Positions 1 through 64,000 of a DNA stretch of 64,000 nucleotides are shown here, in pieces (position 1 is the first letter of the stretch; each line of letters starts with the position of its first letter). Source of the DNA: Gautieria morchelliformis (lineage: Eukaryota; Basidiomycota; Agaricomycetes; Gomphales; Gomphaceae). The notes under the pieces are model-generated. The model saw nothing but the letters and a program-made list of their open reading frames with translations, was not told where the DNA came from and searched no databases. The DNA lies in the NCBI GenBank assembly GCA_015179125.1, contig WHVA01000324.1, positions 62,001 to 126,000 on the forward strand, given 5' to 3'. The translations under genes were made by a program, and so were the position numbers.

Positions 1-3000
1 CCGAGTTGAGCAAAGCAGTCAACGAAGCGACAGCTGCGGTCGATAATATGAACCCCCTGCCGTCCCTGCCTATTGGTCCAGGGAATGTGGTCGACTGCGC
101 CACTTCCATCACCAATACTGCCATCTCGATAACGTCGGCTTGGGGCTCCCTCTTGGACAATATCAGGCTGTGTACCGAGATCGTAGATAAGGCCTCAGAG
201 GTATAGTTCAAACACCGGGGGTCTCCCAGGTCATCCGATTGACACGGTGTGCTTTGATTCTAGATCCATCCTTATGCGAAAGCGGCATGGTCTATCCTGT
301 CTCTTGCACACAAGGTATGTCTGACATCCACCAGTCGGATAGATATCGCTGACATCTGGGGTTGACTCTATTTAGACAATCGTTGATCAGATGGACCGGG
401 ACGATAGCATCCATGGTCTTGCGAAGATTATTGGGGACACATATGCATTCGTCCAACTGGCGGAGCCGTTGAAGAAAACTGAATCGCAGAAGCCAATTAT
501 CTTAGCCTTGGCGCAACAGACGTTAGAGTGCAGCTACTTTGTCCGCACCTACGCAAAAACAGAGGGCTTTTGTATGTTGGACCCACTGCCAGGGGGCCAT
601 AGCTGATGACCATCATTCAGGGAAAAGAACTGCGAAAATCTAGTGTCGGATGTTGACAGCAAGATCAAACAATACCAGGACTCTTTCGACACACTCCAGT
701 TGGAGTTGCAACGACTTGGCGTGATTCATACTGAAATCATGGTACAACGTGTTGAAAGCGCTGTACATTGTGTTGAAATCACTGTACTACGTGTTCTGAA
801 TGTTGTCGAGGAAATCGGCAAGTTTTCTGATTTTGCGGCCTTTGCCCAGGCTAATACACTTTTCAACCAGCCGGGGATGTTCAACTTAATGACATGCCCT
901 ACGCAAATGGAGCTGGTTTCGATCCTGAAAAAGGATGTCTTCGGGATACTCGGGAGACAGTTCTTGCGGAGATCTGGGAGTGGGCCAACCGGGAGAGCGA
1001 GGATGCCCCACGGATATTTTTCTTGAACGATGTCGCAGGTGCTGGCAAGTCTACCATCGCCCACGAGGTTGCTAAGTGATTTAGTAACATCAAACGACTC
1101 GGGTCGTCGTACTTTTTTGACCGGGCTCTTCAGATACAGCGATCCCCCAAGAATGTCTTTAGCACGATTGCTCGTGATCTGGCTGATCTGGATCCACAAC
1201 GAAAAGCATCGTTGCTGAAAGTGGTCGGGGAGCAGAAATCACTTCGGACCACATGTGTACCTCGTGAGCAGTTCCAAAAGTTCATTCTGGACCCCTCCAA
1301 GGACCTAACGGCCGTTGGACCGAGCGTGATCGTTATTGATGCATTGGATGAGAGCGGAGATGAGAAATCTCGCCATGGTCTTTTGTCTGTTCTTAGCAAC
1401 GAAGCTGCAAAACTGCTGTCCAATTTTCGTGTTCTAATCACTTCCTGTGCCGAAGAAGACATACAGGGCGCTCTTAGGAAGAAGCACATTCTTTCCAGGT
1501 CCATAAGGCAGAGTGACCCCAACCCCGATGAGGACATTTCCCTCTTTGTGCAAGCCCAACTGAGTAACATTCCGGCCCTCGACCAGAAATGGCCCAACCA
1601 AGCTTGGTGTACATTTTTAGTCGAGAAGTCGGAAGGCCTATTTCAATGGGCATCCACTGCTTGTCTATTTATAAAAGGAGATGGCTTGAAGGGTTCAGAT
1701 CCTGTCGAGCAACTTGATATCCTTTTGGCATCGCAGAACACGCACCTTAGCCGGTTGGATGAGCTGTATCATACAATACTCACGCAGTTATTTGGGCAGG
1801 GGGATAACGATAGCGTTGTGCGTCAATTCCAATCGGTCATGGGCTGCTTACTCGTGGCCAAAGAGCCCCTGTCTATATCTGCCCTCCAGAAGTTGCACAA
1901 CAACCGATCGGGAAATGCGGTGGATCTGATGGTTAGGCCAATGGGATCTCTGTTGAGCGATGTCACCCAAACATCTGACCCAATTCGTCTGCTACACACG
2001 TCTTTTCGTGACTTCTTGACAGATCGCGACCGGAGTGGACCATACTACATCGACACATCTTTACACCAAGACCGCTTTGCACGCTCATCCTTGCGCATGA
2101 TGAAGGATGAACTTTGTTTCAATATTTGTCAGCTTGAAACTTCACATCTGTGCAACGACGATGTTGTCGACTTGGAGACATGGACCAAGAAGTATATATC
2201 CTCCCAGCTTTCCTACTCTTGCCGTTTTTGGGCGAACCATGTTCGCGCCACAGCCTTTACGCTGGAAATAGGTGCAAAGGTCATGGAGTTTTTCGAGACT
2301 AATCTACTGTACTGGCTAGAAGTTTCGAGTTTGATCAAGAGGTTATCCGATGCATCAGCAGCGCTCTCATCAATAATGGACTGGAGTCAGGTCAGTGCGC
2401 GTGTTGTTAGGAGCTCCGACGTGAGTCTAATGAGCTTTAGGATAATGACATTACAGCGTTCGTAACAGATACCAGCAATTTTCTACATGTGTTTGGGAAT
2501 GTAATCTCTCAAAGTGCTCCCCATCTCTATCTGTCGGCACTCCCGTTTGCACCTGAGAGGTCGAAACTATGCGAGACGTACCTACCACATTTTCCACGAC
2601 TACTCCACGTCGAGACTGGCAAAGCGACGACGTGGCTACCTATTCAAACCGTTCTGGTAGGCCACACCCACTGGGTTACGTCGGTGGCGTTCTCGCCGGA
2701 CGGCAAGCGCATCGTCTCCGGATCTGTTGACAAGACGATCCGTGTGTGGAATGCAGACACCGGGGAGGTCATTTCAGCACCATTCGAAGACCACACCCAC
2801 GCCGTCTTGTCAGTGGCGTTCTCGCTGGACGGCAAGTGCATCGTCTCCGGGTCTGAGGACAAGATGATCCGTGTGTGGAATGCAGACACCGGGGAGGTCA
2901 TTTCAGCACAATTCAAAGGCCACACCCAGGGGGTCACGTCAGTGGCGTTCTCGCATGATGGCAAGCGCATCGTCTCCGGATCTAGTGACACGATCCATGT

Positions 3001-4744
3001 GTGGAATGCAGACACCGGTGTCATTTCAGCACCATTCAAAGGCCACACCCAGGGGTCCACGTCGGTGGCGTTCTCACATGACGGCAAGCACATCGTCTCC
3101 GGGTCTAGTGACAAGACGATCCGTGTGTGGAATGCAGACACCGGGGAGGTCATTTCAGCACCATTCGAAGGCCACACCAGCTATGTCAACTCAGTGGCAT
3201 TCTCGCAGGACAGCAAGCGCATCGTCTCCGGGTCTAGTGACGAGACGATCCGTGTGTGGAATGCAGACACCGGGGAGGTAATTTCAGCACCATTTGAAGT
3301 CCACACCGAGCTGGTCACGTCGGTGGCATTCTCACATGACAGCAAGCGCATCGTCTCCGGGTCTTATGACAACACGATCCATGTGTGGAATGCAGATACC
3401 GGGGAGGTCATCTCAGCACCATTCGAAGACCACACCCATGGGGTCACGTCGGTGGCATTCTCGCAGGACGGCAAGCGCATCGTCTCCGGGTCTCAAGACC
3501 AGACGATCCGTGTGTGGAATGCAGACGCCGGGGAGGTCATTTCAGCACCATTCGAAGGCCACACCGACTGGGTCACGTCTGTGGTATTCTCACATGACAG
3601 CAAGCGCATCGTGTCCGGGTCTCGTGACAAGACTATCCGTGTGTGGAATGCAGACACAGGGGAGGTCATTTCAGCACCATTCAAAGGCCACACCCTGTTG
3701 GTCACGTCGGTGGCGTTCTCGCATGACGGCAAGCGCATCGTCTCCGGGTCTAGTGATGAGACGATCCGTGTGTGGAATGCAGACACCGGGAAGGTCATTT
3801 CAGCACCATTCGAAGGCCACACCCACGAGGTCACGTCGGTGGCGTTCTCGCATGACAGCAAGCGCATCGTCTCCGGGTCTGCAGACAAGACGATCCGTGT
3901 GTGGAATGCAGACACCGGGAAGGTCATTTCAGCACCATTTGAAGGCCACACCGAGTTGGTCACATCGGTGGCGTTCTCTCATGATGGCAAGCGCATCGTC
4001 TCCGGGTCTTATGACAGCATGATCCGTGTGTGGAATGCAGACACCAGGGAGGTCATTTCAGCACCATTCGAAGTCCACACCGCGATGGTCACGTCGGTGG
4101 CATTCTCGCATGACAGCAAGCACATCGTCTCCGGGTCTTATGACAGCACGATCCGTGTGTGGAATGCAGACACCGGGGAGGTCATTTCAGCACCATTCAA
4201 GGACCACACCTTCTGGTTCATGTCGGTGGCGTTCTCGCCGGATGGCAAGTGCATCATCTCCGGCTCTGGTGACAACACGATCCATGTATGGAATGCAGAC
4301 ACGGCGGAGGTCATTTCAGCATCATTCGAAGGCCACACCAGCGATGTCAAGTCGGTGGTGTTCTCGCAGGATGGCAAGCGTATCGTCTCAGGGTCTCAAG
4401 ACCAGACGATCCGTGTGTGGAATGCGGAAGCCCCCACCATGGGTTCGGGACCACTTGCAGGTCAAGAAGATAGTCAGTATTTGTCACCTTGATTTGTCTG
4501 AACATGGTGGAATATGCTGATATTCTTTGAACAGCCAAGTGGACTGGCTTTCGAAATGACTCAGTGCTAGAAAATGGCTAGTATCAACTCGCCCTCAGAA
4601 CCTTTGTTCTGGGATCCACCCTGGTCTCAGGGAGGTTTGTGGCGGCCGGCGAATACCGCTGTTATTGCAAAGAGGTCCACAAAACTTGATCTCAGCCAAT
4701 TTGAGTATGGGACTTCATGGATGCAATGCAGAATGGCCGCATGA
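1..4744 (+). pseudogene. NACHT-WD40 STAND (NLR-like) gene, 5' partial, with lesions
   Basis: Fungal NLR-like STAND proteins are thought to sense non-self through repeats and signal through an N-terminal domain. Exons traceable by GT-AG junctions are 1-200, 264-314 (encodes IHPYAKAAWSILSLAHK), 376-571 and from 621; later introns lie at 2391-2440 and 4473-4534. The N-terminal part is helical. The NACHT domain has a P-loop (GAGKST, near 1040) and Walker B (VIVIDALDES, near 1330), then a helical linker, 14 WD40 repeats and a family-typical tail (LFWDPPW, ending at the TGA at 4742-4744). The gene runs off the left edge. Oddities: a one-base loss near 635 (the run after WKRTAK), an unresolved frame change between about 820 and 885 (intron or indel), an in-frame TGA at 1077-1079 two codons after the helix following the P-loop, and a one-base frame change near 4580 in the last exon. 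It is either a young pseudogene or carries sequencing errors. Family is confident; functional state is not. Confidence 0.85.
2660..4460 (+). repeat. WD40 array: 14 near-identical 43-aa (129-bp) repeats
   Basis: The array lies in the single open exon 2441-4472. Each unit reads roughly HTxxVTSVAFSxDxKRIVSG, then [20 protein letters not shown]. Units differ almost only at the two residues after HT, at the residues flanking the D after SGS, and at the last two residues (EG, ED, EV, KG, KD). The third unit is two codons shorter without loss of frame. High internal repeat identity with a few variable sites is the known pattern of HET-E/HET-D-type fungal NLR sensor domains, where the variable sites line the propeller face. 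The variable sites here are seen directly; the recognition role is inferred. Confidence 0.93.
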
Positions 4745-6269
4745 GTTTCCCAGGGCAGAGACTCATTGACACATGGATCTTGCATCTCTTGCTATCATAT
4801 TGGTTTGACTTCCTATATTGTACCCTCCAATAGTCTGTCTTTGGCATAGTCTGTCCTGCCAGATCAGGAAAAGGATTAGGATGCTAAAATGGTAGATAGC
4901 TAGGTGTAAGTGTATGTGTGAACTATATTATTCTCTGTGGATAGATACTGCCTGCACTGTACATAACACCGATGACACAGTATATAGGGTATATACCACC
5001 TACGGGTGGCTTACCATGTCATCCATAATTCCAAAAACCAACTTTTGTTGCACAACTTCTATAAAAGCGATAGCTAGTCATCTACAGGCACACACTAGCT
5101 ATAGCATCAGTGCTTCTACGGAAAAGAAGCGACAAAAAGGGCCATGCCACCCACCTCAGAACCACACCCGCATGCCACGTCACAAGGGCAGACTGGACGA
5201 GCCAGGGCCAGTACACAAAATGCAAGCATCAAAAGCAAGGCCGACCTGCTAGTGGACCTAATAAAAACACAAAATTTTATTATAGTTTTTTTACATAAAA
5301 AAAAACACTAAAAATATTTGGAAAATCTTTACAGTTTTTTCAACAGTTTTTCAGATAAGAAAACTGTTGTATCCCTGCAGTGAAACATATATTTTCTGTC
5401 TGTGTACGGCTGCTGATACATGTATACAGCCGATAACTAGTATCTGCATTCCACTGCTCTACACACCTCGGAACCGAATTCTTGTCCCCAGTTCTGTACC
5501 CCTTTCAACCGATCTCCACAGGTAACCCACTGCCCTGCGTGCCTCCTTGATCCACCCCAAACCCCAGGCCCAGGGCATTGGAAACTGGAAGATGGAGAAA
5601 GACAGGATCGAGTCTTGTGGTTGGGGCTGGATAGAGGAAAGCAGTTAGGACGTGAGTTTGAGCTCTGCGGTGGGGAGAGACGTTGACTGATGTCAGTATC
5701 AGTGAATAATCACAATGGGTGTCATACCTTGGCAACAGTGTTGACATATCAGCTTCAGTATAGTATACGGCAAACTTTCTCAAGCACATAGATTAGTCTC
5801 TAAGAGAGAGAGAGAGAGAATATCAATTATAGTGCTGGAAGCGCAAGGCGCTTATGGTGCACTGTATCTACAAGTGTACTAGCAATCCCTAATGATAGAG
5901 TGAACTAATGGGTCTAAGTGTGTGAGTCAGAGATGGGAGTGAAAATTGTGTATCCGCAGATGCACCTGGCCCTGGGCAGGGCTGGAGACTCGATTCTAAA
6001 CCTGCCTTGCTCTTTCTTTATATATGGAGATGGTTGCATCTCTGGGACTATGCCTCTTGCCACGGAGGGAGCCCGTCACTGGTCCCCCAGTGACAGTCAA
6101 AACTCCTCGAATATCCAGTGCATCTGCGGGCGGGTATACATGATATGGTGCAGTACATCAGGGGGGTTAAGGCCAGGGTAGGAGACGGGGCAATAGCAGA
6201 GGGACTGGGGTGTATTGTCAAGATTGGTTTTCAAGCGTTAATATCGTGTATTAGTGAACACAGCGAATG
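4745..6269. other. intergenic region, no gene seen
   Basis: No open frame here has recognisable protein similarity. The sequence is moderately AT-rich with runs of A and T around 5270-5350 and a short GA microsatellite near 5802-5818. It separates the NLR gene from transposon debris. Confidence 0.5.
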
Positions 6270-7130
6270 CCTGAATAACTTGTGCGAATAAGTATGCCGT
6301 TCGGCGAATAAGTGAACCGATGAATGTTCACGAAACAAGAGGGCTTGCCCGAACGGGGCTCGCCCTATCTACAGTCGTAGCGAAATAGCTCGCGGCACTT
6401 GATGATGTAATGTGCAAGATATCGCAGGAGGGCTGTCTAAGTTTCGACGGTCCCTTCGCTGGCGAAGGTGCTCCTTCAGAGCCCTTCGCCAACAGCTTAG
6501 AGAGTAGTTCGAAGGCTAAGGTAACGAAGATGAAGTATGAGAACTCACCAGTGATGCCTAAGTCCTTGGCTGGTTGAATATAGGAATCTTCAAGGGGAGG
6601 CTCAAGAAGATGATCACAGCGAGGTCAAGTTTGCACAAGATGGACGACGTATGATAATTGAACTGGGGAATATACATGCGAATGTAAACTACTTATATCT
6701 AATGCTCATACGGTATCAGCGAATAGGAAAGAGGCCGTCACGAGTCAGGGTTGGATAGGGTGCGCAGTCGTGATACTAAGGAGATGGAATAAACATACAA
6801 TAGAGTGAGGGAAGAATGCGAACGTGGAACGACGGAGAGTAAAAAGGGGCGAAGGCACTTATGGACAAAACCATGTTTTGGGACCCGCATACATGCTACC
6901 CTGCACGGACTCTTCGTTTACTGGGTTGATCCCGCATGACCTATGGAAGGAAAGCCCTGCGAACGCACTTTGGCCATACGAACACCCAATGGGGTTGGAT
7001 TAAGAAGATGATGGGGCTAATGATGAACCGTCATGCCGGGTGAATGGTATCGATCATATTTGATGGCGTGCCTGCTGGTGAAATGCGCGAGCAGCGAATA
7101 GCGGTTCGGAGGATGGGGCGAACGACGAGT
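6270..7130 (+). mobile_element. Gypsy LTR-like fragment (inverted relative of 20310-21130)
   Basis: Read on the minus strand, this stretch matches 20310-21130 in order along its length. Shared blocks include the one ending in ATGGTTCATCA, the one around GTAGTTTACATTCGCATGTATATTC, and the one with the inverted word GCGAAGG..CCTTCGC. Similarity fades near 6270 and near 7130. Because 20.2-21.36 kb looks like the 3' LTR of the gypsy element, this is probably a diverged solo LTR or LTR piece. Polymerase domains are absent. Boundaries are approximate and the LTR identity is inferred. Confidence 0.6.
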
Positions 7131-7394
7131 AGAGTGGATGTAGAGGAGGAGTGGTCGGTAGGTGCGGCGAACTCTGACGAAGATGCTAGGGAGTGACGAG
7201 GGGGAACATAGAGGCAACGCGGTAGGAGAAATAAACCAGTCATGACATGTATATGAATTGGCCGGGGAGGCATGGGAGGGCCAATCCCTCATGGAAGGTG
7301 TTCGGCAGTAAGCGAGAGCCGAGGTTTAAGTGGTAGGTTTCTGTGAGAGCTGGGTCAGCGTGAGCATTGTTCAGCAGAGTTACGGGGGGATGGC

Positions 7395-10300
7395 TTAGTC
7401 TGGGTTGTCCTCACGTTTCACTACATCAGTATACCTGTCGAATCTAGCTGTGTCCTGGATGTATTGAAGAGTGGCAGGGAGGATCTTTGGGTCTCCTAGT
7501 AGGCGTGATATAGAGTGGCTTGCCTCGCTGGCTTTGTTCCTGAGCCGTTTGCGCTGCTCCACAAACCTTTTGCAGTGTTTAAGGAAGTGCACAACTGTTT
7601 CGGGCTGGGGACATTGTTTGCACAGCGCTGAATCTGTCGCCTTTATCTTCTTAAGGAATAAGTTGAGGGATATGTGACCTGATCGTAGCTGGACTACGAT
7701 ACTCGAGGCACAGCGCGGCAGTGCGCTGAGCATCCTGCGGATCTTGCGGTTGGGCATTGTGGAGTCAATTTTGGACAGCCTTTGGAATCAAGGGGAGCAG
7801 GACCAGGCCTTTCGCCAATGCCGTAGGGTGGACTTCTTGCAATGTGCTTTCAGTGCCGTGACGCTCGCAGGCAGACGTTTCCTCAAGAGCTGTGGGAGGT
7901 CAGTAGTATTGGATGCGGAGGCCCTCTTCGCCTGCGTGTCGGTGAGCTCATTGCCTTCGATACCTTCATGACCAGGGACCCACTCTATGTGGATGCACAG
8001 CTGTCGGCGCCTGTGTACCAGTCTCCGGATGGCTGCGTGGACCTCATCCAAAATGTACTGGGCCGGTTGGGGATGGTTGTTCTGTAGCGCCTGGATGGCC
8101 GCCTGGTTGTCGAGAGTGACCAGCGCTGTTCTGGCCTTGGGATGCCTCTCCAGTAGTGCTAGCACCAGGAGAACGCCAACTAGTTCGCCCTCAAAAACCG
8201 TGTGCTTTGTTTCCTTTCCGAGCTTGAAGCGAAGTGCTTCGCCGGTCTGAGGGACGACTGCTGCTGCGCCGATGTTGCCTTTGAAGCCCGATCCATCTGA
8301 GTAGATGTGCACGTCATCTATCCTTGTCCTGACTTTGCTCACCGCCGCTGGTTTACTGCTAGCTATGTTAGCTGTGAACTGAGGACACCAATTGGGGTGG
8401 TATCTGGTAAGCCCAATCGTTTCGATTGTGTGTGGCCAGATCTTGTATCTCCATAGAAGGTTGTGGATTGGAGAGGGGTGCGCACGTGGCCGTCGCTTTG
8501 CACTGAGCCTGACTGCTTTGAACAGGGGGTGTGGTTCTGGCAGGGTCACCAGACGCAGGGCCTTGCGGTGGCAGGTGTTGTCTAGGCGTATTTGGACTGG
8601 AGGGATCATGGCATGAAGCTCAAGTACGTCAGTCGCTGTCGATCTGTATGCTCTGGTGATCAGTATACAGCCCAACCTTTGCACCTTCTCCAGCGCCTTA
8701 GCATGCCCTTCCGATCCCACCCGGCGGCCCGATCTGGGGTTGGTGTGGGGCTGCGTGTACCACACTGGGAGGCGTATTCCAGTTTGGGCAAAACCATGGA
8801 GGTGTAGAGCTGTCGGACATGCCACTCGGGTAGGCCAAAGGAGGGTCTGGTGAGTCTATTCACTGCAAGCAGGAGGTTTTCCGATTTTTCCACCGCTTGT
8901 TGCACGTGCTGGTGCCAGTGAAGTTCTTGATCGATCTGTACCCCCAACAGGCGTGCTTCCGACACACATTTGATAGTGTGTCTAGTCTGCCTGTGAACAA
9001 AGTCAGTCCGAATGATATTCCTTCTCCAGGTGAGCCTCAAGCATTGGAATTTGGACAACTCAGCGCATGAGTTGTGAGCCGCTGACCACGCAGTCTGCTT
9101 ATCAAGCATGTCATTCAGGGCTTCGTCGCATTCTTCGAAGGTATTTTTGATGGCGACAAAGAAGTTGTCGTCGACGTAGGCGCCCCCATCTTCATTGTCG
9201 CCCTGGGGAATGGCAACCAGACCGTGGCTATAGATGAGATATAGTATCATAGAGGCTGTTTCTCCCTGGCCGATGCCATTGTCAATATCAATAAGCGATG
9301 AAGAGAAGTCATCAAAGCTCAGCGATGTCTTCCTGTCTCTGAGCATGGCTTCGAAGAATGATATGATCTCTAGCGGGTATCCCAGCTGCAACATGTTTTT
9401 GAGGAGGCGCCCTGTCACCGCGTTGGGGAACACATTCACTATGTCGAGGAAGATTATCGTGACGACTTTGTGATTACGCCAGGCGGCCTTGACTCGATGG
9501 GTGAGGTGGAGGAGCAAGTCAACGATGGTCCTGCCCGGGAGGCCCCCAAAGTGGTGTGGTGGGAGAAGGTTGTGGCGAATCGTGAGGTAGACTGTGATGT
9601 CAGTCATCACGCCGGAGAGGATCTTACCCATTGTATTGTAGAGTGCAATCGGCCTGTAGGCCTTGGGTATGGAGTAGTCGGGTCAGCCAGGTTTGCACAG
9701 CACTATCGTCTTCCAAGTGCGCGAGCACTTCGGGAAGTAGCTAAGCCTTATTATTGCCTGCAGACAGATATGCAGGTGTGGCGTCAGCAAGCGTTCACAT
9801 TCATTCAGGACAATGTTAGGAATGCCATCTTCCCCCAGCCCTTTGTAGGGTGCAGACCTGCTTATTCGCCTTTGGATTTGGTGCAGCGCCGGCATGATGA
9901 ACTTGAGTGGAGGCGGGTGTGGGGTCATATCATCTGAGAGGTCGGGGAGGCTTTGAGGGCGGGGGGAAAGAATAGTTCTGTGAACATTACAGCTTTTTCA
10001 GCATCTGCATGTGATTCCGACATGATTTCGCTGTCTGTCCCTCTCCTGACCAGAGTGGGGATACGGGATCGCGCTCCATCTGAAAGGGGGTTCTTCGCAT
10101 ATCTTCCGGCAATCCAGACGTCCTTCTCGTTGGCTTTTTCGATCCATCCCTTCCAGTGGTCCACCTTTGCCTTTCGCAGCGCGGCAATGTCCATGTTCCT
10201 TGCCCCGTTCGACGCTAGCTTCACAGGTCCCCAGCCTGCGGTAAACTGCAAGCGGTATTCTTCTCTACTTCTCTTGGCATATTCATGTCGCAGTCGGGCA

Positions 10301-11942
10301 AGGTCCCGGTTCCACCTGTTGGGTGCATTTATGCTCCTGCACCAAAATCAAGCATAATATATCCAATTTGTTGTGTGGTTTCTCAATTTCTTCTCATTTT
10401 GTTCTTGCATTATGCATCCATTTCTCTGGTTATTTTCGAATTTTTCCACTCACTCCCTGTCTCTCTATTTCATTTTGTTATTCCTACTTTCACAAGCGGC
10501 TGCACCCAGCGGAGTCTGAAATGACTTCGACGCGCGAGCTCTTGGGCGCTAAAGGGCCGGGTAGTAGTACATGCGCAGTGAAACAGTTTCCCCCTCTCTC
10601 AGTGACAACTAAATTCACTGAGAGAGGCAAGTAAATTAGTCTAGCATTCTTTCGATTTATTGACCTAGAAATCCTCTGTAGTGAATTAATTTCTAGGTAG
10701 TGTATAATATATTTATAGTGACAACTAAATTCACTGAGAGAGTGAATTAATTTCTAGTCTATTCTTTTGCGCAAGAAGTCCATTCCTACTGCCTATAATT
10801 CCTGTCCTCTACACCACCAATGTTTAGAGAACGGGGAGGGGTGTAGCCTCGGTATCAGCGTGTCGATGCATGATTGGATTGTGTGTGTGAGTTGTTCTAC
10901 ATACTCGTCGAGCTGGTCCGGTGTCGAGGGGGGTGTATCAGCATGGGGCCCTTGCTGCTTGATTTCTTCAGCTAGCTTCTCCCTGAAGGCCTTCCAGTCG
11001 GTCTGCCGGAAGTTGTGTCCCGGGGCGGTTTGTTCTGTCAACGGTTAGGTCTAGCGTGGTGTGGATGGGGAGATGGTCGGCGGACGGGATGCGGTCTTTG
11101 TGAGAGATGTCGCAGGAGAGGAGCCTGTGGGTGAGGTCGGAGCTGCAGAAAACAAGGTTGATGGTGGTCCAAGTGTGGTGGCTATCAGACTGAAAGGTGG
11201 GGGTGCCTGATGGTAGCTGTAATTCCATGTGGTGTTCGGCAAGGAGCTGCATGAGAAGGTCCGAGTTGCTGAGACGGCATCGTCGCGACTAGTTGGGACC
11301 TGCCCAGAGGGGATTGTGTTTGTTGAAGTCGCCTGCCCAAATGGTGGAGGAGATGGCTGGTGTAGGATGTGTGGCAAACCGTTGTTGTAGGTGCGTAAGG
11401 GCCGTATCAGAGTCCAGGGGGTTGTAGATGTTGTATATATCGATGTCAGCACCATTGTGGGCGACGGTGAGCGCTGTTATGGTATGTGATTTGATTTGGA
11501 TCTGCCTGAATGAGTTCGACGTCAGTTGAGTGGAGACAAGGAGAGTAGAGCGAGGTAGAGCATTATCATCGTTGTCTTGCACGGGGTACAGTATGTACCA
11601 GTGTGGTGTGGCTGGGGAGAGTCGTGACCTTGGGTAGATATATGGTTCTTGAATCAACAGGAGATCCCAGTCCTCTGGGTTTGTCATGTTGATGAGGGAT
11701 AGGGTGATGTCCTTCGAGTGTTTGCAATTCTGCTGTTTTATGCGAAGGCTCTTGCGTGGCGGGTGTTCAGGCATCAGGACCGGTGGGAGAGGTGGCTGGT
11801 ATGTAGTTGAATTGTGGTTGTGAGAGGTCGAGGGGCAGGGAAGGGGAGTGGGGTTGGGCAGCAGAGTGGCGTCCAGGCGTGTAGTCAATATCTGCGAAAG
11901 CAAAAGGGGTGTAAGCCTCGTATTTTCCAGTAGCGTACTCAT
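7395..11942 (-). pseudogene. LINE ORF2 (endonuclease, reverse transcriptase, RNase H), broken
   Basis: Endonuclease motifs are visible: QEPYI (near 11640), WAGDFNKHNPLW (near 11310) and ADHLPIHT (near 11070). The solo LTR at 10317-10813 then splits the linker right after SKHWW; the coding sense resumes with RDLARLRHEY. Reverse transcriptase carries PYKGLGEDGIPN, LDIVNVFPN and the catalytic AYVDDNFF (near 9165). RNase H carries YSDGSG, FEGELVG, LDNQAA and WVPGHEGIEGNELTD within 8825-7788. The C-terminal CX2C..H..C zinc motif lies in 7757-7395. The polyprotein is spread over at least six frames, so it is dead. This domain set is diagnostic of Tad1/I-like LINEs. Confidence 0.88.
10317..10813 (+). 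mobile_element. solo Ty1/copia LTR inside the LINE
   Basis: It begins TGTTGGGTGCATTTATGC like the LTRs of the complete copia element at 13988-19233 and ends in ACA. It is flanked by the 5-bp duplication CCACC (10312-10316 and 10814-10818). At about 497 bp it is close to the 488-bp LTRs but clearly diverged, so it is older than the complete element. No internal sequence remains, as expected after LTR-LTR recombination. Confidence 0.95.
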
Positions 11943-11945
11943 CCT

Positions 11946-13436
11946 TCATCGTTTGTGCTTCAATGGTGGCTTTTGCGGCCGGGCAGGTGCAAGTCCAGCT
12001 AGGGCGGTCGCCTTGGCAATTGGCGCATTTGGGTTTGTCAGTGCTATATTTCTGTCCTGAGGGGCAAGGGTGCTCGTGCGTGCATGAGTGGTCATTGGTG
12101 GAGTGGGCCCGGCACATCCGCCGCAGTGTGCCTCCCCGGTACACCCTGTCACCCGGTGGCCCCAGTCCTGGCACCGGAAACACTGTGGGGTTCGTGGGAC
12201 GTAGATGCTGACACTGCAGAGAACACCTTCAAAAATCAGTCCGTTTTCTATGGCTGCATTGGCGGCTGTTTTAGTTCTGTAGCTGACCAAAAGAGGGCCA
12301 CGATTGGTTCTGTTGCGGGATTCAGTGCTGCTAAGCCACGCCAGGTTGGCAATTTGACGTCCGTCAGACGTGTTGTCCAGGTTGCCGCTCTCGAGGTCTT
12401 CAATGGCGCTTTTCAGATGCTCTGTTTCGGACCAGAAGCTGGTGGGGACGTTGTGCGCCACCACCGCGTATGAGCATTGAGGTGAGGTGGCCGCAGGGTC
12501 GATCTCCTTGACCCATTTGTCCGTATGCGCACGGGCCTTATTTGCATCTTCGACCGTTTTGAAGGTCAGCGTGATGTTGCCAGCCGTAGAGTTGGTGATG
12601 CTGCGCAGTGAGAGTGGCATCGGTGGCGAAGCCTCCAGGTGTCTCTTGAAATAGTTAGCTATAATTCCACTACAATACCTTGTGGTGACAGCTGGCTCCC
12701 ACTTGAGGATGTGCGCATCCTTCGCGACATTTTTCATGGAGAGGAAAATCTGTTTTTGTTGAAGCTCAGCAGTCATTTTCTGCTTTTGCAGTGCTGCTTG
12801 ATTCGATGTTCCCCCCAGACCGTGTTTTGCAGCAGCGGCGTAGGAGGTCCCGTTCGAGGCTGGGGAGGATTGCCCATGGCCGGCGGTTACAGCTTCTTTG
12901 ATGTCGGAGACCACCTTCTGTAAGTCATTGTTTGTTGCGAGTCTGTTGTCGCCGTATATAAGCGGGAGGCCTCCCGTAGCAGTTTGGTGATAGCAATCAG
13001 CTGAGTGGCGCCTTCTTTGCCCAGGTTCCACGTGGTTCCGCATTTGAAGTCTCCGAAGGATTCAAGGGTGGTGGCAAGGGCTGAGATGTCAGCTTTATTA
13101 CCTTCATTTATCCCCTTGGTACTCAATACGGCGACGGGGTCACCGGGATCAGGAATCGGCATGGGTGAGCGAGCGGTTCTGCTTGGGGGGATGACCTGGT
13201 TGGGCGCTAGGGTTCCCATCCCCTGTGATTGCAGGATGCCAGGAGGGTTGAGACTGGCTGGCATGCATGAGAGTGTGGATGGAGGTATCAGCGAGTGTAC
13301 GAGAGGAAAAGGGATTAGCTGTCTTGGGCCTACACACGAGTCTGAAGGATTGAGTTGTGCCTTCGGACCGGGGGAAATTAGGTTGAGGTGGTGGTGTGTG
13401 TCCCAGAGAGCTCTGATTAGTCTCTAAAGCAACCAT
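11946..13436 (-). pseudogene. LINE ORF1 (Gag-like nucleic-acid-binding protein), frameshifted
   Basis: The likely start is the Met at 13436. Three overlapping frames (13436-13149, 13264-12887, 13043-11946) carry the protein, so at least two frame changes are present. The long last frame contains an RRM-like middle region followed by zinc knuckles: CFRCQDWGHRVTGC fits CX2CX4HX4C, and CTGEAHCGGC follows. A further cysteine cluster (CANCQGDRPSWTCTC) continues in another frame at 12183-11767. In Tad1-like elements this protein coats the RNA and helps target-primed reverse transcription. Confidence 0.8.
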
Positions 13437-13440
13437 TGTG

Positions 13441-13982
13441 GTGATATTGTTACTACACCTCAGGCCTCATTAAGCATTAATTGTTCTCTGAGTGCTGCTG
13501 GACAACCTGGAGCGAAGAACTGACTGGTTGAGATGGAGGTCAGGATCAAGAAGCATTTGATTATACAAGCACCTTCAAGTCCAGCTTGCCAAATATGAAC
13601 TGGGTGCATGCGCAGATTCGGGAAATATGAGTGTGTGTGCAGGTGTAGAAAATTGAGTGGCAGAGCATGAGTATAAATTGAACTGCACGTACAAAAATGA
13701 GCGCGGGGAAACCTACTGTCTGCACTGTGTGGTCTAGGAACACTGTGCCTGCAATTGCGCACGCATATTCAGAAAGAGAAAATTGAGTGCTTGTGCATGG
13801 CAAAGCGGTGTCGAGTGCAGAAACACACAGGAATGGAAAAGGGAGTGATGAGTAGTGCAGAATCAGTGCACGCGCAGATGCCCAGAAACGAGAAATCGGG
13901 TGGCACTAGTGGCGGCAGATGCGAGTGTGTGTACAGACACGGAAAATCGAGTGCGATTCCAGATGCGAGTGACAGAAATGAG
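13441..13982. repeat. degenerate tandem-like low-complexity stretch
   Basis: Imperfect repetition of short words such as GCGCAGATGC, GAAAATTGAGTG and GCGAGTG gives an irregular period of about 30-40 bp. No protein is recognisable. It lies directly upstream of the LINE ORF1 and was later split by the copia insertion; the same style of sequence (GTGCATGGCGAGTGCATTG) resumes at 19239. It might be the LINE 5' region or an older satellite-like tract. Confidence 0.4.
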
Positions 13983-13987
13983 AGAAG

Positions 13988-14475
13988 TGTTGGGTGCATT
14001 TATGCTCCTGCACCAAAATCAAGCATAATATATTCAATTTATTGTGTGGTGTTTCAATATTTTCTCATACTGTTCTTGTACCATGCATCCATTTCTCTGC
14101 TTATTTTCGAAATTTTCTAGTCACTCTCTATCTCTCCATTTCATTCTGTTATTTCTACTTTCACAGGCGGCTGCACCCAGCGGAGTTTGAAACGACTTCG
14201 ACGCGCGAGCCCTTGGGCGCTAAAGGGCCGGGTGCAAGTATATGCCTTCTGAGACAGGATTACACTCCTCTCTCAGTGACAATAAATTCACTGAGAGAGG
14301 CGAGTAGTATTCTTCATATTTACATAGCATGTTGACTGAAAATCATGTAGTATATTTGATTCTAGGTATTGTATTAATACATCAGTGACAATAAATTCAC
14401 TGAGAGAGTATATTTGATTCTAGCTTTCTAAGAACTCTACCGAACCTTCCCTGCCATAGCCCCTAGTTGCTGACA
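13988..14475 (+). repeat. 5' LTR of copia element
   Basis: 488 bp, TG..CA termini. Short inverted words around CTCTCAGTGACAATAAATTCACTGAGAGAG occur twice, near 14270-14300 and 14382-14408, and can each fold into a hairpin. Matches 18746-19233 without a difference that I could see. Confidence 0.95.
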
Positions 14476-14481
14476 AGGGTT

Positions 14482-17400
14482 ATGGGCCCCGCAGACACTT
14501 CGCAGAAGCTTTTGGGTGTGGAGAAGCTTGCAACAGATGGAAGTAATTGGCCTCTGTGGCGAGCTACTCTCACAAGTTATTTTGAGTCCAAAAATCTACT
14601 CAGGCATATAGAAGGGAGAGCCATTCGACCTCCTGATCCTCCAGTCATGCCCCCAGGCCATATTCTCACAGAAGCTGAGGAAACTCAGATAGAGAAGGCT
14701 GAGGAGAAGCTGGAGAAATATCTTGCCAGAGAAGGACAGGCAAAAACCCAAATAATCGTCTCAGTGTCAGAGTCACTAGCCCTGATGCTACAGAAGAGAC
14801 ATACAGCAAAAGAAGTCTGGGATGCATTGGTCAATGAGATGACCAAAAAGCCCAAGATGGTCCTCACCAACCTACAGAGACAGCTTCGCAGTATGAGGTG
14901 TCCTGAGGATGGAGACTTGAGAGATCACTTGGACAAGGCCCAAGACCTCTATGCTCGTCTCAATGAGATGGGAGCCAGAATTTCTGAAGGAGAGTTCACC
15001 GACATTATCCTTGCATCACTTCCACTCTCCTATGAGGCAGTTATGAATGCCCTTACCACGTCGCTCGAAGAATGTGGAATGCCCTTAGTGCCTGATGATA
15101 TTATCAGAGTTCTAAAGGCTCAATACGACAGGAGAAAGACTCTCAATATTTCACAAGAAGAGCAGGCATTTATTGGTTCATCTACGAAAGGGCAGAAGGG
15201 CCGGAAAGACCCGAAGGTGCCTGCATGCACTAATTGCCACAAGCCTGGACATGCTATAGAGAGTTGCTGGGCTAAAGGAGGTGGTAAAGAAGGCCAGGGG
15301 CCACGTCAGAAGAAGAAAGCGAAAGCCAAAAAGAAGAAGGGCAAAGCCAAGGCGAATGTTGCCGAAGAAGTGTCCTCTGAGGAGGATGAGAGTGGCAGTC
15401 CAGCCGCTTTCGCCAACTTCGACTGCTCTAATTTGAGTAGTTTATCTCTGGACACTGTCGTTATCCTCGACACTGGAACGACCGCACATATGACCCCTCA
15501 CAAGAATTTATTGAGGGATTACAGTCCATTCTCACAGCCGCGCACAATTCGTGCAGCCAACAAAGGCACTTTTGATGCCTTCGGTTCAGGCTCACTCGTG
15601 CTATCTAACAAGGTTGGAGATAAGACTGTGAACATTACATTGAAGGATACGTTCTACGCGCCAAAAATGGCTGTTACCCTGATCTCGATCGGCCGGTGCG
15701 ATGATGCAGGCTATAACACACAAATAGCTGATCAGAAATGCACAATATCCAATCGTAAAGGCAGGATATTGATGCAAGCACCGAAGCTGAATGGCTTATA
15801 TCGATTTGATTTACAACACACAAGTGCCGAAGCGCATGTATGCGCATCAGCCATGGAAATACATCAAAAAATGGGGCACATTTCACAAAAGTCCCTACAG
15901 CACTTGCTCAACCGTGGCATGATATTAGGCATTGAATTGAGCTCAAAAGGTGACAAGGTTGTTTGCGATGCGTGCATTCAGGCGAAGATTGCAGGTAAAT
16001 CACTTCCTCAGGAACCCAGAAGCCGATCATCAAAATTCGGTGACAGAATTTATTCTGATGTCTGGGGACCAGCGAGACACTCCACAATTGACAAGAAATC
16101 CTATTATGTGTCTTTCATTGACGACTACTCAAGAGAATCGGTTATCTATTTGATGGCAAACAAATCGGAAGCATTTTCAAAATACAAACTCTACGAGGCC
16201 TTGATGCTTCGACAGAGGAATATGCACATCAAAGCACTTGTTTCCGACAGAGGGGGCGAATATACAAGCTCTGAATTTGAACAGCATTTAGCCAAGCAAG
16301 GCACGAAGCATCGGTTAACCGTACACGACACCCCAGAGTCGAATGGTGTTGCTGAACGTCTAAACCGAACTCTAGTTGAAAGAGCTCGTGCCATGCTATT
16401 GGAATCAAGTCTTCCTAAGACTCTATGGGGGCATGCAATTTTGCACGCCAACTATCTTAGGAATCGGACACACACAAGAGCTTTGCCAGACAAAACCCCT
16501 TTTGAAATGATCCATCACGAGAAACCGAACCTGAAAGACATACACGTGTGGGGAATTGAAGTCTACGTTAAAGTCAAAGAGGGAAACAAACTAGCAGCCC
16601 GTGCCAAAAGAGCTCGGTGGATAGGAATCTCTGGACAGAGCCATGGTCACTGCATCTACTGGCCTGACTCTCAGAAGGTTTCTGTCGAGCGGAATGTTAT
16701 ATTTGACTCAGAGATGAAGGGGGGCAAAGCTCCAATCATTTCTATTGAAGAGTCACAGCTACCTACGTCCAGAAAAGTGATACAGGCCATTTCGGCGCCA
16801 GCACCCATGCCTAGTCGCTTAGTCAGCGAGGAGGCAAAGATTGAAGAAATTGACGATGATGAACCAGAGGAACGTCTGAAAGAGCTGCAACCCAGTCAGA
16901 CTGTTGATGCCAGACCTAAAGAAGCTGCTCCAACAAGGAGAAGCGAGAGAATCCGTCAGCAGCAGGTGCAGCCGGCCCCAAGTGGTCCCGTAACAAGATC
17001 TCAAACCAAGAGACATGCTGGTGCAGATATCACTACACTAGCTTACGAGGACATTGAGGACCATCAAGACAAATTATTCGAACAAGATTTATCCTCTGTC
17101 ACTGACGGCATCAGTGATTATAACCTTGCCATCAGTACACTTTCGACCTCCGATCAAAACAAAGATAAGGTGCTGCCGGATTTGAATCAGACCGAGCCTA
17201 GCAATGCAGATGAAGCCTTAAATGATCCTATGTGGAAAGCATCGATGGATAAAGAGTATAAAGTGCTACTCGACAAAGGTGTATGGGAAGTGGTTAAACC
17301 ACCTCCTGGGGCAAATATTGTCGGAAATAGATGGGTATTCCTCTGGAAACGCAATCCAGAAGGTGAACCCATCACACCTAGATCGAGGATGGTCGCCCAA

Positions 17401-18732
17401 GGCTTTACACAAAGTTTTGGAGTCGACTACAATGAAACCTATGCACCTGTTGCTCGGATGACTTCCTTACGGATTATATGTGCCATTGCTGCCAGGAACA
17501 ACTGGCCTATTCACCAAATGGATGTGGACAGTGCGTATTTGAATGCTACACTGCCAGAACCTATTTACATGAGACAGCCGTATGGATATGAGACCGGAGA
17601 CAAAGATGATGTCCTCCTGCTGAAGAAAGCACTTTACGGCCTCAAACAGTCTGGAAGGGAATGGTACAAACGTCTGAGTGGTGAATTTCTCAAGTTAGGA
17701 TTCACTAAATCAGCTTCGGATGGAGCTGTATTTTGCAGACGTGGACCGAGAGGGCATGCGATTATTGCAACGGCGGTAGACGACCTCACTATCACAGCTG
17801 AGAGTCAACCAATCCTCGATGAGGTAAAGCATGACCTTGCCCAGGTTTTTAGTATGAAAGACCTAGGCGAGATTCACTGGCTTTTGAACCTCAAAATCGA
17901 AAGAGATTGGAACAACAAATCGATTGCAATATCACAAGCCACATACATCCAGAAAATCATCAAAAAATTCAATCTGGATGATGCCAAAACATTTTCCACG
18001 CCTCTCGACCCAGCCGTTAAATTATCCAGAGACCAATGCCCTTCTACAGACGAAGACAAACAAAAGATGTCAAGAATTCCATACAGACAAGCGATAGGAT
18101 CATTGATGTGGGCAGCAGTAGCCACTCGACCGGACATTGCATTCGCAGTGTCATTACTTTCTCAATTCCTCGAAAACCCAGGTCCAACACATTGGCATGC
18201 AGTCAAACGTGTCTTTAAATATCTAAAAGGCACGATGGACTACAAATTGACACTTGGGAAGAATCGAGACGGCCTCATTGGGTATTCAGATGCGGATTGG
18301 GCTTCTCAAGAGCACAGGCACTCATACTCGGCTTATATTTTTCAGATTGATGGAGGGACAGTATCATGGAGTTGTCAAAAACAATCCATAGTAGCCCTAT
18401 CATCAACTGAAGCCGAATTCGTTGCCCTGACTCATGCGAGTAAAGAAGCCTTATGGATGCGCCACTTTATTTCTGAAATATTCCAACCGCTGAATTGTCC
18501 CATCAAACTTTATTCAGACAATCAATCAGCCATTGCCATCGTCTATGGCACTCAACAACACACGAGGACCAAGCATTTCGACATTAGATTATATTTCATC
18601 CGAGATATAGTCGAAGATGAAGAAATTAAGCTTGTGTACCTACCAACGGAACACATGCTAGCCGATCTTCTCACTAAAGGACTTCCTAGTCCTAGAGTGA
18701 GAATCCTCAACGAGAGAATCGGAATATATTAA
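14482..18732 (+). CDS. copia Gag-Pol polyprotein
   Basis: The single frame is open further upstream to 14467, but the first ATG after the LTR is at 14482, giving about 1416 aa. Order: a UBN2-type Gag (DGSNWPLWRATLTSYF), zinc knuckle CTNCHKPGHAIESC, aspartic protease (ILDTGTTAHMT), Gag pre-integrase (HQKMGHIS), integrase core with SDRGGEY and ENGVAERLNRT-like motifs, copia reverse transcriptase (QMDVDSAYLNA, AVDDLT) and RNase H (GYSDADWAS, YSDNQSAI). Integrase before reverse transcriptase is the defining copia order. It would supply all proteins for virus-like particle formation and integration. Start choice is the only real uncertainty. Confidence 0.95.
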   Translation: MGPADTSQKLLGVEKLATDGSNWPLWRATLTSYFESKNLLRHIEGRAIRPPDPPVMPPGHILTEAEETQIEKAEEKLEKYLAREGQAKTQIIVSVSESLALMLQKRHTAKEVWDALVNEMTKKPKMVLTNLQRQLRSMRCPEDGDLRDHLDKAQDLYARLNEMGARISEGEFTDIILASLPLSYEAVMNALTTSLEECGMPLVPDDIIRVLKAQYDRRKTLNISQEEQAFIGSSTKGQKGRKDPKVPACTNCHKPGHAIESCWAKGGGKEGQGPRQKKKAKAKKKKGKAKANVAEEVSSEEDESGSPAAFANFDCSNLSSLSLDTVVILDTGTTAHMTPHKNLLRDYSPFSQPRTIRAANKGTFDAFGSGSLVLSNKVGDKTVNITLKDTFYAPKMAVTLISIGRCDDAGYNTQIADQKCTISNRKGRILMQAPKLNGLYRFDLQHTSAEAHVCASAMEIHQKMGHISQKSLQHLLNRGMILGIELSSKGDKVVCDACIQAKIAGKSLPQEPRSRSSKFGDRIYSDVWGPARHSTIDKKSYYVSFIDDYSRESVIYLMANKSEAFSKYKLYEALMLRQRNMHIKALVSDRGGEYTSSEFEQHLAKQGTKHRLTVHDTPESNGVAERLNRTLVERARAMLLESSLPKTLWGHAILHANYLRNRTHTRALPDKTPFEMIHHEKPNLKDIHVWGIEVYVKVKEGNKLAARAKRARWIGISGQSHGHCIYWPDSQKVSVERNVIFDSEMKGGKAPIISIEESQLPTSRKVIQAISAPAPMPSRLVSEEAKIEEIDDDEPEERLKELQPSQTVDARPKEAAPTRRSERIRQQQVQPAPSGPVTRSQTKRHAGADITTLAYEDIEDHQDKLFEQDLSSVTDGISDYNLAISTLSTSDQNKDKVLPDLNQTEPSNADEALNDPMWKASMDKEYKVLLDKGVWEVVKPPPGANIVGNRWVFLWKRNPEGEPITPRSRMVAQGFTQSFGVDYNETYAPVARMTSLRIICAIAARNNWPIHQMDVDSAYLNATLPEPIYMRQPYGYETGDKDDVLLLKKALYGLKQSGREWYKRLSGEFLKLGFTKSASDGAVFCRRGPRGHAIIATAVDDLTITAESQPILDEVKHDLAQVFSMKDLGEIHWLLNLKIERDWNNKSIAISQATYIQKIIKKFNLDDAKTFSTPLDPAVKLSRDQCPSTDEDKQKMSRIPYRQAIGSLMWAAVATRPDIAFAVSLLSQFLENPGPTHWHAVKRVFKYLKGTMDYKLTLGKNRDGLIGYSDADWASQEHRHSYSAYIFQIDGGTVSWSCQKQSIVALSSTEAEFVALTHASKEALWMRHFISEIFQPLNCPIKLYSDNQSAIAIVYGTQQHTRTKHFDIRLYFIRDIVEDEEIKLVYLPTEHMLADLLTKGLPSPRVRILNERIGIY

Positions 18733-18745
18733 GCTTGAGGGGGCG

Positions 18746-19233
18746 TGTTGGGTGCATTTATGCTCCTGCACCAAAATCAAGCATAATATATTCAATTTAT
18801 TGTGTGGTGTTTCAATATTTTCTCATACTGTTCTTGTACCATGCATCCATTTCTCTGCTTATTTTCGAAATTTTCTAGTCACTCTCTATCTCTCCATTTC
18901 ATTCTGTTATTTCTACTTTCACAGGCGGCTGCACCCAGCGGAGTTTGAAACGACTTCGACGCGCGAGCCCTTGGGCGCTAAAGGGCCGGGTGCAAGTATA
19001 TGCCTTCTGAGACAGGATTACACTCCTCTCTCAGTGACAATAAATTCACTGAGAGAGGCGAGTAGTATTCTTCATATTTACATAGCATGTTGACTGAAAA
19101 TCATGTAGTATATTTGATTCTAGGTATTGTATTAATACATCAGTGACAATAAATTCACTGAGAGAGTATATTTGATTCTAGCTTTCTAAGAACTCTACCG
19201 AACCTTCCCTGCCATAGCCCCTAGTTGCTGACA
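18746..19233 (+). repeat. 3' LTR of copia element
   Basis: 488 bp, same ends and sequence as the 5' LTR; directly followed by the AGAAG duplication. Confidence 0.95.
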
Positions 19234-19238
19234 AGAAG

Positions 19239-20229
19239 TGCATGGCGAGTGCATTGATCAAGGATGTTGCCAAGCAGAAGCTTTCTTAGTTTCTTAGCAC
19301 TGCAAAAAGTGTTGATGGTCACAGCATGCTAGTATTGGGTGGTGGTGGTTCTGAACCGGAAGCAACTGAGTTTTGTAAAAATATTTTTTTGTGCATCTTT
19401 AACTTTGAATTTGTATTTCATTATCAGTATTTACATCTACATGCAGCCCTAATCCGAGCCGATTTCCACTGGGAATCAATCATCTTTCACCCAAACCACT
19501 CAGACATTGAGTAACTGAAGTGTGTCTTCAACACAGCCTTGTACCGAAGTAGTGGCTCACTGACTTGGCTACAGTCTAAGATTGCAGCAGGCTCTGAATA
19601 ATCGCGCTGCGAACAGCAACATTACTAAGAGTAACTGATTAGTAATCCTGTACGATTAGATGCCACTCTGAGCAGTGATCTAACAGTCTTGGTTATTAGT
19701 TATTCAATTCACACAATAGATTATTAACTTAACTCTGAGTTAAGTGGGTTAATAGCCTTTTGAGTAATTGATCTTTCTTGATCAATCAATGTATTGCAGA
19801 TATTAACCTAACTCAGGGTAAGTGAGTTAATATCCTACGTTTTTGAGTTGGAAAACTAGAAAAGCCACGAGAATAGTGATATACTTGAACTGAGGAAGAG
19901 TTCAAGTGCAGAACTATCTTTTCACATCTTGGGGATTATTGTGGTCTTTACTTCACTCAACCCACGGTCCTAAGACTCTAAGTAGCTTTCCCCTTAAAGT
20001 ATATGGACCCTTGTACACCTAATAACATTCTTTGACCTCACAAAGTATTGCACTATCTGAGAACTACACGTGTTCAGTTAAATCTCTATTGCTACACTTC
20101 GTGTACCAATACTGATTCTGATTGTTCAGCAGAGTCTAATTTCTTAATTGGGTTCTCTGTTAAAATAGTTTCAAAGCTTGGGTGTGCTTGTAAAGTCAAA
20201 TCTCTGATCAAACTTTAGAATTGTGTTTA
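19239..20229. other. AT-rich stretch, no gene seen
   Basis: AT-rich sequence with partly repeated words (TTAACCTAACTCAGGGTAAG, GAGTTAATA) between 19690 and 19860. I recognise no protein. It may be part of an old element flanking the gypsy LTR. Confidence 0.4.
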
Positions 20230-21357
20230 ACACCACAGTTTTATGTTTAGTTCAACGGGTTCCAAAACATTTGCTCCATTTCACCCTTCGCTGAATTCGC
20301 CAAAGGAACATTTGCTACTCGCATCATTCACCAGTAGGCATGCCATCAAACATGATCAACATCCCTTACCTGGCGTGATGGTTCATCACTGGCCCCATCA
20401 TCTTCCTGACTCCACCCCCTTTGGGTGTTCCTATGGCCGGAATGCATTCGCGGGACGTCCTACCCATAGATCATGTGGGATCAACCCAGCAGATGAAGAG
20501 TCCGTGCAGGGTAACGTGTATGCAGGTCTCAAGGCGTGTTTGCTTCCATAGGTACCTTTATCCTCCCTCCCCCCATTGTTTCACATTCGCACTCCTCCCC
20601 TTCTCCATTGTATATGTGTTTCATCTATTTGTATCCTGATTGTGCACCCCTATCCAACCCTGAATCATGATGTCCTCTTTTCTATTCGCTGAGATCATTT
20701 GAGCATTCAGTATAAGTAGTTTACGTTCGCATGTATATTCTGTAGTTCAATTATCATATGTCTATCTTGTGCAAAAGCTTGACCTCACTGTGACCATCAT
20801 CTTGAGCCTTCTTCTATAGACTACTATCTTAGGCCAGAGGAGGACTTGAGCACCACTGGTGAGTTTTCGTACTTCACCTTCATTACCTTAGCCTTCACAC
20901 TATTATCGGTGCTGTTGGTGAAGGGCTCTGTAGGGGCACCTTCACCAGCAAAAGGATTGTTACTGCTGGACAACCTTTCCGTGAGACCTTGAACGTTACA
21001 TCGTCAAGTATCACAGGCTGTTTCGCTACAACTGTAGATCGGGCGAGCTCCGTTTGGGCACCCCTCTTACATTTTGGACAATTATTGGTTCACCTTATTC
21101 GCTGAACTACACACTTTGTTGCACAAGCCCTTTGGGCATTCGTTGTGTAAGATTGTGAATCTTATGGCCTTGTGTCACAAGGGCAAGCAGAACTCAACCA
21201 AGATATGGTAATTCCGTGTGCTACGTAGTGACAGTTGTAAGGTAAGATCTGGGGAACTGCCACACGGTTCCCACGCAAGAACCATACAGTGCTTACCTAA
21301 GCTAGTCCAGTAGCATGCATTGCCTTAAGGGCAATGCAGGTAAACATCATATTTACA
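20230..21357 (-). repeat. probable 3' LTR of gypsy element
   Basis: On the minus strand it starts TGTAAATATGATG immediately after a purine tract, the usual LTR entry. Its other end is not defined; about 20230 is where similarity to the fragment at 6270-7130 has already faded. LTR identity is inferred from position and from the second dispersed copy. Confidence 0.55.
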
Positions 21358-21378
21358 CTCTCCCCCTCTATGAACAAC

Positions 21379-23425
21379 TCAAACTTCCTCGTATATGGAC
21401 CTGGTGAGGTCCTTGGAGTCTGCATCCAACATAGGCATGTGGTTGTATGGGGCCGGCGGTGGACGCGGGTCCATCGGGAGCTCTGCGTTGTCGGCAGATG
21501 CATGGGGCGGGGAGTCGATGCCGATGTTGATCCCCATGTCCTGCCGAAAGGTCGCTTCAGCGACTGGGTCGGGGACCAGTGAGGGGCCATGCATAACAGC
21601 TAGCTCCTGGTCTAGCTGTGCGTGGGCGGCGGTCGACGCTTCTGCAGCCACGAGTGCTGCCTTGTGGCGGTCCCACAGGGCCACCAGCCGCAATCTCTCC
21701 TGCCCTATTTGGGCAGGCGCACTAAACATTGTCCCGGATAGATCACGCTGAATGAACTGCTCTATCTGGAGAGTGCTGTCTCGGTTCACACCGCCATACC
21801 TGGTGAGCCAGCGGGCGACCTCGTCCAGAGGGATGTCCTGGGGTGACCGCCCTCGGATGGGGAACATCCCTGTGATCGACACCCTTAGGGTGTTGCCGAC
21901 GGCATACCGGACCTCGTTGGCTGGCACAAGGTCCTGCCATTGGCCAGTGACGCGGAATAGGTCGTATATCACACCCTGAGGGGAGAAGGGGGCTTGGGGT
22001 TCTTTGGTGCAAGCCTCCTCAGGCACATCCACACATCCACATCGTGGATGTTTAGACTATGATCCGGCTCGTCGCGGATGGCCGATGGGATGCCTTCAGG
22101 GTTGCGTAGCCAACCCTGGAGCACGACCTGAATGTCATCGGCTGTTCCTTTGCCGATGAGGAAGTAGCTTGCTCAGTGTCTACTGGCCCGGGCCTCCTCC
22201 CGGGCCCATCTCATCACGGTCACCATCCCGCACATGTGGGAGACTGTTGGCATCTCCCTGGCCTCCTTCAAGAGGTCCTGAAACCTCTGCTCCGTGGTTT
22301 CACAGAGGTTGAACCGTTCAGCTCGCAACGGCGTCTTTTTCCCGAGGAGCCATGGCAAGCGGCCCATCATGGCGAACGGAGGGTCCCCGAGGGGCATAAG
22401 CTCCCCTTCCCCCAGGAGAGGTTTGGGAACTGTCATCGCCGGTGGGGGCAATGACACCGATGGCGCGGGCCTAAAGACCTCTCGTCTGGCCCTCTCTTGC
22501 TCGGCTGCGAGATACTCATTCTGAGCCGTGGCCAGCCCCAGCCCCAGCACCAGGTCGTTCACGCTACGACTCGGCGACTGTGCCAGGTACTCATCGGTGA
22601 CGCGCGTGCGCAGGTCACCAATGGGGTCATAGGTTACGAGCTGCTCGTAACCCTGGGCACGTCCTTTCTTTGAGATGTGCCCTGGGCGGTCCAGATCATA
22701 GTGCTCGAGATCCAGGTCGTCCGAGTAGAAGCCCTCGGGGATGTCGACTGTTGACGCCGGGGGTTTGCCGTGGCCCATGAATGACGAGCTGGGTGGGGTG
22801 GGCTGGTTATCCGTGCCTTGAGACCTGGCGCGGAGTGGCCCAGGTTGGGGTTAGGGGCAGAGATTCGATCCGCCAGCGCTGTTTTGGCATGCGATGGCAA
22901 TGGGGCCGTCGCACAAGACGATGGGCCGGCCACTGGTCGTGGGGCGGGTTCTGCTCGCTTCATTTTCGCGAGCTTGCGCTGTAGGTCCTGGACCAGTTTG
23001 CACAGGTCTCGTGTCTTGCCGCGCTCGGTCTTGAGCGCGCTGTCGAGGGCCCTGATATCATCCTTCAGGGCACCAATCTCGTCCCTCAGGTTGCACGTGG
23101 TCAACTGCACTTTCCTGACTGAGTGGCATTCGAGTTTGTTGACCCACGTCGGCCATGCGGTGTATATGGCGGTGCCGACATCCTTCTCCGCCAGCTGGAC
23201 ACGGTTGGCGTCAGTGGTGGTCTTCAGGTGCGCTGCGAATGATGCGCAGTTGTCGCACCCGTCGGGATGGACGATGGCCAGGCCATTCCTCCATTCCATG
23301 ATCTTCCAATGCTCCTCTGTTGCGGTTGGAGCACTGAGGATTGCTGCGGCCCCTTGCTTGGGGGCCGCTGGTGACGTTGTGGATGTCGAGTGATCGAGGT
23401 CCATTCCGTCTTTGGCTGTCATCAC
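21379..23425 (-). pseudogene. extra open frames downstream of gypsy integrase
   Basis: Three consecutive frames (23425-22634, 22778-22173, 22032-21379) follow pol on the same strand and stop just before the purine tract. Features: a short Cys pair (HPDGCDNCASF), a coiled-coil-like stretch rich in D, L, K and R (near 23050-22950), and a later acidic/proline-rich part. There is no zinc knuckle, protease or polymerase motif. Position and strand mark it as element-borne. I do not recognise a function. It is broken. Confidence 0.55.
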
Positions 23426-23553
23426 CTTCTGGAGAAGATGATGGGGTGATGGTGGTTGCTTCTCAAGAAGCGATGCACCTCGGAAAGATCCGAGGTGAAA
23501 ATTTAAGCGACACCGTCGGCAGGGTCTGGCGTCTCACGTGATCTGCATGTGAG

Positions 23554-24706
23554 CTACGCGACCTGGTGTCTGTTGGGCAGGTCGCACGGTTTAGTCACGC
23601 CTCGGAGCTCTAGGTAGTGATCTAGAGCTTCCAGGTCTTTACATGCTGACAAGGGCTCCCATGTCAGGTCACCAAGGGTCCATCGGACCTGAAGTTCCAG
23701 GTCCTTGGAATTTATCCATCTATGGGATAAAAATTCATCGACGAGCCATTCCTCTTCGTCGTTCGTTCCGAAGTTGTAGTACGACTTCGCTTCTCGACAA
23801 GGGAATAAGTCATCATTGTTGGCCTCATACCGTTGTATGAGGCTGGTGTGGAAGACGGGCGTGACACGCCTGTTCTTCAATTCGTCTGGTAGCTCGAGAG
23901 TTACCGTTGAGGCCTCATTGTGGGCCCCGATCACACGATATGGGCCAATGTATTGCGGCACCAGTTTCCTGGCCCTTCCTTTGGGCAGGGTCAGGTTCTG
24001 AGGGGATAGGTATACGCAGTCGGCGACCGCGTACATGCCACTATCTCGGTGTTTCTTATTTGCGTGAAATGCCTGCAACACTCGGTGCTCAAATATGGCG
24101 TCGTGCACCATCTTCAGGTTCCAGCGAGCCTGTTGTGCAAACCGGGACACTCCCTTGAACGGGGTGTCTGTTGTCATGGGCATGTCTATCTGCGGCATGT
24201 ACCCGTGGTTCAGCTCGAAGGGAGCGAACCCCGTTGTGGCGCTGACGTTACTGTTGATGGCCACTTCAACCATCAGGCACTTGTGTGCCCAGTCCTTCTG
24301 GTCGTCTCTGACGACTGTCCATAGGATCTGTCCAATCAAGCGGTTGGCCTGCTCGGTGGCTCCATCCATTTATGGATGGAATGCAGTCACCATGAGGAGT
24401 TTAGTCCTCATGAGCCGCTGAACTTCATGCCAGAAGATTGATGTGAACTTTGAGTCTCGATCCGAGACGATGGAGTCGGGAACTCCGTGGAGCCTGACGA
24501 CTTCCTTGAGGAATAGCCAGGCTACTTCCTTCGCTGTAACCCTCGTTGTTGTTGGGACAAGGTGGATGTGCAAGGTCAGCCTGTATGATTACCATGAGGT
24601 AATCACAGCCATCTGAATTGGGCATCGGCCCCATAAAGTCGATTCCGATTGACTCCCAAGGCCTGTCTGGGATGGGCAGGCTGTGTAGCAGGCCCTTGGG
24701 CCCTGA
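23554..24706 (-). pseudogene. gypsy integrase remnant with chromo-like tail
   Basis: Recognisable parts are the integrase core (HGVPDSIVSDRDSKFTS, then MDGATEQANRLIGQ), an integrase C-terminal barrel (YIGPYRVIGAHNEAS) and a chromo-like tail (DLTWEPLSACKDLEALDHYL). A chromo tail suggests the chromovirus branch. It lies in more than one frame and is broken. Confidence 0.85.
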
Positions 24707-26260
24707 TCAGCCACATTGTCCTCCAAATTCTCAGCATTAAAATCCTCCTGGCTCAAGTGAGGGTTCCCAAATTCAGCCACTATAGCATTGTGAACACTTT
24801 GTCTGGCTGCTTGGAAGCTGGAGAATGAAAGAGAGGGTAACGAGGGGCTGTTAAGTCGACTGTGTCTCTCCTTGAGAGTTAGGTGGAAGCAGCAGACAAT
24901 AATTATCGACAAGCTGTATGTGTATTGTTAGTACAATCATAGGTGTCTCTTCTGAACTTGCTGAGAAGATACCTGTTCTCAAGCTGGGACAAGATAGGGG
25001 AAATGCTTTGCTTTATACCACAAAACAGCTGAAGTTAGCCATTTGTTTATCACGATCAATTTATTACATACCCTCAATACCTGAAATGTAAAAGAAGACT
25101 GAGTAAGCCCTCAGAGCTCAATGGTTTTATAAGTAACAATACCTGAGCTGTTACAGCACTAGCCAAACCAATTGTAAGTGCAAATCTAAATATGAATCAA
25201 CATATGGAATGCCATAGGAATAATATTCCATACCCACATCTGACAAAGCCTTACCTGTAGATTAGTGATATGTTCACTATAAGCAATATGTTGTATGCTC
25301 GCCTTGATAAATCATTAGACTAATGAGAGATTTCTCATCCCAAATGTCCCTTTTCTGCCAAAGCCTCAGGGTTTGAATTGAGCTCAGAATGGTTACTATC
25401 ACAACTCCAGTGTCAAAAAGTATTACAGTAACATTACTGATTATGGTCACTGTCAAAGGTATTCAGAGACAAATCAGGCAAATACAGACCCCTAAATCTT
25501 ACAACTGAAGAATTTGTTAGTATAAATCTAAGCAGAAAGTCCTAGTCAGTACTGACAAAGTCGCTGTATTAGATTGTGAACTAGTGAGAGTGCAGTCTTC
25601 CAAAACAGACCCATACTATATCCAGTGAAATGAATTTATGCTATTTATACAAAGGCATGGGGACATACCACTAAATTGAAATATCACCAAGCATAAGCAG
25701 CCCAAGAACATCCAAAACTCTTTGATTCCGAAGAGAAATAGCATAGGTGCGAGCTAGCAGAAGCCCTAGGTAATCAAATGTGTTGATCCTTCTGCCTGAG
25801 AAATATCTGGGTATAACCACTCACCCTGTACACCAATCATAGAAGGAACTGCTAAAGCATAAACTAGGTGAGTTAGAGTATTACATTTCCTTCTGAATAT
25901 ATGAGTCTCTAGGTTGCTTTTTGATAAAGAATGAAAGCCATACTAGATAATCATTCCGATCAGTAAGTGTGTTACACATGAGAGCATTGTTGCAATGTAC
26001 CTCGATGGACATGTCAGAGAAATGGACATATATGGCAAGAAGAAACAAAACCATGGGCAGGTAACGAGTGAATAAATAGAGAATAGTGCTGATTTTGACG
26101 GTCTTGCACCAAATGAGCTTGATATCAGATGGCAATGTGAGAAGAGTGTCATAGATGAGCAGTGCTGGATAACAAGCTATGGAAATCATGGAACTAGATA
26201 GGGGTCATATACGCATACCAAGCGCTGCAACGGCGACAGCATTGACATCAAAACTAGTTC
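24707..26260 (-). pseudogene. DUF6533-family membrane protein gene, 3' truncated
   Basis: Four exon-like blocks in order on the minus strand match the family layout. Near 26190-26030: YPALLIYDTLLTLPSDIKLIW and RYLPMVLFLLAIYV. 25765-25669: GLLLARTYAISLRNQRVLDVL. 25450-25303: an ILFDTGVVIVTIL helix followed by LRLWQKRDIWDEKS. 24913-24707: SIIIVCCFHLTLKERH, a Ser-rich linker and AARQSVHNAIVAEFGNPH. DUF6533 proteins are multi-helix membrane proteins of unknown function, abundant in Agaricomycetes. Splice signals bound the blocks (for example 25766 and 24914 acceptors). The start is not fixed; a short upstream exon near 26220-26280 is possible. The last exon runs straight into the gypsy fragment, so the natural stop is lost. 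Confidence 0.65.
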
Positions 26261-29200
26261 AGGTAAGTTCTTCTGCATCTCACTCAATGTGGTACTTAAG
26301 TACGTACAAGTCTGATAACGCCTGGATTTCAGCTGAGGGGTCCGCCTGAGACATGCTAGAAGATGAAAAACTAGAATGCAGATGAGGGACTAAGTTTTGT
26401 GCAGCGATGTAGGGTTGGAGTAGCACCCCGAAGGTCTATATGTAAGATTCTGGCCATGGGTGCTGCCAGGTCAACAGATGTTCACAGCAGCCTATATCAG
26501 TACCGAAGCATGGCACAATCTGCGATGTGGATGGTTCTGATAGAACAACAGCATATGTAAAAGAATTAAAGCTAGTAATGCCACGTAGAAGCATTGGATA
26601 AGTACAGTTAGCTGCTCGGGTGAGCAATTGAGGCCTGCCAGGAATTGGTTATTACATCCGAGTTTCCTGGGCGGAATGGTATCCAAAATCCATTTAAAAC
26701 TCGTCGTGTGAGCACAATTAGCACTAATTGACCACTCATAGTGAAGTGCCAGCATAATGAACAGCACATGAAAACATAGCAATAAAGCTCATTGATGTGT
26801 ATCGAGATGACGCATCTCTAGTGGTTTACTAATGAAGCTGAGAACACGAGGAAGCAAGATGATACGGGAGATCTACCCTTGTCAGCTCAATTACCAGAGT
26901 ATGCATGCATGTCGGTATAATTATATAGTGATGCTGGATGATCCCAGAAGAGTTATCAGTTCATGTCAACGTTGCTCGATGTGGTGACATGAGACAACAC
27001 TCGTTTGGGAGGCATGTCCTGCAGGACGTGGAAAGAAGTGGTATGAAGGGACTATCGAATTTAAACTTGGAGCACAACAACATGGTATCCGCAAGGCTGA
27101 GCATTCAGTGTAAAATGATGACAATGCCACCTAGCATAAACGGTCGTCTGGCATGTTTTTTTGCAGCCATTCGATAATTCAGATTGGAAATATTTGTAGC
27201 TGTCATGAATCATGTGATCTCTCTTGGTAACTGGTTGGCTCTAGAGTTACATATAAACAACATTATCCACATACACAGCGCATCCCCATCGCATTTCGTA
27301 AACACCGGATACTGATAATCCTGAGTGAAGTGAGGCTTCGTCGTACGCGACGACCTCAGGAACCCACCAAACAAAGACAAACATGCACACCAAGTTGGCA
27401 GTGACAACGAGCAGCATGACACAGACTCAGACACAGACACGGACAAACCCTGATGTCGCCATTGCATGGTACGGACATGTTATCCCTCTACTCCCTCGTA
27501 TTTCATGGCATTACGACGCGTGTTACCCATCCACTCCAAACCCCAGTTCACCTCCCCTCACATGACACTAACAGCCTTCCCTCCCAGGCTTATCACCCAC
27601 CGTCCTCTCCAGCCCACGGACATGAACCTTTCGTGATGTTTCCGGCATGTCTGCCAGTGGAGGGGACGGTGTAGTGTGTGTGTATGTGCCGGGTGTAGAG
27701 AAGGCTGCAAGAGGAACGAGCGGAGTGTATGGTATTTCCCTTTGCATATAAACAGCCCGTCCATCTTGCATGACACGTTTACTGCCTTCTCCACCACGTC
27801 TTGCCATGATCCATTCACCAGCATGAGACCCAGACATGAACAGCAACTCTGGAGACGCGGATGGTGCGTCCCATTGCCCAGTCCCTCATGTCGCTTACCG
27901 AGCGCCACACGCTGCTCCCTAGACTCCACCCTCCCACCCCTCACGTCCTGCAGCGCCCTTGCACCCCACAGCGGGCCCGACCTGCACGACCCACATGCCC
28001 ACCGCGACACTGGGGGCTTCCCTGTGGAGGATGCGCGCTGCCCGTGTGAGGCGTGTGCCCCAGGTGAGCTCGAGAAGAATCGATACCTGGAGCATGAGTG
28101 CAGCAGCGGCGCGTGGCGCGGGATGTCCGCGTGATTGGGCGTACATTTTTCGGCGGCGGGGGTCGGGGCGGAGAAGGGGGCTCATGCGCACTCAAAGGCG
28201 GGCGCACGTGCGATGACACCGAACCCCCCAGACGGTGGTAGGACTTCAAGGCGGCGCAGCACAGGAGTTCATGCTCACGTCCGAGCGCGAGTGTCATGTC
28301 GGTGGGGAGCGCGTCCACGCGATTGGCGCGGCGGGGTCTGTGGATGAGCCTCCGCAAAGCCTGGGCCTGGGGCTGTAGAGCACGAGCAACGTCAATGTGT
28401 CTTGGCGACGCTGTGTCTCTTGCCTGGGAGCCACGCACCCGCAGCGCCTCACACCCCGCAACCCCCCTTACCTGGACCCACCATCGTCGTCGCCACCGCA
28501 CCCTTACCCGCACCCTTACCCATACCGGCCCCCTCCCAGAGCCCCCCAAACCCCGCCGCCACGACACCTGCAAATGTGCCAGCCGTGTCTTCGTGCATCC
28601 GCCGACCATGCCAATCAGGAACGGGAACGGGAAAGGACCGCACCCACCACATATTCCATGCACATGCTTGTAATTCGGCCATATTTACACAGCGCCACCG
28701 GCGCTACTGGTAGGTCACGTCAACTACGTAGCTGCGCTGGGTTCGACGTAGCTCCACAAATGGTTCCATGGCACGCAGCGCGCACTAGGTAGACCTACGG
28801 CTTCTACTAGGCCTCTAGTTCCCCTCCACCTTCCCCAACCTTGACAAGCCCGAGCCACCTCCTCGCTCATCCACTTCCCCTCGGCGTCCACCCTCCTAGA
28901 AACATCTGCGTGAGTCCATTCGTGCCCTCCAAGTCTCTTCACCCCACGGGCCGCTCACAAACATTTTTTTCGGTCTCTGATATGCTGGCCTCCTCTTCCT
29001 GAAGCCGCGTTATAACTCGGAGGCGTCAGTCTGGACTGAGGCTGCAAACGGGAGCAACATCTTCAAATTGCACTGATGCGCTCAGTGATACTATTGGAGT
29101 AATGGGAACTAGGTACATGTATTTCTGCCTTTATTATACGTCGTTGACTAATACGAAATCACCATCGCAAAGTTGAAACATGTATATACTCTGGTGTGAA

Positions 29201-29904
29201 TTTAAGAAAAATTGGCTGCACTGTTCAAGCACTGTTGGTGCCGTCCAACGTCGGCCTCGCTGGTGTGGCTTGCCAAAGATCGGAGTCAGAGCACAACTGC
29301 ACCGAATGGATGTGATCAGAATAACAGCAGCTTGACACCGTCCTTGGTGCATGGCATACGACACTCGTGACATACGCAATGGGACAGCCGGTGGTTTGAA
29401 AGGTGTGAACCATTCAATATATGCAAAGGTATTAGCACACTCGAACCAGGAAGGTAGGTGGAACAGAGCACGGACATGCGCAGCGTGATACCCTAAAAGG
29501 ACATGAGTGTTATGTTATTAGTGGTGAAGATGATTCTAGACCAGGATCCAAGCCGCGCTTCGGGTCCCTGACCAAGATATGAGCACCGGCGCATTATCAT
29601 GCGCCGGTGGCACTTGATCATCACCATGACCCTTCTCCATGTCTAATCTAATGTAGCTGCGGTACATAGTTAAATAGCTAGTGATTCATGTAGATAACTT
29701 CAGGCAGTATAATCTCCATCTTGTTGACTCAGTGAAGTCACCCGTGTTATCTTTGACTGGACGTTGGTGTCGGTCGGTGTGTCCGTTGTTGTCACTGCGC
29801 GCGGTGTTAGCGCATACAACCGAAGTTGTATTCCCATCTCTACTCTATCCATGTCTCTCTACGACCTTACGACTCCCCCACACGTACGCAATCCTGTCAC
29901 GCAA
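26261..29904. other. region without supported genes; GC-rich block 27650-28800
   Basis: 26261-27600 is AT-rich and holds no recognisable protein. About 27650-28800 is GC-rich with long overlapping open frames on both strands, a pattern expected from base composition rather than coding. A small ACAGAC-type microsatellite lies near 27417-27446. 28900-29900 again shows nothing I recognise, up to the decayed 3' edge of the Plavaka element. Confidence 0.45.
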
Positions 29905-30745
29905 GCTTTTCAACATGTTATACCCCAATCCCATACCCTGGGCCCGAGACGCACCTTTGATTCCAACATCCTCTGCCAGGCCGTCCTCATGGACGAGAAC
30001 ACAATCAAAATGGTCTGGCTCAGGGATTTTGTGTCCAGGATTCGGTGACCTGGTGTTGCTCGGATCATGTCACGTTGGGTCTCATCAGTAAGTCGTTGGG
30101 GCGATGGGATCTCAATGGTGATTTGTTTATAGACGTCTACGAAGTCATACACCAATGCGGTGACACAGCACTTTGGGACATATTCATTTAGGTATGCCTG
30201 GAGCGCTGGCACAAAATCCACGGCTCCATGGATCTTGATGAGAGTTTGCACAGGGGTTTCGGCCATGGTGCACGCTTGGCAATACTCCAGGTGGGTGCTC
30301 CTGTGGCCATCATGGTGGTTTGGACTCGATCCACTCGGTCCTGGTCATGTAACAGTGGGTCCGCTTCATTGGAATTAGACTCACTATCTGGGATTGCATG
30401 TGTCCAAACAAGAAACCCCATGAATTTGTGGATGGCATCACGATGCATCAGGTATGAGACCATTTGTTCGGTGTAATTTTTCTTGTTACTAGCACGATAG
30501 GCCTCTTTGGCAAAGTCGATGTGCAGGCGCTCTGAAAGTTCAGTGTTAAACCCATCAGATGTCCCTTTTGCTCGGATGAGTACAATATAATGCTCCATCA
30601 TATGAATCTTTGGGACTCGGAAGTGCTTGCGGATACCTAGCCTCACGAAAGTCTCTTTGTGCTCGTGGAAGGTATCCAGGGCATCTTGGAGCCTTCGCAG
30701 AGTCTCAGTAGACTGTGAGGGATAGGATGCATAATATATGAAGTC
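29905..30745 (-). pseudogene. Plavaka transposase, C-terminal segment
   Basis: Continues after the LINE with DFIYYASYPSQSTETLRRLQ, then VPKIHMMEHY and GFNTELSERLHIDFAKEAYR, the hallmark C-terminal block of Plavaka. A frame change near 30260 is followed by IHGAVDFVPALQAYLNEY and TIEIPSPQRL. Recognisable similarity ends near 29910. Confidence 0.88.
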
Positions 30746-30756
30746 ATGGACCAAGG

Positions 30757-33708
30757 ATGGCAGGAGAGAGGGCAAGGGGAAGGACGGCAGAGCAGGCTAG
30801 ACGACTACGGGATTGGAACGCACCGCGAACAGACGCAAACAGGACAGCAGCAGGACAACAACAACGCACCGATCCCACAATGAATAGAGCCGAACAACAG
30901 ATCCAAAATTTGAGAATCAGACAACAAAACGTGAACAAGTCACTCACCGCCACAGCGGAAATGCTAGCTAAGTGCACGGCTGATCACTACGATATCCTTG
31001 CGATTCAAGAACCATATATTGACTTTTTGGGAAACTCCAGGGCCACGCATAGCTGGTACACAGTATATCCGAGGACGCACTTCCAGAATGGAGGGGCAAG
31101 GACGAGGTCGATGATACTGATAAACAAAAAGATCGCGACGAGCGCATGGGGGGCGATGGAGGTAGGATCGCCGGACGTCACGGCAATAAGCATCAAGACA
31201 AGCGCGGGTAAAATAGCAATCTATAACATATACGCAGACGTTGCACAGTCAGACAGCATAAGGGCCATGCGAAAACACATACAGGACAAAGCAGCAGAAG
31301 AAGCCACACAGGGAAGGGAGATGGAAGAAATGCTATGGCTAGGGGATTTCAATAGGCACCACCCACTATGGGACGAGCTACGCAATTCGCACCTATTCAC
31401 CAGAGCCAATCTCGACGAGGCGCAAATACTGCTGGACGCCATAGCGGAGCAGGGGATGCAGATGACACTGCCCAAAGGAGTGCCGACCCTGAAAGCGATG
31501 GCAATGGGAAACCATACTCGAACAGATAACGTATTCGCCTCACCTTCGCTAGCAGAGAGACTGATCATTTGCATGACAGTGCCGGAGGAGCGCCCACCAA
31601 AAACCGACCACTATCCCATAGACACGAAGATAGACCTCACAGTCGAGACCGCCACGCACAGACCAAAACGTAACTACAGGCAGGTGGATTGGAAAGCATA
31701 CAACAAGGCGTTAGAAACGAGGTTGGAACAAGTCATAGAAGACCCAACCCCGAAGGACCAACGACAGTTCCATACCCACCTAGAGGCGCTCATCACAGCC
31801 ATCAGCCATCCTGGACACCACGGAAGAGCTAGTGCCGATGAGCAAACCCTCGCTGTACGTAAAGCGCTGGTGGTCGCTCCAACTGACTCAGAAGAGGAAC
31901 GAGACGATGCGCTTGGGAAGAAGGGCTTACGCAAAGAGAAACGACCCGACGCACCCCACACACGAAGAGTACAGATGCGCCAGGAACAGCTATCCTGGAG
32001 CAATAGAAGACTCAAAAAAAGAGCACTGGGCCGAGTTCCTCGCAAGCATCAATCCCAAGACGGTGTGGACAGCGCACAGGTACGCCTCGGCGGAGCATCG
32101 GACGGGGGGATGGCGAGAGCGCCAACGTTGGTAATACAAAAGGACAACAGCACAAAACAGGTGGCAGAATCAAACGAACAAAAAGCGAACATGCTCTTCG
32201 ACGTGTTCTTCCCGAAGACAATAGAAGGAACGGAACAAATCCCAGAGGACTTCGACTACCTGCCACCGGCGTTCGAATACCAGCCAGTAACCGACGGGCA
32301 GATACGAAGAGCAGTAGACAGGCTCAATCGTTTCAAGGCGCCTGGAGATAACGGTATCCCTAATGAACTCATAAAACAGTGCATTAATGTCATCCTACCC
32401 TACATAGGCCCTCTTTTTCGAGCAACGTTCGACCTCGAGGTGTACCCACCCGAATGGAGAGATTCTATCACCAAGGTCCTGCGCAAACCGGGGAAACCCG
32501 ATTACACGGTCCCAGGCGCCTACAGGCCGATAGCCTTGCTCGACACCATAGGAAAAGTACTATCAGTGTGCGTCGCAGAGGACATAGTGAAAATGGCAGA
32601 GAAGCACCGGCTGCTACCTGACAACCACTTCGGGTGCAGACCGGGCAGGACGACTACGGATGCCATTCACCACGTGGTAGGACAAGCGAAGGACGCCTGG
32701 AGGAGAGGAAGGGTACTAGGGGTACTATACCTAGATATAAAGGGGGCTTTTCCTAGTATCGTGCTGAAGAGACTGACTCACAACATGCGCAGGAGAGGAA
32801 TACCACGTGAGTACACGGACTGGATACACAGGAAAGTCCAAAATAGGCTAACAGTCGTCAGCTTAGATGACCACACCTCAGCGACCAGGCCCATAGGGCG
32901 GGGAATGGACCAGGGCTGCCCCCTGTCAGCAGTCACGTACCAATTCTACAATGCGGACCTCATCAACATCGCGCAGAGTAGCAGGGGAGAAGGCTGTGTG
33001 GGGTTCGTGGACGACACGACCCTAACAGCGGAGGGGAAGGACTTACCTGAGGCATTCAGAAAGCTGACGGAAATGATGGAAAGGCCCGGAGGAGCGTACG
33101 ACTGGGCGGAACAACATCAATGTCAATTCGCGGTAGAGAAGTTTGGGCTGATGGGTCTCACCAGGAGAAGAGAGAAAGACCCGGCGAGACCGAGGAAAAC
33201 CAAGCTGACAACGAGGCCGACAATAAAAATAGGAACTCATGTGGTGCGGCCCACGGTGGCTCACAAATTCCTAGGGGTGATAATGGATCAGGAGTTGAGG
33301 TTCAAGGAACACGTCAACTACGCTCTGAAGAAAGGGGAAGCATACGTGGGGCAGTACAGAAGATTGACAAAACCGTCGAAGGGGATAATAGCTAAGCACA
33401 TGCGGACTTACTACCTAACTGTCGCAATCCCGAGGATGTTATACGCCGCTGATGTCTTCCTCATGCCAGAATCGAACAGGACCAAAGGAACGAAGGGCTA
33501 CATAAACAAGTTAGCCAGAATCCAGAGACAGGTCGCGATAGACATCACAGGAGCGCTGAGAACCACAGCCACAGACACGCTCGACGCCCACGCCGACCTC
33601 CTACCGTTCCCGCTGCTAGTGACCAAGATAGTGCACAGGGTGGCAGTACGGCTAGCGTGCCTGCCCCAGGGTCACCCGCTAGCAGAGAGAACGAGGGAGA
33701 GCGGCTAG
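30757..33708 (+). pseudogene. LINE endonuclease and reverse transcriptase
   Basis: The 983-codon frame opens with an Arg/Gln-rich stretch, then APE-type endonuclease motifs IQEPYIDF (near 31010), WLGDFNRHHPLWDE (near 31350) and TDHYPIDT (near 31605). Reverse transcriptase motifs are FKAPGDNGIPNE, YLDIKGAFPS, RGMDQGCPLSAV, FVDDTTL (catalytic, near 33010) and FLGVIMDQE. Between about 31855 and 32105 the frame is out of register: the expected linker (KRWW, RRAYAKRNDP, DSKKEHWAEFL) is readable in the frame of 31832-32134. Two compensating indels therefore keep the frame open while replacing about 80 residues of the linker. RNase H follows in another frame downstream. Confidence 0.88.
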
Positions 33709-33745
33709 GAGGTACGTCAAACGCCACAGATCGCCGTTACACGAG

Positions 33746-34873
33746 ATGATGCACGCCTTCGAGCTGAATCCAGACACAATGGAGAAGATCCATATGGTGG
33801 TGCTCGGGCCCAAGTGGGCCCCGGCATTCAATGCAAGGATCCCACCGTCCAAGGAGAAGGCGAAGGAGGAGATAGATGCTGACAAAGCAGAAGTGGTAGT
33901 ATACACGGACGGATCCTGCATAGAGGACGGAGTAGGGGCTGCAGCGGTGATGTACAAGAATGGGAGGGAATGCAAGACGACAAGGCTGTACATGGGCCCA
34001 GAACATGAGCACACCGTCTTCGAAGCGGAACTAGCGGGCGCAGCCATAGGGGCGAAGATGCTCAACATGGAACGCGGAGGCAGGTACACCATTGCCCTGG
34101 ACAACCAAGCGGCTATACAGACAACGAGGAAAGAGCGCGCAATTCCCGGTCAATATCTCATCAACGCAGTCCATAGACAAATTCAGGGCGTAGTGCAACA
34201 GCCGGGAGCCAAAATCACTATGAGATGGGTACCGGGGCACGAAGGGGTAGCAGGGAACCAGAGGGCGGATGAGGAGGCGAAGAAGGCGGCGAGCGGAGAG
34301 ACCAGCGAGGAGAGGGACATACCAATCGAGTGCCGGGGAACGATGCCAACGAGCAGAACAGCAGAGGTCCAGAGGCACGGCACGAGTCTGAAGCAGAGAG
34401 CGAGGGAAATCTTTGCTAAGTCACCTAGAGCTATGCGAGCGCACGAGATTGACCCCACCATGCCGTCAGCAGCCTTTGCGAAAATCACGAAGAACATGCC
34501 GCGCAAGCAGGCCAGCCTACTCATACAGCTAAGGACGGGACATATACTGTTAAACAAGTACTTGCACAAGATAGGAAAAGCGGAATCGCCTTTGTGCCAG
34601 GCGTGCGGGAGCGCGCAGGAGACAGTACAGCACTACCTGTTTCAGTGCCGGGCATACAAGGAGCAGAGGCAAAAGCTGGAGAGAAAGCTGAAACGGGGAG
34701 CGAGGTCCCTAAAAACACTGCTAGGCGGGCACAAGGCGCTAGAGCATCTATTTGGATATATACAGGACACGAAAAGGTTCAAAGATCAATATGGAAACGT
34801 AGCCCTACCACCGGCGAAAGAGGACACACGAGGAAGAGCAGACGGACGACAGCGCAGGGAGAGAAGGCGCTAA
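33746..34873 (+). CDS. LINE RNase H and C-terminal zinc motif
   Basis: This 375-codon frame contains the RNase H residues in YTDGSCIEDGVG, VFEAELAGA, ALDNQAA and MRWVPGHEGVAGNQRADEEA, and then CQACGSAQETVQHYLFQC, the CCHC motif that closes Tad1-type ORF2. It overlaps no stop-free continuation of the upstream frame, so a frame change near 33710 separates them. It digests the RNA strand of the RNA-DNA hybrid during second-strand synthesis. Confidence 0.88.
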   Translation: MMHAFELNPDTMEKIHMVVLGPKWAPAFNARIPPSKEKAKEEIDADKAEVVVYTDGSCIEDGVGAAAVMYKNGRECKTTRLYMGPEHEHTVFEAELAGAAIGAKMLNMERGGRYTIALDNQAAIQTTRKERAIPGQYLINAVHRQIQGVVQQPGAKITMRWVPGHEGVAGNQRADEEAKKAASGETSEERDIPIECRGTMPTSRTAEVQRHGTSLKQRAREIFAKSPRAMRAHEIDPTMPSAAFAKITKNMPRKQASLLIQLRTGHILLNKYLHKIGKAESPLCQACGSAQETVQHYLFQCRAYKEQRQKLERKLKRGARSLKTLLGGHKALEHLFGYIQDTKRFKDQYGNVALPPAKEDTRGRADGRQRRERRR

Positions 34874-35047
34874 ACACACACCTCGCCCACGAAGGCATGG
34901 ACACGCTCGAGGCAATGCCTCTTGAGCATACGCAGAGCATAGAGGTCTAAAGGAGAGGCGGGCCAAACGCAAGGAAGAAACTGTAAATACCCTCTTACAT
35001 AGGGCGCTGCCCCAAAAGACGTAAAATTGGAAAATATATATATATAT

Positions 35048-36152
35048 ATATATGAAGTCCACAACAGCGCGAGTGACTGCGGTCACTTCTGGGTGGACCG
35101 CACCATATGTCAGGCTTGCGAAGATGCGCTGCATCTCCTTGAATTCACACCCTGTCCACTGCATAATAGTAGAGATTCCTTTCTTGAAATGTTGCAGGTC
35201 GGATGGTCTGGCATGCATTGAAACCTTTGATCTATTTCCGCGGCACCAGCATGCATGAGACACCATTTCACAAGGTGATCTTTGAATACCCCCTTGTGAA
35301 GTTGGTGCAGGAGGTCAGCCGTATGAGGCAGTTCAGCCCAGAATGGTTTGGAGATTGGACAGAGGCCTAGCCATGTACATTCTTCTGAGGAGACTTCTGC
35401 TACCCAGTCGAGGGCACTCAGGGTACGAACCGAGTCCCGGAATGGTGCATGGCTGGGTTCCCCACGGTCATCGGAGTCAATTTCACAGATGGGGCAATCA
35501 GATTTTTGGACACCGGCAATGAGGCATTGCTTGGGAAAGTCAGCAATATACGCAGCCAGGATTGGGTAAACCATGCGAATGTGCCGGTCAACACAGGTCA
35601 TTCGCACACCATTTTTGCCAGCCGCAATCAATGGTTCCAGGAGGATGGACATGAGAAAGTGAAAGAGTCGAAACCCAGCTCCTTTGCGGGCTTTTTCGTG
35701 GAGACACTCGAGTTTCATGACAGGCAGGTATCCAAGCAGTATCATGCCCCGTTTTGATGTCTGACAACAAACAGCCTTACAGATGTTTCCAATTGATATA
35801 TAAACAGGCCACGCTTGTTTGTCTCCACTGAACTGAGACAGTTGGGTCTTGTCTGAAGCCAGTATCACAGGTGCAATGGTTGCACCGCTCGGAAGTTTTT
35901 CCTGGATGGGACCATATTGTCAGTTACAGTCCACCTAAAATACTAGTGCTCTCACCTGCGTGTCCCACCACCACTGCGCGGTCCACATTTCATTGATGAT
36001 CTGTTCTTCCTCAGATTCATCCCTGAACACATGTTCGGGCTTGTATTTCATAGCATCCCGAAAGTCTGGATTCCCGATTAACTCGCGTACGCATTCAACA
36101 GGATCGCGACACCATATGTCAAGATCCTCCTGGATGGGCTCACCATTCTCAT
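35048..36152 (-). pseudogene. Plavaka transposase, central segment
   Basis: Starts NENGEPIQEDLDIWCRDPVE directly after the Tc1 element, then INEMWTAQWWWDTQ, an intron at about 35897-35949, and APVILASDKTQLSQFSGDKQ, followed by AAYIADFPKQCLIAG, CPICE and LPHTADLLHQLHKGVFKDH. A frame change lies near 35213, after which HFKKGISTIMQWTG continues. The segment ends at the LINE insertion with AVVDFIY. These motifs are strongly Plavaka-specific. Confidence 0.88.
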
Positions 36153-36154
36153 TA

Positions 36155-36452
36155 CACCTGTTTGCAGTACGTAAGGCGCACGTCAAATTTGATTCCATTT
36201 TAGCGCGCAAAACTCGAACAAGGATTTCTCACTAGCTTCTGCTTGGATTGCCTTGAGATTTTTTACATGAACATATGTTGATCATAGCTAGGGCACAGAT
36301 GTATGAAATCCAAGTAAAACAAACTTTTGAGTTTTTCATTTTTGGCCACTAGGCTGGGTGGTCAAACACCCTTTTGTGAGCATCCAAAGGTTTGCATTAA
36401 TAAATAACTACATATTCTTCATAGGTACCAGTCTAGATAGAATAATGGCAAG
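36155..36452 (+). repeat. left terminal inverted repeat of Tc1 element
   Basis: About 298 bp, matching the reverse complement of 40560-40864 with roughly ten differences and two short indels. Similarity stops near the shared word AGAATAATGGC. Confidence 0.93.
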
Positions 36453-36538
36453 TTGATGTTGTTGACACTTAGCTAAGAAAAGTCAAAGTTCGACCATTGT
36501 TTCGGGAACTTCCGGAAACACTGTATGTGGTCATCTGC

Positions 36539-37739
36539 ATGCCTCGCCCTCTCAACCCTCATCCCATTCGCCGCAATTACAGCAAGGACTTGCGGGATCG
36601 AGTTATACACCAGAAATTCAAGCTTCAAAAGAAATCAACTCAGATTGCCATTGACCTTGATATGTCATTGCGTGTTGTTCAGCGCACAATCAAGCTCTGG
36701 CGTGATATTGGCGATGTTATAGCAGAGCCAAGACGGCTCTCTCGTAGTCCAAAGATGTCGCCAACTCAGGTTGAAGTAAGCTGTTTGTACCTGAGTTTGG
36801 CTATAGCTTATTTTATAATAGTTTCTTCTCGCACTTCTTGAACGCTCGCCCGACCTTTACCTTGATGAACTCGTTGAAGAGCTAGAAGTGCAGCATGGCA
36901 TTACAGTAAGTATTTCAACTGTATGGAGGACACTCCATGGTCTTGGTTTGCAAAGAAAGAAGGTGAGTGTTAAATCCTGCAGGAGCACACAATCTTTATT
37001 CCTTCCAATCCAGCTTTCCCGGGCAGCAGCAGAGCGCTGTGAAGGTTCACGGATGGCTTTCCAGTTATACATCGGTGCTGAGCCACCCGAACGGCTAGTT
37101 TTTACGGATGAAAGTGCGATAGATCTTCGCACAACTTACAGGCTAATGGGATGGGCTTCTAAGGGCTGCCGACCCCGAGTTCGGGCACGCTTCCAAAGAG
37201 GCGAGAGGTGACGATCTGTATACAATTCTCTTTAATGTATCACTGACATTGTTTTAGATTTTCAATCCTTCCGGCACTATCACAAGATGGCATTATATAT
37301 AGTGACATCAAGTTGGGGGCATACGATGGTGACGCGTTTCTTGCGTTTCTTGAAGGTCTGTTAGAGGTCATGAACCCCTATCCGGCACCTCGAAGTGTTC
37401 TCGTTATGGATAATTGCGCCATACATCACGTACCTGAGGTCAAGGTCCTGTGTGCCAAAAGGTATACTGACTCTCTGTTTGCGCAAGCAGTGTCTAATAG
37501 TGTCATATGTTTGCAGAGGCGTCAAGCTAGTATATCTTCCGCCATACTCACCCGATCTCAACCCCATAGAAGAATCATTTTCCTTTATCAAAGCTCACCT
37601 CAGACGTCACGGTGCTGAGTTCCGCGCCTGCGTGGCAAGTAAAGAGAAGGCCCGACCTTTCATGTTTCTGTACGAGGCACTGGATCAAATTACACCGAGA
37701 CATGCGCAAGGGTGGATGAAGGACTCGGGTTATCTGTAG
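36539..37739 (+). CDS. Tc1-type DD34E transposase, five exons
   Basis: Cut-and-paste transposase acting at the inverted repeats. Exons 36539-36775, 36822-36962, 37014-37207, 37258-37461 and 37517-37739 join in frame through GT-AG introns of 46-55 bp and total 999 nt (332 aa). The N-terminal helix-turn-helix region reads YSKDLRDRVIHQKF and DMSLRVVQRTIKLW; a second winged helix is DLYLDELVEELEVQHGIT. Catalytic residues lie in VFTDESAID, VLVMDNCAIHH and PYSPDLNPIEESF, with 34 residues between the second D and the E. No stop or frame change was found, so it may be functional. The start ATG at 36539 begins MPRPLNPHPIRR. Confidence 0.93.
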
Positions 37740-38165
37740 GACTGGAGGATATGCTACTGTGGGGAGCACGAGTCTGTAACTGCAGTGTACTCAACCTTTG
37801 TTCTATTCGCTCACGTTACCTGAGCAGTATATGAGGGGTTTTGCTGTCATAGATGTGCCACGACACTGCTAATTCTCCGTGCACTCATAGCACGAAGAAC
37901 TTGTACCCAACTGTATCGTGACAGGGACCAGTTTGACGCATTTAGTATTATTGTGTGTCGTGTCAACGAATTAGATGTTCGAATGGATCTTCAAGGTCGC
38001 CTACGAAGGAACTTTTATTCTGTAGGCTCAATACCGGCGCGTGAAACATACTACATGTTGGATACTAAATCAATAAGGGTCGGATGGCGATACAGTGCTT
38101 GTTAGAGACACAATGAAGACAAAATGCGAGTGCTAGTGCAAATAAGAGTGATACTTAGAGGGGGT

Positions 38166-39250
38166 TTATTCTGTGATCTTCGATATGCGAAGCGGCAATT
38201 CGCTCGCTGTCCGACCCTGCACGCGCGCCCGTACAACGAAGCTCATGAAAGGTTCTATCGGCTTTTCAGGTACTACAGATAAGTTGAACTGGCGCAACGG
38301 AATCGCGACCAAAGCCTGTGAAGCGTCCTTAGCTGCGATTCGTAATCGCAGAAGATGAAGAGTACCTTCATTTCGATCAGGGCGAACTGGCGACCTGGAC
38401 ATTTATGTGGACCGAAACTAGACGTGGCATCAGTCGATGTAGACAGGATAGAAGAATCGTGCAGAGTGCACACACCTGAATGCAAAGAGCTCTTTCTGAC
38501 GCACCGCACGTCCCTCTTTCTTATCAGCCTCCATTTCCAGCCAATGTTCTGGACTAAAGTCAGCAGCATCGGCGCCCCAGAACTCCGGATCAGTATGTAG
38601 GATGTTGACAGGAATGTTGATGACGGTGCTGCGTGGGATCACCATTTCGCGTGCCATCGTTCCAGAGAGCAGCTTTGAAAGTGGGACGACATTGTCTTTT
38701 GCGGACTAGACACGTGCGAGGGTCGTGGGTCAGCTTTCAGCTGGCCGGGAAATAGACACGAGGCTCACAACATGGGTTAGTTCAATAATCGCAGGGTGGA
38801 GACGAAGACACTCTTTGAGGACTGCGTCGAGGTATGGGACTCTTTCCAGGAGGTCATCGTAAATGGGTTCTGCAGCACTGGCAGTTACTTCCTCGCTGAG
38901 TGACGAGTAGACTCGGATCAGTATTTGCGGCCGAATAGACAAGTTTTCAGCACGCACCTGAATCGGTTTGCCCACCACTGAACGTCCTCTTCAATGGCCT
39001 CGCCCTGCGCATCGTCGATCCTGGATGACAGAGTGTCTGCCATCTGAAAAGAGATGTCAAATACGACCTCCACTGGATGAAAAGTAACATACCTTTGATG
39101 CTAATGCATAGAATGTGTCGAGCAGAGGGCGAATAGACTGTCGGCTGGATACAGGTAATTCGATGATAGTTGTGCTTCCATTTAGTTCACATGCGTGACA
39201 GTGATGGTCACGTGCCTGCACTTGAATGTCCGACGATGATTTCTTTGCCA
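38166..39250 (-). pseudogene. cytochrome P450 relic carried in the Tc1 element
   Basis: P450s are haem monooxygenases. Visible in order on the minus strand: LLDTFYALASK, MADTLSSRIDD and WWANRF; then SLSEEVTASAAEPIYDDLLE and the ExxR helix LDAVLKECLRLHP; then IPRSTVINIPVNILHTDPEFWG and DFSPEHWLE; the haem site FSFGPHKCPGRQFA; and a C-terminal strand. Introns at 38706-38768, 38418-38475 and 38316-38365 splice cleanly, and the second creates FSFG at the haem motif. The stop is at 38166-38168. The N-terminal membrane anchor and substrate region are missing, and the I-helix (AGxxT) expected between WWANRF and the ExxR helix is absent, so it cannot be a working enzyme. Confidence 0.8.
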
Positions 39251-39255
39251 TCAGC

Positions 39256-39347
39256 ATGTCTAGTCTACCCCCTCCTCCGCCTGGCTTTCCAGGCTTGCCT
39301 CAACCGCCACCTGGCATGCCGCTAGCGCACCTGCAGACACAGTGGAG
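39256..39347 (+). pseudogene. proline-rich first exon, possibly Prp40/FBP11-like
   Basis: An ATG is followed by MSSLPPPPPGFPGLPQPPP, then HLQTQW and a GTAAGT donor at 39348. Proline-rich starts with QTQW leading into a WW domain are typical of Prp40-type splicing factors, but no WW exon follows. It begins immediately next to the 5' end of the P450 relic, head to head, suggesting a patchwork join near 39250. The family is a guess. Confidence 0.3.
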
Positions 39348-39739
39348 GTAAGTTTTCCTTCTTTGAATCTACATTCATGATGCTGACCGGATCTGTGCTT
39401 TGTTGCATTGTGCTCTCTGGAGTGCTTGTCGCAGGCTTGTTTCTATCTTTTTTTCAAGTAAAATAGCAAGTCCTGTGCAAAATAATGGAAGGCCCCCTGC
39501 GCCAGTCAGAGCGTTTGGGCCAGCTTAGGTCTATTGGCAATTCCCGGCCCAAAGCTAAGGTGCGCATTCTTTACGATGTGACACGCATTGCTAGCAATCA
39601 TATTATAATCTTAGATTTCACCTATACCTGTTTGCCCGCATTATGATCACCAAGATCATCATTCGCAAGGATACAATCATCCTGAAGAATTGTCTAATAC
39701 ATCATACGGTCTTCCATGCCGACCCCTTAATTCCCGCGA

Positions 39740-40190
39740 CACCCGCCTGGGCGGTCGTTCCTCTGCGACCGCACCGGGCGCCGCCGCCTCTTCCTCCTCT
39801 CCTGCGCGGGGATGTCCCTCTTCTTCACGCTGCAGACCATGTGCAGCGCGCAGTTCGCGATCACCGGCTCGACGGCGGCGCACGCGAGCTCCGCGCTGGG
39901 GAGGACGGCATCGACGCAGCAGAGCGCGCGGCGTGCGGCCTGACGCTGACGCGGAGGAGGCGCACGCGGGGCCGACGGTGAGCGTGCTGAGGCGTGGCGG
40001 GAGGCGCGCGGCGAGGGCGGGCCAGTGCACGGGGGGCACGTTGACAAGGGCGAGGCGCGAGCGCGAGGACGTGGTGCACGGCGGCGAGGCACGCGGGGGG
40101 CCACGCGAAGGTGTCGAAGGGCGCGGCGGAGGCGGCGTCGTCCAGGGCGAGGGCGGGACAGCCCGGGGCGCCGATGGGCACTCTAACAAA
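39740..40190. other. very GC-rich block inside the Tc1 element
   Basis: This block is far richer in G and C than the AT-rich terminal repeats and transposase around it. Open frames occur on both strands (for example 40189-39677 minus) with Arg/Ala/Pro-rich translations that I cannot assign. It is probably captured sequence. The composition jump is visible; origin is inferred. Confidence 0.45.
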
Positions 40191-40559
40191 AGGCGAGTTG
40201 CTTCTAAGGCACGCTGTTACGATCGATATACTGCGCGGTCCAGGCCCACTCGCGGAATATTTGTGCATTTGATCCACGAGTTTACCCGGGCCGCGAGGAT
40301 TGAAGACCTCCGAGCGAGCCAGTCGAGCGGTCGTAGTACGAGTACGAGTACTGCCTAGAGTAAGGAGTATTATATATGTGACATCTGGTAGCGCGGAGCG
40401 CATTACTACTTACTGGTGTGGAGTCACCTTAAACCCGGTATTTATCATGCAGGAGAGGCACATTCGAGCATGAGGCGGCGGATGTGCGTCTGCGATCCTT
40501 GGTAGTAGGTCGAACAGTCTTCTCTTGGGGCTTATGGACGTGGCGGTAGCGGGTCAACA

Positions 40560-40864
40560 ACTAGCCATTATTCTATCTAGACTGGTACCTATGAAGAATA
40601 TGTAGTTATTTATTGCAGTGATGCAAACCTTTGGATACTCACAAAAGGGTGTTTGACCACCCAGCCTAGTGGCCAAAAATGCAAAAACTCAAAAGTTTGT
40701 CTTACTTGGATTTCATACATCTGTGCCCTAGCTATGATCAACATATGTTCATGTACAAAATCTCAAGGCAATCCGAGCAGAAGCTAGTGAGAAATCCTTG
40801 TTCGAGTTTTGCGCGCTAAAATGGAGTCAAATTTGACGCGCGCCTTACGTACTGCAAACAGGTG
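40560..40864 (-). repeat. right terminal inverted repeat of Tc1 element
   Basis: About 305 bp, inverted partner of 36155-36452. It ends at the TA followed by the Plavaka N-terminal segment. Confidence 0.93.
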
Positions 40865-40866
40865 TA

Positions 40867-41390
40867 AGAACGTCCCCTTTCACGGTGATTGTGCGGCACT
40901 TCCATGGGGGGCCTTGTGGTAGCTTATCTATCTGTTGCAAAAGTGATTGGTTATCCTGGTAGGACGGACCCGTACGCTGGCGTGTCTTCCAAAGGGGTAA
41001 GTTATGCCATTTTGTATAATGCAAAACACCTACAATGTCCAGATTCAGAAAGCGATCTACCTTCATTTGACTCGCACCGCTTGCCATAAGCCACTTGGCG
41101 AGTTCCCATTCCTGTTGGTCCAGGAAAGGCCCAAATATCCCAAAGTCCCCAGATTTCTGCTTCTCTTGCAATTGCTCAAATGTTGTATTGTGTGTACCCA
41201 GGGATGTCCCTGCCGGCTTGAAATGCTCGGCGAAACAACTTGTCAACACCATGTTCCACCTCCTCAACACAAACTTTGGGGTTCTGGAGGTCTGTGTGAG
41301 TAGACCGCCTGTTGAGGGGGGCATTTCCCATGGGCTGTTGCCACCATCTATTTTCGATGTGCGCATGCACGTCCTCTTGCAAGGCAGCCT
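40867..41390 (-). pseudogene. Plavaka transposase, N-terminal segment
   Basis: Contains EHFKPAGTSLGTHNTTFEQL, EWELAKWLMASGASQMKVDRF and LPQGPPWKC, in the order typical of Plavaka N-terminal regions. The last codons before the Tc1 element read TITVKGDVL. Upstream residues (CVEEVEHGVDKLF) are in a different frame, implying an indel near 41235. Beyond about 41390 the sequence is copia. Confidence 0.8.
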
Positions 41391-42323
41391 GCGGCGAACC
41401 CCCAGAGCTACGACGGCCAAGAATATTTTGTCAGTTTTACTGATGACCACAATAGGTGGACTTACCTCGTCCCCATGGCAAGGAAGGCCGAAGTGTTCAG
41501 CTGCTATAGGCAATACGAGGCGTGGGTCGAGACCCAACATGGCGTGAAAATAAAACGCCTGCAAACAGATTGCGGTGGTGAGTATCTCTCACAGGAATTC
41601 ACGGCGCACCTTAAGTCAAAAGGGACGGTACGGAGTCTTACCGTACACGACACGCCAGAGGAGAATGGGGTGTCGGAGTGCCTGAATAGAACGCTGCTAG
41701 AGCATGCGCGAGCCATGCTTCTGACCATAGACTTGCCCAAGTTCAAGTGGACCGAGTCAGTACAACATGCGGTTTGGCTAAAGAATCAGACCTCGACGCG
41801 CACACTCGACAGCAAAACACTGTACAAGCTGGTACACGGCGCGAAGCCCGTTCTCACAGACCTACCTGAGTGGGGCACTACAGTCTTTGTGCTGAAGGAG
41901 CACTACAGCAAGTTGAATGCAAAATCTGACGAGGGCAGGTGGATGGGGTACAGCGACGAGAGCAAAGGGCACAGGGTTTACTGGCCCGGGAAACGCCGTG
42001 TCACGGTTGAACACAACATCACGTTCGACGCCCCTATCCTCGTGACCCCTGCTGATGCACTGGCTGAGGGGGAGTCTGACCCTCAGGGCAGCCAGGGCAC
42101 CAGCAGCATCCCTCAGGCGCAAAGACCACCGCCGTTACTGCCAGTACTACCAGAACCGACCGCGTGGATCGACCCACTCAAGGGATTCGAGGGGGCGGAC
42201 ACACCGGCAGACCCGCCGCAGGGTAGGGGTCAGCGCACGCAAAAACCTTCCGCATACCAGCGAAGGATTGCAGACAGTGTAGGCAGCAGTATGGGCCGCG
42301 CAAACGCACCTGCGTACCTGTGA
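41391..42323 (+). pseudogene. copia integrase remnant
   Basis: Motifs SYDGQEYFVSF, TDCGGEYLSQEF and DTPEENGVSECLNRTLLEHA mark the integrase core, followed by a copia C-terminal region (WMGYSDESKGHRVYWP) and a low-complexity spacer. It is part of the broken second copia element. Confidence 0.88.
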
Positions 42324-42517
42324 GGGCTGCCGCTACCCACAGACAGCACGGCACTGGCTGCTCTGACAGAGCTAGACAGACGCATGGCCGCTGAGACGGA
42401 GGGGGAGACGTGTCTCCCCCTCGAGTACTCGATGGCAGCGGCGGCACGCGACGCGGGAGACAACCCAGTCAGTGTTGCTGACGCGCGTTCCCGTGATGAC
42501 TGGCTGCTGTGGGACGT

Positions 42518-42719
42518 TGTAGAGAGGGAAGCCTCGCTGGAGTGACAAACTGCGCAGAACTACTAACGCAGCTGGTAGTGAGCGGGAAAGAGGAGTCTTT
42601 ATTACTAACCTAAGTGGACCCACTATACACTCTGAGAACAATGGGTGGCACAATGTGACATCATACTAAAAGACAAGAAAAACCTATAATCTCCAACTAG
42701 AGAGTGTAGCTCTCTTACA
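42518..42719 (-). repeat. LTR of non-autonomous element (3' in sense)
   Basis: 202 bp, TG..CA ends, about four transitions different from 44920-45121. Confidence 0.88.
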
Positions 42720-43092
42720 TCCGCCAGGACTCCTTTTTGAAGATCCAAACCCACTACCGGTCAACTATAAAAGACATATACTTGTGATGTAAGAACCAGA
42801 GAGTAGGGACGACACTGGGAATGAAGATGAGCCATCCATGTTCTTGATGGGGACTATGAGAGGGCAAGGGCGTCGTACTGGCGGGTGAGACATGGGAGTG
42901 TACAGCTGGGGAACAGGAGAGACAGGGTGATAGGAAGAAGGTGGCGCAGACAGGGATGGTATGCACGGTATGGATGATGTTGTCCGCACTGCAATGGACT
43001 GCTGTGCCGCGCACTTGGTAGCATGTGGCTTGTTGATGCCAGTCGGTGAGCCTTCGGAGCCGGCATCGCTGCGTTGCGTGTGAGTACGTGTG

Positions 43093-44664
43093 TCACCAAC
43101 GTCCAGTACATGTGCATCTGCGGAATGAGACATGCTGCAGCCAAAGCCACAACAGTGTGCTTTGTTCGTGCCGTGCAGTGTGCCCGCGGTCTGGATTGCT
43201 GCACTGTCTGTCGAAGGGGCTTGTGGCAACCGTGCTGCGGGAGACGGGCGCGGATGCAATGGCGTGGGACGTCATAGTTGCAGCTGGCGTCTGCGCGGCT
43301 GTCTCACAGGTGGGCAAGGTGGCGACGTTCATCTGAGTTGTCTTGCCCTTCGCGTGCAATGTGCTCTCAACGGCGTGTGCGCTGGTCTTGTCGTCAAAGT
43401 CCAGAGCGCGCAGGCTTGTGGAGTTTGCACGTGGACGCGTCATGTCATCGTAGCCGGCCTTCTGCATGGTGCTCTTATGAGTGCACATCGTTGGATCGCG
43501 TGGTGGTGCAAGGATAGAAGACATGAGTCGGCATGGGGAGGGAAGTCGGCGGCGCTGGCTGTGAAGGTGTGACAAAGGCGTCTGTGCATGGCGGATGCAC
43601 GAGGTGGTGGCTAGGGCATTCGTGTCTGTTCCGGTGGACGCGCCGTGTGATGCCTTCTGCGCCTCCGTGGTTGTCTCGTGGGTCTGCCTCACGGCATCCT
43701 TTGGATGTGTCGCATTCTCACGAGTCATTGCAGGTGCGTGCGTGCTCGCATGGGCCTCGGTCAGGGTCGCGATCTCGTGACTCATCACCGTCTGCTGCAT
43801 CTCTGTCCTGCGGTGCCGCTGCATGACATCGCACGTCGGTACGCAGGCTGTGGCTGCGAGACGAGTTTGCGCAGGAGCATTCTGTGCGGACGGTGCCGGT
43901 GAGGGAGGGAGTGGAGGCGTGAAAGGAACCCGGGCATGGAGGTGCATGTCGGTTTGTGGCAGCCTCGCCACATCACATGTCAGAACCATTGTCTCAAGGG
44001 TCGGTCTCGTGCTGTTACCATGGGCGCCAATGCCTGCGTTCGTTCTGGTCGTAGCTGTGCATGGCACCGTCGGTGGGAACGTGCGGGACGCGTCCGCACG
44101 TGGCGCAACGCGTGCCTGGGAGGGAGCCGAGCTGGCGACGCACGAGGATGTTGGGGTGACACCATAAGACAGCACAGAACGTAGCTGTGGGTCCTGTCTG
44201 ACGACACGGTGCACCCTGGTGTGTCGTTTAAGTCGGCGGGTGGTTGAAAATGCACGAGAGCATGTAGCACAAGTGTGTTGGCACATCATGCCACTCCGAT
44301 TGTTCCCCGGGGCTCCAATGACTGTAAGACAGGGCACATACGGAATATCTCGATGAGATGGGACTGATAAGGACAGAACTAAATTGTATGGTGGTTGAGA
44401 AACGACTGGCGGGGAAGGAGAAGGTGTTGGTGGACAGCAGACTATAGACTCGGGACTCTTGTCCTCCGGGAATGAGCGAAGAAGTCCATCAGACATGGCT
44501 GGAGAGATAGCAAGTAGCTCCTCCAAGGGGAGTGTAATGGGGGTTTGGAGAGGATCATCTGTGGGTGCAATGGATGTCGACAGGATACATTCTAAGACAC
44601 TTGTGACTTTGCCATGCATTGCCGCCGGGTTGCCCTGCGTTTTGACTGACTTGCTGTGGTTCAT
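43093..44664 (-). CDS. C2H2 zinc-finger open frame inside LTR-bounded element
   Basis: A 523-codon open frame in the presumed sense direction. One classical C2H2 finger is visible near residues 130-152: CATCSRAFSTTRRLKRHTRVH minus its last residue pattern fits CX2CX12HX3H. The rest is rich in Thr, Ala, Arg and Pro and looks disordered, with no other domain. It has no resemblance to Gag or Pol. A single finger with basic flanks could bind DNA or RNA, but this is only inferred. GC-rich sequence gives other long frames on both strands, yet this one is longest and holds the motif. It could be a captured host gene or an element-specific protein. Confidence 0.6.
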   Translation of the reverse strand: MNHSKSVKTQGNPAAMHGKVTSVLECILSTSIAPTDDPLQTPITLPLEELLAISPAMSDGLLRSFPEDKSPESIVCCPPTPSPSPPVVSQPPYNLVLSLSVPSHRDIPYVPCLTVIGAPGNNRSGMMCQHTCATCSRAFSTTRRLKRHTRVHRVVRQDPQLRSVLSYGVTPTSSCVASSAPSQARVAPRADASRTFPPTVPCTATTRTNAGIGAHGNSTRPTLETMVLTCDVARLPQTDMHLHARVPFTPPLPPSPAPSAQNAPAQTRLAATACVPTCDVMQRHRRTEMQQTVMSHEIATLTEAHASTHAPAMTRENATHPKDAVRQTHETTTEAQKASHGASTGTDTNALATTSCIRHAQTPLSHLHSQRRRLPSPCRLMSSILAPPRDPTMCTHKSTMQKAGYDDMTRPRANSTSLRALDFDDKTSAHAVESTLHAKGKTTQMNVATLPTCETAAQTPAATMTSHAIASAPVSRSTVATSPFDRQCSNPDRGHTARHEQSTLLWLWLQHVSFRRCTCTGRW

Positions 44665-44694
44665 TTCAATTCAACCGACTAAGTATAACTTGTT

Positions 44695-44808
44695 TCTTGT
44701 GACCAATGTGTTTCTTGTGACCAATGTGTTTCTTGTGACCAATGTGTTTCTTGCGCGACCAACGTTTTTCTTGCGACCGACGTGTTTCTTGCGACCGACA
44801 GTTAGAAT
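44695..44808 (-). repeat. 18-bp minisatellite encoding HIGHKK repeats
   Basis: About six tandem copies of an 18-bp unit (TGTTTCTTGTGACCAATG and variants) lie between the upstream LTR and the zinc-finger frame. On the minus strand an open frame reads HIGHKK three times, followed by decayed copies. The left copies are near identical, the right ones diverged. Confidence 0.9.
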
Positions 44809-44919
44809 GTGACAGAGCGAGGGAAGGTGTAATGGACAGTCTCCTGCCATTGACAGACAGAAGCCGAGGCTGGGTGTGACACGGAAAGGTCGAGAGTTCT
44901 TGCAAATGGGGCAGCCAGA

Positions 44920-45121
44920 TGTAGAGAGGGAAGCCTCGCTGGAGTGACAAACTGCGCAGAACTACTAACGCAGCTGGTAGTGAGCGGGAAAGAGGAGTCT
45001 TTATTACTAATCTAAGTGGACCCACTATACACTCTGAGAACAATGGGTGGCACAACGTGACATCGTACTAAAAGACAAGAAAAACCTATAATCTCCAACT
45101 AGAGAGTGTAGCTCCCTTACA
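44920..45121 (-). repeat. LTR of non-autonomous element (5' in sense)
   Basis: 202 bp, direct repeat of 42518-42719; carries AATAAAG on the minus strand. Confidence 0.88.
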
Positions 45122-46610
45122 ACGTGTCGATCAAATGCGAGCTGCGCCAGCACGCAGAGCTAGGCACATGGGACCTGGTGGAGCCGCAGGACAGCGCGAG
45201 CATCGTGGGGAGTAGACTTGTTTTCCATTACAAGCGGGACGCAAGTGGCCAGGTCGTGGCACACAAGACCAGACTCGTCGCGCAGGGATTCTCCCAAACC
45301 GAAGGGATTGATTACATCGAGACATTCTCCCCCACCGCCAAACTGTCTGCCATCCGCATCATAGCCGCCATAGCAGTCAGGAACGACTGGGAGCTGGAAC
45401 AAACCGACATCAACGGCGCATACCTCAATGCGCCTATCACAGAGATGGTTTACATGTGTCAGCCCAAGGGCTATGAAGTACCTGGAAGAGAGCACTATGT
45501 CTGCTGACTTAACCGCGTGATCTACAGGTTAAAGCAGTCGGGAAGGGAATGGTACGACATGTTATGTGGAATTATGTACAGGTTCAGTTTCACGCAGTGT
45601 GAGGCGGAACACGCTGTGTTCCACAGATACGCCCACTCATCGTAGCCGTTGACGTCGACGACCTCACTATGGCCGGTAACTCGAAGGCCGCAATCTGAAG
45701 ATTCAAGGAGTAGCTGCGCACCGTCCTCAAGATCAAATATATGGGGGATTTACATTGGTTACTAGGGATAGAGGTCAAATGGAACCGTAAGCTACCCACA
45801 CTTTCTCTCTCACAGCGAGCTTACATCGAGAGAATCCTCAAGCGGTTCAGCCTACAGGATGCCAATCCCTTGACCACGCCACTCGATCCCCACCACAAAC
45901 TGTCCTTATCGCAATCCCCGTCCACACCCCGACAACACGACAACATGCACAATGTCCCCTACAGGGAGGCCATCGGCTCCCTGATGTACGTGGCGCTGTG
46001 CACATGCCCAGACATATCGTTCACCATCTCTTTCCTCGCGCAATTCATGCAGAATCCGGGGAGGGCGCATTGGGAAGCGGTAAAAAGAGTCTTTCGTTAC
46101 CTGAAGGGAATGAAGGAAATGTGTCTCATTATTGGAGGGACGGGACGGGGCCTAGAGGCTTTCTCAGATGTGGATTGGGCCTCACAGGAACATAGACATT
46201 CTATTTCAGGATACGTATTCACGATCGACGGAGGAGCGGTCTCCTGGAGCTCAAAGAAGCAGCCCATCGTTGCACTGTCGACGACGGAAGCTGAGTACAT
46301 CGCAGCGACGCTGCAAAGGAGGCTCTTTGGATTCGAACCTTTATCGCAGAAATAGCGCGACCACTCAAAGAACCTGTCACTATTCACCTAGACAATGTTT
46401 CTGCCATCTCCATCACGAAGAACGACGCGTATCATCCCCATACCAAACATATCGACATCTGCTGCCATTTCATACGGGATGCCGTCCGCAGGAGACTCAT
46501 CCAGGTCGACTACATCCCCATGGATGATATGGCGGCGGACATGTTCACTAAACCCCTACCGCGGCACAAGGTACAGCACCTGAACGCGCTAGTAGGGATG
46601 CGTTCTGCTT
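45122..46610 (+). pseudogene. copia reverse transcriptase and RNase H remnant
   Basis: Recognisable blocks are TRLVAQGFSQTEGIDY and TDINGAYLNAPI (45241-45507), then GDLHWLLGIEVKW, PYREAIGSLMYVAL, FSDVDWASQEHRH and ALSTTEAEYIA (45741-46355), then a final RNase H portion in another frame. Belongs to the broken second copia element. Confidence 0.88.
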
Positions 46611-46619
46611 AAGGGGGAG

Positions 46620-46808
46620 TGTTGGGGTTATCGGGGATAAGCTAGAATGCAGGGTCGAGGGGAGGTCGGGCAGGGGGTCGTTCCATTTCAGCAGCCTCGG
46701 GCATATGCCCGAGGCCGTATATAATACAACGTCTTAGTTAGCGGCACCTCAGTGAACTGTCTTGTTCGCTGAGCTTCTAGTATCTAGCTACTGCGCATAA
46801 CCGCTACA
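46620..46808 (+). repeat. 3' LTR of second copia element
   Basis: Starts TGTTGGGGTTATCGGGG right after the purine tract, ends CCGCTACA, 189 bp. Contains GTATATAATAC, a plausible TATA box. No matching 5' LTR is in the window. Confidence 0.8.
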
Positions 46809-46979
46809 AGAAAATGGGAACATGTTCAGGATAAAAGAAGAGCATGCAGGGAAAGCCCACATAGGATATTAAAGAAAAGAAAAGCCTGCACAGGACAGGG
46901 TGTGTCGACAGAACCTTCAGTCGGAGTCGGGGACGCGTCACGTCACGTGAGATCATGTACGTAGTGCCACCCGTGCACT

Positions 46980-49535
46980 ATGACCAACAAAATTTCGGAC
47001 GACCGCACAGCATCGCTATCCCAGTTTCCCATGCCTCTCTCTTCGATGCCTAGAAAAAACGCGAGACAACGAAAGCGTCCGCCCATTAACCTAATCTCCT
47101 CAGCAGAATCGGATGGTCCAGTCTTTCCTTCCATCCATGTGACTCTTCCGCCTAAGAAGACCGACCGCGAATCCAAGTCCATTCCCCAACACGTGGCCCA
47201 TCACGACTCAGAACACCCTCCCTCTTTATCTAGCTTGTCAAGCATTTCAACTGATGAGAATCTTTCGCCAAAGAAGAGCGACCGCGAATCCAAGTCCATT
47301 CCTCAACATGTGGCGCGTGACGACTCGGAACACCCTCCCTCTTTATCTAGCTTGTCTAGCATCTCCACTGATGAGGATGAACCCGACCTCGAGCTCGACT
47401 TGAGCACATTTGGCAAGGCTCGCACTGCGAAGTGTGTTCTGTCTCCCACACATTAAGCACAGATCTCATCCACATCCTAGACTCCCAGATCCGTCAACAC
47501 ATTCTGTGGCACCACTCGGGGTAGGGCCGAGACGGTCTGCGCGGCATGCGGATCTTCCAGCACCCGACTACGCGAGAAAACTGGAGCTGTTCCGTGCCTA
47601 TAGCCCCCCCTCTGGAAAGGCTAAATACGATGTTGATGCGAAGGGCAAAGGCAAAGCGATGGTGCCCGATGCTTGCCCACTTGACATGCTACTCAAGGAC
47701 CACGATCGTGAGGGTGCACGCAAGGCCCGTGTTGAGACAAAGCGGAAGCGTGCCCATTCAGACGCTTCTGCCTCTGATCCTGCGTTATCCATGGGCTCCA
47801 ATATTTTTGAAACGCCTAAGCGCGTTCATCCTCACGCACAGACAGACAGTCCCTTTAGTGATATGTGGTCCCCCCACCATGGCCCTGCTCTTTTGAAGGG
47901 AGCCGCCGCTCGCGAAGAATGGCTGGGTAAGAAGGGGGCCAAAGCGGTAGGAAAGATTCTGAACAGCGATCACAAAAAGAAGAGCAACACAGAGGAGAAA
48001 CAAAGTGATGTTTTGTTCTGGAGTAAAGACATCAAGGTAACCACCTTCCTCATGAGTTCTCGCTCTAGCGTTAAAACGTTCTATTAGCAGGGTGATAATG
48101 ACATTGTTCCCGACTTGGTGGCGCCAAACTCCTGCCACCCTCTTTTGACTGCCTTGAACGATGCGATGAACCGCAAGGGTATGGGACACATTTTGTTTGA
48201 TATTTCAATTGTTCAAGGTTGCTATGTCAGAGTATGAGGTTGCCTCCCATCTGCTGGATTCTGGCGCTCTTGCGTCTGCCCCAATTTCAGCTCCACTTTT
48301 GGACTGGCTCTTTGCCGCAGGTACGCCCTCTATGTTATTGCCTTTCCGTTGCTTACTTTGCGAACGCAGCCATGTCCACGGCATGTTGAGATCTCTCGCT
48401 GTCAGCTTATCGATCTTTGTTGCTGTTGCATCGCGAGGTTTGCTCCACGGCAGCATTGGCCCGTCCATACCTTAGCCCCACGCGCCTCCTCACACCACTC
48501 ATCAAACTCCGCGTGAATACGCAAGTCGCTGCAGCGTTTGGAGCTGAGGCGGACGCCATGGTGTCTCCCACGGGTACGAGTCCGGAACTGAAAGCGGAGA
48601 TGTTGTGCCGTTACTTTTCCATGCTTGAGGTGCTCGGTCGGTCTGTAATGCGTTTGTTCCACTCTGCCTCGGTTTACAGCTAACACTTTGTTTGAATTAG
48701 CTCTCAAAGAATAGACCCCACGGCAACACCTTCTATTGTCTCTATTCTTCTTCTCCTCTCCCTAGACCCGTCCGCGGTCCCCGAACTCCAGCAAGACGCT
48801 GTCTCCGCAATCGAAGCCGTTCTCGCAAGCCCAACCGTGACCCGTACCGTCGAGCTCGACACCTGCAAATTCGTCTTGCATGTCACCAAATAAATGGCAT
48901 TCACGCCTGATCTCCAGCTACGCCTTCTTGCGCTCCTGCCTGGGTGTAGGGCTAATTCAGGGCGTGTACGGCGCTGGATCGCATGGGCGATGCTCGGAGG
49001 TGACCTGCACACCTTCCACGCCTGTTCAGATGTCCCGCCTATCCAATTGATGCTCGATATATTTTCCAAGACAGTTCCTGGCGTCGTGAAACTCGGAGTG
49101 ACGCCCGACACAGACTACCAACAGCTCGGCGCCCTCGTCAACATACTCTCGGTGGCCATGACGGACGTCGATGCGTACGTACGCCATGCCAACGGCAACG
49201 GCAGTGTCTTGACTAGAAATGTGTATGAAGCACTCGAGCAGATGAACGGGAAGATTGGTATGTACTTAATGCTAATACACTTTTATGTTAGTTCAACACT
49301 AAACCCTTAATCCTCCGAGTCATTAGTGGATGATCGGGCGGCGCACATGGATCGCACCAAAACGAAGGAGGCCATCAACAGGCTGCACAAGCGGCTTATA
49401 TACCAGCGCCATGCGGTGATGGAGACGTTGCGTACGAAGACAGGGAAAATGGATCAGTTCCTCGTTGCTAAGCCCAAGTCTGCAGCGTCACGGACCAAAG
49501 TCCAAGGCGGAATAGAGCCTACCAAGGGCGAATGA
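46980..49535 (+). pseudogene. CANIN-like (SMC5/6-associated) nuclear protein gene with in-frame stops
   Basis: The N-terminal part is basic and disordered (MPRKNARQRKRPPINLIS). Introns with GT-AG ends include 47432-47480, 48037-48087, about 48179-48217, 48321-48369, about 48630-48700 and about 49258-49327, and the exons stay in register. The helical C-terminal half reads APLLDWLFAA, LRVNTQVAAAFGAEADA and RRWIAWAMLGGD, and ends EQMNGKIV, DDRAAHMDRTKTKEAINRLH and YQRHAV. This resembles fungal proteins with the CANIN domain (coiled-coil SMC6 and NSE5 interacting), which act in DNA repair; the assignment is from memory of the family pattern. In-frame stops at 48387-48389 (TGA) and 48891-48893 (TAA) suggest a pseudogene unless splicing avoids them. 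Confidence 0.6.
47149..47382 (+). repeat. 117-bp coding tandem duplication
   Basis: Two head-to-tail units of 39 codons share PKKxDRESKSIPQHVA and DSEHPPSLSSLSSISTDE with few differences. The duplication is in frame and lies in the disordered N-terminal part of the CANIN-like gene. Confidence 0.93.
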
Positions 49536-50034
49536 AGGAGGTCCGCCTGATATTTTGCTAGCACCAGGATGTACTATGTCTACAATACTACTGTACTGTA
49601 CTGTAATGGGACCGACGTATTTGTTTTCGATTCTCACGCTCTTGTCGTTGTACGCGATGGCTCGACCTGCGTACGTGCCACTAGTGACTGACAGCGTCAT
49701 GAGCATGGAGTACGTAAGTGTCTTTATTTTTGTTTAGCTGATTGTCATACTATTATATCCATGTATATACTCAAGTCTACCACAAAGGCTCTACTTGTAT
49801 TAGTTGACTGTCCTACAGTAACCATGTCACATTGCATGCCATGTACTTACATGGTTTCTCCATTCTATTGATTTGATCGGCCAGTGCACTGCTTCCGGTA
49901 CATTATTCAATCGCATGCTTAGCAGGTACATGAAATATTGACTGGGTATCAGAGGTATGGAATTCAATTAGCACAGCAAATGTCAGAAGAATATACATCT
50001 ATAGTACACACTAAACGATCAGTACTGTACTCTT
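49536..50034. other. intergenic region, no gene seen
   Basis: AT-rich sequence between the convergent CANIN-like and receptor genes. It presumably holds both 3' ends. No repeats or RNA genes were recognised. Confidence 0.5.
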
Positions 50035-50036
50035 TT

Positions 50037-51655
50037 ATCTCCCTGAGGACTTATACTTATCCCCGCCTCGGTCAATGAACAGTACACTCTCCTCCCCACC
50101 CGACTGAAAACTTTTCGGAGCGTGACTACCGTAGAGGATCACAGGGGTATTGGCAGTGAGGGGGGACGCAAGTTGAGAACCGGGGGATTTAATAGACTCC
50201 CCGTCGTTTGACGTCGAATTATCATGCATGGTGACTTGTTGGGTGGTGATACGGATCCCTGAGGCGGGGGCATTATTTCCTTGTAATGAAGTTCTTCCGT
50301 GTAGTGAGGACTAATATTGTATTTGATACGCCTTAAGCGTCAAGGCTGACTCTCGAATACGAGCACGAAATAATGAGGATACTTACCGCTACTTCCAAAA
50401 CATATACCAGCGAAGACCAAGAGACCGAAAGGTGGCTCCCAGCCAGCCAACACACCCATTCGGCATACCGAAACGGGTATCACCACCACAGCGTATACTA
50501 TTCCACGACCATGCATGAGAAACAGGGCATACAATGATTATATTACTCACACACAGGATACCACATGATCCGGCGGGCAACTCGTTTCAACTGCATATTT
50601 GTTGCAGGTACTAAGGAACTCTCGTATACTATGGACTCCCTGATACTGCCAAGGTAGGTCGATGCTGGACGACTCTCACCCGTGACCAAGTTGGCACAAT
50701 GAAGTCTTCCCGTCTCGCGAGGCTTTTCATATGCAGAACGTTGCCTTGTGGGCGAAGAAACTTGTGATGCAGACAAATAAAGGGGAGGCGGACGACGGAA
50801 ATGAAATCGGACTTTTCCAGTATCATCATAAGTGATGAAACCAGAGAAGCGTAGTGAAATGAGTGCTGATCGCAGAATGAATGGTCGTATGTGCGTGACG
50901 AGCAGTGCAAGAGCGGCGTACTGTAAATGATGAACGATGAACCGAGAGCTGCGAATACCCAGCCCTATGAAACAGTCAGTACAACAAATCAGGGTATATA
51001 CAGCAGATATCAGAACAGTAGCAAAATACTGACGTAAAGAAATATCAGCCGTTCTGCGCTGTATCCTGTCCCAATCCAGCACCATGCACCGCTGAGCCCG
51101 TAAAACGACCCGCGGGCGGGTGTCTGGATTACTGTCGGTCCAAGGATGGGAGCAACTATCAGCATAGACCACCCGGCAACAAGAACACCCAGCATACTCC
51201 AGCGGTGTGGCTGTTTGATTAGGAAAAGAAGCCTAAGGTAGGCACGTGTCAGAGACGGCGTAAGAAAACTTGCTCATGAAGCGAGCTAAGATGACACGGG
51301 ATAACGCAGCATGCCTGGTTGACGGGCAAAGAGATCATACCAACCAAAACGTGTGAAACGCAACTGCGGTGGACCAAATGGCTGCTCCTAGGTCACCGAT
51401 TTGTGACACCACTCCCTGTATCATACATATTATCCCGTCGTCCATCATACCTTTTGCTGCCCAGTGAAAATTGAGCGCAAACGCCACCCCTTGACGAACC
51501 AAATGAGGCGAGACTACCAATCTTATGGTGGGGCGTACCTTGCAAAAATCACTTACGACTAAAGATATCAAATACCAACCCAGGGACGATAATGTAAATG
51601 TACGAAGGCCACGGGAGAAAGGTTTAGATTTGTCGCCCGCGGAATACGCGTTCCA
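50037..51655 (-). CDS. fungal seven-transmembrane (GPCR-like) receptor, helices 2-7
   Basis: Exons read on the minus strand: 51655-51539 (LRTFTLSSLGWYLISLVVSD, helix 2), from about 51489 (GIICMIQGVVSQIGDLGAAI and STAVAFHTFWL, helix 3), about 51210-51033 (GVLVAGWSMLIVAPILG and FYGLSGAWCWI, helix 4 and the extracellular loop), about 50955 on (GWVFAALGSSFIIYST, helix 5), then VARRIMWYP, and 50525-50384 (VVVIPVSVCRMGVLAGW and GLLVFAGICFG, helices 6-7). FYGxSGxWCWI and RxxxWYP are typical of the fungal cAMP-receptor-like family. A Ser-rich tail follows to 50037, but a TAA near 50275 interrupts one reading of the last exon, so the C-terminus is uncertain. Helix 1 is not on this strand. Confidence 0.72.
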
Positions 51656-51666
51656 CTACAGGAACG

Positions 51667-51891
51667 ATGGCAGGCTTTTCCAAGCGTAAGCCACAGAGTC
51701 GGCCTCGGGGTAAGACAAGTCTCTTTACCAAGTCCAATCGAAGTCATGCTCACGTTGACCCTACGCAGCTCATTGCTTCAGCCGGCCTTGTCTCGGCCCT
51801 GTCAACGTTCGCTTTTCTGTCCTACATTGGCGTCAGTCGGTTGCTGTCTTTGCATCGTAGGCTGGCTAATCAGCTCCATTGGCATGCGTAG
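51667..51891 (+). other. helix-1-like membrane segment on the opposite strand
   Basis: An ATG-started frame encodes a basic N-terminus (MAGFSKRKPQSRPRGK) and a strongly hydrophobic stretch, LIASAGLVSALSTFAFLSYI, resembling helix 1 of the neighbouring receptor. A GTCAGT donor follows the hydrophobic stretch. It starts 11 bp from the receptor's first visible exon but runs the other way. It may be a separate small gene, or an inverted first exon. Confidence 0.35.
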
Positions 51892-52406
51892 ACATCGTCT
51901 GGCAGGTGGATTGGAACCGACTGTTCAAGCTTCAAAGTGGAGAGACAAGAGACATGACACCCACGACCACGAAGTGTGAGCGCTGAGGATCGGCGCTGAG
52001 ACGGTGCTACTAGTATACCGGGGGCGTGTCCTCATTGACACCGCCACGAAATTTGACGATCCATATGGCAGTAAGTTCGGCTCCCAGGGACCTCGAGCAC
52101 CAGTGCGGGGTAGGCGGTAAACGCCATTTTCCCCATGTGTCAACAGTTGACTGAAACCATCATCGCGCAACCTTTTCGTGTGCGCACTCCGTGGAGGAGT
52201 GTGGAGACGTTTCTGTTCTACATTGTTCTCGCCATCTTCCATCCTTTTTTATTTTGAGTTTTAATTCTTGTTCCTCTCCACGCACAAGCTGATCCTTCTA
52301 CGACAGGTACCACTCAGGTTTGTTCCTCCTGAATTTATTTATTTATTTTTTGTCCATCACACGACTGTTCCCGCCGATCCGGGTCCCAGAAATGCTTGTT
52401 TCTTAT

Positions 52407-52641
52407 ATCACCGAGCTTGAGTAGCCGATATATATATATATATATATACTGAGCGCTCGGCACCCTACTTCCACACGCCGATCAGGGCAGGTATTGATGA
52501 GTGTGGCGTGATCGTGATCGCATGGCGTAATTGCGTGCGGGTGGCCTGATCGTGATCGCATGGCGCGTGCCTGATCGGGGTCGAGATGCGAAACGTCATC
52601 GTGGCTCCCGTGCGTAACTGGCGATTCTCAATGGCCGTCTA
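52407..52641 (+). repeat. dispersed repeat R1, copy A (unoccupied)
   Basis: Contains CACCGAGCTTGAGTAG, a TATA run, TGAGCGCTCGGCACCCTAC, then GATCGTGATCG-type repeats and GGCGATTCTCAATGGCCGT. It matches 61297-61558 in the same order and orientation with indels in the GATCGTGATCG part. The TA at 52640-52641 corresponds to the pogo target in copy B. Confidence 0.93.
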
Positions 52642-55104
52642 TTGCTAGAGCCTTTCTATCGACCCTAGAGTATATCTGTCCTGAGACTCTCCGTCCCCCT
52701 TCGACCGTTGTTCCCTCTTCCCACTTTCCGGCCCCTGGTAGTGTGCGTGTGCGTGCCTGAGCTGGTACCGTCTGCCTCTTGGCACTGCACCTTTCCTGTT
52801 GTTCCCTCGTTCTCGTTCATTTCCTGTCTCTCTCCATGCCGCTTGCCGTTCTGCCTCCCGTTACATCACGCAACTCCTCTCAATATACACACTGCTCTCG
52901 CCTTCACCCACTCCTCCACCACACGACATCATCACATCTACCTGTCGAACGCAAGAGCAAGTGCGCAATCTACACCATGTGTCGGGCGTGTCGTTGTATG
53001 TCTTGGGTCCCGCGTTCCTTCAGGCCGGGCATCCTCCCTTCCCATATTCGCGTCCCAAAGCCATCTCGTGTTCTGTATAAGCGCTCACCCACACTCTCCA
53101 ACCATCGCGTCCCATCCTGGTATCCAGCTCGACGGCATCTACGGCTGCTTCACGTCCACCTGTAATTTGTCAGCATGAAGGTCTATGACCTTGGAGTTGA
53201 GACCTGATGGGGGTTAAATGGTGCCGATGGGTGTTGCGGGAGCTAGAGGATGTGTTGCGGGCGACGGTGAGAGAATGAAACGACACGGTGAGAGGACAAC
53301 ACGAGCCAATGAGGAGTGGGACGACTCGTATGGACGAGCACCCACGCTCGCACCCGCGTGGACTCTGAGACAAGGGAGAATGACGGGGTTGGACGATGAG
53401 ATGAGAGAACGACAGGATGATAATAAGAGGGAAGGATGAGATGGAAGGATGAGAGAATGGATGGCACATGTACGCTTCAGTGTGTCAAGGACTCGATGAG
53501 TCAATCCTGAGTCAATTCAGCCTACCCCACCCGGTGTGAGTCTGAGGTATGCGGCCGTGGCGTGGTTAGTGTTGAGAGTAAACAGCTTGCGTTTGACATA
53601 GGCTTGGAGGGAGGCCTTCGGTGAGGTCAAGTGTTCCACCCTCCCGCATATTCCACGGTCCGTTCTGGTCAACGTAAGCCAAGCATTGACCGAAGGAACG
53701 ATGGGGAAAACCAGAAAATGCCTCGACGCCTACCTCCAAGACAGAATCATTCTTGAAGGCCGGAGAATGCGATCTACCGTGGAGTTACCGAAGCCAACCG
53801 ACCAGCCCGCTCTCCGCGGGCTGGTCTCGTCGCTCCCGACCCCGCCAACACGTTCCCGCAGGCCCCGCCTCTTCTACCCCGCCTCATTCCGTTCTCTCTC
53901 ACGCGTTGAGCCCATGCTTCCGCCGCCGACGCCCAAGCCCCTACCGCCCCTCCCATATTCCCCGTTCCCGCCCTGAGCAGATTGCCTTATCAACCTCCGC
54001 ACCTTCTCGCCCGCTGTCCCCACACCCGAACCTGCATACCCATCCGGCTCTCCGCTTCGATACCCCCGCCCAACAGGGTAGCTCGCACTCCGGGTCCTCT
54101 CCGCCCGAGCGAGGCTATCGGTGGTGTCATTTAATCCTAGAGCCGTGGCGGTAAATTGTTGTTAACCGTCGATACACAAGATTCGTGAGACGAGGTCAGA
54201 CGGCGGCACGTGCTCCTCTTTCGGGGGTATAAAGGCGCTCCGCGGAATCAGCGCCAGAAGAAAAAAAAAAAAAACTGCCGCAGCGCTGCTGCTTCTACAA
54301 AACGACACCGAACACACTTTTTAAAGCCCCGTCCTCATCTCCCCTTGTCCCACCGTTCCATCATCACCTCACCTCCTGGGTCCGCCTCCTTCACTTCGGC
54401 CCGGGCATCCCCACAACAGCCAGGAGTCCCAGCCTAAAACGGCCCCGCTGCATGCCAGTGCTACCGACTCCATGTACCAACTGCGCGCCTGGAGGCGGGT
54501 GCGGGGGAGGAGGGAGTGATGATGCCCGCACCGGGTCTGGCATCGGCACGCCCGCCGTGTGGGACAATGGCGATTCGGGTGAGGATGGGTTGGGGCCGGA
54601 GCGAGATAGTACGGCTTCGTTCTTTGTCGTGCGTGTCGTTTCATTGTGGTCGCTGTTTGTTGCTTGGAGATGCTTGCATACCATTCAGGTCAGATGTGCT
54701 TCTTGAAAGGCCGTTGTGTACGTGGCCTACTCCGAGTCTGCGCTCTTTCTTTCTGTCGTCACCTTAACCATGTGCGACATGTGCCAACACACCTTTGCCA
54801 TTCCATTGCGACCGTTCTTCCGGCCCTCTACCTCCTCCGCCTGCGCCCCCGCACCCTGTCCGTCTACGTGCACTGCCGCGTAGCGTGCTGTGTGTAGTGG
54901 ATGGGCGTGGGCAACGTTGTGTCAATGAAGGGGACGGATACGCTATGAGGAGGCAGACTCATACCCCGTTGTCCTGGCCCTTGTTCTGTCTGCTCTGCGT
55001 ATCCGAGGTTCTGCCGCGTCCCCGGGTGACGACGGTTTCTCCCACGTGACCCATCCGGCGCTTGAGAGATGAATTGGCCGCACGGCGCCACGTGTGTACC
55101 GTTG

Positions 55105-55310
55105 CTTCGCTGCGGGTTCCTGACTTCGGGTTCCTGGCTACTTCACTTCTTGTGCTTCTTCCTCCTGATCTTGCCAACTTGCTGCTGTCCCTGTCGTGCT
55201 TCTGTTGCCAATCGAAGTTTGGCGCTAGAGGCTTCCATTGATTGCCTTTTCTCGTGTTTCCGTCGTTCCGTGCGCCGGTTATACTCGGTCCCCACTTGCT
55301 GTACGGCACA
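55105..55310 (+). repeat. dispersed repeat R2, copy A
   Basis: Shares GGGTTCCTGGCTACTTCACTT, TTGCCAATCGAAGTTTGGCGC and CCGGTTATA words in order with 60960-61160. Moderately diverged. Confidence 0.85.
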
Positions 55311-56199
55311 ACCTCCTTCGCGCGACACCGTCTTCGAGCAGGCCAAAGCGCGCCCCCAGGAACCATCGCCCACGCTGGCAAACCCCACGCCCACGACGCC
55401 ACATGAGGGTCACCCTCATGACGCTCGCAAACGCGCTGTACACGCACGCGTGCGTCCCCCCGCGCCTGCGCTTCCCCGTGTGCGTGATGGCGGCGCGTGT
55501 AGGATGGGCGAAGGCGAGCACGTGATTGAACTTGTGCGGAACAAGCTGCGCATGGCCGCGGTTCTCGTCCGTGGTGCATAGTCTGAGCACATGGAGCACG
55601 AGCGGGGGCGCACGGTTGGTGCACAGATGTTCCCCTTCGCCTAGACTCTTTTCAGCATTCAGAACATACTTACACTTGGTCTTCCAATTACAACGGCGGT
55701 AGCGATTATTTATAGATACTACACTACAGCCTGTGCTGAGACACTCACCCTTCGTTTCTTCTCGCATCATCTCCTCGTCGCTTCCTTCGCGTTCGCTTCT
55801 CCTTGCCCATTTATTTCTTCCAGGTACAGTCCCTCAGTAAGCGCTGTGTTGGCGGGCATGTGGGTAAGATAGAGTGTAAAGACACAGAAAACGAAGCCTG
55901 TCTTGTGCTTGAGCAGTTTCATAGTGAACCCAAAGTACTAAATTGCAATCTCACCTGAGTCCCACTTCCGAATCACGATCAGTATGCGACTGATAGCTGA
56001 AGACCGGTCGGCTGCCATGCAAACATGCCAACCTGGCCTCGGCAGCAGGACCGGTTGCCTTATTGGGCAGTTAAGCGTACACAGGGGACCCACCTATTGT
56101 CTGTGAGCAAGGTGGACACCACAGTTGAGGCGGCTGCAGCCCCACTCCCACCCCTCCATCCACATGGTCCTCATAAGCATTATCCTCTATCTGAGCTGC

Positions 56200-59100
56200 G
56201 GCTTAAGGTATGGCAGCGCAGTGCTCTCCCTTATCTCATACATGGCTGATGCAGCGCTGGCACCCGTCCTAGTGCTGCTAATACTATCTCCCGAGGCGGT
56301 CCGTTGCAGCACATGTTGCGACACGGCCGTGCTCTTGGCCAAACTCCACCCGTACGCGGAGCGGCGCGGTTTGGAAGGCCTCTCGTCATCCCTGTGAGTA
56401 GGTAGGTGTCAGCGACTATCTGGTGTGCATGGAGAGGAGCAAGGGCGAGGAGAAGAGTCTCGCAGCGCCTTCCAGCCAATCTGCCGTAAATGCGCTTCAT
56501 CCTCCACGATCTGCTGCGTCCGCTCCTCGCTCAGCCGGGTCGGGTAAGAAGTTATGTTTGGCACGAGGCCGCTCGTCTGCATATTTCTCGTGTCATCCAT
56601 ATTCGATAGACCAAGCGCGGGTACTGTGGCAGACACAGCGTGGTGATGATGAGGGGACGGCCGACGTGTGGACATCCCTTCGGCAACGGCCATGCGACCG
56701 TCAGCTGTGGGATCTGGTAACGAGACTCGGTCTATGGATGGCGCATAGACCGATGCCGTATCAGAAGGCGCTACAGTGACGGTTCGCATACGATTCTGTG
56801 ATGTCTGCGAGGTAAGAGATCGCTGGGAATAGGCCATGCTTGTCCCACGATGACCAGATAACACTGGCACTGGCACCTGACCGGGTTGCTCATGTTTTTA
56901 ATTCGACGCTTGTGAGAGTTTGGAAGGGGAGATGCGCGCGGCAGATTCAGATGAAGAGGGCGAGCCTGGGGACGGCGGCGAGCGAGACTCGTCCGACGTA
57001 TCGGTTTCATAGCCGCTGACACTACCCTCTTCGTCACGTTCGTCGGGAGAATCTTCACGCGGCGCAAGAACCTTCGACAAGAGACTGCGAGGCGGCGCTG
57101 GATCACAGGGTAGTTTGGCAACGGCGGACGACGAGGCCTGCGGTCCTCCTTGTGAGCCTGCAATGTCGTGGGTGAGACTGGTCTGCGCGGGTGCTGACGC
57201 CTCAGATCCACTGCTCGACTCTGAGTCGTCCAGAGCGCCTTCGCCAACATGCGCATGCTGAAAGGCCACATGTTGTTCATTGACAGACAGACCCCCGCCG
57301 GTACTGGGAGTCGATATCGAGGCCCGACGCATGGCGAGGCGGTGTGTAGGAAGGACGAGAAGAGCGGTGGAGGCATGGCGCGATACCGTGCTCAACTTGG
57401 TGGAGGATGACATAGATGTATCGTGCGACGAATTCGAGGAGAAAGGGCATGATAGACGGGAGGAAAGTGGGCTTGGTTTCGAGCGGGGGGATGGCGACGA
57501 GGAGGAAGGCGTGCTTTTGCCGTCTGATCAGCTCTCGTGCGGTACGATAACGGGCTTGTTTCTATGGGATAAGTGTCAATGCGTGTACTCCCTGATGTAA
57601 CCGTAGCGGGGGCGGTATGGCCATTGAAAAAGTCGCGGCCACGGAAGGAAGATGCCAACACAGATGTGGGAGAGAGCTGGCTCGGCGCCTCTATATGCGA
57701 TGACGGCTTCAACGAGTATTCAGAAGTCGGTGACGTATCTTCCAAGTCCACAAGCTGGGACCGGAGCAGCAGCCACGTCTGAGCAGCATGGAACTGTCCA
57801 GCCTCGGTTGCTCTCTGCAGACTCGTTAAACCCAGTTAAGACTGTGAAAGATAAGGACCTGCCTCCGCGTTAATCTCGCATACTCTTAGTCTGTCTCCAT
57901 CGAAGACATACGATTTTGCCAGGCGTTCGAAGGTCGAGTGGTCAAAAGGAGGAATGTCTTCCACGCCAAGGGTTTGTTGATAGGGCACATAAACAGGATC
58001 ACTTGTTGCTTTGGGGCGGAGGCATAGCTCTTGCAGCGTGTCCACACCGTATGGGTCGCTAATAAGAGAGACATGACATAGCACAGCGTACGTGTGTGAC
58101 ATCTATAAGCTCACACATCATCATATGGCAATTCGACGATTGGCTGCTTGTTCACGACAAACGCGAGACTGCCGTACGCAGTCCAGGACATGGCCACTCT
58201 TGGAATGACGTCGAGCGGTCTGAAGCTTTCCCGGAGGTCGTGCTGTGCGAACGTGCCGTTGACGTGTTGCGCCCAGAGTCTGTGCGAGCCGGCGAAGGCG
58301 ATGTCTGCCTGGCAAGTCTGCACACGAACACAACTGAATATGTTCACCACGTACCCGTGATGCCGCCCTCCGCGTCATCCAGAGCCCACTTACCGATCCA
58401 CGCGCGACGTATGTCCCAAATCTCGACGGTCTCGCTCGCAGACTCGTTGTTAGACACGATCTGTATACCATTGAATTATAACCGAAATCGACGGATGAGT
58501 AAGCTGAAATACGCACAGCAACCTCGCAATCGTAGCCCGGTCGCCAACACGCATTTCGCTCCGGGAAGGGCGTGTAAAGCGTACGGAAGGAGCTTGGGCC
58601 CATCTTCTTGTTCAGTAGGATTGCGTCGCGATTGCTCGTATTTGCAGGAATGGAAACGCCTGGCGGCAAGTAGAGGTCCCAAACCTGCAACGATGCGTGT
58701 GAGACCAGAACTGCCCAGTGCTGATTAGCACAGGAGCAAATACCTTCACTTGCCGATCCATCCCACTCGTTACGAGCCACACCAAGCCTGTTTCTTTCAT
58801 ACTGAGTAACTGCCAGTCCATTGATGGTACGGACGATGAGTGCGCGAGCATGATTCGTTCCAGGGTGAGTGCTCTATTGCGGAGGTCCCGTCTACAGTTC
58901 CAATGATGAACACGACGTGGACTATATATAGTATGACTGAATTCACCCACCGCTGAATATTGCCGCTCTCCAGACCAGTACAGACGATCATGGGATTTGA
59001 GGGAACGGGAGATAGGGCTAGAGCGCGGATCCCAGTGGGGTGGTATACTTTCATAATGGAGGATGGCGGGCTCCGGAGGTCCTAGAGTGCGAAGCAAGTC

Positions 59101-59860
59101 ACAATACTGAGACTTTGGCAGAGGGTAAACGTTACCCATAAGCGTAGGTGCCCGTCCTGTGAGCCGCTAGCAAAGAGGTAGGGCAGGAATGGAGAGATAG
59201 CTAGCTTATTGACTGTGCGCTTGCGTTCCTTTATTCTCGTTTCTGGCTGCGTAATGTGAGTACTCCTCTGGGTTACGCATGGAACCCACGCCCACGCACC
59301 ATACCTTGCCCCCGACTTGTTAACATCCAAATAAATGATCTCTCCATTCCTCGCACTAGTAACGATCTTGTTGTCGAACGCTTCGTGCGCGTCACGCTGA
59401 GACGCGTCGCAAGCTGACGAAGAGCGAAACACTCACTTCCGCGTGCCCATATGACATCGGTCAGAGCACTGTCAATATTCAGCCCGGAACCCGTCCACAC
59501 GCATCCGTCGAGCTGCCGCTAGAAATTGGCCTAATATGGGGTCGAGATGGCGACTTCCGCGCGCGAATGGGGTCAGTTATGCGTAGAATTCGAAGTACTA
59601 CACAGTGAGGTCATAGCATCGAGTATGTCAAACACCCTATATACACGGAATCACGACGTCGGAAATGAACGAACCGTCCGTCCCAGCGAGAACACATCTC
59701 GAGCCATCTTCGGATGTGGCAAATGTCCCTCCACCGACGGTGCATGCGCGAGGATATCGTACTGTTCTCGAGGGGCCCTGATATTCGTGATGTCTTTGGT
59801 CGGTGTAGACCTGAGGTTGCATCGCACTTGCAAGGATCGATATCCTTGTGGTCGCCAAAT
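56200..59860 (-). CDS. RTC1: Rtc1/WDR24 homologue, SEA/GATOR2 complex subunit
   Basis: Rtc1/WDR24 is a beta-propeller scaffold of the vacuole/lysosome-bound SEACAT/GATOR2 complex that controls TORC1 in response to amino acids. Multi-exon on the minus strand. Blocks in order: SEDGSRCVLAGTDG (59700), LRILRITDP, WTGSGLNIDSALTDVIW (59490), NKIVTSARNGEIIYLDVNKSG (59370), KERKRTVNKLAISPFLPYLF and SGSQDGHLRLW (59180), STIMKVYH-like start and GIRALALSP (59030), NRALTLERIMLAHSSSVPSMDW (58850) minus two ends, RNACWRPGYDCEVA (58540), LWAQHVNGTFAQHDLRES (58260) and RVAMSWTAYGSLAFV. Next come a Ser/Pro-rich disordered region (57750-56900) and a helical C-terminus. One frame change near 59530 needs resolving. 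The start is near 59858 or the Met at 59825; the C-terminal zinc domain was not clearly found, so the 3' limit is approximate. Confidence 0.78.
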
Positions 59861-60930
59861 TTACCGGCGTCTGCGGCGCTTTGCCACCCGCAGATCGGGC
59901 CGCGGTGCGGGCACGTGACCTCTCTTACGCGTTTTCTCACCATGTAAATTCGGTGGAATAACTACATACCTGAGGTACGTTTCGGGGAGGCCAAAAACTA
60001 ACACACAAGGCAAGATCACCTGTGTGTGCATCAGATGCACAAGGGTGAGAAACAATGCCCCGTGCAAACGTTTTGACATTGTCTGGGGTAAATGTACAGG
60101 AGGGTAAGTTCCTGCAGATCATCATCACACTCTAATAGGTCCATCCAGACTCATAGCCCTCATGCAAGTGCACATTAGTGAGGGGCGCCGTATGGTGGAG
60201 GTGCACCGTAGTGAGAGGGGCGAACGGTGCATGTGTGTAAGAAGTTGGATTGAGCGGACCTCAAAAGACTAGCTTGGAAGGATTCTCTGAGGACAGGTAA
60301 CTACCAAGTCGTAATTCGGGGTCAAGAAGCTCTACGTACATGTAACTAACCAGGATATCTTATATACTGTTGTACGAGAGCTGTTTCTCGGCAATAAATG
60401 GGTCTCTGTTCAGGACTCAGATTGAGTGTTGTACGGTACAACGTGCAAGTACTGAGAAGTGGGATACGGTCACCGTATGTAGAGGCGTAAGGATGGTCGG
60501 CGGCAGAATTTACGACCCACACAAAGGATGTCCTTTTCGAGCGACACGCAAAAATATTAGCAATCAGCGTCAGCGAGAATCGACCTGTATCCAGGGAGGT
60601 GGCATCGGGTGGGAGGCGTAGTCGATGTCTTGAAGTGTGGTGACATTTTGATTAGGATCGGTCACCAGATGATGGGCGGGACATTCTATTTTTATAGAGA
60701 TAAAATGAGTCAGGCACGCGAAGATCATAGCCTCGTTGCGTAACACAGCCATTGCGTCGTAGCCACCCAAGCTTAACCCTACAATCAGATGGCAGCGCCC
60801 CCGGTGCCAGGATCAACACATGTAGACCGATGGGTCTGAAGTTAAGTTGACTCCCGAAGATTTTTGCTAAATGTCTCACTGCTATATACCCACCATAACC
60901 CACGGCACAGGTCCCCAAGCTAAGCCGTCC
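59861..60930. other. intergenic region, no gene seen
   Basis: Upstream of the RTC1/WDR24 gene. No protein, RNA gene or repeat recognised; probably includes the RTC1 promoter. Confidence 0.5.
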
Positions 60931-60959
60931 CGATGAGATGTGTACTACCATCCGGGCTA

Positions 60960-61160
60960 CTGCGTTCCTTCGGTTTCGGGGTCCTGGCTTCGGGTTCCTT
61001 GCTACTTCACTTCCTGCGCTTCTTCATCCCGATCTTGGCAACTTGCCTTTCTGTTGCCAATCGGAGCTTGGCGCTTGATGCTTCCGTTGATTGCCTGTTC
61101 TGCCGTTTCTGTACTTCCGGTGCCGGTTATAGTTCCGGTCTTTGTGTACGGCGCAACCCT
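60960..61160 (+). repeat. dispersed repeat R2, copy B
   Basis: Diverged copy of 55105-55310, lying immediately before the WD40 relic. Confidence 0.85.
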
Positions 61161-61189
61161 TTTTTGTCCATGGGCGCGGAGACGTATGT

Positions 61190-61290
61190 TCCATCAGGTG
61201 TCTACTCGGTAGCGTTCTCTACAGACGGCAAGCGCATCGTCTCAGGATCCGATAACAAGACGATCCGGGTCACCGGGTGTGGGACCGCTT
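61190..61290 (+). pseudogene. single WD40 repeat relic of NLR type
   Basis: The frame reads [19 protein letters not shown] then NKTIRV, essentially one unit of the NLR-type WD40 array, including the nucleotide run GACGGCAAGCGCATCGTCTC. It sits between repeats R2 and R1 with no other NLR part nearby, so it is a displaced fragment. Confidence 0.85.
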
Positions 61291-61296
61291 CACCGA

Positions 61297-61559
61297 GCTT
61301 GAGTAGCTGAGATATATATATACTGAGCGCTCGGCACCCTACTTCCACACGCCGATCAGGGCAGGTATTGATGAGTGTGGCGTGATGGATGATCGCCGCG
61401 TGATCGTGATCGTGTGGCGTGATTCATGATCGTGGTCGCGTGGCGTAGTTGATTGCGGGTGGCCTGATCGTGATCGGTTGGCGCGTGCCTGATCAGGGTC
61501 GTGACGCGCCACGTCATCATGGCTCCCGTGCGTAACTGGCGATTCTCAATGGCCGTTTA
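61297..61559 (+). repeat. dispersed repeat R1, copy B (occupied by pogo)
   Basis: Same sequence as 52407-52641, interrupted at its TA (61558-61559) by the pogo-like element. Confidence 0.93.
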
Positions 61560-61715
61560 CAGTCGACTCCCTCCTAACGCATACCTCTCGGGATAGCCCC
61601 AAAGGTATGCGTTTTCAGGGAGTATGGAGTACTCGAGAGACGGCTTATTGGCGCCAGTATAAGCGCGCAAAATCTGCGAGCATTATTATTCAGGTACTTT
61701 AGTAGTTATATGAGG

Positions 61716-63926
61716 CTATTTGCGAGGAAAATAATCCAACACTTTGGTGTCCTTCATGGCACGCATCTCAACTGCACGAGTCTGCTGTCCAAGCGACCCC
61801 AACATCCCCTCAAGGTTGCAGGCAAATGAATCGTCAAAGGTCCCGAGGTATTTCTTCAATGTCAACGCCGCTTGAAGCGCTTCCCTGCGTGTTGGGCCTG
61901 GTGCAAGCATATCAATATTGTCATCATCATCTTCATTACTCTCTTGCAACTTCTTCACGTCCATCACAGACTCGAATATTTCCTCATCCGTTGCATTGAA
62001 GATGTTGTAAGTCTCAGCTGGCGGATTCAGAAGTCCTGCGATGTCCATCCGGTTCGAACGCTCAAGTGCTCCAGTTGCCTCAAGATCATCGAAGGCACTT
62101 TTAACAATTTTCTCGGCATACGCAATGGGATCGCTCGTGGCATCTGTTGGATTGATGAGGAACAAGACTGGAATTGTGGTTGAATGGGTGATGAAGGTGA
62201 CAACGATGGGTCAGGCAAAATGCCGGCCTTTTTCCAGCAGTTTCTAATGGTTGTAGTGTCCACTTCGTTCCAAGCATCTTGAGCGAGTCGCATTGCCTCA
62301 AGTTGGTCGATGTCATAGATTTTTGAGGGAGTGACACCGGCTTCATAAAGGTCAACGGCGCGGTGGATGAACTTGGCACGGTAATGTGCCTTGAAACAAC
62401 AAATGATGCCCTGGTCGTTTGGTTATACATGTGCGGTGAGGTTTGGCTCGAAAGGCTCAACTCGAATGTTGGTGAGATTAACAGGAACAATGTGCCCCGC
62501 AAAATTGTCCTGTAGAAGAAGAACCTTCCTACCCTCGTTTCGCAGCTTCAAATCCCAATCCAACAACCATTCTTGATAGAGTGAGGCTGTCATCCATGCC
62601 TTGGAATTGTTCCGATAGTAAAAGCCAAGCTGGGCGCCGGTCTTGTTCTTGAATGCATGGGGCTTTTGAGCTTTTCCAATGATGAGTAGAGGCAGTTTCA
62701 TCAAGCCGTCTGCATTTGCTGTGAACAAATAGGTCAGCCAGGCTTTATTTCCTTTGACACCAGACTGCTGCTTGTCTGAAATACCATGGTCTGGAGGCAT
62801 GCTGGTCAAATTTGTTAGAGACTGTTACTGTTCGAAAGAGGAGAGAACTTACGCATAGAATAATGCAGATTCATCGGTGTTGAATATGTCACGTGGCTGA
62901 TATCCATGCTTTGGGATAAGCTCGCGCATGCGCTGTCATTCCTTGTCAACAGTCTCGGCGGCCACCGAATCAGCCTCTCCATGATGTTTCATCTCCTTCA
63001 ACCCAGTTCTTGACTTGTACAGAGTCAACCACCCCTCACTGAGGTTCAGTCGCTCGTCCTCTGGCACACCAACCAAGTCTGTGAACGTTCTCCATTTTTG
63101 GCGGAGAACCGCTCCGGTGAGAAGAATTCCATCAGCCATTGCTTTTGAGACCCATAGATCCAACATTTCAGTGACCTCGGGGTGCTGAGTCTGCTGGGTT
63201 CATTTGGCGGAACGAGCGGACACTGTGCTAATGTCAGGGGACACCCTGTTTTCCATTTCCAGTTCCAACACCACACCCAGTTCCGACTCCATTTCCGACT
63301 CCGGTTCCGGTTCCGATTCCATCTCCGCCTCCACTTTCGGAAATGATTCTGCTTCTGGGAGAACTTCCACCAGTTCTGTTCACCTTGCCAGTTCCACTCC
63401 AATTTCCGACTTCCACTCTCAGAACAGTGTCAGAAATCAAGCGACTCGCGTAATAGGTGGCATCAAGGGTTGATCAAGGGTCAGGGTGGTCAGGGAGATG
63501 CAGCGTTGATGGCGGGTGCCAAGTGTTGTCCCTGGCTGCACAGCGTAGTATAATACGGGCTCGCTGACATTGGGGGTCCTTAGACTTTTCTCTTTGGATT
63601 TCCCTTGTCAGGTGAGAATCCCCCCCTTGTATACTCTGTTCATTTATACATACTTTGGATTTCCCCTTGTCAGTTGTGTGGTAGTGTGGTCTCCATAACC
63701 AGCCAGGGTTGCCCTTACAGCTAATGTCATATTCCTCTCGCCATCTTTCTTCGTTCTTGCACCAAGCAGATATTCTCGGCTGTTTAAGTTGAAGGTTTGG
63801 ATAAATTGCGTCAAAATGCCGCGCAGTTTTTCTCTGATTTTCCCCATTAGCATGGCGCCATTCAAGGATCTCAATCCTTTGTTCCAATGTAGTATTTTCT
63901 TTTTTTGTAAATCCTGGTTTCTGCAT
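61716..63926 (-). pseudogene. pogo-like transposase (CENP-B/DDE-1 type), decayed
   Basis: N-terminal psq-type helix-turn-helix: LEQRIEILEWRHANGENQRK and LKQPRISAWCKN (63926-63700). Then a repetitive Gly/Ser stretch (63204-63440), then a Tc5-type DNA-binding domain (LDLWVSKAMADGILLTG, NLSEGWLTLYKSRTGLKEMK, 63160-62980). Catalytic core: FNTDESALFY, an intron at about 62810-62860, then GNKAWLTYLFTANADG, VLLLQDNFAGH, and PNDQGII carrying the third acidic residue. A C-terminal acidic part (RREALQAALTLKKYL) ends at 61716. In-frame stops at 62936-62938 and 62423-62425 and a frame change near 62160 inactivate it. Such transposases also gave rise to CENP-B. Confidence 0.9.
63240..63345. repeat. hexamer-like microsatellite within pogo transposase
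   Basis: Imperfect repeats of TCCGAT, TCCGGT and TTCCA units (ATTTCCGACTCCGGTTCCGG and variants). It separates the two DNA-binding domains of the transposase and encodes Gly/Asn/Thr-rich sequence on the minus strand. Length variation here is likely. Confidence 0.85.
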
Positions 63927-64000
63927 GACCTTTGGTTGGCTGTCACCACACGTTTTCGCCGGCAGTTCAGGACCTGCAAATGGACTTAGCGTTGATTGTT

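Follow-up and report, generated by a model that had tools for sequence, protein, structure and literature searches.

Host-gene pieces carried by a young, probably self-mobile Tc1/mariner element in Gautieria morchelliformis

How did a Tc1/mariner element in the gomphoid false truffle Gautieria morchelliformis come to hold pieces of host genes, and does it carry them from place to place? The 4710-bp element lies at positions 36155–40864 of the window, the whole stretch of 64,000 nucleotides that was analysed. We consider it quite probable, based on an intact DD34E gene, insertion at TTAA with TA duplicated, copies at separate loci that share a cargo, and longer donor-like genes at other loci, that the element is young and probably able to mobilise itself, and that it belongs to a family that has taken up host-gene pieces. 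The initial annotation had proposed a cargo-bearing, possibly self-mobile Tc1 lineage in mushrooms; the lineage stands, with mobility a probable property as judged from sequence, but its host is a false truffle and not a mushroom. The features of the element are collected in Table 1.

Table 1. Features of the window element
Feature	Position in window	Strand	Remarks
Left TA target-site duplication	36153–36154	.	site TTAA
Left terminal inverted repeat	36155–36458	+	
DD34E Tc1/mariner transposase gene, 332 codons	36539–37739	+	
Transposase exons	36539–36775, 36822–36962, 37014–37207, 37258–37461, 37517–37739	+	
Captured 3' part of P450 gene	37953–39158	-	donor-like locus C431; ~615 bp internal deletion at 38896
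Captured 5' end of PRP8, including proline-rich exon 1	39159–39322	+	donor-like locus C393; cut within exon
Right arm common to C1-type copies, including GC-rich block 39760–40200	39323–40554	.	
Right terminal inverted repeat	40555–40864	-	
Right TA target-site duplication	40865–40866	.	

The TA duplication and the inverted repeats of about 300 bp with roughly ten differences, both reported in the initial annotation, were found as described. The repeats measure ~304 and ~310 bp and are 95.5–95.8% identical, differing by about ten substitutions and by small indels, and repeats of this kind (~305 bp, 95.5%) are a trait of Tc1/mariner elements. So is TA duplication, which was resolved at the base level at three unoccupied sites, while all 15 copies that we read have TA on both sides in the arrangement T-TA[element]TA-A. 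When the 24-nt terminus was searched against the genome allowing up to three mismatches, there were 143 forward and 138 reverse matches, compared with none on either strand for the reversed-pattern control. These counts, together with an unoccupied site that reveals the exact insertion, show that the element is not a chance arrangement. The ends begin with CACC, and for this reason a CACTA/Plavaka element with the Tc1 gene as cargo was considered; it was ruled out, as the transposase accompanies the ends in 15/15 copies, those of a subfamily of ~78% identity among them, and no Plavaka-type transposase domain (PF18759) was matched among the element ORFs tested.

The transposase gene, annotated earlier as an intact five-exon DD34E gene, proved to be so. 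Its four introns are all GT-AG and 46–55 bp long, its catalytic residues are D158, D242 and E277, the last two separated by 34 residues, and its product matches the Pfam families DDE_3 (3.6e-29), HTH_32 (1.8e-9) and HTH_33 (8.3e-7), in keeping with the DDE/D transposase, helix-turn-helix N-terminus and DD34E spacing of the superfamily. The frame is open in 10 of the 15 copies, the window copy, C14, C722 and C1 among them, and broken in the other five. Transposase dN/dS was 0.085–0.123 between subfamilies (4 pairs) and 0.82 in one pair inside subfamily 2. The window element is probably self-mobile, with near-identical copies and unoccupied sites as indirect signs of transposition.

The insertion in the window is polymorphic, based on the fact that contig C1089 matches both flanks yet lacks the element at the corresponding TTAA site. 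One flank aligns over 1255 bp at 99.4% identity and the other over 1234 bp at 99.8%, the two alignments sharing just the TA, and C1089 is ~99% identical to the window on both sides and collinear with it over more than 11 kb; window positions 47000–51000 fall at C1089 10815–14775, as predicted, at 99%. Among the 40 of 404 candidates that were scored for the left flank, no other place exceeded 90% over the flank length. The window copy is thus very young, since a second copy of the same chromosome region is still without it. It landed in a Plavaka element, and it and three other 4.7-kb copies differ from one another by 1–12 substitutions. Unoccupied TTAA forms were also found for C271, which has HUWE1 cargo, and C14, which has P450-PRP8 cargo.

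The P450 relic of the initial annotation was upheld; it corresponds to the 3' portion of a P450 gene, has an internal deletion, and is without the 5' part in the window copy. The proline-rich exon noted earlier exists as well, and it can now be assigned to PRP8, a splicing-factor gene of which it forms exon 1, with direct similarity at 39175–39322 (+). Other copies have 2.6 kb of a HUWE1/TOM1-like gene in place of ~6 bp of element, without a target duplication. For all three pieces longer donor-like genes were located elsewhere in the genome, with identities of 93.7–94.8% over 1.8 kb for P450, 93% over 0.84 kb for PRP8 and 97% over 2.6 kb for HUWE1. The search for a P450 donor suggested in the initial annotation led to C431, a putative donor in which two of four ORFs tested lack a P450 domain, and three further loci match the P450 piece at 92%. 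The other results that had been named there as support for mobile capture were also obtained: some copies with the same ends differ in their interiors, and several copies share a cargo. Altogether we found two lineages of capture, involving three host genes; the interiors of C141, C248, C312, C801 and C763 yielded no clear further capture. At the level of sequence, host-gene capture by this Tc1/mariner family, with the pieces carried to new places, is confirmed.

The 15 copies range from 3.0 to 14.3 kb and seven have a second gene, which departs from the compact, single-gene habit that is usual, if not strictly defining, for Tc1/mariner elements. The second gene is convergent to the transposase gene in full-length relatives, has been lost from the window copy, and is under purifying selection (dN/dS ~0.21). 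It has been seen only in Gautieria so far (the genome searched being that of G. morchelliformis); its protein has no Pfam match, and the AlphaFold2 model has a mean pLDDT of 36. The GC-rich block (75% G+C) had been listed with the host pieces. The block exists, but it is an old family component in the right arm of many members, and fresh host capture was ruled out because it occurs at 80–98% identity in many places, several adjoining the second gene, and because none of the ORFs tried matched a Pfam family. A FunK1-type kinase gene was similarly ruled out as part of a core shared by all members: it is present in subfamily 2 [C150 (Pfam PF17667), C183 and C158 (similarity), and C156 (ORF list)], and no trace of it turned up in C1, C164, C1004, C14 or the window copy. 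An ORF in C1004 gave the impression of a helicase-like piece; a Pfam search had no match and we make no claim for it.

The extra sequence might instead represent other transposons nested in an ordinary small Tc1 element, and nesting is indeed frequent in this family and has set the size of some other large copies: 4.45 kb of C14 consists of repeat DNA found in many near-identical copies, and at matching contigs the two parts that match are separated by a Plavaka gene; 4.6 kb of C1004 lies between 550-bp inverted repeats; and C141 and C604 have long retrotransposon-like ORFs. For the P450, PRP8 and HUWE1 pieces nesting is very improbable, as they match unique-looking genes that extend past the piece, no foreign element ends, the sign of later nesting named in the initial annotation, were seen where we looked for them at the three pieces, and the HUWE1 border is a small deletion with no target duplication. 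Only slightly less improbable is a composite, in which two elements flanking host DNA moved as one unit and host genes were enclosed, not copied in. The single transposase toward one end, the other end being repeat only, would fit such an origin, but pieces whose source-like loci lie on separate contigs abut one another, sister copies keep an older form without the HUWE1 piece, and the P450-PRP8 and HUWE1 junctions argue against it; for the older right arm a composite origin is possible. We also think it most unlikely that the cargo has been retained for some benefit to host or element, by analogy with Starships and other cargo-bearing elements of fungi. Several copies do share the same cargo, but the captured pieces vary at all three codon positions, 4/5 copies read have frameshifting indels, and the P450 piece in the window is missing its 5' portion and is internally deleted. 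No Starship tyrosine recombinase captain domain was present among the element ORFs run against Pfam.

The preferred reading, capture by a mobile element, leaves a choice as to how the window copy reached its present form. It derives by deletion or recombination from larger elements with two genes, having later lost a middle that would have comprised the second gene plus the remainder of PRP8. Either a larger ancestor was deleted internally, or a C14/C722-type left part recombined with a C1-type right part. Pure deletion from one C604-like ancestor, without recombination between elements, has somewhat less than an even chance of being correct: C604 unites P450, PRP8, the second gene and the right block, but the right block of the window is 98% like C1 and 93% like C604.

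The earlier steps can be proposed as follows. The transposase would excise the element at its inverted repeats and paste it elsewhere, as expected from the superfamily; a break or excision gap inside the element may then be repaired by copying unrelated loci, with template switches at 2–3-bp matches, so that host pieces enter and the enlarged element moves as one unit. At the capture junctions there are overlaps of 2 bp (where P450 and PRP8 are joined directly) and 3 bp, ~6 bp were lost, and target duplication is absent.

Ant1 of Aspergillus niger is a Tc1/mariner-type element of ~4.8 kb that contains part of an amylase gene, although its host is an ascomycete and its ends are short; to our knowledge, no Ant1 family with varied cargo has been described. 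The Gautieria elements share with Pack-TYPE elements and transduplication the presence of host-gene pieces between their ends and a parental gene elsewhere. Capture by Tc1/mariner elements has precedents (PMC8903248, PMC3538342), contrary to what the initial annotation had implied. Plant Pack-Mariner elements, as described within the Pack-TYPE group, likewise have Mariner-type ends around host-gene pieces (PMC8903248), but are non-autonomous by definition, whereas the Gautieria carriers keep an intact transposase and have full-length relatives with the second gene. In Pyrenophora tritici-repentis, also a fungus, a Tc1/Mariner transduplication of 46 copies has an extra ORF between its inverted repeats (PMC3538342). 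This is one coiled-coil ORF, and the section on Tc1/Mariner transduplication shows no donor genes (PMC3538342), in contrast to the two capture lineages, three host genes, donor-like loci, junctions and unoccupied allele in Gautieria. The HUWE1 and P450-PRP8 junctions resemble those of animal Pack-TIRs, reported to arise by gap filling with microhomology (median 2 bp, 190/281 cases; PMC8277862); these are mostly single-copy cases, and the main text of that report does not use the words mariner or Tc1. Fungal DNA transposons with TET/JBP genes, with Agaricomycetes among their hosts, have also captured an accessory gene (PMC12730594), but a different one, and the words mariner and Tc1 are similarly absent from that main text.

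Since a single genome offers an intact transposase, donor-like genes, capture junctions, shortened forms and an allele without the insertion, the steps of capture and the size tolerance of Tc1/mariner transposition are directly testable here. A more doubtful proposal is that this is a two-gene Tc1/mariner lineage, in which the transposase is joined by a convergent, selected protein, so far seen only in Gautieria, that would help to keep unusually long elements mobile, and for which repeated uptake of host DNA would be a habit of the lineage and not an accident. The conservation of the second gene points to Tc1/mariner elements being able to rely on a partner protein, or to gain from one; if so, this would alter how members of the superfamily are recognised.

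The window element is 4710 bp long and bracketed by TA duplications. Its inverted repeats, put at about 300 bp in the initial annotation, measure ~304 and ~310 bp and are 95.5–95.8% identical, and the five-exon DD34E transposase described there is indeed intact, with 332 codons, four GT-AG introns, the triad D158/D242/E277 and 34 residues between D242 and E277. Pfam placed DDE_3 (3.6e-29) and helix-turn-helix domains in this protein. A protein database search returned 2104 proteins at E ≤0.001. Among the 120 listed, identity reaches 64% for partial alignments and 58% for alignments spanning the full protein; the named sequences near the top belong to Panaeolus, Pleurotus djamor, Sphaerobolus and Mycena. 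The host is a gomphoid fungus. We take the mode of movement from what is established for Tc1/mariner elements.

The landing place is a Plavaka transposase gene (PF18759), the frame of which is unbroken at the insertion site on another contig of the same genome, C1089. This contig carries the window site without the element, matching the flanks over 1255 bp (99.4%) and 1234 bp (99.8%) with an overlap of exactly TA. From these matches and those farther out, C1089 is taken as the other haplotype of the window region; a recent segmental duplicate is less probable. Farther out, where an allele can be told from a repeat copy, window positions 47000–51000 lie at C1089 10815–14775 (99%), the spot predicted if the element alone is missing, and the next-best places match at 96 and 95%. 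The whole left flank is matched at 99% by C1089 alone, with the next long match at 90% (40 of 404 candidates scored). Recent movement is also indicated for two host-piece carriers, C271 (HUWE1 piece) and C14 (P450 and PRP8 pieces): other copies of the repeats hit show their sites empty, with one TA.

Coordinates of the window element and other features (window positions unless a source is given)
Feature	Position	Content
Window element	36155-40864	Tc1/mariner element
Plavaka transposase gene	35113-35919 + 40848-41588	PF18759
Retroelement integrase ORF	41316-42320	after the Plavaka gene hit by the window element
NLR-like gene	1080-4489	NACHT-like (NPHP3_N) ORF, then ORF with 14 WD40 stretches
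Non-LTR retrotransposon	30742-34870	two long ORFs: endonuclease, reverse transcriptase, RNase H, zf-RVT domains
Unbroken ORF, no identity assigned	14467-18729	1421 codons
C1004 nested stretch	L048 8089-10000 + L049 1-2697	inverted repeats ~550 bp

At ≤3 mismatches the genome contains 143 forward and 138 reverse matches to the 24-nt terminus, and none in either orientation to its reversed-pattern control. We examined 15 whole elements: besides the window copy, 14 were hand-picked from pairs among the terminus matches listed (first 100); the C425 element, seen in part, was left out of this set. All 15 (3.0 to 14.3 kb) have transposase sequence toward one end and sit in T-TA[element]TA-A sites. 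The transposase frame is open in ten and broken in C1083, C714, C271, C150 and C1004. Its dN/dS was 0.085–0.123 for four pairs between the two subfamilies, where synonymous divergence (0.8–1.0) is near saturation, 0.123 and 0.134 for two pairs inside subfamily 1, and 0.82 for one recent pair inside subfamily 2. The four 4.7-kb copies are 1–12 substitutions and 0–26 gap columns apart. When the 200-bp flanks of the 15 elements were compared, a flank was shared solely by two of these copies, C347 and C1083, whose left flanks are 99% alike and whose other sides differ; one repeat may have been struck twice at the identical base, or a rearrangement may have taken place. The subfamily with TACACCCG ends (C150, C156, C183, C158) contains long simple proline/glycine repeat runs and a FunK1-type kinase gene (PF17667; 5.2e-22 for stitched C150 exons), which may be either captured or old.

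In both subfamilies the full-length members have a second gene, convergent with the transposase, for which a 444-codon core was modelled from C1 with a provisional N-terminus. It is present in seven of the 15 copies (C1, C271, C164, C1004, C150, C156, C183; one in-frame stop in C150). It was not detected in C14, C722, C714, C158 or any of the four 4.7-kb copies, the window one included. Between subfamilies its dN/dS is 0.21 (434 codons, dS ~1.0). At least 42 of a hand list of 76 second-gene loci have a transposase within 12 kb, among the 97 transposase places in the matches listed, and the two genes are convergent in all 42; at least two of the other 34 (C1004, C150) do have one. Two database searches of annotated proteins with the second protein gave the same six matches, all from Gautieria morchelliformis, and no others; since this kind of search requires shared 5-residue words, relatives elsewhere may have escaped it. 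Pfam found no domain in it and structure prediction gave no usable model.

The donor of the P450 relic was sought, and C431 is the closest locus: 1.8 kb of C14 and C722 match it in one unbroken stretch at 94.8 and 93.7%. The matching part holds two ORFs with P450 domain hits (6.2e-8 and 6.1e-4, the latter under the Pfam cut-off). Past it lie two ORFs resembling P450 5′ exons, in which Pfam found no P450 domain, and on the opposite side a PARP-domain ORF. Since three more loci (C782, C720, C572) match at 92%, the donor is best described as a P450 gene family. The proline-rich exon of the initial annotation is present and can now be named as the first exon of PRP8 (148 bp, 96.6%). In C722 the 0.84 kb past the P450 piece match C393 (93%), which has a 483-aa ORF with PRO8NT and PROCN domains; the PRP8 ORF of C14 scores 7.4e-61 for PRO8NT, and C604 has a longer PRP8 piece. 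A 2.6-kb piece shared by C1 and C271 matches C286 at 97.3 and 97.2% identity, respectively. There the gene reaches past the captured piece, in an 835-aa ORF containing a UBA domain and an exon containing DUF913, a domain pair which we take to denote a HUWE1/TOM1-like gene. This piece matches seven contigs: the longer gene on C286, the whole piece in C1, C271 and C425, and parts in C400, C316 and C667. C164 and C1004 are without it, and their element sequence is undisturbed there.

The HUWE1 piece stands in place of ~6 bp of element; its two junctions overlap by 3 and 2 bp, and its borders lack a target duplication. The P450–PRP8 junction has a 2-bp overlap (AA). These 2–3-bp overlaps may be fortuitous, but they agree with the pattern published for animal Pack-TIRs (PMC8277862). 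Gap repair would be the step by which host pieces are taken up. Changes at codon positions 1, 2 and 3 number 9, 11, 15 (C1, 1414 sites) and 10, 11, 16 (C271, 1415 sites) for HUWE1, and 9, 5, 7 (C14, 504 sites), 6, 5, 6 (C722, 504 sites) and 22, 16, 28 (C604, 1193 sites) for PRP8. Frameshifting indels occur in four of these five pieces, the C271 HUWE1 piece having none, and the sequences give no sign of functional retention.

Some other extra sequence is not host capture. The GC-rich block, initially counted as cargo, is part of the right arm in many family copies. An extra 4.45-kb stretch in C14 consists of a repeat that includes a DUF6532 ORF; because contigs such as C701, C322 and C207 have a Plavaka gene between two parts matching it, it looks like a Plavaka element minus its transposase. 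In C1004 a nested 4.6-kb stretch is flanked by inverted repeats of its own (96%), which recur at many other genome places and mark another long-ended element family, and C141 and C604 have long retrotransposon-like ORFs. Size alone is thus no measure of capture.

The window copy follows C14 and C722 over its left 3170 bp (98–99%; for C1 the figure is 92% across the 1.7 kb in common) and C1 over the 1544 bp on the right (98%), and the switch falls inside PRP8 exon 1. C604 has all parts together, with a right block just 93% like that of the window. The window copy may have been made by recombination or by deletion. The literature searched, mostly without subscription papers, held no description of the Gautieria family. 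Plant Pack-Mariner elements (PMC8903248) are already published, as is a Tc1/mariner element of Pyrenophora tritici-repentis that carries an additional ORF (PMC3538342), and the Gautieria family is thus a variant on a known theme.
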